This document shows, one piece after another, positions 1 through 64,000 of a stretch of 64,000 nt of DNA; the first letter of the stretch is position 1; the number at the start of each line of letters is the position of its first letter. The notes below the pieces were generated by a model. That model made no database searches and was not told where the DNA came from. It saw only the letters and a program-made list of their open reading frames with translations. This DNA is from Phytohabitans maris. Lineage in GTDB: Bacteria > Actinomycetota > Actinomycetes > Mycobacteriales > Micromonosporaceae. The stretch spans positions 186,001 to 250,000 of the forward strand of contig NZ_JAVHUY010000009.1 of NCBI RefSeq assembly GCF_031085175.1, written 5' to 3'. A program made the position numbers and the translations under genes.

Positions 1-1325
1 AACTGCCCGTCGCCGAACGAGTCGGGCCGGAACTCGTGGTGCTCGAAGAAGAGCGGGAACCGGACCTCTGCCACCTCGACCGAGCCGAACTTGGAGGAGC
101 CCATCGCCTGGCCCTCGCCTGCCGTCTCCCACCCGTCTCCGGCCGGGGAGGCCCCGCCCCCCGGCCGCGCGTGGAAGAGGTGCCAGATGAACTGGCGGCC
201 GGTCCGCGGGTCGACACCTTTGATGGCGATCCGGAACCGCCGACCCCAGCCGGCGATCACCCGATCGGGACAGGCACCCACCAGGGCCTTGATCACGGAC
301 TCGGCGATCTCCTGGGCACAGTGGTTCGTGGCCAGCGTGACCGGCCCCGGGGCGCGTGCCCACACCACCGTGCCCTCCTTGGCGGTCACCGTGAGCGGCC
401 GGAACGTCCCCGAGTTCTTCGGGGTCCGCGGCTCGATGAGGAAGGACAGGGCCATGTAGACCGCGGACATCATGTTCGGGTAGGACGAGTTGACGAAGCC
501 GGTGACCTGAGGGTGGGAGTCGCTCAGGTCGACGTGGAGCGAGTCGCCCGACACCGTGACCGTGGCCCGGATGTAGACGTCCTCGGCTCCGTGGCCGTCA
601 TCGTCCAGCACGGCCTCGCCGAAATAGACCCCGTCGGTCCAGGTGGAGATGCAGGCCCGGGTCTGGCGCTCGGCACTGTCCAGGATGGCGTCGACCGACT
701 GGGCGACCGTGTCGGCGCCGTACTCCTCCAGCAGTTGGACGATCCGTCTTTCCCCGACCCAGGACGACCCGATCATCGCCCGGAGGTCGCCCAGGAAGTC
801 GTCGGCGTGCCGCACGTTGGTCGCGATCATCCGCATCACGTCCTCGCGGACGGTGCCCGCGTCGTACAGCTTGAGCGGGGTGATCCGCAGCCCCTCCTGC
901 CAGATTTCGGTCGCGCTCGGGTTGTACGCGCCGTGCGTCGAGCCGCCGATGTCGCTCTGGTGCGACCGGTTGATCGACCAGAAGCGGAGCTCGTCTTCGA
1001 AGAAGACCGGCACGAACGTCGTGAGGTCGGGCAGATGGTTGCCACCGTGGTAGGGATCGTTGAGCAGGTACACGTCCCCGGCCCTGATCGAGTCGCCGAA
1101 GAAGTCCGTGATGGCGCGGACCGCCCACGGCATCGAGCCGACGTGGATCGGCACGTGCTCGGCCTGCGCCACCAGCCCGGCCTCGCGGTCAGTGATCGCC
1201 GTAGAGAAGTCCCTGCTCGAGTTGAGGATCTGCGAGTAGGCGGTGCGCAGCATCGCCTCGCCCATCTCCTGCACGATCGCCTCGAACCGGTGCGTGATGA
1301 CCGAGACGGTCACGGGATCGACCAC
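1..1325 (-). CDS. Hydantoinase B / oxoprolinase family protein, 3' end beyond the window
   Basis: About 441 N-terminal residues are visible; the gene runs off the left edge. The family hydrolyses cyclic imides or amides with ATP, or acts in ATP-dependent carboxylases such as acetophenone carboxylase, normally with a HyuA partner. Diagnostic stretches are the N-terminal DPVTVSVITHRFEAIVQEMG, the segment GLVAQAEHVPIHVGSMP, and LLNDPYHGGNHLPD. I chose the GTG at 1325 because it directly precedes DPVTVSVI and has a purine-rich GGAAGAGAG upstream. The gene diverges from the BKACE operon, and the shared 146-bp spacer carries an ATACCATA motif also found near the iclR gene, so it probably belongs to the same regulon. 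No HyuA partner is in view; it may lie to the left. The family assignment is secure and the substrate unknown. Confidence 0.88.
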   Translation of the reverse strand, partial: MVDPVTVSVITHRFEAIVQEMGEAMLRTAYSQILNSSRDFSTAITDREAGLVAQAEHVPIHVGSMPWAVRAITDFFGDSIRAGDVYLLNDPYHGGNHLPDLTTFVPVFFEDELRFWSINRSHQSDIGGSTHGAYNPSATEIWQEGLRITPLKLYDAGTVREDVMRMIATNVRHADDFLGDLRAMIGSSWVGERRIVQLLEEYGADTVAQSVDAILDSAERQTRACISTWTDGVYFGEAVLDDDGHGAEDVYIRATVTVSGDSLHVDLSDSHPQVTGFVNSSYPNMMSAVYMALSFLIEPRTPKNSGTFRPLTVTAKEGTVVWARAPGPVTLATNHCAQEIAESVIKALVGACPDRVIAGWGRRFRIAIKGVDPRTGRQFIWHLFHARPGGGASPAGDGWETAGEGQAMGSSKFGSVEVAEVRFPLFFEHHEFRPDSFGDGQ

Positions 1326-1398
1326 GGGTGCCTGCTCTCTTCCTGCTCCCGGACGTCTTGCGGACCGCTTGAAGCCGTAAGGCGGGAGCACCGTTGAT

Positions 1399-1420
1399 GA
1401 GATACCATACTCCATATACC
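1399..1420. promoter_or_regulatory. Candidate IclR operator 1 (hydantoinase B / BKACE divergent promoter)
   Basis: GAGATACCATACTC at 1399-1412 is followed by CATATACC. The reverse strand carries TATGGTAT, and the same 8-mer is the core of the imperfect palindrome at 18522-18534 next to the iclR gene. The AT-rich site stands out in this GC-rich DNA and lies between two divergent start codons. Its role as an operator is an inference from the shared core and placement. Confidence 0.45.
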
Positions 1421-1471
1421 GTACGTCCTTGCGAGCCATCTGCCGGCTTCCCGATTCATCAGGAGGCGAAC

Positions 1472-2293
1472 GTGAGCGTGATCATCACCGTGGCTCCCAC
1501 GGGACCCATCGCGACGAAGCAGGACAACCCAATGCTGCCCACGCAGCCCGACGAGATCGCCGACCAGGTCGCGGAGGCGTACGCAGGTGGGGCCTCGGTG
1601 GCCCACCTGCACCTGCGCGACCGCGACGACCGGCCGACCGCGGACCTCGACATCGCGGCCCGCACCGTCGAGCTCATCCGGGAGCGCTGCCCCATCCTGG
1701 TGCAGCTGTCGACCGGCGTCGGCCTGACCGTGCCGTTCGAGGAGCGCGAGCGGCTCGTCGAGCTGCGCCCGGAGATGGCGACGTTGAACCCGTGCAGCAT
1801 GAGCTTCGGCGAGGGCGAGTTTCGCAACCCGCCCGCCGGCGTCCGCCGCCTCGCCGCCCGGATGCGGGAGCTCGGGGTCAAGCCGGAGCTCGAGATCTAC
1901 GACACCGGTCACCTCGACGCGTGCCTGCGGCTCCGGGACGAAGGGCTGCTGGCCGAGCCGCTCCAGTTCAGCATCGTCCTCGGCGTCCGCGGCGGCATGG
2001 CGGCGACCGCCGAAAACCTCATGACCATGGTGCGCCGGCTCCCGGCGGGCGCGGCCTGGCAGGTCATCGCCGTCGGCCGGGCCAACCTGGAGCTGACGGC
2101 GATCGGCCTGGCACTCGGTGGAAACTGCCGGGCCGGGCTGGAGGACACGCTCTACCTCCGCAAGGGGGAGCTGGCACCGGGCAGCGCACCTCTGGTCGCG
2201 CGCGCGGCTGCCCTGGCGCGCGACCTCGACCTCGCCGTCGCCGACGTCCACGGCGCCCGTCGCCAGCTCCAGCTCCCCCACCGGGAAGGGTGA
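1472..2293 (+). CDS. BKACE family (DUF849) beta-keto acid cleavage enzyme
   Basis: The protein has 273 residues, the usual size for this family of Zn-dependent TIM-barrel enzymes. They condense a beta-keto acid with acetyl-CoA to give acetoacetate and a new CoA ester. The start MSVIITVAPTGPIATKQ, the metal-binding HLHLRD (His-x-His) and the C-terminal AGLEDTLYLRKGELA match the family. GTG 1472 is preferred because AGGAGG sits at 1461-1466; an upstream in-frame ATG at 1394 would put the coding region across the likely operator. It is the first gene of a seven-gene rightward operon, five bases ahead of the aldehyde dehydrogenase. In this setting it likely trims a keto acid formed by the neighbouring dehydrogenases. 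The actual keto acid cannot be read from sequence. Confidence 0.88.
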   Translation: MSVIITVAPTGPIATKQDNPMLPTQPDEIADQVAEAYAGGASVAHLHLRDRDDRPTADLDIAARTVELIRERCPILVQLSTGVGLTVPFEERERLVELRPEMATLNPCSMSFGEGEFRNPPAGVRRLAARMRELGVKPELEIYDTGHLDACLRLRDEGLLAEPLQFSIVLGVRGGMAATAENLMTMVRRLPAGAAWQVIAVGRANLELTAIGLALGGNCRAGLEDTLYLRKGELAPGSAPLVARAAALARDLDLAVADVHGARRQLQLPHREG

Positions 2294-2298
2294 CCGCG

Positions 2299-3708
2299 AT
2301 GACCGACCAGGTCTCGATGACCATCGGCGGCAACGCCGTCGCGACGACAGCGTCGTTCGAGGTGGTCGACCCGGCCACCGGGGCACCCTTCGCCACGGCA
2401 CCCGAGTGCACGGAGGCCCAGCTGGACGAGGCGATGCGGTCAGCCCGCGACGCCTACCGGAGCTGGAAGCAGGACGAGGCCGCCAGGCGCAAGCTGCTGC
2501 TCGCGAGTGCCGACGCGGTCCTGGCCGCCACCGACACGATCGCCCCCGTGCTCACCCACGAGCAGGGGAAGCCACTCGCCGATGCCCGGATGGAGGTCCG
2601 TTCGGTAGCGCTGTGGCTCCGGCACTTCGCCGGGCTCGATGTCGACCGGGAGATCCTCCAGGACGACGACAAGGTCCACATCCGCGTCGAGCGCCGCCCC
2701 CTCGGCGTCGTGGCCGCGATCACCCCGTGGAACTACCCGCTGAGCCTCGCCGCCTGGAAGATCGCCCCCGCGCTGCGCGCCGGCAACACGATGGTGCTCA
2801 AGCCCTCGCCCTACACACCGCTCGCGACCCTCCTGCTCGGCCGGATCCTGGCCGAGGTACTGCCGGCCGGCGTCCTGAACGTGATCAGCGGCTCCGACCC
2901 GCTCGGTGCGCTCATGACCGGGCACCCCGTCCCGCGCAAGATCTCCTTCACCGGCTCGGTGGCCACCGGCAAGCACGTCGCCGCCGCGGCGGCCCCGGAC
3001 CTCAAGCGCATCACGTTGGAGCTCGGCGGCAACGACCCGGCGATCCTGCTCGACGACATCGACGTCGAAGCGGTCGCCGAACGGCTCTTCTGGTCGGCCT
3101 TCCGCAACAACGGACAGGTCTGCTCGGCGGTCAAGCGGGTCTACGCCCCCGAGCGCCGGTACGACGAGGTCGTCGAGGCGCTCGCCGCCGTCGCCCGCTC
3201 GGTGCGGGTCGGCGCCGGAACCGATCCGCGCAGCCAGCTCGGCCCCCTCAACAACAAACCCCAGCTCGATCGCGTGGCCGGACTGGTCGACGACGCGGTG
3301 AGGCGCGGGGGGCAGGCCGTCGTCGGTGGCGACCTCGTCGACGGCCCCGGCTTCTTCTACCGGCCGACGATCCTTCGAGGGGTCTCGGACGGGATGGCCG
3401 TCGTCGACGAGGAGCAGTTCGGGCCGGTGCTCCCGGTCCTCTCCTACCGATCGGTCGACGAGGTCGTGGAGCGGGCCAACGACACCCATTTCGGGCTCTC
3501 GGGCTCGGTGTGGGGCACCGACGCCGACCGCGCCGCGGCCGTGGCCGACGAGCTGGACTGCGGCACGGCGTGGGTCAACACCCACCTCGCACTCCGCCCC
3601 GACCAACCCTTCGGCGGCGCGAAGTGGAGCGGCATCGGCGTGGAGAACGGGCACTGGGGCCTGCACTCCTTCACCGAGGTGAAGGTGCTGCACCGGAGCC
3701 GCGCGTGA
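2299..3708 (+). CDS. NAD(P)-dependent aldehyde dehydrogenase
   Basis: A 469-residue member of the ALDH superfamily that oxidises an aldehyde to an acid. It has the N-terminal EVVDPATGAPFATAP strand, the cofactor-site ITPWNYPL, the base-containing LELGGNDP (Glu) and the catalytic Cys in NNGQVCSAVKR. The C-terminus PFGGAKWSGIGVENGHWGL is typical. ATG 2299 has GGAAGGG about nine bases upstream; a GTG at 2290 overlapping the previous stop is possible. The stop overlaps the next start (GTGA), so expression is likely coupled. Within the operon it would feed an acid toward the BKACE enzyme or act on an aldehyde product of ring degradation. The substrate is not predictable. Confidence 0.93.
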   Translation: MTDQVSMTIGGNAVATTASFEVVDPATGAPFATAPECTEAQLDEAMRSARDAYRSWKQDEAARRKLLLASADAVLAATDTIAPVLTHEQGKPLADARMEVRSVALWLRHFAGLDVDREILQDDDKVHIRVERRPLGVVAAITPWNYPLSLAAWKIAPALRAGNTMVLKPSPYTPLATLLLGRILAEVLPAGVLNVISGSDPLGALMTGHPVPRKISFTGSVATGKHVAAAAAPDLKRITLELGGNDPAILLDDIDVEAVAERLFWSAFRNNGQVCSAVKRVYAPERRYDEVVEALAAVARSVRVGAGTDPRSQLGPLNNKPQLDRVAGLVDDAVRRGGQAVVGGDLVDGPGFFYRPTILRGVSDGMAVVDEEQFGPVLPVLSYRSVDEVVERANDTHFGLSGSVWGTDADRAAAVADELDCGTAWVNTHLALRPDQPFGGAKWSGIGVENGHWGLHSFTEVKVLHRSRA

Positions 3709-5003
3709 TCGCACCAACGGCCGCGCCGGCGGTACGTGCCGTCGCCGGCGAGCCGCTCTCGGCCGACCAGCAGACCCGACTGCACCGCGCCATCTGGGCC
3801 GAGCGCGGTCGCCGGTTGGACGTCTCGATCACCGTCTCGCCGTGCCCGTACGACGACGCGCGCCTGGTCGAGCTGCGGCGCGCGGGCCGGGCCGTCGGCT
3901 TCCTGCCCCACGAGCTCAGCTCGCACCTCACGAGGGACCGGTTCCGGACCGTCTTCCCGGAGATGGACTCCTACGCCGAGTCGCCGGCGAACGGCTTCGT
4001 CAACACGGCGGACATCTGGGGGTGGTTCGACTACGAGACGGCTCGCGACGCGCCCTGGCCCGACCTCGACGAGCCGGCCACCCTGGCGACCGTGGCGGCC
4101 GCCGGGCGCACCATGCTCACCCTCGACCAGTACATCGTGGCCAGCCAGGACCAGCACCTGCTGACCGGCCACCACCTCGACGACCGCCGCAGCTGGTCGC
4201 GGCTGGCCACGTCGTACGACGGCCGCACCATCGCGGCACGGTTCGACGGTGACCAGCCGGAAGAGGGCCGCGAGGACGAGCCGCCCACCCCGGGCTCGCT
4301 GCTGGTCGCCTACGACCTCGCTCCCAGCGACAGCGGCCGGATGCTCGGGGTCCGCACGCGGTCCGCGACCCCACCGCTGGAGTCCCTCTGGGACGACCTG
4401 TGGACCCGGACCACCGGCGCCTACGTCCGCGCCGGGTACCCGGCCCGCCTCGGCACCAGCCCTGCCGACTACCTCGCCGGGCTCCCCCGGATCCCGCGGC
4501 AGCCTTCCACCTACGCCGGCCGGTTCGCCGTACCCCTGGTCGTCGATCCGCGCATCCCGTGGCAGGAGCAGGCGCGTCTGCTCGGGGTGCGGCTCTCGAG
4601 CCAGTCCCAGCGCTTCTCCTTCGCGGCCGTCGAACCGGCCGCCTGCCCCGACGTGCCCTACGTCGGCTGGTTCAACGCGTGGCATGCCCGCTTTCCCGGG
4701 CCCATCAGCTCGATCGACGCCCGTGCCGAGCTCGCCGACGACGAGTGCGGCGCCACGCCGATCGAGCTCCTGGCGATGAACGTGGCCCTGCCGGACCTGG
4801 TGCGGACGTCCCGCTTCTTCGAGGCGGTCGGCTTCGTGATGACCACACCCACCCCTGTCCGCTGCCTGTGCCTGTACCGCTGGCGGGGAGCACCGGAGCT
4901 CGGCGCCAACCAACACCCGATTCCCTACTCGATGTTTCGGCCCCTCGTCCGCGGGCGGGCCATCACCACCACCATCCCAGCGACGATCGAGGAACGCCGA
5001 TGA
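3705..5003 (+). CDS. Unrecognised 432-residue protein of the catabolic operon
   Basis: I do not recognise a family. The protein looks soluble: no signal peptide and no membrane helix. Noticeable stretches are an N-terminal TRLHRAIWAERGRRLDVSI, a Trp/Tyr-rich segment NTADIWGWFDYETARD near residue 105, and TLDQYIVASQDQHLLTGHHL with several His residues. The C-terminal part contains LLAMNVALPDLVRTSRFFEAVGF. The GTG start at 3705 overlaps the aldehyde dehydrogenase stop, and its own stop overlaps the next start as ATGA, so it is co-translated within the operon. That tight coupling implies a role in the same pathway, either as an enzyme with the His-rich patch or as a subunit. The reading frame is clearly real from operon geometry and amino-acid composition. 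Confidence 0.85.
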   Translation: MIAPTAAPAVRAVAGEPLSADQQTRLHRAIWAERGRRLDVSITVSPCPYDDARLVELRRAGRAVGFLPHELSSHLTRDRFRTVFPEMDSYAESPANGFVNTADIWGWFDYETARDAPWPDLDEPATLATVAAAGRTMLTLDQYIVASQDQHLLTGHHLDDRRSWSRLATSYDGRTIAARFDGDQPEEGREDEPPTPGSLLVAYDLAPSDSGRMLGVRTRSATPPLESLWDDLWTRTTGAYVRAGYPARLGTSPADYLAGLPRIPRQPSTYAGRFAVPLVVDPRIPWQEQARLLGVRLSSQSQRFSFAAVEPAACPDVPYVGWFNAWHARFPGPISSIDARAELADDECGATPIELLAMNVALPDLVRTSRFFEAVGFVMTTPTPVRCLCLYRWRGAPELGANQHPIPYSMFRPLVRGRAITTTIPATIEERR

Positions 5004-5917
5004 CCACGCACTTCATGCAGCGGGTACTCCAGGACCACATCGACGCGGGTCACGGGTCGCAGACGGTGTGGTGGGACGAGACGCGGATCCCGCTCGACAG
5101 CATCGGGAAGCGGGTCACCGACCTGTTGGACCTGCGGGGCCGGCGCGCGGTCGTCACCGGTGGGGCCGGGATCAACCTCGGGCAGGCCTGCGTAAACAGG
5201 CTGGCCGGACTGGGCGCGGACGTCGCGGTCGTCGACCTGAGCGCGGAGCAGGTACGTGAGCGCGGCTTCTCGCGGCACCCGTCCGCGCCGGACGCGGCCG
5301 GCGTCGCCGCCGCCGCGGCCGAGAAGTGGGGAACGAAGGTCGTCCCGATCCACGGCGACGTCATGGACTGGGACGGCGTCCAGACCGTCATGGCCGAGGC
5401 CGCGGCGGCGCTGGGCGGCATCGACATCCTGGTCAACAACGCGGCCGACGTCGTCGTCGGCGACTTCGTCGACTTCGGGCGCGAGGAGATCGACCGTTCC
5501 GTCCGCGGCACGCTGACCGGACCGATGTACTGCACGCGCGCGGTGCTCGACTACATGCTGCCCCAGGGGCAGGGGCGGATCATCAACATCGGCTCCGAGG
5601 CCGGGAGTTCCGCGATGCCCTGGCTGACCGTGTACGGCGCCCTGAAGGCCGGGCTCGGGCAGTTCACCCGGTTCCTCGGCAAGGAGCTCGGCCCGCGGGG
5701 GATCCAGGTCCTCGGCGTCAACGCCGGCTCGATGTGGGGCCCGGGGCGGCCACTGACCGAGGACCGTCCCGAGACGCTCTACCCGCGCGGGCGGACCGCC
5801 ATCCAGCGCTACGAGCTGCCCGAGGAGGTGGCGAACATGGTCGCGTTCCTCGCCAGTGACGCCGCCAGCGCGATGAACGGCGCCATGGTCGACATGGGCG
5901 GCGGGATGGCGGTCTGA
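5000..5917 (+). CDS. SDR-family oxidoreductase
   Basis: The protein has 305 residues, about 45 more than a minimal SDR because of an N-terminal extension carrying IDAGHGSQTVWWDETRIP. The nucleotide-binding loop reads TGGAGINLG, so the last glycine of the usual TGxxxGxG is shifted. NNAA and the catalytic YGALK (Tyr-x-x-x-Lys) with an upstream Ser (NIGSEAGSS) are present. It likely oxidises an alcohol or hydroxyacid to a carbonyl with NAD(P)+, and could supply the beta-keto acid used by the BKACE enzyme. The start overlaps the previous stop (ATGA) and the stop abuts the next GTG. Confidence 0.9.
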   Translation: MTTHFMQRVLQDHIDAGHGSQTVWWDETRIPLDSIGKRVTDLLDLRGRRAVVTGGAGINLGQACVNRLAGLGADVAVVDLSAEQVRERGFSRHPSAPDAAGVAAAAAEKWGTKVVPIHGDVMDWDGVQTVMAEAAAALGGIDILVNNAADVVVGDFVDFGREEIDRSVRGTLTGPMYCTRAVLDYMLPQGQGRIINIGSEAGSSAMPWLTVYGALKAGLGQFTRFLGKELGPRGIQVLGVNAGSMWGPGRPLTEDRPETLYPRGRTAIQRYELPEEVANMVAFLASDAASAMNGAMVDMGGGMAV

Positions 5918-6994
5918 GTGCGCATCCCTGTGACGGCCGCGACGGTGACCGGCGAGTCCGAGTCCGCACTGGCCGACGAGTTCGCCCGGCGCGGCTGGAC
6001 CGACGGGCTGCCGGTCACGGTGCCGACGGCCGAGCGGGTCAACGCCTGCCTCGCCGCGGCGGGCCGGGAGCCGGACGAGGTCCTGCTCAGCGTCGAGGAG
6101 AACCGACGTGACGTCACCGTCCGGCTGGCCGCGGTCAACGCCGTCCTGGCCGGCTGTGCCGCGGAGCAGTTCCCCGTCGTGGTGGCCGCGATCCAGGGCT
6201 GGGCCGACCCACGGTGGGGTGCGGGAGACCGGACCTTCTTCTACATGTCCAACGCGAGCACGGGCGGCGGGGCGCAGCTCACCGTCGTGAACGGACCGGT
6301 GCGTCACGCGCTCGGCATGAACAGCGGGACCAACCTCTATGGCCCGGCCGCCCACGCGAATGTGGCGATCGGGCGGGCTCTCCGGTTGGTCCTGCGCAAC
6401 GTCCTCGGTTTCCGCCCGGACACCCTGGACCAGGCGACCCAGGGCCACCCGGGCAAGCTCGGCTTCTGCCTCGCGGAGAACGAGGAGCAGTCGCCCTGGG
6501 AGCCGCTGCACGTCGAGCACGGCTTCAGCGCGGACGACAGCACCGTGATGGTGATGAGCGGGCGGGGCCCCGAGCCGATCGAAAACCGCACCGGCGCCAG
6601 CGCCGAGGGCATCCTGCACACGATCGCGGACACCCTCTCCCGGCTCGGCGCCATGGTCCCCGGTGGCCCGGTGGTCGTGGTGATGGGGCCGGAGCACGCC
6701 GACATCGTCGGCTCCAAGCACGGATGGTCGAAGCAGGAGGCCAAGCGGTTCCTCTACGAGAACTTCCGACGACCGGTCGCGGACCTGGCCAGGGCCGAGC
6801 TCAAGTTCCGGCCCGACCCGGTGCGGGACAGGACCGAGGGTGGCATCACCTACCGCTACGGGGCACGGGACCCGGGCGACATCGCGTTGATCGTGGCCGG
6901 GGGCCGCAACGCCGGCATCTCCTCGGTGATCACCAGCTGGTGCTACGCCACGCCGCCGGGCGAGTTCATCCTCGCGCCGGTCCGGATGCCCTGA
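5918..6994 (+). CDS. Unrecognised 358-residue protein paired with a UGSC-family protein
   Basis: I cannot assign a named domain. It is a soluble protein beginning at a GTG directly after the SDR stop. Conserved-looking blocks are RGWTDGLPVTVPTAERV near residue 25, FYMSNASTGGGAQLTVVNGP near 108, GMNSGTNLYGPAAHANVAIG near 130, and QGHPGKLGFCLAENEEQSPW near 175. Gly/Asn-rich loops and the Cys in GFCLAENEE suggest an active site. The C-terminal IALIVAGGRNAGISSVITSW resembles a substrate-binding strand-loop. The UGSC-family gene follows after 27 bp and a thioredoxin-reductase-like gene after that, suggesting that the three work together in a thiol-linked step. I infer that it is the substrate-handling partner. 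Confidence 0.85.
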   Translation: MRIPVTAATVTGESESALADEFARRGWTDGLPVTVPTAERVNACLAAAGREPDEVLLSVEENRRDVTVRLAAVNAVLAGCAAEQFPVVVAAIQGWADPRWGAGDRTFFYMSNASTGGGAQLTVVNGPVRHALGMNSGTNLYGPAAHANVAIGRALRLVLRNVLGFRPDTLDQATQGHPGKLGFCLAENEEQSPWEPLHVEHGFSADDSTVMVMSGRGPEPIENRTGASAEGILHTIADTLSRLGAMVPGGPVVVVMGPEHADIVGSKHGWSKQEAKRFLYENFRRPVADLARAELKFRPDPVRDRTEGGITYRYGARDPGDIALIVAGGRNAGISSVITSWCYATPPGEFILAPVRMP

Positions 6995-7021
6995 GCACAT
7001 ACCGAGAACAAGGAGGTCGCG

Positions 7022-7609
7022 ATGGCGATCGAGGCGTTGGTTCCCGTCCCGGACGATGCGGTCGCGGAGGTGCGGACGGCGGCACGGCCGACGCGCACCG
7101 AGAGGCTGGTGGTCGGCCTCCTCGCGAACACCAAGCGGAACGCGCCGGAGCTCCTGACGGCCGTCGCGGCGCTTTTGGAATCCGAGCTGCCGGGGGTCGA
7201 GTTCGTCGGCCCGGTCGTGACCGAGGGAGTGATGCTCCCGTCCGCGGCTCAGCTGGCTGACCTGGTCGACCGCTGTGACGCCGTCCTCACCGGGCTCGGT
7301 GACTGCGGATCCTGCTCGGCGACGACGATGCACGTCGCCACAGACTTCGAGGCGCGCGGCGTGCCGGCCGCGGCGATCTGCACGGAGCCGTTCCTCGCCT
7401 CGGCGTCCGCCATGGCCGCGCGCCGGGGCCTGCCGGGCTACGCCTTCGCCCGCGTCGCGCACCCGGTGTCGAGTCTTGAGCAGCACGAGATCGAGGAGCG
7501 CGCCCAGGAGGCGCTGCCGCAGGTACTGACCATCCTGGGCATCGACGCACTCCGGGCGGCAGCACGCCGCGAGGAGTTCGTGGCCGGGATCGGCGAGGTG
7601 GCCGGATGA
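7022..7609 (+). CDS. UGSC-family protein (Cys form of the selenocysteine motif)
   Basis: The protein has 195 residues. The signature is GDCGSC at 93-98 (C95, C98), followed by SATTMHVATDFE and ARGVPAAAI. In the UGSC family the first residue of the motif is often selenocysteine; here it is Cys, giving a CxxC redox pair, and the fold is probably Rossmann-like. The family's reaction is not established. An AAGGAGG at 7010-7016 supports ATG 7022. The stop overlaps the start of a thioredoxin-reductase-like flavoprotein, an obvious candidate electron donor to the C95-C98 disulfide. The family call rests on motif and length and is inferred from memory of the family. Confidence 0.75.
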   Translation: MAIEALVPVPDDAVAEVRTAARPTRTERLVVGLLANTKRNAPELLTAVAALLESELPGVEFVGPVVTEGVMLPSAAQLADLVDRCDAVLTGLGDCGSCSATTMHVATDFEARGVPAAAICTEPFLASASAMAARRGLPGYAFARVAHPVSSLEQHEIEERAQEALPQVLTILGIDALRAAARREEFVAGIGEVAG

Positions 7610-8532
7610 GCGACCCCGACGAGTACGACGTCGCTGTCGTCGGCGGTGGGCTCGCCGCCCTGTCCACCGGCCTGTTCGCCGCGGGCTTCGGCCTGCGCAC
7701 CGCCGTGGTGACCGAGATCGTGATGGGTGGCGAACTGATCAACCTCGAGGAGGTCGTGCGGTTCCCCGGGATCGCCGATCCGATCTCCGGCAGCGAGCTG
7801 GCCAGCCGGGTCGAGGCGCAGGCGCTGGAGGCCGGCGCCGAGTTCGTGTTCGACGACGTCACCGAGATCGCCAAGGAGGGCACCGGATTCGTCGTTCGCG
7901 GCCTTGCGACAGAGATCCGGTCTCGCACAGTCGTCGCGGCGATGGGGGCCGGCCGCCGGCGTCTGGGCCTGCCCGGTGAACGTGACCTGGAGGGTCGCGG
8001 CGTCTCCTACTGCGGCACCTGCGACGGCCCGCTCTTCAAGGAGAAGCCCGTCGCTGTGCGGGGAGACCACGAGTTCGCCGGTCGTGAGTCGCTGGTCGTC
8101 GCCCGCTACGCCTCGACGGTCACCTTGATCACTCGCCATGGGCAGCCCGACCTCTCCGATGCGACCAGGTCAGCCATCGACGGGAGCGACCGGATCCGCG
8201 TGCTGTCCCATGCGGAGGTGGAGGCGCTGACGGAGTCCGACGGGGTGCTGGGTGCGGTGCGGGTCCGCGACCTCGATTCCGGCGGGGTCACCGATCTCGA
8301 CGTCGCGGGACTCTTCGTCAACGCCGGCATGGAGCCGAGGTCGTCGCTGCTGCGGGGCCTGGTGGATCTCGACCCGGATGGCTCCGTGCGGGTCGACGTC
8401 GGCATGCGGACCTCCGTCGACGGGCTGCTCGCGGTGCGTGAGCTCAGGTCCGACTTCGCCGGCTACGCGGTCGCCGCCGCCGGGGACGGTGCTGCCGCCG
8501 CGGGGTCGGCACGACGCCTCGTCAGGAGCTAG
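7606..8532 (+). CDS. Thioredoxin-reductase-like flavoprotein with altered NADPH and FAD motifs
   Basis: A 308-residue TrxB-like protein. The N-terminal FAD fingerprint (VVGGGLAALSTG, residues 11-22) and the redox pair CGTC at 136-139 (YCGTCDG) are intact. The second dinucleotide fold is not standard: where TrxB has GGGxxA it reads RGDHEFAG, and the HRR NADPH-phosphate motif reads TRHG. The C-terminal AGD flavin motif is replaced by VREL. It may therefore take electrons from something other than NADPH, or bind its cofactors differently. The ATGA overlap with the UGSC-family gene argues for a dedicated redox pair. It is the last gene of the operon; an intergenic repeat element follows. Confidence 0.82.
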   Translation: MSDPDEYDVAVVGGGLAALSTGLFAAGFGLRTAVVTEIVMGGELINLEEVVRFPGIADPISGSELASRVEAQALEAGAEFVFDDVTEIAKEGTGFVVRGLATEIRSRTVVAAMGAGRRRLGLPGERDLEGRGVSYCGTCDGPLFKEKPVAVRGDHEFAGRESLVVARYASTVTLITRHGQPDLSDATRSAIDGSDRIRVLSHAEVEALTESDGVLGAVRVRDLDSGGVTDLDVAGLFVNAGMEPRSSLLRGLVDLDPDGSVRVDVGMRTSVDGLLAVRELRSDFAGYAVAAAGDGAAAAGSARRLVRS

Positions 8533-8600
8533 AGACCTTTCGGGATCGGGGTTTGCGCGTCCGTCCGCAGTGGACGGCCGCACGGGCTCGCCGTTTCCCG

Positions 8601-9180
8601 GCCGAAACAGATCCAAGAGCCAAGACCCGAAGATGCGAGCTACCGCGACGTCCGTCGTGGTCCCGACCGTCGCTCCCGCGGCCTCACCCTGCGCGTTCGG
8701 GCAAGCTCACCCCATAACCCCCGACGCCGGCCCGGCTACGCCGGCCCAGGTCGGGGTGTGCCGCACGCGACCCTTTGTCCTCTTCCAGACGCCCTGCTGG
8801 TGCGATCAGGGACCTCGTGTAGCGACGCGCCACCCGACAACCCGCCGCAGAAACCATGACCAGACCGCACCGATCCCTTGATCGACGACAACCAAGGCCA
8901 TAAGCCAGCAGATCGTGGTACAGGGCTGCCCCTGCAAGGGCAGTTCCGTACCACGATCACTAACCGACAACCGCGACCATGCACCCGCAGCGCAGCGCGA
9001 GCCAGCGATGGGCATAAACCCGACTCCGGAAGCTCTCTAAGGTCGCGGCCAGAGGCCGTGACCGGCTCTTCAAGGGGTGAGCTTGACCGCCGCGGAGGGT
9101 GAGGCCGCGGGAGCGACGGTCCGGACCACGACGGACAGAGCGGTAGCCCAAACGTTCCTGGTCTTGATCTTTTAAAGACA
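8601..9180. repeat. Inverted-repeat-bounded palindromic intergenic element, copy 1
   Basis: This 698-bp gap between convergent operons (8533-9230) has no supported gene. Two roughly 90-bp arms, 8618-8714 and the reverse complement of about 9068-9165, share CTCCCGCGGCCTCACCCT, GTCCGTCGTGGTC and CAAGCTCACCCC. Between them, GATCGTGGTAC and GTACCACGATC (about 8920-8962) form an 11-bp hairpin. Related modules occur near 38 kb and 51 kb. No transposase is present. The element resembles a MITE or REP-like repeat. Confidence 0.7.
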
Positions 9181-9230
9181 CGGCGGCCCGACGCCCACCC
9201 TGATCCCGGAAGATCTCTGGTGCGGCGCGG

Positions 9231-9998
9231 TCAGCGCCCCTCCCATCGGGGAGGCCGTTTCTCCTTGAACGCCGCGATCCCCTCCGCGACGTCCCAGGAA
9301 ACGAGCAGTCGCGCCTGGAGTTCCGCCTGGAGCCGGAGCAGCTCGTCGGTCGCCCCGTCGACCGCCGCGTTGACCAGGCGTTTGCTCGCCTGGACGGACA
9401 GCGGTGCGTTCTCCGCGATCCGCGCGGCCAGGGCCACCGCGGCCTCCTGCGCCCGTCCGGGCTCGACCAGCTCGCTGACCAGGTGAAGGTCGAACGCCTG
9501 CTCGCCCGTCAGCCGCTCGCCCGTCAGCGCCATCCGCATCGCTACGGAGTGCGGGAGCCGGGTGGGCAGGCGCAGGAGCCCTCCGGCGGAGGCGATAAGG
9601 CCCCGCGTGACCTCGGGCAGCCCGAGCTGTGTGGTTCGTGAGGCCACGATGAGGTCGCACGCGAGGGCCATCTCAAGACCGCCGCCGAGGGCGTAGCCTT
9701 CTATCGCCGCAACCAGCGGCTTGCGCGGCGGTCTCTCGGTGAGGCCGCCGAAGCCCCGCCCCGGCACCACGGGCGACTGACCGGCCGCCACGGCGCGGAG
9801 GTCGGCGCCGGTCGAAAACGCCTTCGCCCCGCCGTGCAGGACCCCGACGCGCGCGCGGTCATCCTCGTCCAGCCGGGTGAAAGCATGCGCGAGCAGCTCG
9901 GCGGTGGGCTGGTCGATGGCGTTGAGCACCTCGGGACGGTCGATCGAGATGACCAGGACGCCGTCCCGGGCCTCAAGCACGACCGTGGGGACCGTCAT
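9231..9998 (-). CDS. Enoyl-CoA hydratase/isomerase family protein
   Basis: A 255-residue crotonase-fold protein. It shows the oxyanion-hole segments FSTGADLRAV and AIEGYALGGGLEMALACDL and the catalytic-loop region LGLPEVTRGLIASAGG, which retains Glu at the first acid position. Family members hydrate, isomerise or cleave acyl-CoA esters. Its ATG at 9998 overlaps the stop of the upstream SDR (ATGA), and it is the last gene of the nine-gene leftward operon. Together with the CoA transferase and the SDR it forms a beta-oxidation-like module for a CoA-activated side chain or ring-cleavage product. Confidence 0.92.
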   Translation of the reverse strand: MTVPTVVLEARDGVLVISIDRPEVLNAIDQPTAELLAHAFTRLDEDDRARVGVLHGGAKAFSTGADLRAVAAGQSPVVPGRGFGGLTERPPRKPLVAAIEGYALGGGLEMALACDLIVASRTTQLGLPEVTRGLIASAGGLLRLPTRLPHSVAMRMALTGERLTGEQAFDLHLVSELVEPGRAQEAAVALAARIAENAPLSVQASKRLVNAAVDGATDELLRLQAELQARLLVSWDVAEGIAAFKEKRPPRWEGR

Positions 9999-10759
9999 GC
10001 CTTTGGCCCACCGGCGACGTAGAGCACCTGACCCGAGACGAACGAGGCTTCCTCGCTGACGAAGAACGACACCGCCGCGGCGATGTCCGCCGGCTGGCCC
10101 ACCCGACCGACGGGGATCTCCGCGGCGCGCATGACGGTGTACTCGTCGTACGGCATCCCGATCCGGACCGCGGTTTCCCTGGTCATCTCGGTGACGATGA
10201 ACCCGGGGGCCACGACATTGGCCGTGACGCCGAACTTGCCGAGCTCCATCGCCAGCGTCTTGGTGAACCCCTGGAGCCCGGACTTCGCCGCGGCGTAGTT
10301 GGCCTGCCCCTTCTTGCCGAGTGCGGACGTGCTGGAGAGGTTTACGATCCGTCCCCACCGGGCTCCGACCATGTACTTCTGCGCCGCCCTCGACATCAGG
10401 TAGGCGCCGCGCAGATGTACGTCGATGACGGCGTCCCACTCGTCGGGCTGGAGCTTGAACAGCAGGTTGTCGCGGACGATTCCGGCGTTGTTGACCAGCA
10501 CCGTCGGCTCTCCGAGCTCCGCGACCACGCGATCGACCGCCGCCGCGACGTCATCCTCCACCGAGACGTCCGCGCCGACGGCGAGCGCCCTGCCACCGGC
10601 GGCCTCGATCTCCTCGACGGTGGTGGCGCACGCCTCCGCGGAGAGGTCGAGGACGGCGACGGCGCAGCCATCGGCCGCCAGCCGGTTCGCTACCCCGCGG
10701 CCGATCCCCCGGGCACCTCCGGTCACGATCGCGACCGGGCTCCTGCCTTGACCGAACAC
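9995..10759 (-). CDS. FabG-type SDR (3-oxoacyl / 3-hydroxyacyl dehydrogenase-like)
   Basis: A 254-residue classical SDR with TGGARGIGRG, NNAGIV, a catalytic Ser in NLSSTSA and YAAAK. The ending VSGQVLYVAGGPKA is typical of FabG-like enzymes. I chose GTG 10759 because GAAAGGA lies upstream and the Rossmann strand starts ten residues later. It likely oxidises a 3-hydroxyacyl-CoA formed by the enoyl-CoA hydratase encoded immediately downstream, with which it overlaps by four bases. A 32-bp gap separates it from the CoA transferase gene. Confidence 0.92.
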   Translation of the reverse strand: MFGQGRSPVAIVTGGARGIGRGVANRLAADGCAVAVLDLSAEACATTVEEIEAAGGRALAVGADVSVEDDVAAAVDRVVAELGEPTVLVNNAGIVRDNLLFKLQPDEWDAVIDVHLRGAYLMSRAAQKYMVGARWGRIVNLSSTSALGKKGQANYAAAKSGLQGFTKTLAMELGKFGVTANVVAPGFIVTEMTRETAVRIGMPYDEYTVMRAAEIPVGRVGQPADIAAAVSFFVSEEASFVSGQVLYVAGGPKA

Positions 10760-10791
10760 AGTGGACCGTCCTTTCTCGACTGAGGTGACCC

Positions 10792-11937
10792 CTACGTGGT
10801 CCGCGCGAGCCACGCCCGCACGACGTCGCCGGCGTTGTCCAGCGCGGGCGGGCGGTGGCGGTACCGCGGCGGCGTCAGGGAGTAGACCGCCGGGTTCCGC
10901 ACCATCGGCACGCCCTCGACGTCCACGACGGGTTCGAGGCCGAGCCGAGTCGCCAGCTCCACCCCGCCACGCACGTCGTTGATCGGCCCGCACGGGAGCC
11001 CGGCACGGGTGAGCAGCTCGGCCCACTCGTCGGCGCCCCGGCTGGCCAGCGCGGCCGCAAGCTCCGGGCGCAGCTCGTCGCGGTGGTGGTTGCGCAGCCC
11101 CACCGTGGCGAACCGCGGGTCGGCCGCGAGGTCGCGCCGTCCGAGTACGTCGCAGAGGATCCGGAACTGGCGGTCGTTGCCCGCCACCACGATGAGCTCC
11201 CGATCGGCTGTCGGCAGCGGGCCGTACGGGAACAGGCTGGGGTGCTCGTTCCCCATGCGCTGGGGGACGACGCCGCCGGCGACGTAGGCCGAGGACTGGT
11301 TGATCATCGAGGAGAGCGCGCTCGACAGCAGGTCGATCTCGATGAGCTGCCCGCGGCCGGTCCGGCCACGGTGGTTCAACGCGGCGAGCACCGCGACGGC
11401 CGAGTGCAGACCGGTCATCACGTCGATGGCGGAGATACCGGCCCGCAGCGGGGGTCCGTCAGCCTCGCCGGTCATCGCCATCATCCCCGAGGCCGCCTGG
11501 ATGAGCAGGTCGTAGCCGGGCATCGCGGCGCCCGCGTGAGTCCCGAAACCACTGATGGCGCAGTAGACGACGCCCGGGTTGGCCGAGGCGACGTCGTCGT
11601 ACCCGAGGCCGTACCGCTCCATGCTCCCGGGCCTGAAGTTGTGGACGAAGACGTCTGCCCGGCGGGCGAGCGTGCGCGCCACCGCGAGGTCGCTCTCGTC
11701 GGCGAGGTCGAGCGCGATCGACCGCTTGTTGCGGTTCACGGCCAGGTAGTAGGTCGACTCGCCGTCCCGCACCGGCGGCACGAACGTTCTCGTGTCGTCG
11801 CCCGCCGGGCTCTCGACCTTGATCACGTCGGCGCCGAGGTCGCCGAGCAGCATGGTGCAGTAGGGGCCGGCGACGATGCGGGAGAAGTCCGCGACGACGA
11901 GCCCCGACAGCGGCCCGTCGCCCGACACGTCAGCCAT
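10792..11937 (-). CDS. CaiB/BaiF family (class III) CoA transferase
   Basis: The protein has 381 residues. The N-terminal DFSRIVAGPYCTMLLGDLGA and VIKVESPAGDD are characteristic, and the catalytic Asp lies in MPGYDLLIQAASG. Class III transferases move CoA between carboxylic acids without ATP. In this operon it would activate a carboxylic acid released by ring cleavage or by Baeyer-Villiger oxidation, so that the adjacent hydratase and dehydrogenase can process it. The start codon lies within the last eight bases of the monooxygenase gene. Confidence 0.93.
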   Translation of the reverse strand: MADVSGDGPLSGLVVADFSRIVAGPYCTMLLGDLGADVIKVESPAGDDTRTFVPPVRDGESTYYLAVNRNKRSIALDLADESDLAVARTLARRADVFVHNFRPGSMERYGLGYDDVASANPGVVYCAISGFGTHAGAAMPGYDLLIQAASGMMAMTGEADGPPLRAGISAIDVMTGLHSAVAVLAALNHRGRTGRGQLIEIDLLSSALSSMINQSSAYVAGGVVPQRMGNEHPSLFPYGPLPTADRELIVVAGNDRQFRILCDVLGRRDLAADPRFATVGLRNHHRDELRPELAAALASRGADEWAELLTRAGLPCGPINDVRGGVELATRLGLEPVVDVEGVPMVRNPAVYSLTPPRYRHRPPALDNAGDVVRAWLARTT

Positions 11938-13711
11938 TCCCGGTCGGCTCGAAGGTCAGCCCCTGCCACGAGCCTTCGGCCCGCCAGGCGCTGATGAGGT
12001 GGTCGAAGGCGACGATCCCGGGCCCGTACGCCCCGTTGCGCCGCGAGATGGTCGCGTTGGGCTGTCCTTCGTTGTTGTAGTAGCCCGGGGTGCACGACTC
12101 GAGGAACTCGAGGTTGGCGCGCGAGGACTCGAAGACGGTCTGGACCCAGGCCTCCTCGTCCGCCACCACCACGTCGACCGCGCGGGCACCCCGCCGGTCG
12201 ACCTCGTGGATGACCTGGCTGACGTGCCGGCTCTGGACGTCGAGCACGTGGGCGAAGTTCGAGCTGACGCCCACCTGGTTGAGCGCGACGATGAAGAAGT
12301 TCGGGAAGCCGCTGGTCTGCATCCCGTAGAGCGTCGAGATCCCGGTGGAGAACTTCTCGCTCAGCTTGCGACCGCCCCGGCCGACCACGTCGTAGCCGAG
12401 CCTGCTCGCGAACGGCGCCCCTACCTGAAAGCCGCTGGCGAAAACGAGGCAGTCGACGTCGTACTCGGTGCCGTTGACCACGATCCCGGTCGGGGTGACC
12501 CGCTCGATCCCCCGGCCGTCGGTGTCGAGCAGGGTGACGTTCGGCCGGTTGAAGGTCTCCAGGTACTCGTCGTTGAAGCACGGCCGCTTGCAGAGGGCCC
12601 GGTACCACGGCTTCAACCCCTCGGCCGTGGCCGGGTCGCGCACGATGTCGACCACCCGAGCGCGGATCTCCTCCATCTTGGCGAAGTCGTCGAGCTCGTC
12701 GAGCACACCGCCGCTCAGCGTCCGGAGCCGGTAGATGGCGGTCCAGCCGTCGTTGACCAGGTCGGTCTCCGCGTCGCCGCCGGCCACGAACGTCGAGAAG
12801 TTGTCCATCCGCTCGCGCTGCCATCCGTGCCGGAGCGAGGCGAACCACGCCGGGTCGGTCGGCCGGTTGTCGCGCGCGTTGACCGCCGACGGCGTGCGCT
12901 GGACGACGTACAGGTGTCCGGCGCTGGCGCCCAGGTGGGGTACCGCCTGGACGGCGGTCGCCCCGGTCCCCACGATCGCGACGCTCTTGTCCGCGAGCCC
13001 GTCGAGCCGACCGTTGCTGTCGCCTCCGGTGTAGCCGTAGTCCCAGCGGGTCGTGTGGAACGTGTGGCCGCGGTAGGACTCGATGCCGGGCACGCCCGGC
13101 AGCTTCGGCTTCTGCATCGCGCCGGCCGTCATGCAGACGTAGCGGGCGGTGAACACATCGCCGCGGTCGGTCTCGACCGTCCAGAGTCCGGTCTCCTCGC
13201 GCCACGTGACACCCGAGACCCGGGTCTGGAGCAGCGCGCCGTCGTAGAGGCGGTAGTGCCGGGCGATCCGCCGGCAGTGTTCGAGGATCTCGGGTGCCTT
13301 CACGTACTTCTCGCTGGGCATGTAGCCCGTCTCCTCCAGCAGCGGGAGGTAGATGTAGGCCTCGGTGTCGCACGCGGCGCCCGGGTAGCGGTTCCAGTAC
13401 CACGTGCCGCCGAAGTCACCGCCCTGCTCGACGAGCCGGATGTCGTCGTAGCCCAGGTCGCGCAGGCGCGCGCCGAGGAGAAGCCCGCCGAACCCCCCGC
13501 CGACGACCACGACGTCGACGTGGTCGGCGACCGGCTGGCGCTCGATCCTCGGCGTGTACGGGTCGTCGATGAAGTGCGCGAGCTCGCCTTCGAGGGCCTG
13601 GTACTGGCGCGAGCCGTCCGCGCGCAGCCGCTTGTCCCGCTCGATCCGGTACTTCTCGCGCAGCGCGTCGGGGTGGAACCCGAGTGCCCGCTTGTCTGCC
13701 TGCACTGTCAC
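11930..13711 (-). CDS. FAD-dependent Baeyer-Villiger-type monooxygenase
   Basis: A 593-residue flavoprotein with two dinucleotide-binding motifs, VVVVGGGFGGLLLGARL (about 68-84) and VAIVGTGATAVQAVP (about 245). Between them is the BVMO fingerprint, here YRGHTFHTTRWDYG (family FxGxxxHTxxW). DFGGTWYWNRYPGAACD follows the first motif as usual. It would insert oxygen next to a ketone using NADPH and O2, giving an ester or lactone. The alpha/beta hydrolase gene just upstream could cleave that ester. The start at 13711 overlaps the hydrolase stop. A ketone in the pathway is thus implied. Confidence 0.93.
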   Translation of the reverse strand: MTVQADKRALGFHPDALREKYRIERDKRLRADGSRQYQALEGELAHFIDDPYTPRIERQPVADHVDVVVVGGGFGGLLLGARLRDLGYDDIRLVEQGGDFGGTWYWNRYPGAACDTEAYIYLPLLEETGYMPSEKYVKAPEILEHCRRIARHYRLYDGALLQTRVSGVTWREETGLWTVETDRGDVFTARYVCMTAGAMQKPKLPGVPGIESYRGHTFHTTRWDYGYTGGDSNGRLDGLADKSVAIVGTGATAVQAVPHLGASAGHLYVVQRTPSAVNARDNRPTDPAWFASLRHGWQRERMDNFSTFVAGGDAETDLVNDGWTAIYRLRTLSGGVLDELDDFAKMEEIRARVVDIVRDPATAEGLKPWYRALCKRPCFNDEYLETFNRPNVTLLDTDGRGIERVTPTGIVVNGTEYDVDCLVFASGFQVGAPFASRLGYDVVGRGGRKLSEKFSTGISTLYGMQTSGFPNFFIVALNQVGVSSNFAHVLDVQSRHVSQVIHEVDRRGARAVDVVVADEEAWVQTVFESSRANLEFLESCTPGYYNNEGQPNATISRRNGAYGPGIVAFDHLISAWRAEGSWQGLTFEPTGNG

Positions 13712-14631
13712 CTGACGTCTCCTGGGAGGGCTGTCGCCCGGGCCGCGTTGCGACGGACCGCTGCGATGATCTGGGGCCAGGCCTCGGGCACGATCCCGTG
13801 GCCCATGCCGTCGACGACTTCGAGCCAGGCGCCCGGTACGGCGTCCGCGGTCGCCTGGCCACCACTGACGTCGACCAGGCGGTCGTCGCTCCCGTGGACG
13901 GCGACGGTCGGCACGCGCAGGCCGCGGAGCGCGGGCGTCCGGTCCGCCGAGGCGATGGCGGCCGCCTGCTGCCGGAGCCGGCCGGCCGGGTCGTGTGCGC
14001 GGTCGTAGGCCGCGGCCGCACGGGTCCGCGCCGCCTCCTCGTCGAACGGGAAGCCGCTCCCGGCCAGCGCGCGCGAGCGTTCCACAGCCGCCTCGACGAC
14101 TCCCGCACGCGTGGCGGGAGCGGGTCGGCGCATCAGCTCCATGATGGCCGGGTCCGCCTGGCCGACCGACGGGTCGCCGGTGCTCGACATGATCGAGCAG
14201 AGGGAGAGCATCCGCTCCGGCCAGTGGATCGCCACGAGCTGCGCGACCATGCCTCCCATCGACGCGCCGAGGATGTGGGCGCGATCGATGCCCAGCGCGT
14301 CGAGAAGTCCGACGCTGTCGGCCGCCATGTCGTCGAGGGTGTAGGGCAGGGTGCGGAGGTCGCCGTCTCGGATCGCGGTGAGGTCAGGGACTCCTTCGAG
14401 ACGCTGGGACAGCCCGACGTCGCGGTTGTCGAAGCGGATCACGAAGAAGCCCGAGTCGACCAGGTCGTCGCGGAAGCTCACGTCCCAGCCGTCCAGCTGG
14501 GTGCCGATGCCCATGATCATGAGGAGCGGCGGGTCCGCCGGGTCGCCGTACGTGGCGCAGCACAGGCTGATCCCGTTCGCGGTGACCGACCGCGTGACCT
14601 CCGCTCGCAGGTCGTGGCGGGTCGATCCCAC
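13708..14631 (-). CDS. Alpha/beta hydrolase
   Basis: The protein has 307 residues, with the nucleophile elbow GASMGGMVAQ, an acidic residue in VHGSDDRLVD and the His in GMGHGIVPE. The oxyanion region is LLMIMGIGTQLDGW. GAGGAGG just upstream supports the GTG at 14631. Its stop overlaps the start of the Baeyer-Villiger monooxygenase gene, a common pairing in which the hydrolase opens the ester made by the monooxygenase. It is less like the meta-cleavage product hydrolases than the protein encoded at 20177, so the two hydrolases probably have different jobs. Confidence 0.92.
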   Translation of the reverse strand: MGSTRHDLRAEVTRSVTANGISLCCATYGDPADPPLLMIMGIGTQLDGWDVSFRDDLVDSGFFVIRFDNRDVGLSQRLEGVPDLTAIRDGDLRTLPYTLDDMAADSVGLLDALGIDRAHILGASMGGMVAQLVAIHWPERMLSLCSIMSSTGDPSVGQADPAIMELMRRPAPATRAGVVEAAVERSRALAGSGFPFDEEAARTRAAAAYDRAHDPAGRLRQQAAAIASADRTPALRGLRVPTVAVHGSDDRLVDVSGGQATADAVPGAWLEVVDGMGHGIVPEAWPQIIAAVRRNAARATALPGDVR

Positions 14632-14715
14632 CGGGCCTCCTCGTCTTCGCGGCCGCCGGAGAGTGCCGGCCGGCGGCTGGCGCGCTCGTTCGGGTCTGTC
14701 ACTCGTTCGGGTCGG

Positions 14716-15264
14716 TCAGAAGAAGTTGCTGAGGTTCTGCGACAGCAGGATGGTCTGGTCGAGGTAGATGTGGCGCCGGGCGATCCGAAACCCTTCCTCG
14801 GTACGGCGAAGTACGTCCTCGCGACGTCCGATCCACTCGTCGATCTCCGACTTCAGCCGGGTCCGGTAGAGGTGGAAGCAGGTCTCGACGGTCAGCTCGG
14901 TGCCCGAGTCCTCGACGATGCGGACATTCGTCACGAGGTGGCGGGTCCGGGACGGCGGGTCCTCTGCCCAGGCGGTCCCGGTCCCCAGCTTCTGCACCCG
15001 GCCGACGAGCGTCGCCTTGTCGTCGTCGAAGAACGCCATCTCGCCGGGCCGCGTGAACTCCCGGGAGAGGTTGCGGCGCGGAACGGTCCGACGGATCGGC
15101 ATGAAGTACGCCGTGTCGTCGGTGAACAGGTCGACCCACTCCTCGAATCTCAGGTGGTCCAGCAGGGCGGCCTCGTGGGTGTAGAACCGCTCGACCTCGT
15201 ACTGCAGGTACATCGCCGCGATCTTCTCCGGCGCGATCGCCGTCTCCAGGCGCATGGTTTCCAT
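14716..15264 (-). CDS. Aromatic-ring-hydroxylating dioxygenase, beta (small) subunit
   Basis: A 182-residue SnoaL/NTF2-like subunit, with VERFYTHEAALLDHLRFEEW at the N-terminus, DDTAYFMPIRRT, and a C-terminal RRHIYLDQTILLSQNLSNFF. It has no metal site of its own and packs with alpha subunits in an (alpha-beta)3 enzyme. Thirteen bases separate it from the alpha-subunit gene. A Met at codon 4 is an alternative start. The extended C-terminal tail ending in Phe-Phe is as in biphenyl, toluene or cumate-type beta subunits. Confidence 0.93.
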   Translation of the reverse strand: METMRLETAIAPEKIAAMYLQYEVERFYTHEAALLDHLRFEEWVDLFTDDTAYFMPIRRTVPRRNLSREFTRPGEMAFFDDDKATLVGRVQKLGTGTAWAEDPPSRTRHLVTNVRIVEDSGTELTVETCFHLYRTRLKSEIDEWIGRREDVLRRTEEGFRIARRHIYLDQTILLSQNLSNFF

Positions 15265-15277
15265 GGCTCGTCAGTCC

Positions 15278-16642
15278 TCAGATGTGGTCGCCGGGCGTGG
15301 TGGAGGAACGCAGCTCGTCCCAGCCGGTGCCCTTGACCCACTCGAGCCAGGACAGGTAGGTCCACAGCTGCGCGTACTCGTTGACGGGCGCCTCGATGCG
15401 GGCGACACCGTCCTCGTGGATGATCTTGCCGCGGCCGAGCCCCATCTTGAGGAGCTGCGGGATGTCCCGGCTGGCGCCGCCGCGGGTCTGCATCGTGCTC
15501 TGCGACCAGTTCTCGCCGTCCTCCTGCTCCAGGAAGCCCGCCGGGCCGAACGAGTGGATCTGGCGACCGAGCTGGGCCCTCTGCTCCTCGGGCGACTCGT
15601 TGCGGTCCCGGAAGCTGAACCACCACACCTCGGTGACGCCCGCGCTGCGCGGGACCCGAAGGCTGATCTGCGAGTCCATCGTGAACCAGGCGGTCGGGAA
15701 GAGGTGCGGGTGGCCGGCGAACCGTGACCCGACCGGGCCGAGGAACGCGAGCGGACCGGGGTTCTGACGCCAGGTCACGAGCTCGTGCATCTCGGTCGGG
15801 AGGGTTTTCAGTATCGAGTCGAGGCTCGGGCCGGAGATCGCGTGTCCGTACTCTCCGAGCGCGACCAGGGTGTCCAGGTCGGTGGGGAGCCGCTGCACGC
15901 CGAGGCTCTTGCCCTCGTCGGTCTTGGCGCCTCCGGTGTCGGTCGCGTCGGCACTGGGGATCATCCCGACGGCCTGCGCGGAGATGTGGGTGATCTGCGG
16001 GTGGTAGTAGTCGAAGGCGTTGTCCACGGCGAACTTCCAGTTGCAGTTGAGCGTGAACTTCTGGACGCCCGGACGGGCCTCGATGTCACCCCGCTCGGCC
16101 AGCAGGTCGATGCCGATCCGGCCCGTGCGCCCGAGGAACTCCAGCAGCGGCGGGGCCTGCGGGTCCATGGTCGCGAAGATGAACCCCTTGTAGTTGTCGA
16201 GCTGGGCCACCTTGCGCAAGGGATGCTTCGTCTTGTCCAGGTCGTCGTGGTAGAAGTCCGACATCCCGGGTACGCCGACGAGTTCGCCGTCCAGGCCGAA
16301 CGTCCAGCCGTGGTAAGTGCACATGAAGTTCCTGACGTTGCCCTCCTCGGCCCGGCAGACCGCGTTGCCGCGGTGTGTGCAGGTGTTGAGCAGAGCCTTG
16401 ATGCCGCCGTCGCGCTGGCGGACCACGAGCACGTTGTCCTTGCCCATGGGCGCCTCGAAGAAGTCGCCCTTCTTCGGGATCTGCGTCTCGTGGCACAGAA
16501 AGAGCCAGGCCCGCCCGAAGATGTGCTTCATCTCCAGCTCGAAGATCTCCTCGTCGCTGAAGATCCGGCGGTCCAGCTCCCCGGTCGCCACGTTGACGAG
16601 CGACTCGAGGTAGGCGGTGGTTCCGGGCGCCGCGGTGGTCAT
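15278..16642 (-). CDS. Aromatic-ring-hydroxylating dioxygenase, Rieske alpha subunit
   Basis: The protein has 454 residues. The Rieske [2Fe-2S] ligands are C88-T-H90 and C108-T-Y-H111. The mononuclear iron site is DNAFDYYHPQITH, with H214 and H219 and the bridging Asp at 207. It performs cis-dihydroxylation of an aromatic ring with O2, fed by the ferredoxin and reductase encoded from 18.58 kb. I chose ATG 16642 because GAGGGGAG sits just upstream; an in-frame ATG at 16675 would add eleven residues of low quality. Ring specificity cannot be told by eye. The size and partner set suggest the biphenyl/cumate/phenylpropionate branch. Confidence 0.95.
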   Translation of the reverse strand: MTTAAPGTTAYLESLVNVATGELDRRIFSDEEIFELEMKHIFGRAWLFLCHETQIPKKGDFFEAPMGKDNVLVVRQRDGGIKALLNTCTHRGNAVCRAEEGNVRNFMCTYHGWTFGLDGELVGVPGMSDFYHDDLDKTKHPLRKVAQLDNYKGFIFATMDPQAPPLLEFLGRTGRIGIDLLAERGDIEARPGVQKFTLNCNWKFAVDNAFDYYHPQITHISAQAVGMIPSADATDTGGAKTDEGKSLGVQRLPTDLDTLVALGEYGHAISGPSLDSILKTLPTEMHELVTWRQNPGPLAFLGPVGSRFAGHPHLFPTAWFTMDSQISLRVPRSAGVTEVWWFSFRDRNESPEEQRAQLGRQIHSFGPAGFLEQEDGENWSQSTMQTRGGASRDIPQLLKMGLGRGKIIHEDGVARIEAPVNEYAQLWTYLSWLEWVKGTGWDELRSSTTPGDHI

Positions 16643-16671
16643 GTCAGTTCTCCCCTCGTTGCTGAGGAAGG

Positions 16672-17559
16672 TCACGCACGATCGAAGACGTGGCCCCAGT
16701 ACGCCGAGGCGTCGTAGGTCACGACCGACCAGGTATCGTCATCGATGAGCAGCCCGTCGGTGCCGTACTCGACCCCGAAGCCGGACGGGGACTCCACGTA
16801 GAAGGACAGCATCTTGTCGTTCGTGTGGCGCCCCAGCGTGGCCAGTTGCCGGATCTCGCGCTGGTGCACCTTGTCCAGGGCGCGGCCGACGACGTCGAGG
16901 TCGTCGACCTCCACCATGAAGTGGTTGATCCCCGCCGACCCGTCCCCGTAGACCGGAGCCACGGCGAGCGAGTGATGCCGCGGGTTGGTGTGCAGGAAGG
17001 TGAGGAGCAGCCCCGGGACCGGGACGATGTGGTCGCTCACCTTGAAGCCGAGGACCCGCCGGTAGAACTCGGTCGTCTCCTCGGCGTTGTCGCAGACCAC
17101 GACGACGTGCCCCAGTCCCGTGTCCGCGCCATCGGGAGCGGTGGTGACGAACCGCGCACCCGTGGGCGAGACGAACGGCTCCCGCATCATCGTCGCGCCG
17201 TAGTGGAACTCCAGCGCGTACCCGGCAGGATCGGTGCAGCGGAGCAGCCGGCGTACGCCACGGCGCTCGGCGAGCCCCGCATCGTCCTTGTAGGGAACGC
17301 CGGCCCCGTCGAGTGCGGCCGCCACCTCGTCCAGGGCGTCAGGCCCGGAGACCTGCCAGCCGACGTAGTCGAGCTCGTCGTCGCCGACCCGCAACGTGAG
17401 GCGATGAGCGCGCTCGTCCATACGCAGGACCAGGGCGTCCTCGCCGTCGATTTCCTGGCGAGAGGCGGTCATGCCCAGGATCTCGGTCGCGAAGACCTCC
17501 CAGTCTTCGAGGCTCTTCACCCGGAGTCCCAGGTAGCCGAGTGCTTCGACTCTCGTCAT
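16672..17559 (-). CDS. Type I extradiol ring-cleavage dioxygenase (BphC-like)
   Basis: The protein has 295 residues made of two vicinal-oxygen-chelate modules, as in 2,3-dihydroxybiphenyl 1,2-dioxygenase. Likely Fe(II) ligands are H151 (TGLGHVVVVC), one of H195/H196 (NPRHHSLAV) and E264 (GFGVEYG). It opens a catechol next to its hydroxyls to give a yellow 2-hydroxy-6-oxo dienoate. GAGGGGACG before ATG 17559 fixes the start. It sits between iclR and the dioxygenase alpha-subunit gene. The product would be the substrate of the C-C hydrolase encoded at 20177. Confidence 0.94.
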   Translation of the reverse strand: MTRVEALGYLGLRVKSLEDWEVFATEILGMTASRQEIDGEDALVLRMDERAHRLTLRVGDDELDYVGWQVSGPDALDEVAAALDGAGVPYKDDAGLAERRGVRRLLRCTDPAGYALEFHYGATMMREPFVSPTGARFVTTAPDGADTGLGHVVVVCDNAEETTEFYRRVLGFKVSDHIVPVPGLLLTFLHTNPRHHSLAVAPVYGDGSAGINHFMVEVDDLDVVGRALDKVHQREIRQLATLGRHTNDKMLSFYVESPSGFGVEYGTDGLLIDDDTWSVVTYDASAYWGHVFDRA

Positions 17560-17671
17560 GCGTTGACCCGTCCCCTCTGGTTCACGTCGAGCTGGTCCAC
17601 CGATCGTGCGAGGGGTGGGCGCGCCCGACAACGAAGCCGTTCCGTCTGGTCGAACAGGCGCGCGGCACGCA

Positions 17672-18457
17672 TCAGGCGACCAACGTGCTGACGTGGCCGG
17701 AGAGCTGCTCGGCCGCCTTGAGCATCACGCCCTTGTAGCGCAGCACGGAGCGGCCGACGGCCGCGGCCGACAGTGACAGCGCGGCCACCGGCTTGTGGGT
17801 CCGCCGGTCGAGGACCGGCACCGCGATGCACGAGACCCCGAGGAACGTCTCCTCGAAGTCGGTGGCGAACCCCTCTTCGCGGACCCGGTCGAGCGCCCGC
17901 CCCAGCAGGTCGGGGGTGGCGATCGTAAACGCGGTGAACCGGTAGTAGCGGGCCTGCATGGAGCCGCCGGTTCGCGGCTGGGAGAACGCGAGCATCGACT
18001 TCCCGAGCGCCGTCGCGTGCTGTGGCCGGCGCATGCCCACCGCGGTGTTGATCCGAACCGACTCCGGTCCGAACAGCTTCTCGACGTACAACACGCTCGA
18101 TCCGGCGGGCACGGCGAGATGGACCGCCTCGCGGGTCTGCGCGTAGAGCTCGCTCAGCACCGGCATCGCCCGGTCCCGTAAGCCGTTCGCACGCGCGACC
18201 GCGACCTGGTTTCCCAGCTCGAACGCCCGGGTCGACAGCGCGTACTTGTCGCCCGCCCGCCGTACGTAACCGCTGTCGATGAGAACCGTCAGGAGGCGGT
18301 GCGCGGTCGACTTGGGAAGGCTGACGACCTGAGCGAGCTCGGAGACGCCCATGACGGCGCGAGGGCCGCCCAGCGCGTCCAGGAGGGCCAGCGCCTTGCC
18401 TGCCGATGTGTCGTGACTGCTGCCGACCCCTTCGTTCTTGGCCCGCTGGAGATCCAC
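17672..18457 (-). CDS. IclR-family transcriptional regulator
   Basis: A 261-residue protein with an N-terminal winged helix-turn-helix (SELAQVVSLPKSTAHRLLTV, about 41-60) and a C-terminal effector-binding domain (RRPQHATALGKSMLAF; GVSCIAVPVLD). GTG 18457 follows a strong GGAGAGGAGGG; an upstream GTG at 18490 is weaker. It is the first gene of the leftward catabolic operon and so probably controls its own transcript. The palindrome GATATGGTATATC in the 122-bp spacer to the divergent reductase gene is a candidate binding site. The effector is presumably a pathway intermediate. Confidence 0.94.
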   Translation of the reverse strand: MDLQRAKNEGVGSSHDTSAGKALALLDALGGPRAVMGVSELAQVVSLPKSTAHRLLTVLIDSGYVRRAGDKYALSTRAFELGNQVAVARANGLRDRAMPVLSELYAQTREAVHLAVPAGSSVLYVEKLFGPESVRINTAVGMRRPQHATALGKSMLAFSQPRTGGSMQARYYRFTAFTIATPDLLGRALDRVREEGFATDFEETFLGVSCIAVPVLDRRTHKPVAALSLSAAAVGRSVLRYKGVMLKAAEQLSGHVSTLVA

Positions 18458-18521
18458 CAGACCCTCCTCTCCCCACTGCCGTCCCCGCACCGTTCCACTC
18501 TTGGGAACATTAGGGACGTGA

Positions 18522-18534
18522 GATATGGTATATC
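18522..18534. promoter_or_regulatory. Candidate IclR operator 2 (iclR / ferredoxin reductase divergent promoter)
   Basis: GATATGGTATATC has GATAT/ATATC arms around a 3-bp centre. It shares TATGGTAT and its flanks with the site at 1399-1412 in the other divergent promoter of the island. It lies about 65 bp from the iclR start and 45 bp from the reductase start. Function is inferred from symmetry and recurrence. Confidence 0.5.
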
Positions 18535-18579
18535 AGACGCCAGGATGTCGATCGCAACTTTCTCGAAGCGAGGAACGGG

Positions 18580-19797
18580 ATGCAGCACAGCGCCATCGTG
18601 GGAGCCAGCGCCGCGGGCGTCTCAGCCGCGATCGCGATGCGCTCGCACGGCTACGACGGACGGATCACGGTCATCGACCGGGACCCTCATCCGCCGTACG
18701 AGCGCCCCCCGCTCTCCAAGCTGGCGGACCGCACACTCCGCCCGATCGCTCCTCCCGGCCGGTTCGCGGAGCTCGACATCGAGCTGCGGCTCGGCATCGA
18801 GGTACACGGCGTCGATCCGGTCTCCCGCACCCTCCACCTCGATGCCAGCGACTCCCTGAGGGTCGACGCCCTCCTGCTGAGCACCGGGGTCGCCGCGCGG
18901 CGGCTGACCGTCCCGGGCTCCAGCCTCTCCCACGTCCTCGTGCTGCGGGACGCGTCGGATGCCGCCCTGCTGGCTGACCGCCTCTCCGCCGGCGGTCCGC
19001 TGGTCGTCGTCGGAGCGGGCTTCATCGGGCTGGAGATCGCGGCACTGGCCCGCGAGCGCGGGCTCGACGTCACCGTGGTCGAGGTCGGCGCCCGGCCGCT
19101 GCAAAACCTCGACGAGCGCATCGGTCTGCGGGCGCTGGAGCTCCACCAGGACCGCGGAGTGCGGTTCGTTCTGGGGCGGACGGTGGAACGGTTCGAAGGG
19201 GTGGGCGCCGTCGAGGAGGTCGTGCTCGACGACGGCACGCGGATCCCGGCGGCAACGGTCGTCGTCGGTGTCGGTGTCGAGCCCCGCACCGAGCTTGCCC
19301 GCGCGATCGGCGTACGGACCGACGGCCAGGGCATCGCCGTCGACGCCTACGGACGCACCGACGTGTCATGGGTGTACGCCGCCGGCGACGTCGCGAGCCA
19401 GCCGCATCCCCAACTCGTCGCGGGGCCGGGCCGGATCGAGCACTGGGACGTCGCTTTGAAGCACGGCACCGCGGTCGGCGCGACCATGGCGGGGCATCCG
19501 ACAGCGTTCACCGAGACGCCGTACGTCTGGTCCGACCAGTTCGGACTCACGTTCCAGATGTTCGGGCGCCCGCGCACGACCGACGAACTCGTCATGCGAC
19601 CAGACTCGACATCGAAGTCCTACCTGGGTTTCTGGCTCCGCGACGAAGTCGTCGTCGCGGTGTGCGGCCTCGACCGCCCTCGCGATGTCGGGGCGGCGCG
19701 CCGGCTCGTCCAGCTCCCCGTGGGAGCGCATCGCGACGCTCTCGCCGACGGCGGCATCGAGCTCAGGGCCCTGATCAAGACCATGACGCGCGGCTGA
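18580..19797 (+). CDS. Ferredoxin-NAD(P) reductase component of the ring dioxygenase
   Basis: A 405-residue BphA4/putidaredoxin-reductase-type flavoprotein. It has the FAD motif IVGASAAGVSAA at the N-terminus, YERPPLSK, the NADH motif VVVGAGFIGLEIAA (about 146-159) and VYAAGDVAS, which binds the flavin. The C-terminal domain carries YVWSDQFGLTFQMFG, typical of oxygenase-coupled reductases. It passes electrons from NAD(P)H to the Rieske ferredoxin encoded next. It is the first gene of the rightward four-gene operon, divergent from iclR. Confidence 0.94.
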   Translation: MQHSAIVGASAAGVSAAIAMRSHGYDGRITVIDRDPHPPYERPPLSKLADRTLRPIAPPGRFAELDIELRLGIEVHGVDPVSRTLHLDASDSLRVDALLLSTGVAARRLTVPGSSLSHVLVLRDASDAALLADRLSAGGPLVVVGAGFIGLEIAALARERGLDVTVVEVGARPLQNLDERIGLRALELHQDRGVRFVLGRTVERFEGVGAVEEVVLDDGTRIPAATVVVGVGVEPRTELARAIGVRTDGQGIAVDAYGRTDVSWVYAAGDVASQPHPQLVAGPGRIEHWDVALKHGTAVGATMAGHPTAFTETPYVWSDQFGLTFQMFGRPRTTDELVMRPDSTSKSYLGFWLRDEVVVAVCGLDRPRDVGAARRLVQLPVGAHRDALADGGIELRALIKTMTRG

Positions 19798-19832
19798 CGC
19801 CCGCGATCCGACCCATGGAGTGTGAGGACCAC

Positions 19833-20141
19833 GTGACCTGGACAAAGGCGTGCGGCACGTCCGACATCGAAAAGGGCGAGGGCTTTCAGCTCGACCGGGA
19901 GCACCCGATCGCCCTCTTCAACGTCGACGGCGAGTACTTCGCGATCGACGACACCTGCACTCACGACGAGTCGTCGCTGGCCGACGGGTACGTGGACGGG
20001 GACGTGGTCGAGTGCGCGTGGCACTTCGCCAAGTTCTGCATCAAGACCGGAGAGGTGCTCAGCCTTCCGGCCACCTGCCCGGTCGCCACCTACGCCGTCA
20101 AGGTCGAAGGCGACGACGTCTTCGTCGACCTCCCCGACTGA
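19833..20141 (+). CDS. Rieske-type ferredoxin
   Basis: The protein has 102 residues. [2Fe-2S] ligands are C42-T-H44 and C61-A-W-H64. It carries electrons from the reductase encoded upstream to the dioxygenase alpha subunit. I chose GTG 19833 because TGAGGA lies just before it and the protein then has normal BphA3 length; an in-frame ATG at 19815 would add six residues. Its separation from the alpha and beta genes by iclR and a divergent promoter implies coordinated control of both operons. Confidence 0.94.
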   Translation: MTWTKACGTSDIEKGEGFQLDREHPIALFNVDGEYFAIDDTCTHDESSLADGYVDGDVVECAWHFAKFCIKTGEVLSLPATCPVATYAVKVEGDDVFVDLPD

Positions 20142-20176
20142 ACCCGACAACCCGACCGACGAGGAGTCCGCCCGCC

Positions 20177-21043
20177 GTGACGACCCAGACCGACTCGACA
20201 CCAGCCCTGACCTACGACAGCACGCACCGGATCGTTCACACTCCGGACTACGAGATTCAGATCAACGAGGCCGGCGAGGGTCACCCGGTCCTGCTGATCC
20301 ACGGCACCGGCCCCGGTGCCACGGGCTGGTCGAACTTCGCACCGAACATCGAGCCGCTGTCGCGACGGTTCCGGGTCGTCGCGGTGACGATGCCGGGCTG
20401 GGGTGAGTCGAGCCGGCAGAGCGTGGCGTCCGGTTTCGACCAGGGCGAAGCGGTCAAGCAGTTGATGGACGCGCTCGGCATCGAGCGGGCGGCCGTCGTG
20501 GGCAACTCCATGGGCGGCGGGATCGGCATCATCATGACCGCGAGGTGGCCGGAACGGGTGTCCCACCTGATCACGATGGGATCCGGGGTGTGGGGCGTGA
20601 ACGTGCTCTCGCCGGCCGGGATGAGCGAAGGGTTCAAGGTCCTCGTCGAGACCTACCATGACCCGTCGCCGGCGAACTTCAAGAGGCTGGTCCAGGTGAT
20701 GTGCTTCGACCCCGCCTTCGCCACCGACGACCTCGCCGACCAACGGTCCCGGGCGGCGCTGGCGCACCCCGAGCACCTCGGCGACTGGCTCGACCGCGCC
20801 AAGGTCGGCCTTGGTCAGGAAGCCTTCATGTCCGCGGCGGGTGCGCTCTCGACCTCCAGCGTGCCGGCGCTCGTCATCCACGGTCGCGATGACCGGACCG
20901 TCCACTGGGAGCTCAGCCTCCGCGCGATGTCGATGATCCAGGACTCGCGGATGGTCCTGCTGAACCGGTGCGGCCACTGGGCGCAGCTCGAACACGCCGC
21001 GGAGTTCAACCGGCTCGTGGCCGAGTTCGTCACCAACCACTGA
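20177..21043 (+). CDS. Meta-cleavage product C-C hydrolase (BphD/MhpC type)
   Basis: A 288-residue alpha/beta hydrolase. The catalytic Ser is S111 in GNSMGGG, the Asp is in IHGRDDRTVHW, and the His is in CGHWAQLEHA. GTGPGATGW near residue 43 forms the oxyanion region. GNSMGG together with RCGHWAQLEHA is distinctive for hydrolases of 2-hydroxy-6-oxo-dienoates. It would split the extradiol product into 2-hydroxypentadienoate plus a carboxylic acid set by the ring substituent. A GAGGAG precedes GTG 20177. No 2-hydroxypentadienoate hydratase or aldolase genes are in view. Confidence 0.93.
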   Translation: MTTQTDSTPALTYDSTHRIVHTPDYEIQINEAGEGHPVLLIHGTGPGATGWSNFAPNIEPLSRRFRVVAVTMPGWGESSRQSVASGFDQGEAVKQLMDALGIERAAVVGNSMGGGIGIIMTARWPERVSHLITMGSGVWGVNVLSPAGMSEGFKVLVETYHDPSPANFKRLVQVMCFDPAFATDDLADQRSRAALAHPEHLGDWLDRAKVGLGQEAFMSAAGALSTSSVPALVIHGRDDRTVHWELSLRAMSMIQDSRMVLLNRCGHWAQLEHAAEFNRLVAEFVTNH

Positions 21044-21059
21044 CCGAGGAGAGCCTGAC

Positions 21060-21848
21060 GTGCGCGGACTTGAGGACCGGGTCGTACTCGTCACCGGCGG
21101 CGGCTCCGGTGTCGGGCGGGCCATCGTGGACCGCTTCCTCGACGAGGGCGCGCGGCTCGCGGTCCTCGAACGGGACGCCGACAAGGTCGCCTCGCTGGAG
21201 TCGATCGGAAGCAAGGAGCTCGTCACGGTGACCGGCGACGTCACCTCCTACGCGGACAACGAGCGGGCCGTCGCTGCTGCCGTGGAGACGTTCGGGCGCC
21301 TCGACGTACTCATCGGCAACGTCGGCATGTGGGACTTCAGCCGCAACCTGGTGGATCTCTCGCCGGGCGAGCTCGAAGCGGGATTCCGTGACCTGTTCGC
21401 CGTGAACGTGCTCGGCTACCTGCTCGGCGCGAGGGCGGCAGCGGCGGCGCTCAAGAGGTCGCGCGGCGCGATCATCCTCACGCTCTCCAACGCGTCCTTC
21501 TACCCGCGGGGCGGTGGCGTCCTTTACACGGCGACGAAGCACGCCGGACTCGGCCTCGTGCGGCAGCTGGCCTACGAGTTGGCCCCCGAGGTTCGGGTGA
21601 ACGCAGTGGCTCCCGGAGCGATGGCCACCAACCTGACCGGACCGAAGTCGCTGGGCCTCGACCGGCGTCAGATCAAAGACATCCCGATCCAGGAGTACCT
21701 GGAGAAGCACTCCGCCCTCGAACGCGCGATCGAGCCAGCGGACTACGCCGGTACCTACGCGCTGCTGGCTTCGAGCCACGACGCCCTCACCGTCACCGGC
21801 ACCGTCTTCGACATCAGCGCGGCGGGTACGCCGCACCGCGCTCGATGA
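21060..21848 (+). CDS. cis-Dihydrodiol dehydrogenase (BphB-like SDR)
   Basis: The protein has 262 residues. The motif TGGGSGVGRA, the BphB-type IGNVGMWDFSRNLVDLSPGE, the Ser in LSNASFYPRGGGVLY and the YTATK catalytic pair match cis-2,3-dihydrodiol dehydrogenases closely. ELAPEVRVNAVAPGAMATNL continues the similarity. It rearomatises the dioxygenase product to a catechol with NAD+. The GTG start follows AGGAGAG. It is the last gene of the rightward four-gene operon. A short 39-bp gap separates it from the convergent sugar-transporter operon. Confidence 0.94.
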   Translation: MRGLEDRVVLVTGGGSGVGRAIVDRFLDEGARLAVLERDADKVASLESIGSKELVTVTGDVTSYADNERAVAAAVETFGRLDVLIGNVGMWDFSRNLVDLSPGELEAGFRDLFAVNVLGYLLGARAAAAALKRSRGAIILTLSNASFYPRGGGVLYTATKHAGLGLVRQLAYELAPEVRVNAVAPGAMATNLTGPKSLGLDRRQIKDIPIQEYLEKHSALERAIEPADYAGTYALLASSHDALTVTGTVFDISAAGTPHRAR

Positions 21849-21887
21849 CAGAGGGGCTGCCAGACGAGCCCGCCGGTGCGGCCGATC

Positions 21888-22730
21888 TCAGCCCTTCAGG
21901 CCGGTGTGTGCCAGGCCCTCGATGAACTGGCGTTGGGCGATGACGAAGACGATCAGCACCGGGATCGCGGTCAGGGAGGCGGCCGAGAGCTGGACGTTCC
22001 ACATCGGACCGCCGTACGCGTCGACGAACTGGGTCAGGGCCTGGGGCAGGGTGAACTTCTCCGGGGTGGAGAGGAAGACGATCGGTTCCAGGTAGAGGTT
22101 CCAGCTGTGCAGGAAGGTGAAGATGGAGACCGCGCCCAGGGCCGGCCGGGACAGGGGCAGCCCGATGCGCCAGAAGGTCGCGAAGCGGCCCAGCCCGTCC
22201 AGCCGCGCCGCCTCCTCCAGCTCGACCGGTAGCGCGATGAAGAACTGCCGCATGATGAAGGTGGCCAGCACGCTCGGCGCGCCGAGGATCGGCACCAGGA
22301 TCAGCGGCCAGTGGGTGTCGACGAGCCCGAGCGCGTTGAACATGCGAAAGAGCGGCACGATCGTCACCTCGCTCGGGATGAGCAGGCCGAGCAGCACCAC
22401 GAGGAAGAGGAGGTTCTGTCCGCGGAAGCGGATGCGGGCGAAGGCGTACCCGGCCATCGACGACACCGCGAGGGTGCCGAACGTGACGACCAGGGCGATG
22501 TACGCCGAGTTGAGGTACTGCCGGGCGAACGGCTGGGTCGTGAACGCGTCCCGGTACCCGTCGAAGCTCACCGACGTGGGGATCGGTGAAGGCGGGAACG
22601 CGAACACCTCCGACACCGGCTTGACCGATGAGGTGACCATCCACCAGGTGGGGAAGACGAACGGGATCGCCAGTACGCAAAGGGTGCCGTAGAGGAGCAC
22701 CTTGGCGCGCGGCGAGAGCTTACTGCTCAT
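21888..22730 (-). CDS. Carbohydrate ABC transporter permease (MalG type)
   Basis: The protein has 280 residues with six predicted membrane helices. The EAA loop reads LEEAARLDGLGRFATFWRI, which docks the ATPase. The ending IAQRQFIEGLAHTGLKG is typical of CUT1 permeases. It overlaps the preceding permease by eleven bases and is the last gene of the LacI-headed leftward operon. There is no ATPase gene in the locus; actinobacterial CUT1 systems commonly share an MsiK-type ATPase encoded elsewhere, which is likely here. Confidence 0.94.
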   Translation of the reverse strand: MSSKLSPRAKVLLYGTLCVLAIPFVFPTWWMVTSSVKPVSEVFAFPPSPIPTSVSFDGYRDAFTTQPFARQYLNSAYIALVVTFGTLAVSSMAGYAFARIRFRGQNLLFLVVLLGLLIPSEVTIVPLFRMFNALGLVDTHWPLILVPILGAPSVLATFIMRQFFIALPVELEEAARLDGLGRFATFWRIGLPLSRPALGAVSIFTFLHSWNLYLEPIVFLSTPEKFTLPQALTQFVDAYGGPMWNVQLSAASLTAIPVLIVFVIAQRQFIEGLAHTGLKG

Positions 22731-23673
22731 GGAAGACCCACCTCTTGCGCATCTGCCACTGCACGACGGTCAGCGCCAGGACGATGAGGAACAACAGCAC
22801 GGAGATGGTGGCGCCGTAGCCGAAGTGGTGGAACTGGAACGCCTGCTGGTAGAGGTAGTAGACGAGCACGGTGGTGGAGGAGCCGGGGCCGCCCTGGGTG
22901 AGCACGGCGATCTGGGCGAAGACCTGTAGTGAGCCGACCACTGTGATGATCGAGGTGAGCAGGATCGTCGGGCTGATCAGGGGTACCGTGATCCGGCGGA
23001 ACTGGGTCCACCGGCCAGCCCCTTCGACCCGGGCCGCCTCGTAGAGCTCGCCCGGCACGCCCTGCAGCGCGGCGAGGAAGAGCACCATGTTGAGGCCGAC
23101 GTTCTTGACGACCTGCACGACGATCACCGAGAGCATCGCGGTGAGGTCACCGCGCAGCCAGTTGGGGCCGTCGACGCCGATCGTGTCCAGCAGGCCGTTG
23201 ATGCCGCCGTTGTCCTGCAACAGGAAGCCCCAGACGATGGTCCAGGCGACCAGCGACACGACGACCGGCGAGAAGAACATGACCCGGAAGAACGCGGTGC
23301 CACGCAGCCGCTGGTTGAGCAGCACCGCGAGGAAGAGTGCCAGGCTCAGGTTGAGCGCGACAAGACCGATCGAGAAGAGCGCGGACGCCCGCAGCACGCC
23401 GGGCAGGTTGGGGTCCTCGGCCATGGCACGGTAGTTGCCGGCGCCGACGAAGTCGAACGTGTCGGCGAGCACGTTCCACTCGTGCAGGGAGTACCAGACC
23501 ACCAGGCCGAGCGGGATCAGTACGAAGAGCACGCTGCCGACGAGCTGCGGCGCGATGAACAGGTAGCCGGCCAGGTGGTCGCGGCGGCGGGTGGTCCACC
23601 AGCGGCGCCCGCCGTCGAGGGCGGGCCGGTGCGAGGTCCGGCCCGCCTTGCGGTCGTCGGTCAGCAGTGGCAT
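22720..23673 (-). CDS. Carbohydrate ABC transporter permease (MalF type)
   Basis: A 317-residue inner-membrane protein with a charged N-terminal tail (RRWWTTRRRDH), about six helices, and the EAA loop YEAARVEGAGRWTQFRRI. The PGSSTTVLVYYLYQQAF segment is typical of UgpA/MalF-like sugar permeases. The ATG at 23673 abuts the stop of the binding-protein gene, so the two are translationally coupled. With the MalG-type partner it forms the channel for an oligosaccharide. Confidence 0.94.
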   Translation of the reverse strand: MPLLTDDRKAGRTSHRPALDGGRRWWTTRRRDHLAGYLFIAPQLVGSVLFVLIPLGLVVWYSLHEWNVLADTFDFVGAGNYRAMAEDPNLPGVLRASALFSIGLVALNLSLALFLAVLLNQRLRGTAFFRVMFFSPVVVSLVAWTIVWGFLLQDNGGINGLLDTIGVDGPNWLRGDLTAMLSVIVVQVVKNVGLNMVLFLAALQGVPGELYEAARVEGAGRWTQFRRITVPLISPTILLTSIITVVGSLQVFAQIAVLTQGGPGSSTTVLVYYLYQQAFQFHHFGYGATISVLLFLIVLALTVVQWQMRKRWVFHEQ

Positions 23674-24966
23674 CTACTTGGCCAGCAGCGGGTCGATCGC
23701 GGTGCACACGCCGCCGAGCACCGCCGGCACGTCCGCGCCCGGCTTCCACAGTGGATCGAGCGCCGAGCGGACCGCCTGCGACAGCTCCGCCTGGCCGGTG
23801 TGGCTGGGCTTGACGACGCCGCTGGAGATCCCGTCGATCACGACCGCCTCCAGCTGCTCCGGCTTGAGCAGCGGGTTGGTCTTGGCGAGCGTCTCCGTCG
23901 TGAGCAGCGACGTACGCGGCGGCGGGAAGAACTGCGCGAGCTTCGCCGAGTTGGCGGGGTTGGTGAAGAAGGAGAGGAAGTCGGCGGCCGCCTCGGCGTT
24001 CCTGCCCTTCTTGAGCACGCCCAGCCCGCCCTGGCCGATCACCGCGTACCTGCCCTTGGGGCCGGTCGGCAGCGTCACCAGGTCCCAGCCGAACGCGCCG
24101 TCCTTGAGCAGCGAGGCTCGGGAGATCTGGGTGATCGTCATGCCCGCCTCGCCGGCGAAGAAGTCGGCGGTCGTACCCGGGCCGGGAAACGCCTTGTCGG
24201 TGAACGTCGCCTTGTGCAGGAACGTCATCGCCTCGACCATCTCCGGTTTGTCGAAGCCACAGGTCTTCCCGTCGGCGCTCCACGCCTCGGCTCCCCAGCC
24301 GGTCCATACCGTGGACAGGTTGTCCCAGCCCTTGTAGTCGAAGTCGCGTACCACCAAGCCCGCCTTGCCGGTCTTCGCGTTGATCGCGGCGGCCAGCTTC
24401 GTCGCGTTCTCCCAGGTCCATTCGTTCGCGGCGATGAGCTCGGCGGGCGTCTTCTGGCCGACAACCTTGACCAGGTCGGTGTTGACGAAGATGCCGAAGG
24501 GCGAGGTGGAGAAGGGGTAGCCGTACAGCTTGCCGTCGGCCTGCCAGAGCTTCGTGGCGGCCGGGGCGAGCTCGTCGAAGCCGTACCCGTCGGTGCCCTT
24601 GAGCGTGTCGTCGAGCGGCAGCAGGGCGCCGGAGGAGACGAAGTCGGGTGCCGCGTTTTCCAGGACCCAGGCCAGATCGGGCGGGTTGCCGCCGGCGATC
24701 TGCGTGGTGAGCGTGGTCGTGTAGCTCTCGAACGGGATGGCGTCGAAGGTGATCGCGGTGACGTTCGGGTGTGTCTTCTTGTATTCGTCGGCGATCTCGT
24801 TGAAGAGCTTGACGTGCGCCTCGTTTGCCGACCAGGTGGTCATCCGCAGTGTGATCGGGCCGTCGTCGGCCCCGCCGCCCTCGCCGGAGCCGCAGGCGGT
24901 AAGGCCGAGCAGCGCCGCCACCGCGACCGCGACCGTTGTCCGTGCTCGCGTTGTCCGTGCTCTCAT
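23674..24966 (-). CDS. Sugar ABC transporter substrate-binding lipoprotein
   Basis: A 430-residue protein with an Arg-rich N-terminus, a hydrophobic stretch and the lipobox LTAC, with C25 as the lipid-anchored residue. The mature part follows the extracellular solute-binding family 1 pattern: ITLRMTTWSANEAHVKLFNE near the start, and GGNPPDLAWVLENAAPDF. AGAGGG lies before ATG 24966. It captures the sugar outside the membrane and delivers it to the two permeases encoded downstream. The ligand is unknown; the LacI regulator and secreted glycosidase-like neighbour suggest a plant-derived saccharide. Confidence 0.94.
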   Translation of the reverse strand: MRARTTRARTTVAVAVAALLGLTACGSGEGGGADDGPITLRMTTWSANEAHVKLFNEIADEYKKTHPNVTAITFDAIPFESYTTTLTTQIAGGNPPDLAWVLENAAPDFVSSGALLPLDDTLKGTDGYGFDELAPAATKLWQADGKLYGYPFSTSPFGIFVNTDLVKVVGQKTPAELIAANEWTWENATKLAAAINAKTGKAGLVVRDFDYKGWDNLSTVWTGWGAEAWSADGKTCGFDKPEMVEAMTFLHKATFTDKAFPGPGTTADFFAGEAGMTITQISRASLLKDGAFGWDLVTLPTGPKGRYAVIGQGGLGVLKKGRNAEAAADFLSFFTNPANSAKLAQFFPPPRTSLLTTETLAKTNPLLKPEQLEAVVIDGISSGVVKPSHTGQAELSQAVRSALDPLWKPGADVPAVLGGVCTAIDPLLAK

Positions 24967-24977
24967 GAGGATCCCTC

Positions 24978-26606
24978 TCAGTAGCCCGAGACGTCGGGCC
25001 AGCGCAGCTCGACGCCCTCGGCGGTGAGGCGGTTCTGGAAGTCGGCCAACAGGCCGGGGGTATCGTGCACGGCGGCCGGAGTGGTCCGGCGGGCCAGGCA
25101 GAAGTCGGCGAGCACGCCGGCGACCTCGCCGGCGTTCCACTCGACGGGGTGCAGTCGATAGGAACCGTTGGTGATGTGGGTGGTGCCGATGTTCTTCCCG
25201 CCCGCGATCAGGTTGGTGACCCGCCGCGGAAGCAGGGCACCCAACGGGATCTCGAACGGGCACGAGGCGACGTCGATGTAGTTGTCGCCGCCGGTCGACG
25301 GGTGCAGGTCGATGCGGTACATGCCGACGCCCACACTGTCCGGATAGGACACCGCACCCTTGTCCCCGGGAACGGCCAGCGACAGCTCCTGCTCGACGAC
25401 CGTGTACCGGGCGCGGATGCGGCGGGACTCGCGGATGTACGGTGCCTGGGCGAGACCGTCCGGGCTGCCGGTCACGTCGCCGCGCAGCCGCAGGCCGGGA
25501 AAGCCGGTGCCGCCGTCCGGGCGGGGCGCCTCGGTCTGCAGCCAGTAGAGCATCGAGCGGGACAGCTCGCGGGCCGCGGCGATAGCGGCCGCCGGGTCGG
25601 GTACGTCGACGACCGGCCCCTCCAAGTAGTCGATCTGCGGCCAGTTGACCAGGCAGATGTCGCTGTCGTAGAAGCCGTCCCGGAAGTTGCGCCGGGCGGC
25701 GATCCGCCGGAACGTCCACAGGTTGCCGTCACCCGGGTCGCGCCGCTGGTCAGCGACGACGAGTCCCGGGTCGTCGTCCGGGTTGGGGGTGAACGACCGC
25801 TCGCTCAGCTCGAGCGTGCGCGGGTGCGGGGCGCGGAACGACAGCAGCCGGTCGCCCCAGAACGGCGGCTGGTATGCCCGCCAGAAGTCGTACCGCTCGG
25901 GCTTGTCTATCGTGTGGTCGCCGTCGACGTGGTCGACCGCGAAGCAGACCGAGAACGCCTGCATGTTGGCCGGCTGCGCCTCGTCGGGGGCGCTCGGCTC
26001 GCCGGTCTCCGCCCGCGACTCGAATCCGGTCACGTACTCGGTGCCGGTCAGCGGCAGCAGCTCGCCGGTCTCAGTCGCGTCCACAATGTACGGTGCGGTG
26101 ACCGTCACCTCGCGGCCCTCGTACGCCACGGTCACCGCGGTCACCCGGTCACCGTCCACATCGGCCGACACCGGGTGGGCCGGCTGCAGGACCACCAGAC
26201 GGCCACTTCCCCGGTACGGCGCGAGCATGCTCTCGATCACCGCGACCGCGACCCGCGGCTCGTGGCACAGGCGGCTCACGTAGCCGGCGCCCGGGTTGAG
26301 GTGGCGGTCGGCGCGGGCCCGATCGGTCAGCGGGTAGAAGCGGCGGTAGTGCTCGCGGATCCCGTCGCGCAGCGCCCGGTAGGAGGCGGTCACGCCGAAC
26401 TGCTCGACCCAGCTGTGCTCGTCGGGCGGCACCGCCTGGCTGGTGAGCTGGCCGCCGAGCCAGTCGTACTCCTCGGTGAGCACGACCCGCCGCCCGGCGC
26501 GCAGCGCGCCCAGAGCGGCAGCGACGCCACCGAGTCCCCCGCCGACGACCAGCAGGTCGCAAGTCAGATCTGACAACACGTGCCCTTTCCGTCGGAACGC
26601 CTTCAT
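24978..26606 (-). CDS. FAD-dependent oxidoreductase (FAD_oxidored family)
   Basis: The protein has 542 residues. The FAD motif DLLVVGGGLGGVAAALGALR lies near the N-terminus, and YIVDATETGELLPLTG and NLIAGGKNIGTTHITNGSYR are hallmarks of this family, seen repeatedly beside sugar transporters. The role is probably oxidation of a sugar or derivative; the reaction is not defined for this subgroup. ATG 26606 overlaps the lacI stop (ATGA). A GTG at 26579 with GGAAAGG just upstream is an alternative. No signal peptide is seen, so it acts in the cytoplasm. Confidence 0.88.
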   Translation of the reverse strand: MKAFRRKGHVLSDLTCDLLVVGGGLGGVAAALGALRAGRRVVLTEEYDWLGGQLTSQAVPPDEHSWVEQFGVTASYRALRDGIREHYRRFYPLTDRARADRHLNPGAGYVSRLCHEPRVAVAVIESMLAPYRGSGRLVVLQPAHPVSADVDGDRVTAVTVAYEGREVTVTAPYIVDATETGELLPLTGTEYVTGFESRAETGEPSAPDEAQPANMQAFSVCFAVDHVDGDHTIDKPERYDFWRAYQPPFWGDRLLSFRAPHPRTLELSERSFTPNPDDDPGLVVADQRRDPGDGNLWTFRRIAARRNFRDGFYDSDICLVNWPQIDYLEGPVVDVPDPAAAIAAARELSRSMLYWLQTEAPRPDGGTGFPGLRLRGDVTGSPDGLAQAPYIRESRRIRARYTVVEQELSLAVPGDKGAVSYPDSVGVGMYRIDLHPSTGGDNYIDVASCPFEIPLGALLPRRVTNLIAGGKNIGTTHITNGSYRLHPVEWNAGEVAGVLADFCLARRTTPAAVHDTPGLLADFQNRLTAEGVELRWPDVSGY

Positions 26607-27688
26607 CGCGGTGGTGCCAGGGTCGTGCCCTCGACCTGCTCGCAGTCGAGAAGGATCTGCGTGGGCCCGGGTGTGCCCTCGATCAGCCGCGTGAGCACCT
26701 CGACCGCCTGCCAACCCATCTGGCGCCGGGGGATGCGAAACATCGTGAAGTCCACATCGGATGGTGCGGGCCTGGTCGGGTCGCCGAGGGCCACAATGGA
26801 CAGATCACGGGGGATGTCCAGGCCGCGCTCCCGGGCGACCGAGGCGATGGCGGAACCGTCCGCGTACTCCTCCATGAACGCGACCGTCACGCCACGGGCG
26901 AGCAGCGAGTCGAGCAGGTCGGCCGGGGAGCGGTCCTCGACCGGCTCGCGGATGCCGGTGGCCCCGACCGCGGCGACGGCGGCCCGGAAACCGCGCTCGC
27001 GGTCGGCGTGCGACTCCGGCGCGGCCGGCCGGTCCTGCCCGTCCAGCCCGGTCTGCGGCGCCGGACCGACCGGGTGGTCGCCCTGCCCCACGTACGCCAG
27101 GGTGCGGTGCCCGACCGCGACGGCGCGCTCGACGATCGCGACGGTTGCCACCGGGTAGTCGGCGCCGACGTAGGGCACCGGGCCGCCGGCGTCGTCGCGG
27201 CGGCCGACCGAGACGAACGGCTGCTCCTCGGCGACCAGCCGGGCCAGGTCATCCCGGTCGAGCGAGCGGCCGAGCAGCACGCAGCCGTCGGCCAGCCGCA
27301 GCCGGTTGTCCTCGTGGAAGATCCGGCGCCGGCCGTCGACGACCGAGGCGCTGGTGAAAAGCAGCAGGTCGCAGCCGAGCGACTCGGCGCCCTCCTCGAT
27401 GCCGACCAGGAACGGATGGAAGAAGTCGCCGGTGCCGGCCGGGAACACCGGCTCGTACGTGAACACGCCGAGGATGCGGTTGCGGCGGGCGGCCAGGCGG
27501 CGGGCGATCGGGTCGGCGACGTAGCCAGTGCTGCGGATGGCCTCCAGCACGCGGTCCCGCGTCTCGGGCGCGATCCGGACGTCGCTGTCGGCGCGGCCGT
27601 TGAGCACCAGCGACACCGTCGCCTGGCTCACGCCGGTCATCCGCGCGATGTCCTGCTGGGTCACGCGCCTGCTACGCGATTCGGTCAC
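26603..27688 (-). CDS. LacI-family transcriptional repressor
   Basis: About 361 residues from GTG 27688. The DNA-binding helix-turn-helix and hinge are VTQQDIARMTGVSQATVSLV, then NGRADSDVRIAPETRDRVLE and YVADPIARRLAARR. The C-terminal domain is a periplasmic-binding-protein-like sugar sensor. An in-frame ATG at 27721 lies inside the probable operator, so the downstream GTG is preferred. As first gene of the transporter operon it is probably autoregulated through 27711-27724, and it would also control the divergent glycosidase-like gene through 27809-27822. Confidence 0.93.
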   Translation of the reverse strand: MTESRSRRVTQQDIARMTGVSQATVSLVLNGRADSDVRIAPETRDRVLEAIRSTGYVADPIARRLAARRNRILGVFTYEPVFPAGTGDFFHPFLVGIEEGAESLGCDLLLFTSASVVDGRRRIFHEDNRLRLADGCVLLGRSLDRDDLARLVAEEQPFVSVGRRDDAGGPVPYVGADYPVATVAIVERAVAVGHRTLAYVGQGDHPVGPAPQTGLDGQDRPAAPESHADRERGFRAAVAAVGATGIREPVEDRSPADLLDSLLARGVTVAFMEEYADGSAIASVARERGLDIPRDLSIVALGDPTRPAPSDVDFTMFRIPRRQMGWQAVEVLTRLIEGTPGPTQILLDCEQVEGTTLAPPR

Positions 27689-27710
27689 GTTGTGTGCCTG
27701 CCGGTTTCTG

Positions 27711-27724
27711 CTAATACGCATTAT
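27711..27724 (-). promoter_or_regulatory. LacI-type operator, transporter side
   Basis: On the minus strand the site reads ATAATGCGTATTAG. It matches the site at 27809-27822 at 13 of 14 positions and has the central CG of LacI-family operators. It lies about 25 bp upstream of the preferred lacI start. Confidence 0.7.
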
Positions 27725-27808
27725 GTTTCGTCGCCGTGAACTGTAGGCATGGGCGCCACCGCCGCGTCAAGACCTTCGGCCGGGAAACTTCCTTGCCAGG
27801 CGCCCTTG

Positions 27809-27822
27809 ATAATTCGTATTAG
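27809..27822 (+). promoter_or_regulatory. LacI-type operator, glycosidase side
   Basis: ATAATTCGTATTAG differs by one base from the site at 27711-27724. It lies about 100 bp upstream of the exported beta-propeller gene. Two such sites in one divergent spacer strongly suggest that the LacI protein controls both directions. Confidence 0.7.
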
Positions 27823-27919
27823 CGTATTGACATGCCGTACCGCCGGGGCTTGACTTCTCGACCAACGAGAGGCGTCCATGTCCGGATGCCGGATCACCGA
27901 GGGTTACCGGAGGACCGCC

Positions 27920-28912
27920 ATGGCCCGTACCCCTGAGATCAGCCGCCGCACCCTACTGCGCGGCGCCGCCGCGGTCGCCGGCGGCAGCGCCGCCGGCCTG
28001 AGCGCCGCCACCCCCGCACTCGCCGGACCCGCCGGCTTCCCCACCTACCGGTACGTGCGCGACGCCTTCGCCGGCCCGCTGCGCTACAACCCGACCGGTG
28101 AGTTCATCTTCCCGTGCGTCCGCGGCGTCTACGACAAGATCAGCAACCGTCTCGGCCGCTACTACCTCTACTACGGCCCGCACGACGCGCCCGGCGGCAT
28201 CTGCCTCGCCTACGCCGACCGCCTCGAAGGCCCGTACACCGAGTACGCCGGCAACCCCATCGTCGACCGCAACCTGCCCGGCGGCGTCACGGTCAGCCAC
28301 GTCGCCTCGCCGCACGTGGTCTGGGACGCCCCGACCCGCCAGTTCTACCTCTACTTCCACGGCGAGAACTACACGACCCGGGTGGCCAGGTCGACCGACG
28401 GAGTCCACTTCACCGACGAGACCCCGATCCTCTCCACCCGCCTGGTGCCCAACACCACCGAGACCTCGTACGCCCGGGTCTTCGAACACTCCGTCGCCGG
28501 CAAGGCCAACCGCTACGTGATGGTCTTCATGACCGTACACACCATCGGCCCGGGCACCCGCAAGATCTTCTGGGGCTGGTCACCGAACGGCTGGAGCGGC
28601 TGGCAGTTCTCCCCCACGCCGCTCGTCTCCCCCACACCAGACGGCTGCACCGACATCTCCGCCGCCCACCTGCTCAAGCGCAACGGCACCGCGTACCTCG
28701 CGTACCACGGCAACACCGGCAACATGTACCTGACCGAGATAGGCACCAACTTCGACCGCGAGGTCCACCTCGGCGTCTTCCACCGCCCCATCGCCTCCGA
28801 CAACGGCCGCACCGCCTCACCCGCGTTCGGCACCGACGGCGGCGTGCAATACATGCTCTACGAGGCCGGCCCGCGGCTCGACGCCCGCATCTGCGTAGCC
28901 CGCGCCACGTGA
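27920..28912 (+). CDS. Tat-exported five-bladed beta-propeller glycosidase-like protein
   Basis: A 330-residue protein with a twin-arginine signal (SRRTLLRGAAAVAGG, cleavage near ALAGPA). The mature part has repeated blade-like segments: RYYLYYGPHD, GICLAYADRLEGPYTEYAGN, SPHVVWDAPTRQFYLYFHG and TRVARSTDGVHFTDE. These resemble the GH43/GH32/GH130 five-bladed fold. The catalytic residues are not certain by eye, so the enzyme class is open. ATG 27920 has GGAGGA upstream. It is divergent from the LacI operon and shares its operator, so it likely releases or trims the transported saccharide outside the cell. Confidence 0.82.
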   Translation: MARTPEISRRTLLRGAAAVAGGSAAGLSAATPALAGPAGFPTYRYVRDAFAGPLRYNPTGEFIFPCVRGVYDKISNRLGRYYLYYGPHDAPGGICLAYADRLEGPYTEYAGNPIVDRNLPGGVTVSHVASPHVVWDAPTRQFYLYFHGENYTTRVARSTDGVHFTDETPILSTRLVPNTTETSYARVFEHSVAGKANRYVMVFMTVHTIGPGTRKIFWGWSPNGWSGWQFSPTPLVSPTPDGCTDISAAHLLKRNGTAYLAYHGNTGNMYLTEIGTNFDREVHLGVFHRPIASDNGRTASPAFGTDGGVQYMLYEAGPRLDARICVARAT

Positions 28913-29006
28913 CGAGCCGTACAGCGCGTCATCGGCGCACACTGCGAGTCTTCAACGGCACCGTGACCCGCGGGATCCAGCGCAGCGACGGGTCGTCGGC
29001 GTGGGC

Positions 29007-30608
29007 TCAGCCGCGGTGGAGGCTGGGTGCCGCGGCGAGCAGGCGGCGGGCCAGGGGATGCGGGTCGTCGTGCAGGATCTGGTTGGTGGGGCCGGACGCC
29101 TCGATCCGGCCGTGGTGCAGCAGCGCGACGCGGTCGGCGATGGTTGCCACCACGCCGAGGTCGTGGGTGATGAACAGCAGTGTCAGGTCGAGCCGGCGGC
29201 GCAGTTCGGTGAGTAGGTCGAGGATCGTCGCCTGGACGGAGACGTCGAGCGCGGAGGTTATCTCGTCGCAGACCAGGACCTGGGGGTTGGCGGCGAGGGC
29301 GCGGGCGATGGCGGCGCGTTGCTTCTCTCCGCCGGACAGCTGGCCGGGGTAGCGGCCGGCTACGGCTGGCGGCAACCGGACGCTGCCGAGTAGCTCGCCG
29401 ATCCTGCCCCGGACGCCGCCCGGGCCGGCCGTGTCGAAGTGGCGCAGCACCCGGGTGAGCTCGGCGCCGACCGTGCGGCGAGGGTTGAGCGACTCGCTGG
29501 CGGACTGGAAGACGATCTGGATGGCCCGGCACTGGTCCTGGCTTCGCCCGCGGGCGGTCCGGGCGAGCGACTCGCCGTCGAGGACGATGGTGCCGGCGTC
29601 GGGCCGGTGCAGCCCCGCGACGCAGCGCCCGATGGTGGTCTTGCCAGAGCCGGACTCGCCGACCAGTGCCAGGCAGGCGCCGGCGGGTAGGTCGATGTCC
29701 ACGGCCGAGGCGGCGACCACGCGCCGCCCGGCGCCGCGGTGGGTGGCGGTCAGGCCGCGGACCCGCAGCAGAGCGCCGGCCGGGGCGGGAGCGCCGACGC
29801 GGGCCCGCCGGCGCGGATTGGGTACGGCCGCGATCAGGTCGCGGGCCTGAGCCGTGGCGGGCCGGGCCAGGACGGTGCCGGTGGGGCCGTGCTCGACGAG
29901 GCGGCCGGCGTGCAGGACCGCGATCCGGTCGGCGAGCGGCGCGACGGCGGCGATGTCGTGGGTGACGTAGACCATCGCGGCGCCGGTCTCGGCCCGCAGC
30001 CGGTCGAGGTGGGCGAGGAACTCGTGCTGGGTGGCCGTGTCCAGGCCGGTGGTGGGCTCGTCGAGGACGACCACGGCCGGGTCGAGCACCAGGGCCTGGG
30101 CGATGACGACGCGTTGGCGCTGCCCGCCGGAGAGCTGGTGTGGAAAGCGGCGCAGGAATGCGCGGTCGCCGGGTAGCCGGGCGTGTTCCAGCGCGCGGCT
30201 GACCGCCTTGTCGGCGCTGGCCGCCCGGCCGTGGGCGCGGAGGATTTCGGTGAGCTGTGTGCCGACGCGCCGGGCGGGGTTGAGTGCCTGCGCCGGGTCC
30301 TGCGGGACGTAGCTGACCAGCTGGGCGCGCAGCCGGCGGATCTGCGGCTCGGCGCGGCCCAGCATCGGCTCGCCGGCGATGCGTACCGCACCACCGGTGA
30401 TGGCGGTGCCCGGGTTGGCGAAGCCGAGCAGGGCCAGCGCGGTGGTGGTCTTGCCGGAGCCGGATTCGCCGATGACGGCGAGGAAGTGTCCTGGGTGGAC
30501 GGTGAACGACACGTCGTCGACGATCGGCCGGCCGGCGCCGGCCACCACGCGCAGCCCGCGTACCTCGACCGCGGGCCGGTCCACCGCCTCGGGTGTGGGG
30601 CCGGTCAT
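29007..30608 (-). CDS. Peptide/nickel-type ABC transporter, fused double ATPase (DppD-DppF like)
   Basis: The 533-residue protein holds two complete ATPase domains. Domain 1 (about 12-265) has Walker A GESGSGKTTT, signature LSGGQRQR and Walker B VVVLDEPTTGLD. Domain 2 (about 285-530) has GESGSGKTTI, LSGGEKQR and LVCDEITSALD. These are normally two genes. The GTG/ATG-type overlap with the permease gene (30605-30608) indicates coupling. It energises the transporter encoded by the two upstream genes. The whole unit lies downstream of a cobalamin riboswitch. Confidence 0.95.
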   Translation of the reverse strand: MTGPTPEAVDRPAVEVRGLRVVAGAGRPIVDDVSFTVHPGHFLAVIGESGSGKTTTALALLGFANPGTAITGGAVRIAGEPMLGRAEPQIRRLRAQLVSYVPQDPAQALNPARRVGTQLTEILRAHGRAASADKAVSRALEHARLPGDRAFLRRFPHQLSGGQRQRVVIAQALVLDPAVVVLDEPTTGLDTATQHEFLAHLDRLRAETGAAMVYVTHDIAAVAPLADRIAVLHAGRLVEHGPTGTVLARPATAQARDLIAAVPNPRRRARVGAPAPAGALLRVRGLTATHRGAGRRVVAASAVDIDLPAGACLALVGESGSGKTTIGRCVAGLHRPDAGTIVLDGESLARTARGRSQDQCRAIQIVFQSASESLNPRRTVGAELTRVLRHFDTAGPGGVRGRIGELLGSVRLPPAVAGRYPGQLSGGEKQRAAIARALAANPQVLVCDEITSALDVSVQATILDLLTELRRRLDLTLLFITHDLGVVATIADRVALLHHGRIEASGPTNQILHDDPHPLARRLLAAAPSLHRG

Positions 30609-31426
30609 GCCGCGACCGTCGTGGTGGCGCGGCGCAGGCGGGCGGCGAGTTCGTCACCGCCGAGGTTGACGGTGATGGTCAGGACGGCGATCGCCAGTGC
30701 GGGTGCCAGCACGGCCCAGGGTTGCAGAGCCAGACCGGCGCGGTTTTCGGCCACCATGAGCGCCCAGTCGGCCGTCGGCGGTTGCAGGCCGAGCCCGAGG
30801 AAGTTGGCGCCGGCGACCATGGCGACCATGGCGCTGATCCGTGACCCGACGTCGGTGAGCACGAGTGCGGCGATGTTGGGTAGCACGTCCCGGCCGGCGA
30901 CGCGGATCCAGGTCTCGCCGCGGGCGAGGGCCACCTCGACGTAGCCGCGCACACCGACCTCGAGCGTGGCCGCGCGGACCACCCTGGCGATGCCGGGCAC
31001 GTTGGCCAGGGCGGCGGCCAGCACGACGACTGCCGCGCCGCGGCCGGTGCCGGCGGCGAGCACCGCGAGGACCAGGAACGGTGGGACGGCGATCAGGACG
31101 TCGACCGGGCGCATGAGGACGGTATCGGCGCGGCCGAAGAGCCCGGCCGCGAGGCCGAGCCCGCCGCCGACCAGGTAGGCCAGTGCGCCGGCGGCGAGGG
31201 CGAGCACGACGACGGTACGCCCGCCGTGTAGCAGCCGGCTGGCCACGTCGGCGCCGAGGTAGTCGGTGCCGAGCGGCTGACCGGCGCCCGGCGGGGCGAA
31301 GGGCAGGCCGACGACGTCGGTCGGGTCGTGCGGCGCCAGCCACGGGCCGGCCACCGCGACGACCACCAGTAGCGCCGCGACGGCACCGGCGGCCCGGCCG
31401 GCCCACCGCCGCCGACCGCGCGTCAT
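30605..31426 (-). CDS. Peptide/nickel-type ABC transporter permease (DppC like)
   Basis: A 273-residue membrane protein with an N-terminal helix followed by GPWLAPHDPTDVV and QPLGTDYLGADVASRLLHGG, the standard DppC/NikC opening. The EAA-like loop is ARGETWIRVAGRDVLPN. About six helices are predicted. It overlaps both neighbours by four bases. It should pair with the permease half of the fused protein encoded upstream. Confidence 0.94.
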   Translation of the reverse strand: MTRGRRRWAGRAAGAVAALLVVVAVAGPWLAPHDPTDVVGLPFAPPGAGQPLGTDYLGADVASRLLHGGRTVVVLALAAGALAYLVGGGLGLAAGLFGRADTVLMRPVDVLIAVPPFLVLAVLAAGTGRGAAVVVLAAALANVPGIARVVRAATLEVGVRGYVEVALARGETWIRVAGRDVLPNIAALVLTDVGSRISAMVAMVAGANFLGLGLQPPTADWALMVAENRAGLALQPWAVLAPALAIAVLTITVNLGGDELAARLRRATTTVAA

Positions 31427-33720
31427 GAGCGGCGCCCGCCGGCCGTGCGCAGCTTCGGCACCAGCGCGACGACCGCGAGATCGGCCAGCAGGTAGCCGGC
31501 GACCGTGACGGCGGCGAACAGCAGTGTCACCGACTGCACGTACGGCAGGTCCCGCTGGCCGATGGCGCGGACCAGATCCTGGGAGATCCCCGGGTAGTTG
31601 AACACGGTCTCCACGACCACGATGCCGCCGACGAGCCAGGTGACGCTGCCGGCCAGGAGCGGCATCGCCGGGGCGAGGGCGTTACGCAGCGCGTGGCGGG
31701 TGACGATCCGCCGTTCCGGTATGCCGTGCAGGCGGGCCATCCGCACGTACTCCGTGGCCATCACCTCGGACATCTGCGCCCGTACCATCCGGATCGACTG
31801 CGGTGCCATCACCGCGACCAGCGTGACGACAGGAAGTACGAGTATCTCCGGTGTGGACAGTGGGTGCGCGCCGGGCGCCACCATCGAAACCGCCGGCAGC
31901 ACCGGTACCGCGAACGCGAACGCCGCGATCAGCAGGGTGGCGGTGACGAACTCCGGCAGCGACCCGACGGTGACCGCGACGGTGGTCACGACCCGATCCC
32001 GGGTACGTCCCGCGCGGGCACCGGCCCACGCGCCGAATCCGACCGCCACCGGAACGAGCACGGCGGTGGCCACGGCGGCCAGGACGAGAGTGTTGGGCAG
32101 CCGGGCGGCGACAATCTCCGTGACCGGCCGGCCGGAGAACGACGACCGGCCCAGGTCGCCACGCAGCACCCCGGCCATCCAGTCCAGGTACTGCTCGACG
32201 GCGGGCCGGTCGAGGCCCAGCTCGGCCCGGAGCGCCGCCTTCTGGGCCGGCGTCGCGGTGCCGGCACCGGCCCCCTTGGCCAGGATCACGTCCGCCGCGT
32301 CGCCGGGCAGCACCCGCATCGCCAGCGCGAACCTCTGATCCCAGGCCGGGCGCCGCCACCCGGTCTCGTTGCTCGCCGCGCCGGAGACCAGCGCCTGCCC
32401 GTAGAACCACTCCAGCGCGTAGCTGCCCCAACTGGTCTGGGTAAAGGGCCGCTTGAGGTACACGTCGGTCCAGTACGAGTCGGCCGCGGACTTGGACACC
32501 TCGATGGTGATGCCGGCCCGCTTGGCGTGCTCGGCGAAGAGCAGCGCCGCCTGCACGTAGCCGGGCGTGACGTCAGCGGTGTGCAGGGTCAGGCGGAGGT
32601 TCTCCTTGCCCGCCTCGCGCAGCAGGGCACGGGCACGGTCCGGGTCGTAGACCCGTTGCGGGATCGCGTCCGCGTAGTTCGGCGCGCCCTTGCCGTACAG
32701 GTCGTTGCCGACCTCGCCGTAGCCGAAGAAGACCGACTCGACGATCGCCTCCCGATCGACGGCCAGCTTCAACGCCTCGCGCACCCGCGGGTCGGTGAAC
32801 GGTTCCCGGTCGACGAACATGTTGAACGAGTGGAAGGTGCCCACCGCGGAGGCGTGGATCGTCAGGGACCGGTTGCCTTGCTCGGCCTTGGCCTGCACGT
32901 ACGACATCTCGTGCACGATGTCGGCCTGCCCGGACAGCAGGACGTTGAGCCGCGCGTCCGCTTCGGCCGCCAGGATGATCTCCACACTGTCCACATAGGG
33001 CTTTCCGGCCTCCCAGTACCGGTCGTTGCGGACCAGCTTCGTCCGCTCACCCGGCGCCCAGCCGTCGAACCGGAACGGTCCGGTGCCGACCGGCGGATGC
33101 TCCCGGTCGAACCTGTTCGTACCGTCCTGCACGACATAGACGTACCAGCCGGCCAGCAGCCCGCCCAGGTCCGCCATCGGCTGGGTCGTGCGCAGCTCGA
33201 CCGTGTGGTCGTCCACCACCCGCGACGCCGCCGCATCCACCATCGCCAGGTCGGCGGCGGCAGGCAGCTTGTTGGCCGGATCCAGGATGCGCCGCACGCT
33301 CCACAGCACGTCAGCGGCGGTCAGCGGCTTGCCGTCGTGCCAGGTGACGCCCCGGCGCAGCCGGACCGTCCACACCGTACCGTCGGCGTTTGGCTCCAGC
33401 TTCTCCGCCAACCGGGGGCGCGGGACCAGGTCGTTGTCGTGGGCGACCAGCTTGTCGAAGATGTTCTTCGCCACCGCGCCGCCGCCCCACGAACCCGCAA
33501 GGTGCGGATCGAGCACGTCGTCGGTGGTCGAGGCGCCCGAGACGACCACCCGCAGGTTGCCACCGCGACGCGGTGACAGGCTACCGGCGCCGGCAGGGGC
33601 ATCCGACCGGCAGCCGACCAAGGCCGGCGCGCCGAGCAGCACGGCTCCGGCGAATGCGCCCCTGAGCAGGCTCCTTCGAGCGACCTCGGGCATCTGGGCA
33701 GGCGAGGGCAGAGCGGGCAT
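31423..33720 (-). CDS. In-frame fusion of an SBP family 5 lipoprotein and a DppB-like permease lacking helix 1
   Basis: The protein has 765 residues. Residues 1-37 combine a twin-Arg-like RRSLLRG and lipobox LVGC (C37). About 45-465 is a family 5 solute-binding domain (GTVWTVRLRRGVTWHDGKPL; FDREHPPVGTGPFRFDGWAP) that stops early, after WRRPAWDQRFALAM. From about 471 the DppB pattern begins at LPGDAADVIL and continues through AALRAELGLDRPAVEQYLDW and GDLGRSSFSGRPV to the C-terminus. The final part of the binding domain and the first permease helix are missing. Since the LPGD loop is normally outside, the exported binding domain joins at a topologically allowed point. Either this is a natural fusion or a deletion removed a few hundred bases. 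Confidence 0.9.
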   Translation of the reverse strand: MPALPSPAQMPEVARRSLLRGAFAGAVLLGAPALVGCRSDAPAGAGSLSPRRGGNLRVVVSGASTTDDVLDPHLAGSWGGGAVAKNIFDKLVAHDNDLVPRPRLAEKLEPNADGTVWTVRLRRGVTWHDGKPLTAADVLWSVRRILDPANKLPAAADLAMVDAAASRVVDDHTVELRTTQPMADLGGLLAGWYVYVVQDGTNRFDREHPPVGTGPFRFDGWAPGERTKLVRNDRYWEAGKPYVDSVEIILAAEADARLNVLLSGQADIVHEMSYVQAKAEQGNRSLTIHASAVGTFHSFNMFVDREPFTDPRVREALKLAVDREAIVESVFFGYGEVGNDLYGKGAPNYADAIPQRVYDPDRARALLREAGKENLRLTLHTADVTPGYVQAALLFAEHAKRAGITIEVSKSAADSYWTDVYLKRPFTQTSWGSYALEWFYGQALVSGAASNETGWRRPAWDQRFALAMRVLPGDAADVILAKGAGAGTATPAQKAALRAELGLDRPAVEQYLDWMAGVLRGDLGRSSFSGRPVTEIVAARLPNTLVLAAVATAVLVPVAVGFGAWAGARAGRTRDRVVTTVAVTVGSLPEFVTATLLIAAFAFAVPVLPAVSMVAPGAHPLSTPEILVLPVVTLVAVMAPQSIRMVRAQMSEVMATEYVRMARLHGIPERRIVTRHALRNALAPAMPLLAGSVTWLVGGIVVVETVFNYPGISQDLVRAIGQRDLPYVQSVTLLFAAVTVAGYLLADLAVVALVPKLRTAGGRRS

Positions 33721-33754
33721 CGAGATCCATCCTTCGTGGAGTCATCGTGACGAC

Positions 33755-33912
33755 CGCGACGCGAGGTCTCCTGACTCCCGGATCAAAGCTCACCCCGCCT
33801 TCCCAGGCTCTTCAGCCCAGTGGCGGATGGGGTTTGCTCCCCGGTCACAGTGGCGAGGACCGTGCCGGACTCACACCGGCTTCCCTCACTCGTCGCGGCG
33901 CTGACCCTAACA
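33755..33912 (-). ncRNA. Cobalamin riboswitch
   Basis: Read on the minus strand, the leader contains GGAAGCCGGTGTGAGTCCGG, then CGCCACTGTGACCGGGGAGC, and finally the B12-box-like GAGTCAGGAGACCTCGC, in the order of a cobalamin riboswitch. It ends roughly 40 bases before the fused transporter gene. It should reduce expression of the Dpp-type transporter when cobalamin is ample. B12 control suggests cobalt, nickel or corrinoid-related transport rather than peptides. Boundaries are approximate. Confidence 0.88.
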
Positions 33913-33987
33913 GATCAAGGGCGGCCTGACCTATGCCCACGTAACGATTGTCACGTACGAGGCCGGGCGCCTCGACCGCGGTGGAGG

Positions 33988-34025
33988 CGTGTGGCTGGCC
34001 GTGTCACAGGGCGGCCAGCCACACG
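33988..34025 (-). terminator. Hairpin terminator downstream of the HtaA-like gene
   Basis: Perfect 13-bp arms CGTGTGGCTGGCC and GGCCAGCCACACG flank a 12-base loop, nine bases past the stop codon at 34034. There is no T tract, as is usual in high-GC actinobacteria. Between this and the riboswitch I see no gene. Confidence 0.6.
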
Positions 34026-34033
34026 CGATGGCC

Positions 34034-37021
34034 TCAGCCGAGTGCGGTGACGGTGAGCGTGAGGGTGTACGTGCCGGGCGTGGTGGTGACCGGCAGGCGC
34101 AGGTCGAGCGCGGCACCCAGGGTCGCACTGCCCTTGGCGTGGCCGGCGCCGGCGAAGCCGAGGGTGGCGGAGGTGGTCAGGCCGTCGCCGGTGTCGATAC
34201 CCGGCGGGACGGCAGCTCCGGGTTGAGCGCCGGCGCCGGCGGCGAGCACCGACGGGGTCCAGCCGAGGTACTTGCCGGAAAGGCCACCGGTGAAGTCGCT
34301 GGCCTGGCCGGAGATGGACCAGCCCGGTGCGCCGGCGCGGGTGTCGGTCACCGTGATCGGCTTCAGGTCACCGGTTGACCGCAGGTACGAGCCGTTGTTC
34401 ACCGCGTCGGTCATGGTGACCGTCCGATCGGTGGCATCGATCGTCCAGCTGAACTCGCCCGGCTGTTCCGGCACCGTCGCCGTGATCGTCTGCTCGCCGC
34501 CCGTAGGCACCGATACCAGCGTCAGCGGCGTCCAGGCGTCGAGTGAACGGTTGTCGAATGTGTCCTGCCAGGTCGTGATGTCGGTGAGCCGCAGGAATGC
34601 CCCGATGCCGTAGGTGTGTCCGCGGGTGAGGGCACCGGCCGTCACCCGGAGGCGGATGGTGAACGCGCCGCCGCTCGCCCGCATCGAGTCGTGGTAAAGC
34701 TGTCCACCGCTGCTGTCCAGCGACGTCGCTATCCAGTTGCGGCTGCCCTGCCGGCCGGGCTGCCACACCTGGGCATCGAAGAGTCCGACGTCCAGCGAGT
34801 AGGTGAGCGTCGGGCTTGCCCAGTCCGGTACGGGGAAACCGGCTCCGAGGATGGTGAGCCAGGTTTCCGCGTCCGGATCCAACGGGGCCTGCGGCAGGAC
34901 CACCAGCTGCGGCCGGCCGGTGGCCGGGAAGACCCGGAAGGTGAACGGATCGGACGCCGACCGGGCGCCCTCGACGTTGGCCGCGACGACCCGCACGGTG
35001 GCTCCGTTGGCGGCGAGCGGGATCGAGGGGATCGTGACGAGGTACTCCGTGCTGCCCTGGTAGGGCTGGGAGTACTCGGCTCCGGCCCAGGGCCGCCACG
35101 TGGTGCCGCCGTCGGTGGTGCGTTCCAGGACGATCTTGTCGGGGTCGATGGCCGGGTTGCCGGTGGCCTGGAACCTGACGACGGCCCGGCTGCCCTCGAT
35201 GGCGGCCAGGTCGCGCGGCGGCTGGGAGAAGGTCGGCGGGGCGTACGGCGCGGTCGTGAGGCGCAGTGCCGTGGAGATCGCCTCACCGTCCTCGTTGGAC
35301 GCCACGATGCGCACGTACGTGTTGTTCCAGGAGGAGTCGATGGCCGGGATCGTCAGCGCTTCGCCGGTCGCGCCGTCGATGGCGGACCACGGGCCGTTCG
35401 GCGCGGCCGCGCGCTGCCACCGCAGGTCCGCGTCACCGTCGACGTCGGCGGTCACGGTGAGGTCGCGGCCTTCGACGTAGGGAGCGGCGGCCGTGGTCGA
35501 CGGGTTGGCCAGGATGACCGGGACGTCACGTACGTCCGGCGCGGAGTCGAACCGGACGGTCAGGTCGAACGGCGGCTTGTCGGGGTCGGCGGAGAGACCG
35601 CTGCTGTGCCAGTAGCTGGAGAGCTCCGTCTCGTACTGGAAGTCCACAAAGGACTCCGGCCACGAGCCCCAGTCCGGCTGTGCCCGCTTGACCGCATCCG
35701 GGATCGCCGACGTGGTCGACCGCACCCCGTCGACGAGCGGGAAGTAGTCCACGCCGGAGAAGTTCGGGGAGATCTGCGCACCGCCGCCGGGCTCGACCGT
35801 GGTGTCCAGCCGCACCTGCTCGAAGGTTGCCACGGTGACCTGGCGCGCCGGTACCTCCTCCCGCTCGTCCGGGTCGTCGCGGCTCGCACCCATGCCGCCG
35901 GCGATCGCGGTGAGGGTGCCGGTGCCGTCCTCCGCGATCGTCAGAGTCGGGTCCTTCAGGTACCAGGTGACCAGGCCGGAGTAGGCGTTCGCGGTGAAGG
36001 CACCGTCCCAGTGGATCGTCGCTTCGCCGGTCACGGGGTTGGCCGTTCCGGTGCCGTTGGTAAACAGCGCCCGCTGGTTGAGCTGCGAGCCGCTGCTCGG
36101 GATGCACTTGGTGGCGTCCGAGATGCCCAGTGCGGTGCCGTCCGGCGCGCGGTGGACGATGCGGACGTTGCCCTGCTCGGCCTGGAACTGCTCCTGGGTC
36201 CCCGCGGAGAAGAAGTTGCAGCCCGTGTTGGCCGGGTTGCCGCCCTGGTAGATGTTGTTGACGCCCCACTCGAGGCTCGCGTGGGCGACCGGGTCGAGGC
36301 TGCCCCCGCCCGTGATCACGCGGAGCGTGGCGGCAGACGAGGCGGCGGACGGACCGTGGTCGTTGCCGACGACGACCCGGAACTGCGCGCCGTCGTCGCC
36401 GGGGCGGGTCTTGAAGGCGTGGTCGGCCCCGGTGGCGCCGGCGACGTCCGACCAGGTCGGGTGCTCGGCGTCCCGGCGCTGCCACTGGTACGAGAAGGGG
36501 CCGGTCCCGCCGGCGGTGACCGTGAACCGCGCGCTCTGGTACGCCTGCACCGACGTGTCGTGCGGCGGCTCGGTCACCGTCACCGCGACCGGGGTCACGG
36601 TGAGCCGCGCCTCGTCGGAGCGGCGCTGGACGAAGTCGGCGTCGAAGACCCTGACCGAGTAGGTCGCACCGTTGTCGGCGTAGGTGGCGGTGAAGGTGTA
36701 GGTCGCCGCGTTGCCGCCCGGCAGCGGGACACTGCCCCGGGCGTCGGTGCGGTACCAGGTGTAGATGCGGGCGCCGGGAAACTCGGCGGTGAAGGTCACC
36801 GCCCCGCCGTCGGCCACCGTCTGCGGTTGGGGTTGCTGGGTGTACCCGGTGTCGGACTCGGCGGCGAGGCCGGCGGAGGGGATGCCCGCCGGCCCGGACG
36901 CGGCCGCCAGATCGGTCGCCTCGGTCCGGACGTGGGCTGGTGAGGAGGCGGCCGCGGTGAGCAACGCGCTCACCGTCGCGAGCCCGAGGGCCACCCGGGC
37001 GGGAAGAGGTCGTAGACGCAC
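34034..37021 (-). CDS. Secreted HtaA-domain protein with Ig-like repeats
   Basis: About 995 residues from GTG 37021, chosen because a signal peptide starts there (RLRPLPARVALGLATVSALL, cleavage near SSPA); an in-frame ATG at 37108 would put 29 odd residues ahead of it. Ig-like repeats occupy about 60-235 (TFTAEFPGARIYTWYR; FTVTAGGTGPFSYQWQRR). An HtaA-like domain follows at about 245-515 (LEWGVNNIYQGG; TWYLKDPTLTIAEDGTGTL). More Ig-like modules follow. The C-terminal region has TVTDTRAGAPGWSISGQASD and SGKYLGWTP, reminiscent of WxL surface domains. HtaA domains bind haem in corynebacteria. The iron box upstream supports a role in iron or haem capture at the cell surface. Confidence 0.83.
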   Translation of the reverse strand: MRLRPLPARVALGLATVSALLTAAASSPAHVRTEATDLAAASGPAGIPSAGLAAESDTGYTQQPQPQTVADGGAVTFTAEFPGARIYTWYRTDARGSVPLPGGNAATYTFTATYADNGATYSVRVFDADFVQRRSDEARLTVTPVAVTVTEPPHDTSVQAYQSARFTVTAGGTGPFSYQWQRRDAEHPTWSDVAGATGADHAFKTRPGDDGAQFRVVVGNDHGPSAASSAATLRVITGGGSLDPVAHASLEWGVNNIYQGGNPANTGCNFFSAGTQEQFQAEQGNVRIVHRAPDGTALGISDATKCIPSSGSQLNQRALFTNGTGTANPVTGEATIHWDGAFTANAYSGLVTWYLKDPTLTIAEDGTGTLTAIAGGMGASRDDPDEREEVPARQVTVATFEQVRLDTTVEPGGGAQISPNFSGVDYFPLVDGVRSTTSAIPDAVKRAQPDWGSWPESFVDFQYETELSSYWHSSGLSADPDKPPFDLTVRFDSAPDVRDVPVILANPSTTAAAPYVEGRDLTVTADVDGDADLRWQRAAAPNGPWSAIDGATGEALTIPAIDSSWNNTYVRIVASNEDGEAISTALRLTTAPYAPPTFSQPPRDLAAIEGSRAVVRFQATGNPAIDPDKIVLERTTDGGTTWRPWAGAEYSQPYQGSTEYLVTIPSIPLAANGATVRVVAANVEGARSASDPFTFRVFPATGRPQLVVLPQAPLDPDAETWLTILGAGFPVPDWASPTLTYSLDVGLFDAQVWQPGRQGSRNWIATSLDSSGGQLYHDSMRASGGAFTIRLRVTAGALTRGHTYGIGAFLRLTDITTWQDTFDNRSLDAWTPLTLVSVPTGGEQTITATVPEQPGEFSWTIDATDRTVTMTDAVNNGSYLRSTGDLKPITVTDTRAGAPGWSISGQASDFTGGLSGKYLGWTPSVLAAGAGAQPGAAVPPGIDTGDGLTTSATLGFAGAGHAKGSATLGAALDLRLPVTTTPGTYTLTLTVTALG

Positions 37022-37138
37022 AGTCAAGTCCGCTCGTCGTGATGGATCGGCTGGTGGAGGGCCGCATGGCTCGACCGCGACCGCGTTCCGGAACCGGCCG
37101 TCGGCCATCGCCGGTACCGGATCATAGGCACCCGGAAG

Positions 37139-37157
37139 TTAGGTTAGCCTAATCTAT
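37139..37157. promoter_or_regulatory. DtxR/IdeR-type iron box
   Basis: TTAGGTTAGCCTAATCTAT matches the DtxR-family consensus TTAGGTTAGCCTAACCTAA at nearly all positions. It lies upstream of the HtaA-like gene (minus) and directly ahead of the frameshifted membrane-protein remnant (plus). Iron-loaded repressor would silence both directions. Confidence 0.8.
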
Positions 37158-37159
37158 GA

Positions 37160-37949
37160 TCAAGGCAACAGGCTCGGGCGGCTCGGGCGCCCGACCACCG
37201 CGAGGCGGCGGCGCTGCTACGGCTAGCCGTGCTGCTGTTGCTGGCCTACACCGCAGGCACCAGCCTGGCCGAGACCGGTCGGGTCGTGCCCCGGCTGGTC
37301 GCCGATCGCGGTGTGGAGTACCCGCCCGGGCTGCTCTATCCACTGGGGACGATCGTCACCGCCGTGGCAGTGACCGCCGCGGGCGTCGGGCGGATACCTG
37401 CTGGGCCTGCTCGCCACGTTTAGTGCCCTGGCCACCTCGCTGCTCGTCAAGTCCCTCGCCGCGGCTGGCCGGAACCGGATAACCGGCGAGGTCCACTACC
37501 CACCGGTCGACCTCGTCCTGGATTTGGCGATCCGCGAAGCGACGTTGCTGTTGACCGTGCCGCTGATTCCGCGGCGGGCCTCCGGCACCCGACGGCCGCT
37601 GGCGTGGCTGTTCGCCCCGCTGGTAGCGGTGTTTCTGCTACCCACGAACTACGATGTGACGATCGGTGTGCAGCCGTGGGCGGCCCTCGCGGTAATGATC
37701 GGCTTCATGCTGTGGGTCCTGGTCGACGCCCGCGGCGGCTACGGCCAGCCCGAAATCCTCGCCGGCGCCTGGTTCTGGACCTTCACCGTCGGCACCGCGG
37801 CCCTCCCGACCACCGGCGCCGTCGCCCTTCACGCCAAGCCCGGCTACCGCGACGTCATGGTCCGGACCCAATGCCACTCACGGTGGTACGCAGGTGCCCT
37901 CGGGCGGGCGGATTCGTACCACGATCTGCTGGGACGGTCCGCTGTTTGA
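37160..37949 (+). pseudogene. Frameshifted remnant of an unrecognised membrane protein
   Basis: One frame reads LAVLLLLAYTAGTSLAETGR and VEYPPGLLYPLGTIVTAVAV up to about 37385. The next frame continues as GYLLGLLATFSALATSLLVK, LLLTVPLIPRR, and VQPWAALAVMIGFMLWVLVD to about 37857. A one-base shift near 37385-37395 joins them into one hydrophobic protein with about six helices. The tail after 37857 is repeat sequence, so the original C-terminus was probably lost to the repeat. It faces the iron box, so its parent was possibly iron-regulated. I do not recognise the family. Confidence 0.55.
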
Positions 37950-38060
37950 GCGGTGTCTGCTGGACTCTGCGCCTCGGGCTGATCTTGGAGTGCCGATCAT
38001 GGGACCGTCCCGGTCGGTCGCGCGATCTTGACCAAGATCGGTGAGTGGCATCGGGACCGC
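37860..38060. repeat. Palindromic intergenic element, copy 2
   Basis: CCCAATGCCACTCAC at 37867-37881 and its near-inverse GTGAGTGGCATCGGG at 38039-38053 bound this unit. Inside, 37880-37931 read in reverse contains CAGCAGATCGTGGTAC and GGGCACCTGCGTACCAC, almost identical to 51080-51135. It overlaps the 3' end of the membrane-protein remnant. Confidence 0.65.
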
Positions 38061-38138
38061 GCCGCCGCTCCCGCACCCCTGCGCGCCTGGTCGCGGTCAC
38101 CGCTCCATTTGCCACGGGCGGAAGCGGATCCGAAGCCG

Positions 38139-38183
38139 ATCTAGAACGTTTAGGGCTCTATATCAGCCCTAAACGTTCTAGAT
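38139..38183. repeat. Perfect 19-bp inverted repeat with 7-base loop
   Basis: ATCTAGAACGTTTAGGGCT and AGCCCTAAACGTTCTAGAT flank the loop CTATATC with no mismatch. It is AT-rich against its surroundings and not adjacent to any intact gene. It could be a terminator or a binding or recombination site; nothing decides. Confidence 0.8.
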
Positions 38184-38229
38184 TCACAACCATCGAGAGC
38201 AGGGCGGCGTCTGCGGGACAGATATATGC

Positions 38230-38500
38230 CAAGCGTGGAGGGTGAGGCCGCCGGACCACGAACCTGTGTTTCGCGAGCGCGGCCTGGCCCAACGCCACCC
38301 ACTTAGTCAAGGCGCGTTCTCCAAGACCACCCCGAGAACGGCCGCGTCCTCGGACGGGCACGGATCTTCCGTGCTCCCATTGGTAGCCCAGAGCAGCCTT
38401 CCATCATGATCAAATCGCGCTCAGCGGCATCGGGGCCGGACCGTTGCTCCCGCGGCCTCACCCTGCGCGGTTCGCGGTCTCACCCTGGCCCCGGCGGGGA
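38230..38500. repeat. Partial palindromic-element modules; surrounding gap without genes
   Basis: GAGGGTGAGGCCGCCGGACC (from about 38238, reverse sense) and GTTGCTCCCGCGGCCTCACC (from about 38442) are diverged copies of the arms seen at 8.65 and 9.1 kb. The whole stretch 38061-38834 holds no supported gene. It contains the repeat arms, the 19-bp inverted repeat and otherwise unremarkable GC-rich sequence. Confidence 0.5.
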
Positions 38501-38834
38501 GCCGCGGCCGTCCAAAGGGGTCCGTGCGTCCACGACACCTCACCACCGCGCGGCCGCCGGGGGGGGCGGATGTGCGTGTGCGGGAAGCTCTCGAGCTGCC
38601 CCGTCTGTGCGTGCGACCGCACAGCTTCCCCTGCACCCCACCGCAGGCGGTGACCGCAACTACACGCCCCCAGGCTGGGCTTGGGTCGCGGAGCCGGCAG
38701 CGGAGGCCGGGGATTTCGGCGAGCGCCAGCTCGCCGCCGGCCTCCGCGTTGCCCGCGGGAGCATGCGGTCCGCAGCTGGCGCGGACCGGGGCAAATCGTG
38801 TCTGAAGAAGCGCCGAGACGCACCACACCGCCGA

Positions 38835-39824
38835 CTACGAAAGCTCTGTAGCCATCGTTTTGCGAACGTCCGCCAACAGCCTGGCGATCAACGCATCGGT
38901 CACCCAGGCGTCGCCGGTGCGGCCGGCGGCGCCCAGCCAGTCGCCGACGTCCCACGTCGCCCGGCAGGCCGCCAGTGCCGGGAAGCCATCCACCTCGGCC
39001 AGGCTCAGCGGACGGACCTGCTGGTAGCCGGAAAGGACCGCTGCCCAGCGTTCGCGATCCTCGTCCGGCGAGTCGGGCCCACGGTAGAAGGTGACCAGGT
39101 CGTACGCGCGTAACCCGAACCCGCAGTGATCGAAGTCGAACGTGACGAACCGCCCGTCGTCGCCGACGTTGGTGTTGCCCCGGTGCAGGTCAGCATGGAT
39201 GATTCCGTACGCGCCGCCGATCGCTCGAAGTCGATGAAACTCGTCGGTCAGTCGCTTGCCGAGCTTGCCGAGTTCGGCAAGGTCCGCCGCTGCCGGGCCC
39301 GAGCCGGCGTAGGGTGCCAGGCTGGCCAGCGGCCGTTCGACAAGGATGCGTTCGTCGAGGTGGTAGCGGTCGTGGCTGGTTTGGAAGGCGTCCATCTCCA
39401 GGTGCATCCGGGCGATGCCGGAGCCGAACACGCGCCATTGCTCGGCGGTCAGCGCGCCCTCGTACGAGGGCATGCCGGGCGCGTGGGTGAACAGGGCGAA
39501 GCAGCGTTCGCCCTCGGGCGCCGTCAGCCGGCCGAGCCGGTCGCCGACGGTCCGCTGGTATGGGCGGATGACACCCAGCCCGGCCGCCGCCAGGTGATCG
39601 AGCAGGTCGAGCTCGAAGCGGAAATCGGATTCCGAACGGATCCAGTATTTGTCGCGGTTGTAGACCCGCAGCACGCGGCGAACGCCCTCGACGTCGGTGA
39701 CGAGGTACGTGTCGTTGAAGCCGCGGTTGAGCAGGCCCACCTTGACCGGCGCGGCGACGGCGTACTCCCGCTCCACCAGCTGGGCGAGGTCGTCGGCGTG
39801 GAGCAGCGAGTGGGTCACGCGCAT
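38835..39824 (-). CDS. Phosphotransferase (aminoglycoside phosphotransferase / homoserine kinase-like fold)
   Basis: A 329-residue kinase-like protein. The catalytic loop is IIHADLHRGNTNV (Asp and Asn), and the metal-binding VTFDFDHCGFGLRAYDL follows. The N-terminal lobe has KVGLLNRGFNDTYLVTDVEG and RRVLRVYNRD. Family members phosphorylate small-molecule hydroxyls such as homoserine, choline or aminoglycosides; no target can be named. I chose ATG 39824. The gene stands alone between two degraded regions. Confidence 0.9.
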   Translation of the reverse strand: MRVTHSLLHADDLAQLVEREYAVAAPVKVGLLNRGFNDTYLVTDVEGVRRVLRVYNRDKYWIRSESDFRFELDLLDHLAAAGLGVIRPYQRTVGDRLGRLTAPEGERCFALFTHAPGMPSYEGALTAEQWRVFGSGIARMHLEMDAFQTSHDRYHLDERILVERPLASLAPYAGSGPAAADLAELGKLGKRLTDEFHRLRAIGGAYGIIHADLHRGNTNVGDDGRFVTFDFDHCGFGLRAYDLVTFYRGPDSPDEDRERWAAVLSGYQQVRPLSLAEVDGFPALAACRATWDVGDWLGAAGRTGDAWVTDALIARLLADVRKTMATELS

Positions 39825-39996
39825 ATCGAGCGAGCCTATGCGCGGCCCAGGCAGCCCGCCAGGCAGAGCCCGGGTTCGATGGCATCGGTGCATGTCAAGG
39901 CGGCCGCTGGCGGGCAGGCAGCAACTGGATCGCGCTGACCAGGATGACGGCCGCCGCCGCCGGACGGAACCGGCTCCGGCAATAGGCGCATCGCCG

Positions 39997-40270
39997 TCAG
40001 GGCCTGCGGGGCGCCGCGCCGGGCGCGTGGGTGTTCGGGACGACCGGTCCGGTCTCGTAGGCGAGCACGACCGCCTGGGCGCGGCTGGCCAGGTGCGGCT
40101 TCGCCATGGCCCGGTTGAGGTGGGACTTGACGGTGGCCTCGGTGATGACGAGAGACTCGGCGATCTCGGCGATCTCGGCGATCTCGGCGTTGGAGGCACC
40201 GGTTCCGATCTGGCGCAGCACCTCCATGTCAAGGCGCACGCCGACCACCGCCGGCCGGACAACGTCGCGG
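39997..40270 (-). pseudogene. LuxR-type HTH remnant with a 9-bp repeat expansion
   Basis: The frame encodes DMEVLRQIGTGASNAEIAEI, then ESLVITEATVKSHLNRAMAK and LASRAQAVVLAYETG, the DNA-binding end of a NarL/LuxR response regulator. Receiver-domain sequence is missing upstream. The helix-turn-helix carries AEIAEIAEIAE from a tandem GATCTCGGC repeat (about 40156-40194), which lengthens the first helix and would disrupt the fold. Probably a decayed gene. The stretch 40271-40647 beyond it has no gene I can support. Confidence 0.6.
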
Positions 40271-40647
40271 TCCTCCTGCGCGAGGTCTTCGTGGCGCTCA
40301 ACCACCGGGCTACTGCGTGCCCACCTCACCGACCCGAACGAGACCGTGCGCCTTGACCTGCCAGCACGCGCGAAACAGGCTGGATGGGTTCGCGAGCCAA
40401 AGCCCGATCGATGAACGCCAGATCGATGGAGGTGCTAACGATGGCGCTTCAGGGCGGACAAGGACGCTCCGGTCGAAGCCTTTGTGGCTAAGGCCGACCG
40501 CCACCCGGTGTTCGAACTCCTCCCGATCGACGAGGACCGCCCTGCCGGCCGCGGACGCTGACGGATCCGCCGAGATCACCGTGGGCTCCGCTCGCCACGA
40601 GCGCGACACGTCCGCGGTGCGGGCCAGAGGGCCCGAGCGACGTCTGC

Positions 40648-40848
40648 TCAGCCGTCGGTTTCGACCGGCTGTGTGGCACGGGCCAGCAATGCGGCCTCGA
40701 TCCGCAGGCCGATCCCGATGAGAACGATCAGCCCGCCGAGGATGAACGGACGGTCGGAACCCGCGCTGGCGAGCGTGAACAGCGTGATGAGAAGGCCGAT
40801 CACGATGGTCGCAGCCCCCAGGTTGCGCAACGTGACAACGATCGGCAT
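40648..40848 (-). CDS. Small two-helix membrane protein
   Basis: A 66-residue protein from ATG 40848, or 73 from ATG 40869. It has two hydrophobic helices, LGAATIVIGLLITLFTLA and PFILGGLIVLIGIGLRIEAA, joined by a short polar loop. No family is recognised and no convincing ribosome-binding site separates the starts. It is divergent from the gene that follows. Confidence 0.55.
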   Translation of the reverse strand: MPIVVTLRNLGAATIVIGLLITLFTLASAGSDRPFILGGLIVLIGIGLRIEAALLARATQPVETDG

Positions 40849-40921
40849 CCGCCGAGTGTGACACGCCATCGTCGTGCCGTGGGGCCGCCACCCACCCCGA
40901 TCGGCAGCCCAAGATCCGGTC

Positions 40922-41404
40922 ATGCCGATGATGTTGCGGGAAGACTGCGTCGTGAACGGCGAGGTCTCTGACTTGGACCGATTCCGAAAGCACGCCGACC
41001 CCACGGACGCCGAGACCGCGGAAACCATGCTCGGCCTGGCTGAGGCTTTTCGAGCAGGAGCGGCTGAGGAGGGTGAGCCGTTCGGCTGGGAATCGACGGA
41101 AGCGTCACGGCTGGACGATGTCTGCGACGCCTTCCTGGCCAATCGTCCTCCCGCCGACTACCGCCGCAGCATGATCATGAGCATTGGTGCGTACCTCGGT
41201 GAACTACTCGTCCGTCATCGGCTGCATGAAGGTGACCGGGTCGTCTTCCGGGTCGAAGGCAGCCATGCGGTGCTCGCTCGCACCCCGGACCTGCTCGAAC
41301 TGGCCGGCTCCGTGCCGGTGTCAGAGGACCAACGCGACGGCGACTGGCAGGAGATCCGCGACCAGACCCGTCGCGCCCGGGCGGCCCGCCTCAACCAGCG
41401 ATGA
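40922..41404 (+). CDS. Hypothetical soluble protein
   Basis: A 160-residue acidic protein from ATG 40922; a GTG at 40952 preceded by GGGAAGA is an alternative. It is helical by appearance: DLDRFRKHADPTDAETAETM, SRLDDVCDAFLANRPPADYR, and GAYLGELLVRHRLHEGDRVV. There is no signal or membrane segment, and I recognise no family. Codon use is as in neighbouring genes. A short overlapping frame after it (from 41401) encodes about 20 residues and is not supported. Confidence 0.65.
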   Translation: MPMMLREDCVVNGEVSDLDRFRKHADPTDAETAETMLGLAEAFRAGAAEEGEPFGWESTEASRLDDVCDAFLANRPPADYRRSMIMSIGAYLGELLVRHRLHEGDRVVFRVEGSHAVLARTPDLLELAGSVPVSEDQRDGDWQEIRDQTRRARAARLNQR

Positions 41405-41571
41405 CCGCCTTCATCGACACCAATATCCAGCCGCCGGCTGTGCGAGCGGGCCCTCGTCGGTGAGGTGGCCGCCGGGGTGGGCCGATGAGAGCTTGATCAT
41501 GTTCCCGGATGACTGCGGCGGCCGGGTGTGACTGGGACCCGGGTGGCGCGACGCACCGCCCTACGGGCAGC

Positions 41572-42678
41572 ATGGCGGGCGTGTCCCAGCCGTCTCCGCT
41601 CGCTACCGCGCAGCAGAACGCCCGTGCGCTGCGTGACGCCGGTGACCTCGCCGGTGCCCGGGTGATGCTCGACCAGACTCTGGAGGGCGCCAAGGTCGCT
41701 CTCGGTGAGGACAACCCGGATGTGATCGCGACCGGGCAGGTGCTGGCCGGCCTGCACCGGGAGGCGGGCGACCCGATGGCCGCGCGGCGGGTGCTGGAGG
41801 AGGCGTACGCGGCGGGTCAGCTGCACCTCGGCGACGGGCATCCGCTGATGCTGTCGATCTCGTTCGACCTGGGTGGGGTGGCCGAGGAGCTGGGCAACCG
41901 GCACGAGGCGCGGCGGGCGTTCGGGCGGGTGGCGACGCTGGGGCCGGCGGTGTTCGGCGACGACCACTGGACGGTGCGGGCGGCCCGGGAGTATCTGGGC
42001 GACGCCCCGCCCTCGGCCGAGCTGACCATCCCGTCGGAGGAGCCGCCGGCACCGCCGCCGATGCAGTTTCCGTCGTCGGCGGCGTTCGCGCTACCGGGCA
42101 CTCCGCCCCCGGCGAGCATGCCACCACCGGCGAGCATGCCACCCCCACAACCGGCACAGGTGTACGCGCCAGCGCCGCCGCCTGTCCACAACCCACCACC
42201 GGCGTACGGCGGGGACTCCGAACCGACGTACCACGTGAGCCGCCCACGGAAAGTGCGCGGCGCGACGGTGGCCGCGATGATCGCGGCGGCCGCCGCCGTC
42301 CTGGCCGCGGGGTTCGTGGCGATCCAGGTGGTGTTCACCGGTGGGGGCGGTGACACGCCGCCGCCGGCGCCGACGCAGGGGCCGCGGCTGGCCGGTGAAC
42401 CGCCGACCGAGCTGAAGGTGCGGGTGGACGGCACCGCGATCACGGTGACCTGGAAGGACCCGACGGACGGGACGGTGCCGTTCATCGTGGCGGGTGCGCA
42501 GTCGGGGCGGCAGCACAAGGCGATGGCGACCATCAGTCCGGGTGAGACCAGCGCGACCATCAACGGCTTGAACCCGCGGTTGGGCTACTGTTTCACGGTC
42601 CTCGCGGTCTACAGCACCGACGAGTACGCGACCTCGGGCCAGGTGTGTACGGAGCGTAACACCCCGACTCCGAGTTAA
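41572..42678 (+). CDS. TPR-repeat membrane protein with a C-terminal FN3-like domain
   Basis: The protein has 368 residues. About 10-140 is helical with TPR character (ARALRDAGDLAGARVMLDQT; DPMAARRVLEEAYAAGQLHL). About 150-220 is Pro-rich and includes tandem PPPASM. A single membrane helix, VAAMIAAAAAVLAAGFVAIQ, lies near 240, and about 275-360 is an FN3-like domain (TELKVRVDGTAITVTWKDPT; GLNPRLGYCFTVLAVYS). The TPR part is probably cytoplasmic and the FN3 part outside. It is the first gene of a rightward envelope locus. ATG 41572 is chosen because the upstream frame looks noncoding. Confidence 0.85.
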   Translation: MAGVSQPSPLATAQQNARALRDAGDLAGARVMLDQTLEGAKVALGEDNPDVIATGQVLAGLHREAGDPMAARRVLEEAYAAGQLHLGDGHPLMLSISFDLGGVAEELGNRHEARRAFGRVATLGPAVFGDDHWTVRAAREYLGDAPPSAELTIPSEEPPAPPPMQFPSSAAFALPGTPPPASMPPPASMPPPQPAQVYAPAPPPVHNPPPAYGGDSEPTYHVSRPRKVRGATVAAMIAAAAAVLAAGFVAIQVVFTGGGGDTPPPAPTQGPRLAGEPPTELKVRVDGTAITVTWKDPTDGTVPFIVAGAQSGRQHKAMATISPGETSATINGLNPRLGYCFTVLAVYSTDEYATSGQVCTERNTPTPS

Positions 42679-42894
42679 TCCACAGTCGTCAAGATCGACC
42701 GCAACTGAAGCGACCTGCGCCGATACGCTGCGCAGCGGGGTTATCCACAGGCTTGGCGGCGCCTGTCCACAGCGGGTACCCGCCTACCCAACGCACGCCC
42801 TATGATGGTCCGCGGCATTTGGGGAGGAACGCATACGACGAGCAGCGCGGGAGGACGCCGGCCCGCGTTCACGGGGTGGGGAGGGCGGCCGACT

Positions 42895-45522
42895 GTGGTC
42901 ACCACAGGCAACGGCACAGCGGAGGTCACGGGCGCGAGCCCGGTGCGGAGCAGGAAACTCAAACGCGGCGGCATCGTCACCATCGCCACGGTGCTGGGTC
43001 TGGTGGCCGCGATGGGCCTGACGATCCTGGGCCTGGGCGCGGCCGACAACGCGGTGGCCAGCTACGACGCCAGCTCCTGGCTGTGGAGTTCGCTACGCAG
43101 CGAGATGGCCCGGGTCAACGGCGTGACCGGGCGGGTCGACACGCGGCTGCAGATCCCGCGCGGCCAGGGGCACAGCATGCAGGTGTCGCAGACCGACCGG
43201 TTCCTGATCCTGCGCGACCTCAACACCGGCCAGGTCAGCTCCCTCGACCTGGCCACGCTGCAGATCACCGCGACCACCAAGACGGTCGCCGGGGTCGGTG
43301 TGAGCGTGGCGTTGCAGGACGACAAGGCGTTCGTGGTCGACGCGGTGCAGGGCGTGGTGCGCCAGTTGGATCCGCGTTCGCTGGTGCCGGTCGGCGAGGC
43401 GGTGCACTACCCGCCGGGCATCACCGGCGGCGCGTTCGACGGCACGGGCAGCCTGTGGGTTGCGGTGCCCAGCGAGGGCACGGTGTCGGCGGTGACCGCG
43501 GCTCCGCTGCCCGACGCGCCGGCCGCGTCCGGCGGCGCCGGCGGCAGCGGCCAGAGCCCGGCGATCGTGCGCACTGTGGACGTCGCCGACCCCAGCCACG
43601 ACCTGACGATCTCCACATTGGACCAGGGCGTCGCGGTGCTCAACCGCACCACCAAGACGCTGACCACGGTCAAGGGCGAGGACAAGCAGGCCACCCCGCT
43701 GACCATGGACGGGCTGGGCTCGCTGCCGCCGCGCACCAACGGTCCGCGGGTGCCGGTGACCGTGCCCGACGCCCGCCACGTGTGGGTGGTCGACCCCGAC
43801 AAGGTGCAAGACTTCGCGGTGCCCGGCGAGGGCGCCAAGCTGGAGCCGGCGGTGGCCTGGGCCGGGCGGTTCTACGCCGCGGACGCCTCGACCGGCACGG
43901 TGTACGTGTTCGACGCCAGCGGCAAGCTGGTCGACAAGATCGAGGTCAAGGACGCGAACGGGCCGCTGGAGCTGGAGGTCCGGGAAAACTACCTGTTCAT
44001 CAACGCGCCCAACTCGCAAAACGCGACCGTGGTCGACGACAAGCACCAGGTGCGCACCGTCGACAAGTACGCCAACGACGTGCTCGGTGGCGACCCGCCG
44101 CCGCCTCCCCCGCCGCCGGTGAAGAAGGATCCGCCGGTGGGCAAGCCCGGAGCGCCCCGCTCGGTGACCGCGACCGGCGGCAACACCGAGGTGACGGTCG
44201 GCTGGCGCGCGGCCAACCCCAACGGCGCCGACATCACCAAGTACGTGGTGGAGGGCGACGGCAAGACCGTCGAGGTGGGCGCCGACCAGCGTTCGGTGCG
44301 GATCACCGGCCTGGTCAACGGTCAGGAGTACCGGTTCGCGGTGCACGCGGTCAACGCCAAGGGCGCCGGCCCCAAAAAGCAGAGCAACCCGGTCGTACCC
44401 ACCTCCGAGGTGCCCGATCCGCCGGCGAGCGTGACCGCCGAGGCCAAGCCGGACGGCACGGTCGTGGTGAAGTGGCCGGCCGCCAACGGGCAGGGGCTGG
44501 ACATCCGCAAGTACACGGTGACCGCCGTCGCGGCGGGCGCCGCCGCACCGGCCGGCGAGTCGACCAAGACCGAGCTCGTCGTGCCGGCCGGCGAGCTGGA
44601 GTACGGCAGCCAGTACGCGTTCCAGGTCGTCTCGGTCAACGAGCGCGGCGGCGCGTCGAAGGCGTCCCCGGTCAGCAACAGCGTGGTGCCGTTCACCACG
44701 CCCGAGGCGCCGCCCACGGTCGAGGCGACCACGGTGGCCACCAAGGCCGGCACCATCCGCGTCCGCTGGGCCGCGCCGGCCGACAACGGGCGCCCGATCA
44801 CCGGTTACGTGGTGGAGGCCAACGGCGACCGCAGCGAGGTCACCGGCACGACCACCGAGGTCGGCGGGTTCGGCGAGGCGGAAAACGTCACCGTCAAGGT
44901 CCGCGCGGTCAACGAGGCCGGCGAGGGCAAGGAGGCCACCGACACCGCCCGCACGGTGAAGAAGCCAGCGGTCACGATCACCGGCAGCTCGGCAAGCCAG
45001 ACGGCGGTGACGGTCAACGCCACCGTCCAGGATGGCGGTGGCACCACCACCTGCAGCCTGGCCGTGGGTGGCAAGACCGCCACCGCCAACTGCAACGGCA
45101 GCACCACGGTCTCCGGCCTCCAGCCGAGCACGGCATACACCTTCACGTTCACCGCCACCAACGCGGCCGGCAACGACAAGGGCACCGGCAGCCGCACGAC
45201 CGGTGACGTGCTCGGCACCGTGACCTGCATCAACGGCAGCTCCGGCGACCAGCGCACCTACTGCAATACCGGGATCAACATCTACACCGGCACCAGCCAA
45301 AACGGCACCAGTGTGGGCACCGCGCCAAACGGCACGAAGCTCAAGGCGTTCTGCCACAAGAGCGGTCAAAACATCACCTCGTACGTCTACAACAACGACA
45401 AGACGACGTCGATCTGGATCCAGGTGGACTTCAAGGGGGGCAAGAATTACATCCCCTACGCCTGGTTGAACCTCGACGGTAAGGGCACCAGCACCAACAC
45501 CGATCCGCTGCCGGCGTGCTGA
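42895..45522 (+). CDS. Membrane-anchored propeller / FN3 / SH3-like surface protein
   Basis: About 875 residues from GTG 42895, supported by GGGGAGGG upstream. A basic N-terminus precedes a helix (GIVTIATVLGLVAAMGLTIL). About 60-395 carries repeated short beta segments (QTDRFLILRDLNTGQVSSLD; ADASTGTVYVFDASGKLVDK) that resemble a YncE/PQQ-type propeller. A PPPPPPPP hinge near 405 leads to three or four FN3 domains (SVTATGGNTEVTVGWRAANP). The C-terminal end, with four or more Cys and INIYTGTSQNGTSVGTAPNG, looks SH3b-like. Its stop overlaps the MoxR start. It is probably a cell-wall-exposed scaffold or sensor; no enzymatic motif is seen. Confidence 0.88.
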   Translation: MVTTGNGTAEVTGASPVRSRKLKRGGIVTIATVLGLVAAMGLTILGLGAADNAVASYDASSWLWSSLRSEMARVNGVTGRVDTRLQIPRGQGHSMQVSQTDRFLILRDLNTGQVSSLDLATLQITATTKTVAGVGVSVALQDDKAFVVDAVQGVVRQLDPRSLVPVGEAVHYPPGITGGAFDGTGSLWVAVPSEGTVSAVTAAPLPDAPAASGGAGGSGQSPAIVRTVDVADPSHDLTISTLDQGVAVLNRTTKTLTTVKGEDKQATPLTMDGLGSLPPRTNGPRVPVTVPDARHVWVVDPDKVQDFAVPGEGAKLEPAVAWAGRFYAADASTGTVYVFDASGKLVDKIEVKDANGPLELEVRENYLFINAPNSQNATVVDDKHQVRTVDKYANDVLGGDPPPPPPPPVKKDPPVGKPGAPRSVTATGGNTEVTVGWRAANPNGADITKYVVEGDGKTVEVGADQRSVRITGLVNGQEYRFAVHAVNAKGAGPKKQSNPVVPTSEVPDPPASVTAEAKPDGTVVVKWPAANGQGLDIRKYTVTAVAAGAAAPAGESTKTELVVPAGELEYGSQYAFQVVSVNERGGASKASPVSNSVVPFTTPEAPPTVEATTVATKAGTIRVRWAAPADNGRPITGYVVEANGDRSEVTGTTTEVGGFGEAENVTVKVRAVNEAGEGKEATDTARTVKKPAVTITGSSASQTAVTVNATVQDGGGTTTCSLAVGGKTATANCNGSTTVSGLQPSTAYTFTFTATNAAGNDKGTGSRTTGDVLGTVTCINGSSGDQRTYCNTGINIYTGTSQNGTSVGTAPNGTKLKAFCHKSGQNITSYVYNNDKTTSIWIQVDFKGGKNYIPYAWLNLDGKGTSTNTDPLPAC

Positions 45523-46649
45523 TGACCGCGACCGTCAACCACACCCAGGCCGCGAGCCCTCCCGAGGGGCTCGCCCCGCAGCACGTGCAGGGCTTCGCGC
45601 ACCTGGCCGCGCGGCTGGCCGACAACATCGGCGCGGTCGTGCTCGGCAAGCCGCAGGTGGTGCGGCTGGCGCTGACCGCGCTGTTCGCCCAGGGGCACGT
45701 GCTGCTCGAAGACGTCCCCGGGGTCGGCAAGACCACCCTGGCCCGGGCGATGGCGGCCACGATCCATGGGCAGTGGCGGCGCATCCAGTTCACGCCCGAC
45801 CTGCTGCCCGCCGACGTGTCCGGTGTGACGATCTTCAACCAGGCCACCCGGGGCTTCGAGTTCCACCCCGGCCCGGTCTTCGCCAACGTGGTGATCGCCG
45901 ACGAGATCAACCGGGCCTCCCCCAAGACCCAGTCCGCGCTGCTGGAGGTCATGGAGGAGCGCACCGTCACGGTCGACGGGGTACGGCACCCGGTGCCCCG
46001 GCCGTTCCTGGTGGTCGCCACGCAAAACCCGGTCGAGATGGACGGCACCTACCGGCTGCCCGAGGCGCAGCTCGACCGGTTCCTGGTCAAGCTCTCGGTC
46101 GGCTACCCCAGCGAGGCGGTCGAGATCGAGGTGCTGCGCGGCGCGACGATGCGCTCACCGGAGGCCCTGGAAGCGATCGCCGACACCAACACGATCGGCC
46201 AGATGATCGCCATGGCGCAGCGGGTCCACATCGCCGACCCGCTGTACGCGTACGCGGTGCGGCTCGCCGCCGCCACCCGCAACCACCCGCAGGTGCGGGT
46301 CGGCGTGAGCCCACGCGGCGTGATCGCGCTGACCCGGGCGGCCTGCGCGTACGCGCTGATCGAGGGGCGCGGATTCGTGCTGCCCGAAGACATGAAGACG
46401 CTGCTGGAGCCGGTCTTCGCGCACCGCGTGCTGCTCACCTCCGACGCCCAGCTGCGCGGGGTCACCGCCGCCGACGTGCTCAACGACGCGATCGAGCAGG
46501 TGCCCGTCCCGCTGCCCAACGGCCAGCAGGCCACGCACCAGGCCACGGCCCACCAAAACGGCGCGCCGCACCAGAACGGCACCGCCTACCAGGCGAGCGC
46601 CGCGCCGCCCGGACAGTACGGAACTCCGGCGCCGCGCCACCAGGGCTAG
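45522..46649 (+). CDS. MoxR-family AAA+ ATPase
   Basis: The protein has 375 residues. Walker A is EDVPGVGKTTLARAM and Walker B is VVIADEINRASPKTQSALLE. VVATQNPVEMDGTYRLPEAQ and the sensor region RVGVSPRGVIALTRAACAYA are standard. The last 45 residues are Gln/His/Asn-rich. MoxR proteins act as chaperones, usually with a DUF58 protein encoded next to them, as here. ATG 45522 shares its A with the preceding stop codon (TGATG), so the two are coupled. Confidence 0.95.
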   Translation: MTATVNHTQAASPPEGLAPQHVQGFAHLAARLADNIGAVVLGKPQVVRLALTALFAQGHVLLEDVPGVGKTTLARAMAATIHGQWRRIQFTPDLLPADVSGVTIFNQATRGFEFHPGPVFANVVIADEINRASPKTQSALLEVMEERTVTVDGVRHPVPRPFLVVATQNPVEMDGTYRLPEAQLDRFLVKLSVGYPSEAVEIEVLRGATMRSPEALEAIADTNTIGQMIAMAQRVHIADPLYAYAVRLAAATRNHPQVRVGVSPRGVIALTRAACAYALIEGRGFVLPEDMKTLLEPVFAHRVLLTSDAQLRGVTAADVLNDAIEQVPVPLPNGQQATHQATAHQNGAPHQNGTAYQASAAPPGQYGTPAPRHQG

Positions 46650-46661
46650 GACACCGGACCG

Positions 46662-47792
46662 ATGCGGCTCACCCCTCGCGGCACCGGCCTGCTGGCCAGC
46701 GCGGTCGTGCTGCTGGCCACCGGCTTCTGGTTCGGCTACCCCGAGCTCACGCTGCTGGGCAGCGCAGCGGCGATCGCGGCCGGCTGCGCCCTCGCCCACG
46801 CGGCGTGGCGACCCGGGCTGTCCGTCCAGCGGGTCGCCGACCCGGACCGGGTCGCCCGCGGCGATCCGGCGACGATGACGCTCACCGTCCGCAACACCGG
46901 TCGCCTCGCCTCGGCCAGCCTGATCGCCGAAGACCGGTGCGGCGCCAAGCCGGTGCCGGTACCGCTGCTGCGCCTGCGCCCCGGCCACGACACCACGGTC
47001 AGCTACCCGGTCCCCACCCACCGCCGGGGCGTGATCCCGGTCGGCCCACTGCGGGTCACCCGCCGCGACGCGCTCGGGCTGGTCTCGCTGGCCCGCGCGC
47101 ACGGCGACACCACCACCGTGTGGGTGCACCCGCGCATCCACCACCTCAGCGCGGTACCGGCCGGCGTCGCCCGCAGCCTCGACGGCCGCATCGACCGGGT
47201 GCCGCACGGCACGATCACGTTCGACTCGCTCCGCGAGTACGTGGTCGGCGACGAGCTGCGCCGCGTCCACTGGCGCACCAGCGCCAAGGTCGGCGAGCTG
47301 ATGGTCCGCGAAGACCTCGACACCTCGCTGCCCCAGATCGTCGTACTGCTCGACGACCGCGTGACGGCCCACCCGCGCGAGAGCGTCGAGGAGACCTTCG
47401 AGTCAGCGTGTGAGGCGGCCGCCTCGGTGGTGGCCGCCGCCGTACGCGAGGACGTGCCGGTCACCCTGCAGCTGGTCTCCGGGGGCGGCGGCACGGCCAA
47501 CTTCCTCGACCGGCTCGCCGAAGCACACCTGCACCGCGACGGCGACCTGCACGCCGCCACCGTCCGGCTGCGCCAGCAGCGCCTCGGCGACACGCTGGTC
47601 TTCCTCACCGGCCCCGGCGGCACCGCCGACCTGGGGCTGGTCGGCGCGCTGCGCGGCACGTACCCGGCGGTCGTGGTCGGCATGTTCGGCTCGGACGGAC
47701 CGACCCCGGCCGCCGTCGACGGCATGGTGATGCTGGACGCCAAGGACGGCCCCGAGTTCGCCGCCGAGTGGGAGGGCGTCGAGCGCTTGTGA
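46662..47792 (+). CDS. DUF58-domain protein
   Basis: A 376-residue protein with two N-terminal membrane helices (LLASAVVLLATGFWF; LTLLGSAAAIAAGCALAHA). The DUF58 core FDSLREYVVGDELRRVHWRT lies near residue 190, followed by a von Willebrand A-like region (QIVVLLDDRVTAH). It lies twelve bases after moxR and overlaps the transglutaminase-like gene at its end. MoxR-DUF58-transglutaminase trios are widespread, and their exact function is unsettled; envelope assembly or metal-linked maturation are the usual suggestions. Confidence 0.93.
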   Translation: MRLTPRGTGLLASAVVLLATGFWFGYPELTLLGSAAAIAAGCALAHAAWRPGLSVQRVADPDRVARGDPATMTLTVRNTGRLASASLIAEDRCGAKPVPVPLLRLRPGHDTTVSYPVPTHRRGVIPVGPLRVTRRDALGLVSLARAHGDTTTVWVHPRIHHLSAVPAGVARSLDGRIDRVPHGTITFDSLREYVVGDELRRVHWRTSAKVGELMVREDLDTSLPQIVVLLDDRVTAHPRESVEETFESACEAAASVVAAAVREDVPVTLQLVSGGGGTANFLDRLAEAHLHRDGDLHAATVRLRQQRLGDTLVFLTGPGGTADLGLVGALRGTYPAVVVGMFGSDGPTPAAVDGMVMLDAKDGPEFAAEWEGVERL

Positions 47793-50080
47793 GCGAGCTT
47801 GCGAACGAGCCATCGGGCTCAGCGAAAGAGCCGGCCGCGGCCGGGAGCATCAGACGGCCGTCCACGAGGATCCTGCGGGCGGCACCCGTACCCGTGGTGC
47901 TCATGATTTTGATCGGGTTGAGCGGCGCGGCGCTGGCGCGGATCTACGCCGGCCCGCTGCTGCCCCAGCTGGTCGCCGGCGCGGCGATCGGCTCGGTCGG
48001 GGTGGGCGCCGCGGCCCGCCGGCTGCCGTCGTGGCTGGTGGCGCCGGTGTCGGTGATCGCGATGGCCATCTACACGGTGGTCGCGCTGCGGCTGGCCGCC
48101 CAGCGTGCCGAGCTGCCCGGCGGCCTGGCCGAGCTCCTCTCCGACGCCGCCCGCAACGGCATCCCCCGCCTGCTCACCGCCATGATCCCGGTCGAGCCCA
48201 CGCCCGACACCGTGCTGGTACCGGTGGTCGGCGCCTGGCTGGCCGGGCTCGCCGCCACCGAGGTCGCGGTGCGCGCCGGCCGCGTGCTGCTCGGCTACCT
48301 GCCGCCGGCCGGCCTCTACGCCGGCGCCCTCTACGTCGTGGGCCCCAACGCCGAGGCCGCCGTGCTGCCCACGCTGGCGTTCGCGGCGGCGGCCGCGGCC
48401 GGGCTGGCCGTGACCGGCCGCCCGGCACCGTCCGGGTCGGGCGACCTGGCCGCGCCGGTCCGGGCCGCCATGCGGGTACGGGTGGCCGCCGGCGCCGCCG
48501 CGGGGCTGGCCGCGATCGTGGCGCTGGCGGCGGTGGTCGGCCCGTTCGTCGCCGGGCAGGTGGGCACGCGGCCGGTCGACCCGCGCAAGTACGTGCAGCC
48601 GCCGCAGGTCGACAGCCTCGACGAAAACCCGCTGATCCGCATCTCCGGCTGGGCGCTCAACCCCGACCAGCACCTGCTCGACGTCGCCGCGGAGCCGGGC
48701 GGGCCGGTGCGGCTGCGGCTGGCGGTGCTCAGCGACTACGACGGGATCACCTGGCGGGTCGGTGGCACGTACCGCACGGCCGGCCGGGTGCTCCCCTCTC
48801 CCGCCGTCGCCCCGGACTCCACTGTGGACACCGTGCGGCAGCGGGTCACGATCGCCGACCTGACCGGGCGGCTGCTGCCCACCGTGGCCACCCCGACCGC
48901 GATCGACGGGGCCCGCGTCGCGTACGACCCGGGCAGCGGCACGCTCATCCGCCCCGAGGGCCTCCACCCCGACCTGCGGTACTCGGTCACCTCCGCCCGC
49001 GAGCAGCCCGACCTGGGCCTGCTCTCCGCCGCCGACGTACCCTCCGGCCCGGCGGTGGCCCGGGTGCTGCGGATCGGCGACGGGGTACCGGAGCAGATCG
49101 AGCGGCTGGCCGACCAGCTCGCCGACGAAAACGGCGCGCCGTACCAGCGGGCGGTGGCGATCGAGGAGTTCCTGGCCACGCACTACCGGGTGGTCGCCGA
49201 CGCGCCGAGCGGCCACGCCTACCCCAACCTGGGCTTCTTCCTCTTCGGACCGCGCGGCGGCGGAGGGCAGGAGGGCACCTCCGAGCAGTTCGCCGCCGCG
49301 TACGCGCTGCTGGGCCGGCTGATGGGCCTGCCGACCCGGGTGGTGGTCGGCTTCCAGTCCGCGACCGGCAGCGGCCCGGTACGCGGCGCCGATGCGCTGG
49401 CCTGGCCGGAGGTGCTCTTCGAGGGGCTGGGCTGGGTGGCGTTCGACCCGATGCCCAAGCCGGACACCGAGCCGCGGCCGGTCGAGGAAGACTTCAAGCC
49501 ACCCACCGAGCCGCCGAGCGAGCCGCCCACCGAGGCACCCACCGCGACCGCCGCCGCCAGCGCCTCGGCCGAGCCGGTCGCCGCGCCGGGCGACACCGGC
49601 GGCGACCCGACCGCCGCGATCGTGGCCGGCGGGCTGAGCACGCTGCTGGTACTGCTGATCGGCGGCACCGCCGCGGTGCTCCTGACCCTGCGGCGCGGGC
49701 TGCGCCGCCGGCGGTTGGAGCAGGGGCCGCCGGCCCAGCGGGTGGCCGGCGCGTGGCTGGAGGTCAGCGACGCGCTGCGGCTCGCCGGCCGCCCCGCCGG
49801 CTCGCACCTGGACGCCACCGAGGTCGCGGCGCACGCGCACGTGGCGGCCGAGGGGCGGCGTGCCGGCGGGCTGCGGCAGGCGGCACCGCCGATCGGGGAG
49901 CTGGCCGAGCTGGTCAACCGGGCGACGTTCGCGCCGTTCGCCACGGACGAGGACCAGGCGCGGCGGGCCGGCACGCAGGCGGTGGCGTACGCGACGGACC
50001 TGCGCTCGCGCCGCTCCTGGTGGCGCCGGCTGCTCTGGTCGCTGCACCCCGGCCCGCTGCGCTGGCACAAGCGCCGCTGA
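47789..50080 (+). CDS. TgpA-like membrane protein with a degenerate transglutaminase domain
   Basis: The protein has 763 residues. An N-terminal block of five to six helices (about 30-270) precedes a large extracellular part with the transglutaminase fold. Where active enzymes have Cys in the EQFA motif, this one reads GTSEQFAAAYALLGRLMGLP (Ser). Where they have His-Ala-Trp it reads DALAWPEVLFEGLGWVAFDP, with Leu for His; only the Asp is kept. A Thr/Pro-rich stalk, one more helix and an Arg-rich cytoplasmic tail (DUF4129-like) follow. The GTG at 47789 overlaps the DUF58 stop. It is most likely a catalytically dead binding module. Confidence 0.9.
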   Translation: MSELANEPSGSAKEPAAAGSIRRPSTRILRAAPVPVVLMILIGLSGAALARIYAGPLLPQLVAGAAIGSVGVGAAARRLPSWLVAPVSVIAMAIYTVVALRLAAQRAELPGGLAELLSDAARNGIPRLLTAMIPVEPTPDTVLVPVVGAWLAGLAATEVAVRAGRVLLGYLPPAGLYAGALYVVGPNAEAAVLPTLAFAAAAAAGLAVTGRPAPSGSGDLAAPVRAAMRVRVAAGAAAGLAAIVALAAVVGPFVAGQVGTRPVDPRKYVQPPQVDSLDENPLIRISGWALNPDQHLLDVAAEPGGPVRLRLAVLSDYDGITWRVGGTYRTAGRVLPSPAVAPDSTVDTVRQRVTIADLTGRLLPTVATPTAIDGARVAYDPGSGTLIRPEGLHPDLRYSVTSAREQPDLGLLSAADVPSGPAVARVLRIGDGVPEQIERLADQLADENGAPYQRAVAIEEFLATHYRVVADAPSGHAYPNLGFFLFGPRGGGGQEGTSEQFAAAYALLGRLMGLPTRVVVGFQSATGSGPVRGADALAWPEVLFEGLGWVAFDPMPKPDTEPRPVEEDFKPPTEPPSEPPTEAPTATAAASASAEPVAAPGDTGGDPTAAIVAGGLSTLLVLLIGGTAAVLLTLRRGLRRRRLEQGPPAQRVAGAWLEVSDALRLAGRPAGSHLDATEVAAHAHVAAEGRRAGGLRQAAPPIGELAELVNRATFAPFATDEDQARRAGTQAVAYATDLRSRRSWWRRLLWSLHPGPLRWHKRR

Positions 50081-50217
50081 TCGCCGCCGTGCCGCCGCCC
50101 GTGCCGCCGCCCGTGCCGCCGTGCCGCCGCCCCGCCAGCCCGCCGCTCACGCGGACCCGGCACGGTGGCGCGGCGGCGCGGCGAAGCACGGGCCTCGTGC
50201 GTGACGTAGAGATCTCG

Positions 50218-50236
50218 CTAAGTTAGCCTTTCCTAA
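50218..50236 (+). promoter_or_regulatory. Second DtxR/IdeR-type iron box
   Basis: CTAAGTTAGCCTTTCCTAA matches the consensus TTAGGTTAGCCTAACCTAA at 15 of 19 positions. It ends one base before the GTG of the DUF3159 gene. A bound repressor there would block a leaderless or very short-leader promoter. Confidence 0.55.
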
Positions 50237-50237
50237 C

Positions 50238-50903
50238 GTGAGGGACGAGTCGCTCGCCGACCTGCTGGGAGGGCGGCGCGGCGCGCTGGACGCGACGGTG
50301 CCGCCGCTCGCGTTCGTCGCCGGCTGGCTCGCCGCCGGCCAGTCGCTCTGGGGCGGTGTGGTCGCCGCGCTCGTGGCCGGCGCCGCCGTCGCCGGGTGGC
50401 GGCTGTCCCGCGGTGCCCGGCCCGGCGCCGCCCTCGTCGGGTTGCTGGCCGTCTGCCTGGCCGCGCTGATCGCCGTCCGCACCGGCCGCGCCGCCGACTT
50501 CTTCCTGCTCCAGCTCGTCTCGAACGCGGCGAGCGCGCTCGTCTGGGCGGTCAGCATCGTCCTGCGCTGGCCCCTGCTCGGCGTGATCGTCGGCGCGGTT
50601 CTGCGCCAGCGCACCCGGTGGCGGCGCGACCCGGACCTGCTGCGCGCCTACGGCCGGGCGAGCTGGATCTGGGTCCTGCAATACGCGATCCGCCTGGCCG
50701 TCTTCCTCCCGCTCTACGCCGCCGACCAGGTGGCCGCGCTGGGCGTGGCCCGGGCCGCGCTGACCTGGCCGCTGGTCGCCGCCTGCCTCGCGGTCAGCTG
50801 GTGGGTGATCCGCCGCTCCCTGCCCGCCGAGCACCCCGGCCTGCGCCACCCGGTCACCACCGGCCCGGCCGCTCCGGCGCCGGCATCGACCGAGGCCCAC
50901 TGA
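50238..50903 (+). CDS. DUF3159 membrane protein
   Basis: A 221-residue protein with five or six hydrophobic helices: PPLAFVAGWLAAGQSLWGG, GALVGLLAVCLAALIAV-like and WPLLGVIVGAVL segments. The N-terminal LADLLGGRRGALDATVPPLA and WRRDPDLLRAYGRASWIWVL match DUF3159. GTG 50238 gives the normal N-terminus, and no ribosome-binding site precedes it, so the message may be leaderless. The adjacent iron box suggests iron control, which I do not know as a general trait of this family. The function is unknown. Confidence 0.87.
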   Translation: MRDESLADLLGGRRGALDATVPPLAFVAGWLAAGQSLWGGVVAALVAGAAVAGWRLSRGARPGAALVGLLAVCLAALIAVRTGRAADFFLLQLVSNAASALVWAVSIVLRWPLLGVIVGAVLRQRTRWRRDPDLLRAYGRASWIWVLQYAIRLAVFLPLYAADQVAALGVARAALTWPLVAACLAVSWWVIRRSLPAEHPGLRHPVTTGPAAPAPASTEAH

Positions 50904-50927
50904 AAGATCAAATTCAAGAGACACATT

Positions 50928-51300
50928 CGAGCTACCGCGACGTCCGTCGTGGTTCGGGCCCAATGCCACTCACCCTGATTTTGATCAAGATCACAGCGGA
51001 GTACCACGATCCGCGCGACCCAGCCCACGCCCGACGCCGATCAAGGGGCGGACGGGACCTCGACCCCGAGCTCAGGGGACCCGGCCCAGCAGATCGTGGT
51101 ACGGATCCACCCACCCGAGGGCACCTGCGTACCACGATCTCGACCGCCGCCCGCGCGGCCCGGCCCACCCGGGCCCGTCGACGGCCTGGCGCTCCTGAGC
51201 GTGGCTCACGGCCTTGATCGAACTAGCGTGAGTGGCATTGGGTCCGGACCGTTGCTCATTTGTTGGCCTCATCCTCCGCGTCTGGTCGCGGTCACCCCGC
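50928..51300. repeat. Palindromic intergenic element, copy 3
   Basis: The 530-bp gap 50904-51433 has no supported gene. CGAGCTACCGCGACGTCC at 50928 onward, continuing through GTCGTGGT to 50953, is identical over 26 bases to 8636-8661. CCCAATGCCACTCAC (50959-50973) and GTGAGTGGCATTGGG (51228-51242) are exact inverse ends. Inside, AGATCGTGGTAC and GTACCACGATCT (about 51083-51137) form a hairpin shared with copies 1 and 2. Confidence 0.75.
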
Positions 51301-51433
51301 TGTCGCCTCCGGCAGGCGCGTTCCGGACGATCCGGGACGGCATCGGGCCAAGGCCGCGCCCGGCTCGGATGCGTGCGGCGACCGCTGCCCGAAACGTCCG
51401 TCGGGTCGCCGGCCGGTGTCTGAGGCTGGGGCG

Positions 51434-52078
51434 ATGACAGGCTCGATGCCGTACGGCACGGAGCGCGATCCGGCCCGGTTGGTGTCGTTCAGCGACGCCG
51501 TCATCGCCATCGCCGTCACCCTGCTGGTGCTGGAGATCCGGCCGCCCGACGACACCCGGCACCTGTGGCACGGCCTCGCCGCGCTCTGGCCGTCCTACCT
51601 GGCCTACGCGGTGACCTTCATGCTGATCGGGCAGATCTGGGCCAACCACCACGTCATGTTCGACCACATCCGCAGCGCCGACCGGGTCGTGCTGCTGCTG
51701 AACACCGTGCTGCTGATGGACGTCGCGTTCCTGCCGTTCGCGGCGTCGGTGCTGGCCGAGGCCTTCCGCGACGGGCACGGCGAGCGGGCGGCCGTCGTCC
51801 TGCACGGCATCGCGTTCGAGCTGGCGGCCATCCTCTTCAACCTCATCTGGTGGCACGCCCGCCACCGCCGCCGCCTGCTCACCGACACCCTCGACCCGGC
51901 CGGGGTGACCGCCATCGCCCGCCGCTTCCAGCTCGCGCTGGCCTGGATCGCCACCGGCACCCTGCTCGGCGCCGGCTATCCCCCGCTCGGCGTGGCGGTG
52001 ATCGCCGCCTTCATCCCGTACTACTGGCTGCCCATAGCGGGTAAGCTGGCGAGGGTGAGACGTCGCCGGCGGCGGTAG
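51434..52078 (+). CDS. TMEM175-family potassium channel (DUF1211)
   Basis: The protein has 214 residues and six helices. The family signature RLVSFSDAVIAIAVTLLVLE lies in the first helix (FSD motif). HHVMFDHIRSADRVVLLLNT and LLMDVAFLPFAASVLAEAF follow the usual pattern. Bacterial members form tetrameric K+ channels. ATG 51434 is the only start giving the normal distance to the FSD helix. The upstream region is the repeat element. Confidence 0.92.
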   Translation: MTGSMPYGTERDPARLVSFSDAVIAIAVTLLVLEIRPPDDTRHLWHGLAALWPSYLAYAVTFMLIGQIWANHHVMFDHIRSADRVVLLLNTVLLMDVAFLPFAASVLAEAFRDGHGERAAVVLHGIAFELAAILFNLIWWHARHRRRLLTDTLDPAGVTAIARRFQLALAWIATGTLLGAGYPPLGVAVIAAFIPYYWLPIAGKLARVRRRRRR

Positions 52079-52153
52079 TCGAGTGCCGGTGCTCGGCCCG
52101 GATGAGTACGAGTGCTCAACGACCGGCGGCCGCGCATCGCGAGGATCGGTGGC

Positions 52154-52447
52154 ATGACCGCTCCGGTTTCGCGCAAGAACACCACCGCGTTCTTCGTACA
52201 GGCGATGCTGTCGTTCGCCGTCTCGCTCTTCGCGGCCTGCGCCGCGATCGTGTACCTGCCCGTCGGTGTCTGGATCCGCGCCTTCCTCGCGCTGGCGCTG
52301 CTGTACGTGGTCACGTCCTCGTTCACGCTGGCCAAGTGCATCCGCGACCAACAGGAGAGCGCCGAGGTGGTGAGCCGGGTCGACCAGGCCCGCCTGGACA
52401 AGCTGCTCGCCGAGCACGACCCGTTCAAGGTCCACCCGGCCGCCTAG
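52154..52447 (+). CDS. YiaA/YiaB-type two-helix membrane protein
   Basis: A 97-residue protein with two adjacent helices: AFFVQAMLSFAVSLFAACAA, then AIVYLPVGVWIRAFLALALL. Its cytoplasmic tail ends in DKLLAEHDPFKVHPAA. The length and paired helices match the yiaA/B domain, whose function is unknown. ATG 52154 precedes the conserved N-terminus; fourteen extra codons exist upstream but look noncoding. Confidence 0.85.
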   Translation: MTAPVSRKNTTAFFVQAMLSFAVSLFAACAAIVYLPVGVWIRAFLALALLYVVTSSFTLAKCIRDQQESAEVVSRVDQARLDKLLAEHDPFKVHPAA

Positions 52448-52448
52448 G

Positions 52449-52526
52449 GCCACCACCCTTTGCCGGCTTCGCCGGCGCCGGGTGACCGGCCGAAGGCCGG
52501 CGGTCACCCGGTGAACGTTGGTGGCC
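52449..52526. terminator. Multi-stem bidirectional terminator
   Basis: Outer arms GGCCACCA and TGGTGGCC enclose GCCGGCTTCGCCGGC and a second stem, GGGTGACC with GGTCACCC. It lies between the convergent YiaAB and NUDIX genes. Confidence 0.6.
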
Positions 52527-52575
52527 ACCGCACTGTGACTAGTGACTTACGTCCGGGGTGGAGTCGAGCCGCGGA

Positions 52576-53103
52576 TCAGGCCGGGCGGCGCAGCTCGCGC
52601 AGCCGGCGATATGCCTCGAAGCCGTCCGGGACCCACTCCCATTCGTCCAGGCGCCGGTGCAGCTCGTCCTCGGCGAGGAACGCGTACCAGTCGACCTCCT
52701 CCGGCTGCGGCCGCACCGGCCCGTCGACCCGCACCTCGTAGACGGCCGACCACCAGGTGTGCGCCGGTGTCTCGTACAGGAAGCGAAACAGCGGGACCGG
52801 CGCCAGCGGCCCGTCGACGCCGAGTTCCTCGGCCGCCTCGCGCCGGGCGGCCGCGTCGTACGTCTCGCCGGCGCCGAGGACCCCACCGACGAACATGTCG
52901 TACAGCGAGGGGAAGACGAGCTTGCGAGCCGTACGGCGGTGCACGAAGATCCGCCCGTCCGGGTCGCGGGCCAGCACGAACGCGGCCCGGTGGCGCAGCC
53001 GGTTCGCGTACACCTCGCGGCGCGGCGCCTGCCCGACCACCACGTCGTGCTCGTCGACCACGTCCAGGATCTCGTCCGCGGAAAGCGGCGCCTCGTCGGC
53101 CAC
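52576..53103 (-). CDS. NUDIX hydrolase
   Basis: About 175 residues from GTG 53103. The Nudix box is GGVLGAGETYDAAARREAAEELG, given here only for its key residues: G-x5-E then REAAEELG. The N-terminal DEILDVVDEHDVVVGQAPR and HRAAFVLARDPDGRIFVHRR are as in isopentenyl-diphosphate-isomerase-like and other Nudix pyrophosphohydrolases. GGATCGGGG precedes the chosen start; an in-frame GTG at 53169 has no ribosome-binding site. The substrate is unknown. Confidence 0.9.
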   Translation of the reverse strand: MADEAPLSADEILDVVDEHDVVVGQAPRREVYANRLRHRAAFVLARDPDGRIFVHRRTARKLVFPSLYDMFVGGVLGAGETYDAAARREAAEELGVDGPLAPVPLFRFLYETPAHTWWSAVYEVRVDGPVRPQPEEVDWYAFLAEDELHRRLDEWEWVPDGFEAYRRLRELRRPA

Positions 53104-53348
53104 GACCCCGATCCTAAGCTCGCCGGGTCTTGGATCGTCTCGAAGCCTCCGCGCCGGGCCGGTGGTCACGGGAGGCGGTCGCGCAGCCCGGCCCAGCGTC
53201 TCAGCCCGGCCAGCAGGGTGGCGTCGGTGACCCGCCGCGCGAGCGGCGCGCTGGCGGACACCAGGTTTCCCGCAGCCAGCGGCGGATCTCGCCCTGCTCC
53301 TTCGACCCAGACCGGCCAGTGCCGGACCGTCAGTCGTACCTCAGCGCG

Positions 53349-53885
53349 CTACGCGGGCAGGCAGCGGCCGTCGCGGTGGCGGCCGACCACCTGCGGCGCC
53401 CGACCGGCGCCGCCCTCGACCCAGCCGACGGCACATCCGGCGCCGGCCCGGACCGCGTAGATGGTCGCGCCCAGCGGCGCCGGGTCGGTGTAACGGACGG
53501 GTCGCACCACCGGCCCGGGGAGGCCCGCCGCCACCAGGGCCGCGCGCAGGGACTCGACCGTCGGCGGCTCGGCGAACTGGCAGGCGTCGAACTCGGCGCG
53601 GCACACGGCGCCGAGGTGCGCCTCGAACGCCTCACGGATCCGCTCGACGTACCTCTCCCCGGTGTCCCGGTCGATGCTGGAGAGCGGGCCGCGCGCCGCA
53701 CGGTCGCCGGCGAGCCGCTCGCAGTAGCCGTCGCCGGGCGCCTGCGCGCACGCCATCAGCTGCGCGGTGCTCGACACGGCCGGCTCGCCGGAGGTCGCGG
53801 CGCGGAGCAGCGGCACCAGCACCGCGCCGCCGGTGGCGAGCAGCAGCAGTGCGCCCAGCGCCAGCCCCAGCCGCCGTCCCCGCAT
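53349..53885 (-). CDS. Secreted or membrane-anchored hypothetical protein
   Basis: A 178-residue protein with an N-terminal signal or anchor (GLALGALLLLATGGAVLVPLL) and a Cys-containing extracellular part (LMACAQAPGDGYCERLAGD; AVCRAEFDACQFAEPP; GAGCAVGWVEGG). Five or six Cys suggest disulfides. No family is recognised. It is divergent from the FMN split-barrel gene. The gap 53104-53348 on its 3' side shows no gene. Confidence 0.75.
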   Translation of the reverse strand: MRGRRLGLALGALLLLATGGAVLVPLLRAATSGEPAVSSTAQLMACAQAPGDGYCERLAGDRAARGPLSSIDRDTGERYVERIREAFEAHLGAVCRAEFDACQFAEPPTVESLRAALVAAGLPGPVVRPVRYTDPAPLGATIYAVRAGAGCAVGWVEGGAGRAPQVVGRHRDGRCLPA

Positions 53886-53948
53886 CGAACCAGGCTAATC
53901 CGCGGGTAGCTTGCGCTGAACCTGGGTCGAGGTAGCAGAGTGTGGACC

Positions 53949-54407
53949 ATGACCATCGAGGTAGCGCCCCCGCGCAGCGGGGCCGACCGCAAGCGCGACA
54001 CCCTGACCCGCCTGGAGAACGACCTCGACGTCTGGGTCTCCACCGCCAGCCCGAACGGCGCGCCTTACCTGCTGCCGCTCTCGTTCATCTGGATCGGCGG
54101 CGGCCTGCTGCTCGCCACACCGGAAAGGAGCGTCACCGGCCGCAACCTCCGCGCCTCCGGCGTCGCCCACCTCGCCCTCGGCCAGACCCGCGACCTGGTG
54201 CTCGTCGAGGGCACGGTGACCGCCTACACCCGCGAGGAGGTGCCCGCCGACCTCGCCGAGGCGTTCGCGCGCCAGCACTGGGACGCCCGCGAGAGCAAGC
54301 CGCCGTACGGTTACTTCCTGGTCACACCCCGGCGCGTGCGTGCCTGGCGTGAGGAGAACGAACTGGCCGGCCGCGAGATCATGCGGGACGGCCGGTGGCT
54401 GGTCTGA
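53949..54407 (+). CDS. Pyridoxamine 5'-phosphate oxidase-like FMN/F420 split-barrel protein
   Basis: The protein has 152 residues. DVWVSTASPNGAPYLLPLSF is the standard first beta-hairpin of the family, followed by IWIGGGLLLATPERSVTGRN and HLALGQTRDLVLVEGTV. These bind FMN or F420 and reduce small molecules or act as sensors. The stop lies within the start of the LLM-class flavoprotein gene, suggesting a shared transcript and cofactor. ATG 53949 is preferred over a GTG three codons earlier. Confidence 0.88.
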   Translation: MTIEVAPPRSGADRKRDTLTRLENDLDVWVSTASPNGAPYLLPLSFIWIGGGLLLATPERSVTGRNLRASGVAHLALGQTRDLVLVEGTVTAYTREEVPADLAEAFARQHWDARESKPPYGYFLVTPRRVRAWREENELAGREIMRDGRWLV

Positions 54408-55309
54408 CGCCCGTGCGCGCCGGCATCGTGATCCTTCCCGACCAGCGGTGGTCGGCCGCCGCCGGGCGGTGGCGGCGCGCCGAGGAGTACGGCTTCGCGC
54501 ACGCCTGGACGTACGACCACCTCGGCTGGCGCGACCTGGTCGACGGTCCCTGGTTCGACGCCGTCCCCACCCTGGCCGCCGCGGCCGGCGTGACCTCGCG
54601 GGTCCGGCTCGGCACGATGGTGGCCTCGCCCAACTTCCGGCACCCGGTGCACTTCGCCCGCGAGGTGACCGCGCTGGACGACGTCTCCGGCGGGCGCCTG
54701 ACGCTGGGCGTGGGCGCGGGCGGCGTGGCCGGCTTCGACAACACCGTGCTGGGCGGCGAGCCGCTGCCGCCGCGGGCGCGGGTGGACCGGTTCACCGAGT
54801 TCCTGGCGATCCTCGACCCGCTGCTGCGCGATGAACGCGTCACCTACCACGGCCGCTACTACACCGCGGTCGACGCCCGCGGGACGCCCGGCTCGCTGCA
54901 AACCCCGCGGGTACCGCTCGTGGTGGCCGGCCTCGGCCCGCGGTCGATGCGGCTGGCCGCCCGGTACGGCGCCGGCTGGGTCACCACGGTCGGCCGGATG
55001 GACTCGCTGGACGCGTGGTGGCGCGCGGCCCGCGAGTCCGCCGCCCGCTTCGCCGACATCCTCGCCGCCACGGGGCGCGATCCGTCTACTGTGGACCGCT
55101 ACGTCTCGCTGGACGCGGCGCCGGTCTACTCGCTCTCCAGCGCCGCCTACTACGCCGAGGCGGTGGGGCGGGCCGCCGAGTGCGGCTTCACGGACGTGCT
55201 GTCACACTGGCCGCGCGCGGAGAGCTGGTACGCCGGCGACGAGGCCGTGCTCGACGACGTCGCCGCGAGCGTGCTCCCCGCCCTCACCCGCTCTCCCCAC
55301 GGTCTGTGA
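54395..55309 (+). CDS. LLM-class (F420-dependent type) oxidoreductase
   Basis: A 304-residue TIM-barrel protein of the luciferase-like family. AEEYGFAHAWTYDHLGWRDL near the N-terminus, RVRLGTMVASPNFRHPVHFA, and GGRLTLGVGAGGVAGFDNTV are typical. F420-using members dominate in actinobacteria, and the paired split-barrel protein fits that, but the cofactor is not proven by sequence. The start overlaps the preceding gene by thirteen bases; GTG 54413 is an alternative. Confidence 0.92.
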   Translation: MAGLTPVRAGIVILPDQRWSAAAGRWRRAEEYGFAHAWTYDHLGWRDLVDGPWFDAVPTLAAAAGVTSRVRLGTMVASPNFRHPVHFAREVTALDDVSGGRLTLGVGAGGVAGFDNTVLGGEPLPPRARVDRFTEFLAILDPLLRDERVTYHGRYYTAVDARGTPGSLQTPRVPLVVAGLGPRSMRLAARYGAGWVTTVGRMDSLDAWWRAARESAARFADILAATGRDPSTVDRYVSLDAAPVYSLSSAAYYAEAVGRAAECGFTDVLSHWPRAESWYAGDEAVLDDVAASVLPALTRSPHGL

Positions 55310-55361
55310 TCAAAGCTCCCCTCAAGTCGCTAGAACGACGTGAAGGGAGCTTCGATCACAG
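55304..55361. terminator. Bidirectional hairpin between convergent genes
   Basis: Arms 55304-55324 and 55341-55361 pair at 19 of 21 positions (CTGTGATCAAAGCTCCCC against GGGAGCTTCGATCACAG). It overlaps the last codons of both the flavoprotein gene and the convergent acyltransferase gene. Confidence 0.75.
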
Positions 55362-56444
55362 GGGCGGCGAGACGGGCAAGCGGCGGGTGGGCCAGGGTAC
55401 GCGGCGGTTGAGCAGGCGCATCCCGGGGGCCTCGACCCACCGGTGCAGGGCGTACGCCAGCGCGTAGGAGACCAGCAGCAGCGCCGCCGCGATGCCCAGC
55501 GCGGGCCACAGCGCCCACGGTCCACGCAGGTCCAGGAGCTCGGCCGCGGTCACGATGACCGTCAGGTGGACCAGGAAGAACGCGTACGAGACCTCGCCCA
55601 GGTGGACCACGACCGGGTGGCGCCAGGGCGAGCGGTCGCCGCGCAGGTCGGCCAGCGCGGCCGCCGGGATGAGCAGGGCGGTGCCGACGACGACGGCCGC
55701 GGTGTCCCGGGTCACCGCCGGCAGCCAGCCCACGGCCAGGTAGTTGGCCACGAAGATCGCCGTCGCCGCGCGCAGGCCGGGGCCGCGCCAGGCGTCGAGC
55801 AGGACCAGCCTGGCCAGCACGATGCCGAGGGTGAACTCGGTCATCCGGGTCACCGGGAAGACGTACACGAACCAGCGCTCGTGCTCCGGCACCACCGCGA
55901 CCTCGGCGATCCACGGCATCGACCAGGTCAGCGCGATCAGGACCAGGGCGCTCGGGTACAGGGCTACGGGTCTCCAGCGGCGCAGCAGGGCGTGCAGCAG
56001 CGGGAAGCAGAGGTAGAAGAACATCTCGCAGGACAGCGACCAGCCCACCGGGTTGATGCCGAGGTAGACGAAGTCCTGCGTGTACCAGCCGTGCAGCAGC
56101 ACCGCGCCGGCGCCCAGCGGCTCCCAGAAGATCGGCGGGACGCGGTCGGTGACGTACAGCGAGACGACGGCGAGCGCGAGCGCGACAAGGTACGCCGGGT
56201 AGATGCGGGCCACCCGCCCCTGCCAGAAGCGCAGCGGGCCGCGGTCCGGGCGGGCGGACCAGGTCAGCACGAAGCCGGACAGCACGAAGAAGAACGAGAC
56301 GCCCAGGTCGCCGGCGTCGAACAGCAGCTGCGCGCCGCGCCGGGCGACGGGGTCGGTAAGGGTGACGAACGAGTACGCATGCAGACCGAAGACCCCGAAC
56401 GCGGCCGCGAAGCGCAGACCGGTCAGCGAGGGCAGTCGGGACAC
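55356..56444 (-). CDS. Membrane acyltransferase (acyltransferase 3 family)
   Basis: A 362-residue protein with about ten helices. SRLPSLTGLRFAAAFGVFGL and HAYSF at the N-terminus contain the Arg-x10-His pattern of the family. LGVSFFFVLSGFVLTWSARP, GRVARIYPAYLVALALAVVS and the Cys-Glu pair in GWSLSCEMFFYLCFP are also typical. It O-acylates an exported sugar, polymer or lipid. GTG 56444 is chosen because the N-terminus then starts right at the family motif; the open frame upstream crosses a terminator hairpin. Confidence 0.92.
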   Translation of the reverse strand: MSRLPSLTGLRFAAAFGVFGLHAYSFVTLTDPVARRGAQLLFDAGDLGVSFFFVLSGFVLTWSARPDRGPLRFWQGRVARIYPAYLVALALAVVSLYVTDRVPPIFWEPLGAGAVLLHGWYTQDFVYLGINPVGWSLSCEMFFYLCFPLLHALLRRWRPVALYPSALVLIALTWSMPWIAEVAVVPEHERWFVYVFPVTRMTEFTLGIVLARLVLLDAWRGPGLRAATAIFVANYLAVGWLPAVTRDTAAVVVGTALLIPAAALADLRGDRSPWRHPVVVHLGEVSYAFFLVHLTVIVTAAELLDLRGPWALWPALGIAAALLLVSYALAYALHRWVEAPGMRLLNRRVPWPTRRLPVSPPL

Positions 56445-56529
56445 AACGCCCGACTCTAGCTCCCCGCCCGGCACGGCGGCCCGGTGCGGGCGCCGCAGAC
56501 AGATGGCGCGCCGCGGACGAGAGGGCGCG

Positions 56530-56573
56530 CGGAAGACAAAAGGAGAGGCCGCCACGGGGGAAGCGGCCTCTCC
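56530..56573 (-). terminator. Rho-independent terminator in the acyltransferase leader
   Basis: On the minus strand perfect 11-bp arms GGAGAGGCCGC and GCGGCCTCTCC are followed by TTTTGTCTT. It lies about 86 bases upstream of the acyltransferase start, and no minus-strand gene precedes it. This looks like a leader attenuator. Confidence 0.75.
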
Positions 56574-56740
56574 AGTCCCTAGGTTACCCCGCTTCCGGCG
56601 TTCGTGGGGGGCCGGCTTTGTTGAGTCACCGCTCAGTGTCGGTTGGCCGACAAACGGATCGTGACCTGACCTGTCGGGCATCCCGCGAGGTGGCTGGAGT
56701 AGCTAGAGTGACCAGCCGAAAGAACCCCCAACAGGCATTC
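56574..56740 (-). promoter_or_regulatory. Candidate structured leader RNA upstream of the acyltransferase
   Basis: Read on the minus strand, CACGAACGCCGGAAGCGGGG and TAACCTAGGGACT directly precede the terminator, with GTGACTCAACAAAGCCGGCC further upstream. The blocks loosely recall c-di-AMP (ydaO-type) riboswitches of actinobacterial cell-wall genes, but I cannot assign the class by eye. No gene is seen in 56445-56769. Confidence 0.35.
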
Positions 56741-56769
56741 TTCGGCGGCGGACGGGAGGGCCGGTCACC

Positions 56770-57405
56770 GTGTCGGACGAGACCGCGCCCTCCGCCGTGG
56801 TGCGGCGGCTGGGCCGGGAGTACGGCTGGCTGCTGGCCGCGGTCGGCCTGGGCGCGCTGGTGCTGGTGTGCTCTGTGCCGTTCGTCACCGGGTCGGGCAT
56901 GAGCTGGAACTCCGGTGACCCGCTCGCCGCCCCGGCCAAGGTCGCGCCGCAGGCCGGCAGCGCCCCGGCTGCCGTACCAGAGGGATCGGCTGGACCACCG
57001 ACCAGTGCCGCGCCCACCGCGCCGGCCGCCCCCTCCCGCACGCCGGCCAGGGCTGGCACGACGCGGCCGCCGGCGGTCCGCACGACCGCGCCCGCTCCCC
57101 CGCGCACGACGGCGCCGGCCGCGGCGCCGCCCAGGGCGCCGGTCGCGCTGGGCCCGGAGGGCGGCCCGATGGGGCTGTGGCAGATGCTGCGGGACTACTG
57201 CGCGCGCACGCACGAACGGGACGCGGAAGCGCAGCTGCGCAACGGCACCGGCCAGGCGGAAGACAACTGGGAGTGCCGCTGGGAGCGGCGTGGCCGGCAG
57301 CTCATCGACATGCACGGCGCCTGCCGCGGCCGGTACGGGAGCGTGGCGTTCGCGCAGTTCTCCAACCGTAACGACGCCTTCTCCTGGCACTGCTACCGCC
57401 GGTAG
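56770..57405 (+). CDS. Single-pass membrane protein with Pro/Ala-rich stalk
   Basis: The protein has 211 residues. One helix (YGWLLAAVGLGALVLVCSVP, about 18-37) is followed by a Pro/Ala/Thr-rich stalk (about 50-125). A compact C-terminal domain carries Cys and Trp: GLWQMLRDYCARTHERDAEA, NWECRWERRGRQLIDMHGAC, FSWHCYRR. Four Cys there could form disulfides outside the membrane. No family is recognised. A GTG start at 56770 fits; AGGGCCGG precedes it. Confidence 0.75.
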   Translation: MSDETAPSAVVRRLGREYGWLLAAVGLGALVLVCSVPFVTGSGMSWNSGDPLAAPAKVAPQAGSAPAAVPEGSAGPPTSAAPTAPAAPSRTPARAGTTRPPAVRTTAPAPPRTTAPAAAPPRAPVALGPEGGPMGLWQMLRDYCARTHERDAEAQLRNGTGQAEDNWECRWERRGRQLIDMHGACRGRYGSVAFAQFSNRNDAFSWHCYRR

Positions 57406-57639
57406 CCGCGAGCGGCGACCACCCGACCGCCGGCATGGAGCCGGGCGAGTGGCATCCTGTGCCACCCGCCCGGGAGTCGGTGTGTGGGGGTGGTGGGCCG
57501 GGCCGGCCCGCGGCGTGGGGCACTCCGGCCGGCCCCCCCCGGGGTGGGCGGACCGGGGGCATCAGGCCGCCCGCTGGCCTGACCGTGGGGGATTCAGGCC
57601 GTCTTTCCGGCCCGATTGTGGGGATCGGGCCGCTTGCGG

Positions 57640-57678
57640 GACCCGGGTAGGGGGAAGGAGAGGACCCCTACCCGGGTC
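57640..57678. terminator. Terminator between convergent genes
   Basis: Perfect 14-bp arms GACCCGGGTAGGGG and CCCCTACCCGGGTC enclose a short loop, immediately downstream of the GH48 stop. The rest of 57406-57639 is GC-rich and without a gene. Confidence 0.75.
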
Positions 57679-57691
57679 GCTGCTGCTCGGG

Positions 57692-60589
57692 TCAGTCCCC
57701 GATCAGCCGGTCGTAGTCGTGCAGTGCCATCGCGACGTCCACCTGCGCCCAGAAGCGGTGGTAGTTGAACGTCGGTGCCTGGCCACCGTTGAGGTAGGCC
57801 TCCACCTTCGGGAAGTCCGGGTCGTCCTCGTAGAAGGACCGGATGCTCAGGAAGGTGCTGTTGGAGTTGATCGGGTCACCGTTGGGCATGGTGCCGGTGA
57901 AGCCCGACGGGACGTAGACCGGGTCGTCGAACCGGTTGTAGTCCGCCCGGGTCTCCGGCACCGACACGCCCTTGTCGTCCTTGTGGTTCAGGACGGCGTC
58001 GAGCAGCGCCTTCGCGGTGGTCGCGGCCTGGGTGTCACCGGACTTGGCGGCGTAGTACGTCAGCGTGCGGGCGTACGCGCCGGTCACGCCGACGTCCGTG
58101 GTGTGGTCCACGACGGTCACGTGCAGGTTGCTGTTGTTGACCGAGGTGGTGCCGCTGCTCCAGTTGCCACCGGGCTGGCCGGTCCACTGCAGGGTGGACG
58201 GGACCTGGTACGTGGTGCCGTTGACCGTCGTGTTGGCCAGCGCCCAGTCGACCCACTTGTCCAGCAGCGCCTTGGCACGGGCGTTGCCGGTCTCGTGGTA
58301 GTACTCGGCGACCCGCTCCATGCTCCACGCCTGGAAGCCGAACCACTGGTTGGACGGCGGGTCGTGGTAGACGGGCTGCCAGTCGTACGTCATGCCGTAG
58401 AACGTCGGCAGGTTCGACGGGCGGGCGCTGTAGTTGCCGCCCCAGCTGTTGGTCGCGCCGCCGGCGATCGCACCCTCGGCCGACTGCAGCCAGGTGTAGA
58501 AGTCGATCTGCCGGGTGAGGCTGGTCGCCCAGTCCTGCTGCGCGGTGGCCGACCGCGGGATCAGACCGTTCACAGTGGACAGTGCCCAGGCCGCGAACGG
58601 GTTCTGGTAGCCGCCGTGGTTGTGGCTGGAGCCGATCCGCCACGCCCAGTCGCTGCTGCCCTGCGGGCCGCCCCAGGCGTAGTACCAGGAGAGCAGGTAC
58701 GCCGAGCTGCTCTTGCCGGTGCCGGGGGTGCAGCTCGTCGAGGCGCAGCCCGGGTTCTTGAAGTACTTGTCGTACATCGCGTAGCGCAGGTAGTCACCCA
58801 TCTGCGCGGCCTTGGCGACGGTCGACGAGACGGCCGAGGCGTTGCCCTGCTCGCCGGCCCACTTCTGGGCCCAGTACGCGGCCTGGACGGCGCGCGCGTC
58901 GGCGTCAGGGGCGTTGGTGTACCGCCACTGCCGGGCGTAGGTGGAGTCGCCGATGAACAGCGGCAGGTAGCCGTTGGGGCCACCGAAGTTGAACGTCTCG
59001 CAGGACGGGTGCGGCACGGTCTCCCACACCGACTCCTGCGGGCCCCGCTGGTAGGTGTTGATGTACGCGGGCTTGGTGGTGCCGTCGCCGCAGCTGCCGT
59101 AGCCGTACGTGTTGTCGACGTCGATCAGCCAGTGCATGCCGTACACCCGGTTGCTGCCGTAGGTCTGGGTCAGCTCGTTGTACAGCGGGTCCTGGCCCAC
59201 CGGCACCGAGGAGTCCAGCTTGCCGCCGGTACCCGGGTACTGGCTGGGCAGGTCGGCCTCGGGCGCGTAGTCGGCCGGGTCGTTGGCGTTGTAGTTGCCC
59301 TGCGTGTTGCTGGGGATGATGTACCGCTCCATCACCTGCCACGCGTTGTTGAACGCCGTCCAGTTGCCGGTGGTGCGCCCGTACATCGCCTCGAGGAACA
59401 GCCAGTAGCTGAACGCCTCGGACGTGGTCTCGTGACCGTGGTCGGGCGCCTCGACCAGGAGCGTCTCCACCGAGTGGTAGGGGACGCCCTCGGGGCTGAA
59501 GTACCCGTTGGCCGGAGCCTTGATCTTGTTGTAGAGCTCGAGGAACTCCTCGCCGTACCGGCCGGGGTCGGTGGTGTTCTCGTCGTCGGTCACCGTGACC
59601 GCGGTCTGCGCCGCGGTGTAGTTGGTGGCGCTCGCGGTGACCGTGGCCGTGTCGTTGTTGGCGTCCGCGTCCTGTGCCGCGTTGACCGCGACGTTGACGC
59701 CGGTGCTCCAGTTCGTCGAGTTCAGCGTCACGCTGGTGGCCCCGAGCGTCACGTCCGCGTCACCGGTCTTGCTCAGGGTGACCGGCACGCTGCCGGTGGG
59801 CGCCGCGCTCAGCTTCACGTTCAGCTGCGAGCTGCTGCCCTCGGCGACGTTGAGCGTGGCCGGGGTGACGATGCTGGCCTGGCCGGTGCCGGTGACCGTG
59901 AAGGCCCGCTCGGCGGTGGCGGTCAGCGCCGGCGTGCCGTTGTCGTACGCCCTGGCCTGCACCGTGTACGAGCCGGCGGGCAGGCCGGTCATCGCGTAGC
60001 TGTACGGCGCGGTGGTGTCCTCGTTGACCAGCAGGCCGTTGCGGTAGAACTCGACCTTGCTGATCGAGCCGTCGGCGTCGCTGGCGTTGGCGCTCACCGT
60101 GACGTTGGCCGGCGCGGCGAACGAGGCGCCGGCGGCCGGGCTGGTGAGCGAGACGGTGGGCGCCTGGTTGGAGGAGGCGCCGTTGCAGGCGGTCCCGTTG
60201 ATCGTGAACGCGGTCGGCTTGGCGTTGGTGCCCGAGTACGAGCCGTTGAAGCCGATCGAGAGCGAGGCGCCGGTGGCCAGGTTGCCGTTCCACGGCATGT
60301 TGGTGGCGGTGACGTTGGCGCCGGACTGGGTCCAGTTCGCCGACCAGCCCTGCGTGACGCGCTGGTTGCCGGGGAAGGTGAACCCGAGGTTCCAGCTGGT
60401 CAGTGGGTCACCGAGGTTGTGGATCGTGACGCTGGCGGTGAACCCGGTGTTCCAGTCGTTGGTCGTGTAGGTCACGTCGCAGGCGGTCGCGGCGTAGGCC
60501 ATGCCGACGGGCACGCCAACCATCCCTCCCGCGACCAGTGCGCCGGTGGCGATCATCGCCAATCGGCGTTTTCTTGCGGTGAGCTTCAT
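57692..60589 (-). CDS. GH48 cellulase (reducing-end processive) with CBM2
   Basis: The 965-residue protein has a signal peptide cleaved near AYA33. About 35-137 is a CBM2 cellulose-binding module with terminal Cys pair and exposed Trp (DWNTGFTASVTIHNLGDPLT). About 145-240 is an Ig-like module (FYRNGLLVNEDTTAPYSYAM). About 240-340 resembles Calx-beta. About 345-965 is the GH48 domain, with the likely general acid Glu in HGHETTSEAFSYWLF and a C-terminal FNYHRFWAQVDVAMALHDYD. It degrades crystalline cellulose from the reducing end. GAGGAGA precedes ATG 60589. A CebR-type box about 230 bp upstream indicates cellobiose induction. Confidence 0.96.
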   Translation of the reverse strand: MKLTARKRRLAMIATGALVAGGMVGVPVGMAYAATACDVTYTTNDWNTGFTASVTIHNLGDPLTSWNLGFTFPGNQRVTQGWSANWTQSGANVTATNMPWNGNLATGASLSIGFNGSYSGTNAKPTAFTINGTACNGASSNQAPTVSLTSPAAGASFAAPANVTVSANASDADGSISKVEFYRNGLLVNEDTTAPYSYAMTGLPAGSYTVQARAYDNGTPALTATAERAFTVTGTGQASIVTPATLNVAEGSSSQLNVKLSAAPTGSVPVTLSKTGDADVTLGATSVTLNSTNWSTGVNVAVNAAQDADANNDTATVTASATNYTAAQTAVTVTDDENTTDPGRYGEEFLELYNKIKAPANGYFSPEGVPYHSVETLLVEAPDHGHETTSEAFSYWLFLEAMYGRTTGNWTAFNNAWQVMERYIIPSNTQGNYNANDPADYAPEADLPSQYPGTGGKLDSSVPVGQDPLYNELTQTYGSNRVYGMHWLIDVDNTYGYGSCGDGTTKPAYINTYQRGPQESVWETVPHPSCETFNFGGPNGYLPLFIGDSTYARQWRYTNAPDADARAVQAAYWAQKWAGEQGNASAVSSTVAKAAQMGDYLRYAMYDKYFKNPGCASTSCTPGTGKSSSAYLLSWYYAWGGPQGSSDWAWRIGSSHNHGGYQNPFAAWALSTVNGLIPRSATAQQDWATSLTRQIDFYTWLQSAEGAIAGGATNSWGGNYSARPSNLPTFYGMTYDWQPVYHDPPSNQWFGFQAWSMERVAEYYHETGNARAKALLDKWVDWALANTTVNGTTYQVPSTLQWTGQPGGNWSSGTTSVNNSNLHVTVVDHTTDVGVTGAYARTLTYYAAKSGDTQAATTAKALLDAVLNHKDDKGVSVPETRADYNRFDDPVYVPSGFTGTMPNGDPINSNSTFLSIRSFYEDDPDFPKVEAYLNGGQAPTFNYHRFWAQVDVAMALHDYDRLIGD

Positions 60590-60821
60590 CGTGGAGTGTC
60601 TCCTCGCGGACCTGGCCGAGTGGGCTCGGCCGGCACCTTCTACGCGATCGTGTGAGAGCGGGCGCGCAGGGCGGAAGGCGCCTGTGGTGACGTGGGGCAT
60701 CCCGTCCCGGACCGGGGGTGATCCGTTAACAAACCAGGCGCCGGTTCCTGACTCGGATGCCCTCGGCGGCCCGTGGTCGCGCGGTGTTGGCTCCCTCACG
60801 CGATGTTTCGACAGTCTTGCA

Positions 60822-60835
60822 TGGGAGCGCTCCCG
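60822..60835. promoter_or_regulatory. CebR-type box upstream of GH48
   Basis: TGGGAGCGCTCCCG matches the CebR palindrome TGGGAGCGCTCCCA at 13 of 14 bases. It lies about 233 bp from the GH48 start. Confidence 0.8.
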
Positions 60836-60999
60836 CAGCAAGTAGGAGCGTTTTTGGTTTCGCTCCAGTGTGGCCAAACGGGCCCTGACCTGCCGATCTA
60901 GCGGCACCGCGGGGTTTCACCGGCATTCGCTGGAGGTTTCGATCTTGTTTTGGGTCTTTCACAAAGCCGTAACGGGTACTACAGTCCAACCAACGTCGA

Positions 61000-61013
61000 T
61001 GGGAGCGCTTCCA
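61000..61013. promoter_or_regulatory. CebR-type box, central
   Basis: TGGGAGCGCTTCCA matches the CebR palindrome at 13 of 14 bases. It lies just downstream of promoter-like TTTCAC and TACTAC elements and faces a short transcript-sized interval on the plus strand. Confidence 0.75.
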
Positions 61014-61016
61014 TTG

Positions 61017-61238
61017 ATGTCGATGCAAGTAGCGGGGGACAACACTACAAGGGACACCGCTAGCGCCATCAGCGGAACCCACACCGCTCAGCCGCAGAGC
61101 TGGCGGCGGGCCAGCCCGGACTCCGCCGCCAGCGTCTCACCCCCCGGTCGAGAGGAGGTGGAACCAGAGCCACTCGCGTGGCCCGGCTCCCGCGCGACAT
61201 GCGCGACGAGGAGGGAAGATCCTCTCGCGCGTGTGTAA
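61017..61238 (+). other. Short CebR-boxed open frame or small RNA candidate
   Basis: A 73-codon frame from ATG 61017 lies three bases past a CebR-type box and ends just ahead of a GC hairpin (61247-61274). The product (MSMQVAGDNTTRDTASAISG and onward, Arg/Pro/Ser-rich) resembles no family and has no signal peptide. The promoter-box-frame-terminator layout suggests a real transcription unit, coding or not. The rest of 60590-61761 holds no gene. Confidence 0.35.
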
Positions 61239-61246
61239 CTGATGGT

Positions 61247-61274
61247 GGGGACGGGGGTTGCCCTCCCCGTCCCC
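61247..61274 (+). terminator. GC-rich hairpin terminator
   Basis: Perfect 10-bp arms GGGGACGGGG and CCCCGTCCCC. It lies right after the short open frame at 61017-61238. Confidence 0.55.
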
Positions 61275-61347
61275 ACACCCCACTCTGATTGAAGATAAAC
61301 CCCACCACCTAATGGGGTAATCGGTCATCGGGACAGGCGCGAGCCCC

Positions 61348-61363
61348 AACCGGTTGACCGGTT
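61348..61363. repeat. Short palindrome AACCGGT-TG-ACCGGTT
   Basis: A perfect 7-bp inverted repeat with a 2-base centre, of operator size, in the spacer before the GH1 gene. No regulator is known for it. Confidence 0.35.
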
Positions 61364-61709
61364 AAGTAGGCGGCATCGGACCCAACGGATCCCACCGCAC
61401 CGCCGTCGCGCAACCCTCCGATCGCCGTCGCGCCGACCTCACGGCCGGTCAGCGCGGACCGGCTCAGCCGACCCGCCGTGCTCAACCCCTCTGCCCGCCT
61501 CCGCCCGACACGCTCGGCACCGACTCGCCAGCGGGAGGCCGTCACGCGTCGCGACTCATCTGACGACGGTCCGTGCCTACGGACCTGGTCGGGGCGGCCC
61601 ACCCGGACCTGAGCGGGCGGGACGACTCCGGCCGGGTGATGTGGACGAGCCTTCGGCCACATCACCACCCGATCACCCCATTTCCATCCGCCACGATCCG
61701 GGTTAGCCT

Positions 61710-61723
61710 TGGGAGCGCTCCCA
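61710..61723. promoter_or_regulatory. CebR-type box upstream of GH1
   Basis: TGGGAGCGCTCCCA is an exact match to the CebR operator palindrome, 38 bp before the GH1 start. It indicates cellobiose-responsive control of the beta-glucosidase. Confidence 0.85.
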
Positions 61724-61761
61724 GACCACGGGGGATGGGCCACCACCGAGGAGACCCGAAC

Positions 61762-63201
<1,440 letters not shown>

Positions 63202-64000
63202 ATGCGCGACAGCGTCACCAAGAGGCGGGTCAGCGAAGCCGAGCTGGCCCGCCTGGTGTCATCCGCCTTCGGCCCGTCCGCCAGCGTGGCCGGGTGGCGC
63301 GAGCTGGCCGGCGGCACCTACAACGCGGCGTACGCGGTCACCCTCGACGACGGCCGCGAGCTCGTGCTCAAGGTGGCCCCACCACCCCACCTCGAGCTGC
63401 TCACCCACGAGGTCGACCTGATGCGCACCGAGGTCGACTTCTACCGGCGGGCGGCCGCCGTGGGCGTCCCGGTGCCCGAGGTCGTGTACGCCGGCTTCGA
63501 GCGCGACCTGCTCGGCACCGACTTCGCCTTTTTCAGCCTGGTGCCCGGCACCGACCTGCGCTCCCTTGTGGACAGCCTGCCCCCGGCCGAGATCGCCGCG
63601 CTGCGCGGCCAGGTCGCCGGGCTCACCGCCCGCCTCCACACGATCACCGGCAGCGGGTACGGGTACCCGCTGCGCGGCAGCCGCAGCTGGCAGTCGAGCT
63701 GGCGGGGTGCGTTCGGCGCGATGGTCGACGACCTGATGGCCGACGCCGAGCGCCTATCCGCCGCCAAGCCGCTGCCGGCCCCGCCCGAGCGGATCGCCGC
63801 GCTGATGCGGCGGCACGCGTCCTGCCTGGACGAGGTGACCCGGCCGGCGTTGGTCCACTTCGACCTGTGGGACGGCAACGTCTTCGTCGAGCGCGGCCCG
63901 CAGAGCCCGGACGGCTGGCGGATCACCGGGTTCATCGACGGCGAGCGCGCCTTCTACGGCGACCCGATCGCCGAGCTCGTCTCGCTGACGCTGTTTCGCG
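63202..64000 (+). CDS. Phosphotransferase (APH family), 3' end beyond the window
   Basis: About 266 residues are visible. The N-lobe has GGTYNAAYAVTLDDGRELVL and KVAPPP; the catalytic loop is ALVHFDLWDGNVFV (Asp and Asn), and the metal-site Asp is in FIDGERAFYGDPIAEL. This is the aminoglycoside/choline-kinase-like fold acting on small-molecule hydroxyls. The ATG at 63202 directly follows the GH1 stop, so it is probably co-transcribed with the beta-glucosidase; a sugar target is thus possible but unproven. It differs from the phosphotransferase encoded at 38.8 kb. Confidence 0.9.
   Translation, partial: MRDSVTKRRVSEAELARLVSSAFGPSASVAGWRELAGGTYNAAYAVTLDDGRELVLKVAPPPHLELLTHEVDLMRTEVDFYRRAAAVGVPVPEVVYAGFERDLLGTDFAFFSLVPGTDLRSLVDSLPPAEIAALRGQVAGLTARLHTITGSGYGYPLRGSRSWQSSWRGAFGAMVDDLMADAERLSAAKPLPAPPERIAALMRRHASCLDEVTRPALVHFDLWDGNVFVERGPQSPDGWRITGFIDGERAFYGDPIAELVSLTLFR

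Follow-up and report, generated by a model that had tools for sequence, protein, structure and literature searches.

Organization of the locus

The window, the whole stretch of DNA that was analysed, comprises 64,000 nt of Phytohabitans maris (assembly GCF_031085175.1, contig NZ_JAVHUY010000009.1, positions 186,001-250,000). It carries adjacent genes for a 358-aa protein (H358), a UGSC family protein in its Cys form, and a non-canonical thioredoxin reductase (TrxR)-like flavoprotein (Table 1). H358 starts with GTG straight after the stop codon of the upstream SDR gene, AAGGAGG lies upstream of the UGSC start, and the flavoprotein start overlaps the UGSC stop as ATGA. The adjacency and coordinates of the three genes in the original prediction were thus confirmed by gene positions and by this overlap.

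Table 1. Genes and motifs of the H358-UGSC-flavoprotein locus (positions within the window).
Feature	Position	Strand	Evidence or remark
BKACE (beta-keto acid cleavage enzyme), start uncertain	1469..2293	+	PF05853, E 7e-91
Aldehyde dehydrogenase	2299..3708	+	ALDH models, best E 2e-130, under that model's cut-off
~428-aa protein, start uncertain	3714..5003	+	No Pfam or NCBIfam match
SDR oxidoreductase with N-terminal extension	5000..5917	+	PF13561, E 2e-41; ends immediately ahead of H358
H358 (358 aa), UGSC partner, proposed substrate subunit	5918..6994	+	Adjoins or is fused to UGSC in relatives
UGSC family protein, Cys form, putative GrdB/PrdB-like catalytic subunit	7022..7609	+	PF24696, NF041046; homology to GRDB
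C95-G-S-C98 motif (U-G-S-C in selenoprotein relatives)	7304..7315	+	UGSC alignment
Non-canonical TrxR-like flavoprotein, proposed UGSC electron donor	7606..8532	+	TIGR01292 below cut-off; 2a87_A
C136-G-T-C139, redox disulfide of flavoprotein	8011..8022	+	
GDHEFA replacing GGGDSA, NADPH loop of flavoprotein	8062..8079	+	
TRH replacing HRR, 2'-phosphate site of flavoprotein	8131..8139	+	
VREL replacing AGDL, FAD site of flavoprotein	8434..8445	+	

The surroundings are partly conserved in the related loci L002-L004, of which L002 belongs to Streptomyces dioscori and L004 to S. canus. BKACE precedes the three genes in the same order in L002 and L004, in which the 428-aa protein has counterparts of 83% identity; a tblastn search of plasmids with the latter protein gave no match. 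An SDR of 91-95% identity lies near the three genes in L002-L004. Against the L002-L004 orthologues, dN/dS (NG86) was 0.12-0.28 across H358, UGSC, and the flavoprotein.

UGSC is distantly related to GrdB/PrdB

The window UGSC protein matched PF24696 (E 1.2e-47, 162.6 bits, cut-off 25) and scored 129.9 bits against NF041046 (cut-off 125); it is a member of the family and has the U/C-G-S-C motif. In a non-redundant set of 81 UGSC rows, with Sec counted as Cys, the positions of C95 and C98 were each Cys in 80. The predicted Cys-form UGSC with C95-G-S-C98 in place of the Sec motif therefore agrees with both sequence and alignment. A longer C/U-x-x-C-x-x-C motif was present in 28 of the 81 rows, and this is the motif that has been published for GrdB (PMC13188914).

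UGSC has been described as an uncharacterised redox protein, likely with a thioredoxin fold (PMC2398784). An AlphaFold model built from a five-row alignment (pLDDT 81) predicted a flavodoxin-like alpha/beta fold, and no thioredoxin was among the 50 Foldseek matches listed for it; this predicted model lends no support to a thioredoxin fold. Searches of solved structures gave no credible match for UGSC.

In profile comparison, UGSC (81 rows) aligned with 18 GRDB C-domains over 69 columns (probability 95.6%, E 1.3e-8), and the signal persisted when all Cys were masked (93.7%, E 1.9e-7). Eight control comparisons with reversed or unrelated profiles gave E values of 0.017-0.33. Full-length GRDB proteins alone gave a weaker signal (80.0%, or 69.1% with Cys masked), and an earlier, shallower comparison reached 41-57%. 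When 23 members were searched against NCBIfam, the runners-up after UGSC itself were gly_red_sel_B (10), PrdB (6), and GrdF (5); one UGSC member matched argininosuccinate lyase (E 0.0013). The window protein did not reach the cut-offs of the GrdB/PrdB models (gly_red_sel_B, E 0.073, 12 bits versus a cut-off of 602), the Pfam search with UGSC gave no GRDB match, and one GRDB core matched no solved structure at E 0.01. The GRDB proteins used comprised seven full-length ones with U-G-T-G, which lack a Cys three residues on, and 11 short ones with U-x-x-C. On this profile evidence, UGSC and the Sec-containing catalytic domain of GrdB/PrdB are homologous, though only distantly so; this homology was not found in those parts of the published UGSC literature that were available. 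Given the homology, UGSC likely performs substrate chemistry beyond plain redox exchange.

H358 is a near-obligate partner of UGSC

In 96 of 100 UGSC matches, fusions included, an H358 gene lay no more than 600 bp away in the same orientation, and three of the four remaining matches lie close to contig ends. The two proteins form one open frame in L008, L010, L037, L046, L048, and L078. H358 is thus a near-obligate partner of UGSC, as the predicted coupling of the two genes had it. The pair loci outside Actinomycetota, where sampling was uneven, came from plasmid records and from one genome-contig scan with a single query sequence. Many neighbours of the pair in named records are catabolic genes. 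A search for viral copies yielded 58 and 10 pattern-matching stretches for H358 and UGSC, respectively, of which none was confirmed. A single partner family, PF09338, likewise accompanies the GRDB genes of actinobacteria.

The 358-aa protein had been called unrecognised. This holds for Pfam and NCBIfam, in which it has no match, but a fusion of UGSC with a domain termed 'Unknown_1' was reported in 2008 (PMC2398784), and Unknown_1 is presumably H358. D29, G126, R153, and E187 are invariant in 89 H358 rows, and C80 is kept in 82. A relationship to PF09338, the pyruvoyl-precursor family of GrdE/PrdA, was considered and set aside after profile comparison with six PF09338 members gave no signal (probability 0.1%, E 0.64), as was a relationship to GRDB, also without signal. 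Because H358 appears unrelated to PF09338, substrate activation would have to differ from that in glycine and D-proline reductases. No credible match to H358 was found among solved structures, and its prediction from a four-row alignment (pLDDT 35) was not usable; the role proposed for it below is therefore one of guilt by association.

The flavoprotein has altered NADPH and FAD motifs

Residues 8-305 of the flavoprotein aligned with the TrxR chain 2a87_A (E 1.1e-48), and its score against TIGR01292 was 224.7 bits, under the cut-off of 343.45. The CxxC pair (C136-GT-C139) and the first FAD glycine motif are kept. The predicted changes in the NADPH and FAD motifs are present, but the register of these motifs had to be corrected against 2a87. 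The GGGDSA position is occupied by G153-D-H-E-F-A158, and the R of the 'RGDHEF' read originally replaces the hydrophobic residue preceding this loop. At the HRRxxxR position stand T176-R177-H178, with the last Arg changed to D182 (TRHxxxD), and V277-R278-E279 takes the place of AGD. The three L002-L004 orthologues share the change in GxGxxA (GDHDFA or GDDDFA) and have also lost the GD of AGD. TRR is still present in L002 and L004; the second Arg has therefore not been lost throughout the clade. Decay to a pseudogene is ruled out by the dN/dS of about 0.28. The flavoprotein is therefore TrxR-like over its full length, altered in its NADPH and FAD motifs, and maintained under purifying selection.

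The flavoprotein fell outside the canonical TrxR clade in the tree, in which monophyly of the non-canonical flavoproteins had a support of only 59/90. The motif G-[DS]-[DH]-[DE]-[FW]-[AT] is common to the window clade, L082, and L170. The six rows with the G-[DS]-[DH] core were not recovered as a clade, although the AU test did not reject such a clade either (p 0.308), and five of them are long branches.

TrxR-like genes recur near the pair

By the original prediction, homologues of the three genes should not usually occur apart. This stood for H358 and UGSC; of 98 loci, 21 had a TrxR-like gene close to the pair, whereas about 0.8 were expected, although the loci are not independent. Since the remaining 77 lacked such a gene within the stretch examined, the third gene is optional. 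The 21 loci belong to Actinomycetota, Pseudomonadota, and Halobacteria. NADPH motifs were canonical in eight of the 21 neighbours and non-canonical in 13, and 10 of these 13 are immediate co-directional neighbours of the pair. The gene order is trxB-trxA-H358-UGSC in Arthrobacter and H358-UGSC-trxB in Roseovarius. The window genome encodes a canonical TrxB on another contig, which could serve the pair in place of a dedicated donor. It also has a CofD gene above cut-off, and F420 is therefore possible.

Proposed function of the H358-UGSC pair

We lean, by a little more than an even chance, towards H358-UGSC being a two-subunit Cys/Sec reductase that cleaves a carbon-heteroatom bond and is re-reduced by Trx/TrxR or, in the window, by a dedicated flavoprotein. 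H358 and UGSC would form one reductase, working in the manner of GrdB in glycine reductase and PrdB in D-proline reductase. H358 would hold a small organic substrate, which the C95 thiolate of UGSC (a selenolate in many relatives) would attack, breaking the carbon-heteroatom bond. C98 would then resolve the thioether or selenoether, and the resulting C95-C98 disulfide would be re-reduced by a TrxR-type flavoprotein. The reductant may be a canonical NADPH-TrxR in some relatives, with TrxA at one locus, and in the window the dedicated TrxR-like protein, possibly with NADH, F420H2, or ferredoxin as donor. A mechanism has been proposed for PrdB, and glycine reduction is fed by Trx (PMC3091704, PMC10298544).

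The pair could instead be a genuine enzyme served by the general Trx system, with the flavoprotein having another task in the same pathway. The 77 loci without a nearby TrxR-like gene, the canonical TrxB elsewhere in the genome, and the change of both FAD and NADPH motifs speak for this reading, which we consider unlikely yet the most serious competitor: H358-UGSC is directly flanked by non-canonical TrxR-like genes in Actinomycetes, Neorhizobium, and Haloterrigena, the UGSC stop lies within the ATGA overlap with the window flavoprotein gene, and the dN/dS of that gene indicates constraint. Somewhat less probable still is a general thiol oxidoreductase of the Trx-like or peroxidase type, with H358 as its target or chaperone and no substrate cleavage; the C-x-x-C pair is compatible with it, whereas the predicted flavodoxin-like fold, GrdB/PrdB as the nearest families, and the catabolic neighbours argue against it. 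That H358-UGSC is a lyase or isomerase, with its thiols serving as base or nucleophile and no net reduction taking place, is improbable, because Sec/Cys at both positions is near-universal and Trx/TrxR genes neighbour the pair in some loci, even though MGTS, which has no redox residues, replaces CGSC in the fused relatives L037, L046, and L048, and L046 and L048 lie close to aconitase X and DUF126 genes.

Comparison with known systems

The window protein shares with the published UGSC family (PF24696/NF041046) its membership, the CGSC motif, and fusion with Unknown_1 (PMC2398784); the near-constant partner, the flavodoxin-like model, and the distant GrdB/PrdB kinship set the present picture apart from that account. 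GrdB/PrdB (PF07355, TIGR01917, TIGR04483) resemble the pair in a homologous Sec/Cys catalytic domain and a second subunit encoded in the same locus, and glycine reductase also in its Trx/TrxR-type reductant (PMC3091704). Unlike GrdB/PrdB, the window pair has H358 instead of a PF09338-type pyruvoyl partner, and UGSC-H358 occurs in Streptomyces and haloarchaea. These organisms are regarded as aerobic.

Tentatively, and with distinctly less confidence than in the reductase itself, UGSC-H358 may be a so far unrecognised branch of the glycine/D-proline reductase superfamily that dispenses with pyruvoyl, extends across Actinomycetota, Pseudomonadota, and haloarchaea, frequently in catabolic surroundings, and has here captured a dedicated TrxR-like flavoprotein weaned off NADPH onto F420H2 or another donor. 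The link to GrdB/PrdB, a named partner, and a candidate reductant turn an orphan selenoprotein family into an assayable enzyme with a testable function. If the proposal is true, chemistry known from amino-acid-fermenting anaerobes would extend to organisms such as Streptomyces.

The flavoprotein shares whole-length homology, CxxC, and the first FAD glycine motif with low-molecular-weight NADPH TrxR (TIGR01292), but lacks GGGxxA, HRRxxxR, and AGD and lies outside the canonical clade. DvTRi, Mj-DFTR, and GvDTR are members of the TrxR family that have a changed nucleotide-binding region and use electron sources other than NAD(P)H (PMC5627308). The window flavoprotein likewise has altered NADPH motifs, but differs from them in its linkage to UGSC-H358 and in the G-[DS]-[DH]-[DE]-[FW]-[AT] motif that its clade has in common with L082 and L170.

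Organization and conservation of the locus

The genes for H358 (the 358-aa protein), UGSC (the PF24696/NF041046 protein, Cys form C95-G-S-C98) and the thioredoxin reductase (TrxR)-like flavoprotein are arranged head to tail as the last three of a plus-strand run of seven genes, the first four of which encode BKACE, an aldehyde dehydrogenase, an unknown 428-aa protein and an SDR. As originally predicted, the three genes are adjacent and coupled: H358 starts with GTG immediately 3' of the SDR stop, AAGGAGG precedes the UGSC ATG, and the ATG of the flavoprotein gene overlaps with the stop codon of UGSC. A consensus scan of window 1000-9300 detected no promoter-like sites and four terminator-like sites, every one on the minus strand. 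The identical seven-gene order recurs in two streptomycetes, Streptomyces dioscori (L002) and S. canus (L004), and the last three genes are retained, with SDR genes close by, in Amycolatopsis sp. GM8 (L003). Compared with these three loci, the NG86 dN/dS values were 0.17-0.20 for H358, 0.12-0.21 for UGSC and 0.28 for the flavoprotein; the three genes are under purifying selection. H358 and UGSC each have a single match in the P. maris genome. Other features are listed in the table.

Coordinates of the features described in this section and below
Feature	Stretch	Position	Strand	Remarks
428-aa protein	Window	3714-5003	+	Pfam, NCBIfam: no match; conserved in both Streptomyces clusters; no match in the plasmid collection (tblastn)
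H358	Window	5918-6994	+	
UGSC	Window	7022-7609	+	
TrxR-like flavoprotein	Window	7606-8532	+	CGTC = C136-C139
Catabolic run opposite the trio's strand	Window	9231-16675	-	Enoyl-CoA hydratase, SDR, CaiB-type CoA-transferase, flavoprotein matching the PtlE (pentalenolactone D synthase) model, alpha/beta hydrolase, 3-phenylpropionate-dioxygenase-like subunits
UGSC with in-frame TAG	L170 (genome G753)	10239-10676	-	Neighbors: two H358 genes, one non-canonical TrxR-like gene
UGSC with in-frame TAG	L174 (genome G753)	9609-10064	+	
Phosphosulfolactate synthase	L041 (Arthrobacter)	5656-6444		Annotated near the pair
Phosphosulfolactate synthase	L077 (Natrinema)	5443-5910		Annotated near the pair
H358 and TrxR-like matches	L084 (Neorhizobium galegae VafX2)	7353-9948		Each split over two frames; single in the other Neorhizobium records (L132-L134)

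H358 and UGSC occur as a pair

Profiles of both families were used to scan 101 stretches (1.6 Mb), comprising the window's first 20 kb, genome-contig and plasmid loci, and stretches of further genomes. Among these stretches, several of which are mutually close relatives, UGSC was matched 100 times in 98 stretches, and a co-directional H358 lay no more than 600 bp away in 96 of the 100, fusions counted. UGSC had no H358 this close in L005, L116 and L118, close to contig ends, and in L192, where 5.9 kb lies between the two. Five H358 matches had no same-strand UGSC within 1.5 kb: L081, the second H358 of L107, L129 (cut), L192 and L196 (partial). Since the stretches were collected by UGSC searches and by H358 searches, the pairing is not produced by one search direction alone. 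H358 and UGSC belong together.

The order of the two genes varies, and they form a single open frame, with UGSC N-terminal, in L008, L010, L037, L046, L048 and L078. A UGSC/Unknown_1 fusion has been in print since 2008 (PMC2398784); we infer that Unknown_1 is H358. UGSC was found in 2/6 genomes of the genus and 27/396 of the phylum, and H358 in 23/394 genomes of the class. On haloarchaeal plasmids (L075, L076, L079 and L083), two H358 paralogues surround one UGSC (H358-UGSC-H358).

H358 of the window matched no Pfam or NCBIfam family, 26 members had no Pfam family in common at E values up to 1, and no credible match was found in the PDB. Over 89 rows, D29, G126, R153 and E187 are invariant; at position 80 (C80), 82 rows carry Cys and seven carry Ala.

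TrxR-like neighbors of the pair

The window flavoprotein aligned with TrxR over nearly its whole length and retains CGTC and the first FAD motif. Its altered motifs were confirmed with small register corrections: the NADPH loop reads GDHEFA, the 2'-phosphate site TRHxxxD, and VRE replaces AGD. The orthologues (L002-L004) have GDHDFA or GDDDFA in the loop and have likewise lost GD; two of them keep TRR.

Co-occurrence of all three genes had been expected, and it extended to the flavoprotein in part. Of the 98 UGSC stretches, 21 contained a TrxR-like gene, against approximately 0.8 expected in 1.6 Mb at the own-genome density (five matches in 9.87 Mb, obtained with a different query and threshold than the survey); these 21 are not independent of each other. 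Canonical motifs were seen in eight (L041, L044, L047, L079, L083, L189, L191 and L192); in four (L079, L189, L191 and L192), the gene is on the opposite strand. The motif set is incomplete in 13 (window, L002-L004, L082, L170, L078, L120, L045, L084 and L132-L134). Of these, Haloterrigena L082 has GSDEWA and L170 has GDDDWT, both with AGD retained; Neorhizobium L084 and L132-L134 retain GGGDSA and AGD, with HRG or HHG. The non-canonical gene is the immediate co-directional neighbor of the pair in 10/13; one gene intervenes in L078 and L120, and the distance exceeds 5 kb in L045. Phylogenetically, the non-canonical proteins fall outside the canonical TrxR clade (support 99/97) and constitute one side of a split supported at 59/90, five being long branches. 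When up to five candidates per genome were scored across 394 genomes of the class, only the own genome and G430 passed E 1e-55; the motifs of the G430 protein are canonical, and its stretch lacks UGSC.

Relationship of UGSC to GrdB/PrdB

The motif of GrdB/PrdB, the catalytic Sec subunits of glycine and D-proline reductase, provided a lead that was put to profile comparison (hhalign). A set of 23 UGSC rows gave probabilities of 41-57% against GRDB (PF07355) members. With 81 non-redundant rows, the probability was 95.6% (E 1.3e-8, a single pairwise comparison as for all E-values of this analysis) against 18 GRDB C-domains, 90.7% against the 11 short GRDB-like proteins only, and 80.0% against the seven full-length proteins only. 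After masking of all Cys, the values were 93.7% (E 1.9e-7), 87.7% and 69.1%, respectively. Control comparisons (three reversed and five unrelated) gave E 0.017-0.33.

Independently of this comparison, over the 23 UGSC members of alignment A1, the most-matched NCBIfam model after UGSC_fam was gly_red_sel_B (10 members, best E 8e-4), followed by PrdB (six, E 0.0012), GrdF (five, E 0.066) and, further down, various_sel_PB (two) and GrdH (one); unrelated families were also matched, such as DddY (two) and argininosuccinate lyase (one, E 0.0013). The window UGSC matched gly_red_sel_B at E 0.073 only, and Pfam gave no GRDB match for the 23 members.

The GrdB motif is U-x-x-C-x-x-C (PMC13188914). This spacing, with Cys or Sec first, occurs in 28/81 UGSC rows; the window UGSC (CGSCSAT) lacks the third Cys. 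U-G-T-G is the motif of the seven full-length GRDB proteins, in which the second residue of the pair is missing; U-x-x-C is that of the 11 short ones. These counts leave the odds of kinship unchanged because the same sequences are already in the scored profiles. No statement of UGSC-GrdB/PrdB homology was found in the available text of PMC2398784, PMC13188914, PMC9312934 and PMC5330540. The short GRDB-like proteins (L059-L069, mostly U-P-x-C) are from actinobacterial genomes, and their Pfam match is confined to the C-terminal part of GRDB.

In both UGSC genes of G753, the Sec position is occupied by an in-frame TAG codon. G753 also has a gene above the Rfam tRNA-Sec cut-off, in which ARAGORN reads a CUA anticodon and calls tRNA-Pyl. 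UAG-encoded Sec in Geodermatophilaceae UGSC proteins has already been reported (PMC5330540). The own genome encodes a SelB-like protein above the model cut-off; thus, the Cys form is not obviously imposed by missing Sec insertion.

A thioredoxin fold, the earlier published guess for UGSC, is disfavored by the AlphaFold model (five rows, mean pLDDT 81), which predicts a doubly wound alpha/beta fold instead. C95 directly follows strand 87-93, and C98 is in the first turn of helix 96-111. Foldseek returned weak matches, one at E <0.001, to TIR, flavodoxin-like and other alpha/beta domains; thioredoxin was absent among the 50 matches listed.

Proposed chemistry of H358-UGSC

A gene for PF09338, the pyruvoyl-precursor partner (GrdE/PrdA), lies beside GRDB on the same contig in 6/8 actinobacterial GRDB genomes (G145, G105, G108, G129, G097 and G111). 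In G140, a short PF09338 piece adjoins GRDB and a longer piece is on a different contig; no PF09338 gene was found in G104, which has a partial GRDB match. H358 occupies the analogous place beside UGSC; compared with six of the PF09338 proteins, its profile showed no kinship (probability 0.1%, E 0.64). H358-UGSC differs from glycine/proline reductase in lacking the pyruvoyl partner and in falling short of the model cut-offs for these enzymes.

For D-proline reductase, it has been proposed that the PrdB Sec attacks the alpha carbon of the substrate on the pyruvoyl group, that Cys cleaves the selenoether, and that an exchange reaction re-reduces the pair; in glycine reduction, electrons come from NADPH via TrxR, Trx and GrdA (PMC3091704; also PMC10298544). 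The UGSC pair resembles D-proline reductase in thiol arrangement. The Arthrobacter UGSC locus includes trxB-trxA, and trxB is present in the UGSC loci of Roseovarius and Variovorax SRS16 (two genes upstream in the latter). Given the similar thiol arrangement, the fixed partner and these trx genes, H358-UGSC would be a reductase cleaving a carbon-heteroatom bond. The original prediction of one redox system is partly supported and sharpened toward GrdB/PrdB-like chemistry: H358-UGSC probably works like GrdB/PrdB. CofD is encoded in the own genome, so F420 is a possible electron donor.

Neighbors in named records include CoA transferases, SDRs, enoyl-CoA hydratases, acyl-CoA dehydrogenases, LysR regulators and TTT/TRAP/ABC transporters. 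Open-frame clustering of approximately 70 stretches placed enoyl-CoA hydratase in 18, CoA-transferase III in 17 and acyl-CoA dehydrogenase in 13. The neighbor genes point to small organic acids as candidate substrates, and the phosphosulfolactate synthase genes are a possible hint of a sulfur-containing one. The recurring neighbors in six or seven selenoprotein-bearing stretches are housekeeping-like (SufB-like, HhH-GPD), which argues against a tight tie to one pathway. In the fused relatives L037, L046 and L048, MGTS replaces CGSC, and L046 and L048 have aconitase X and DUF126 genes nearby; the UGSC-H358 scaffold may therefore also serve non-redox chemistry.
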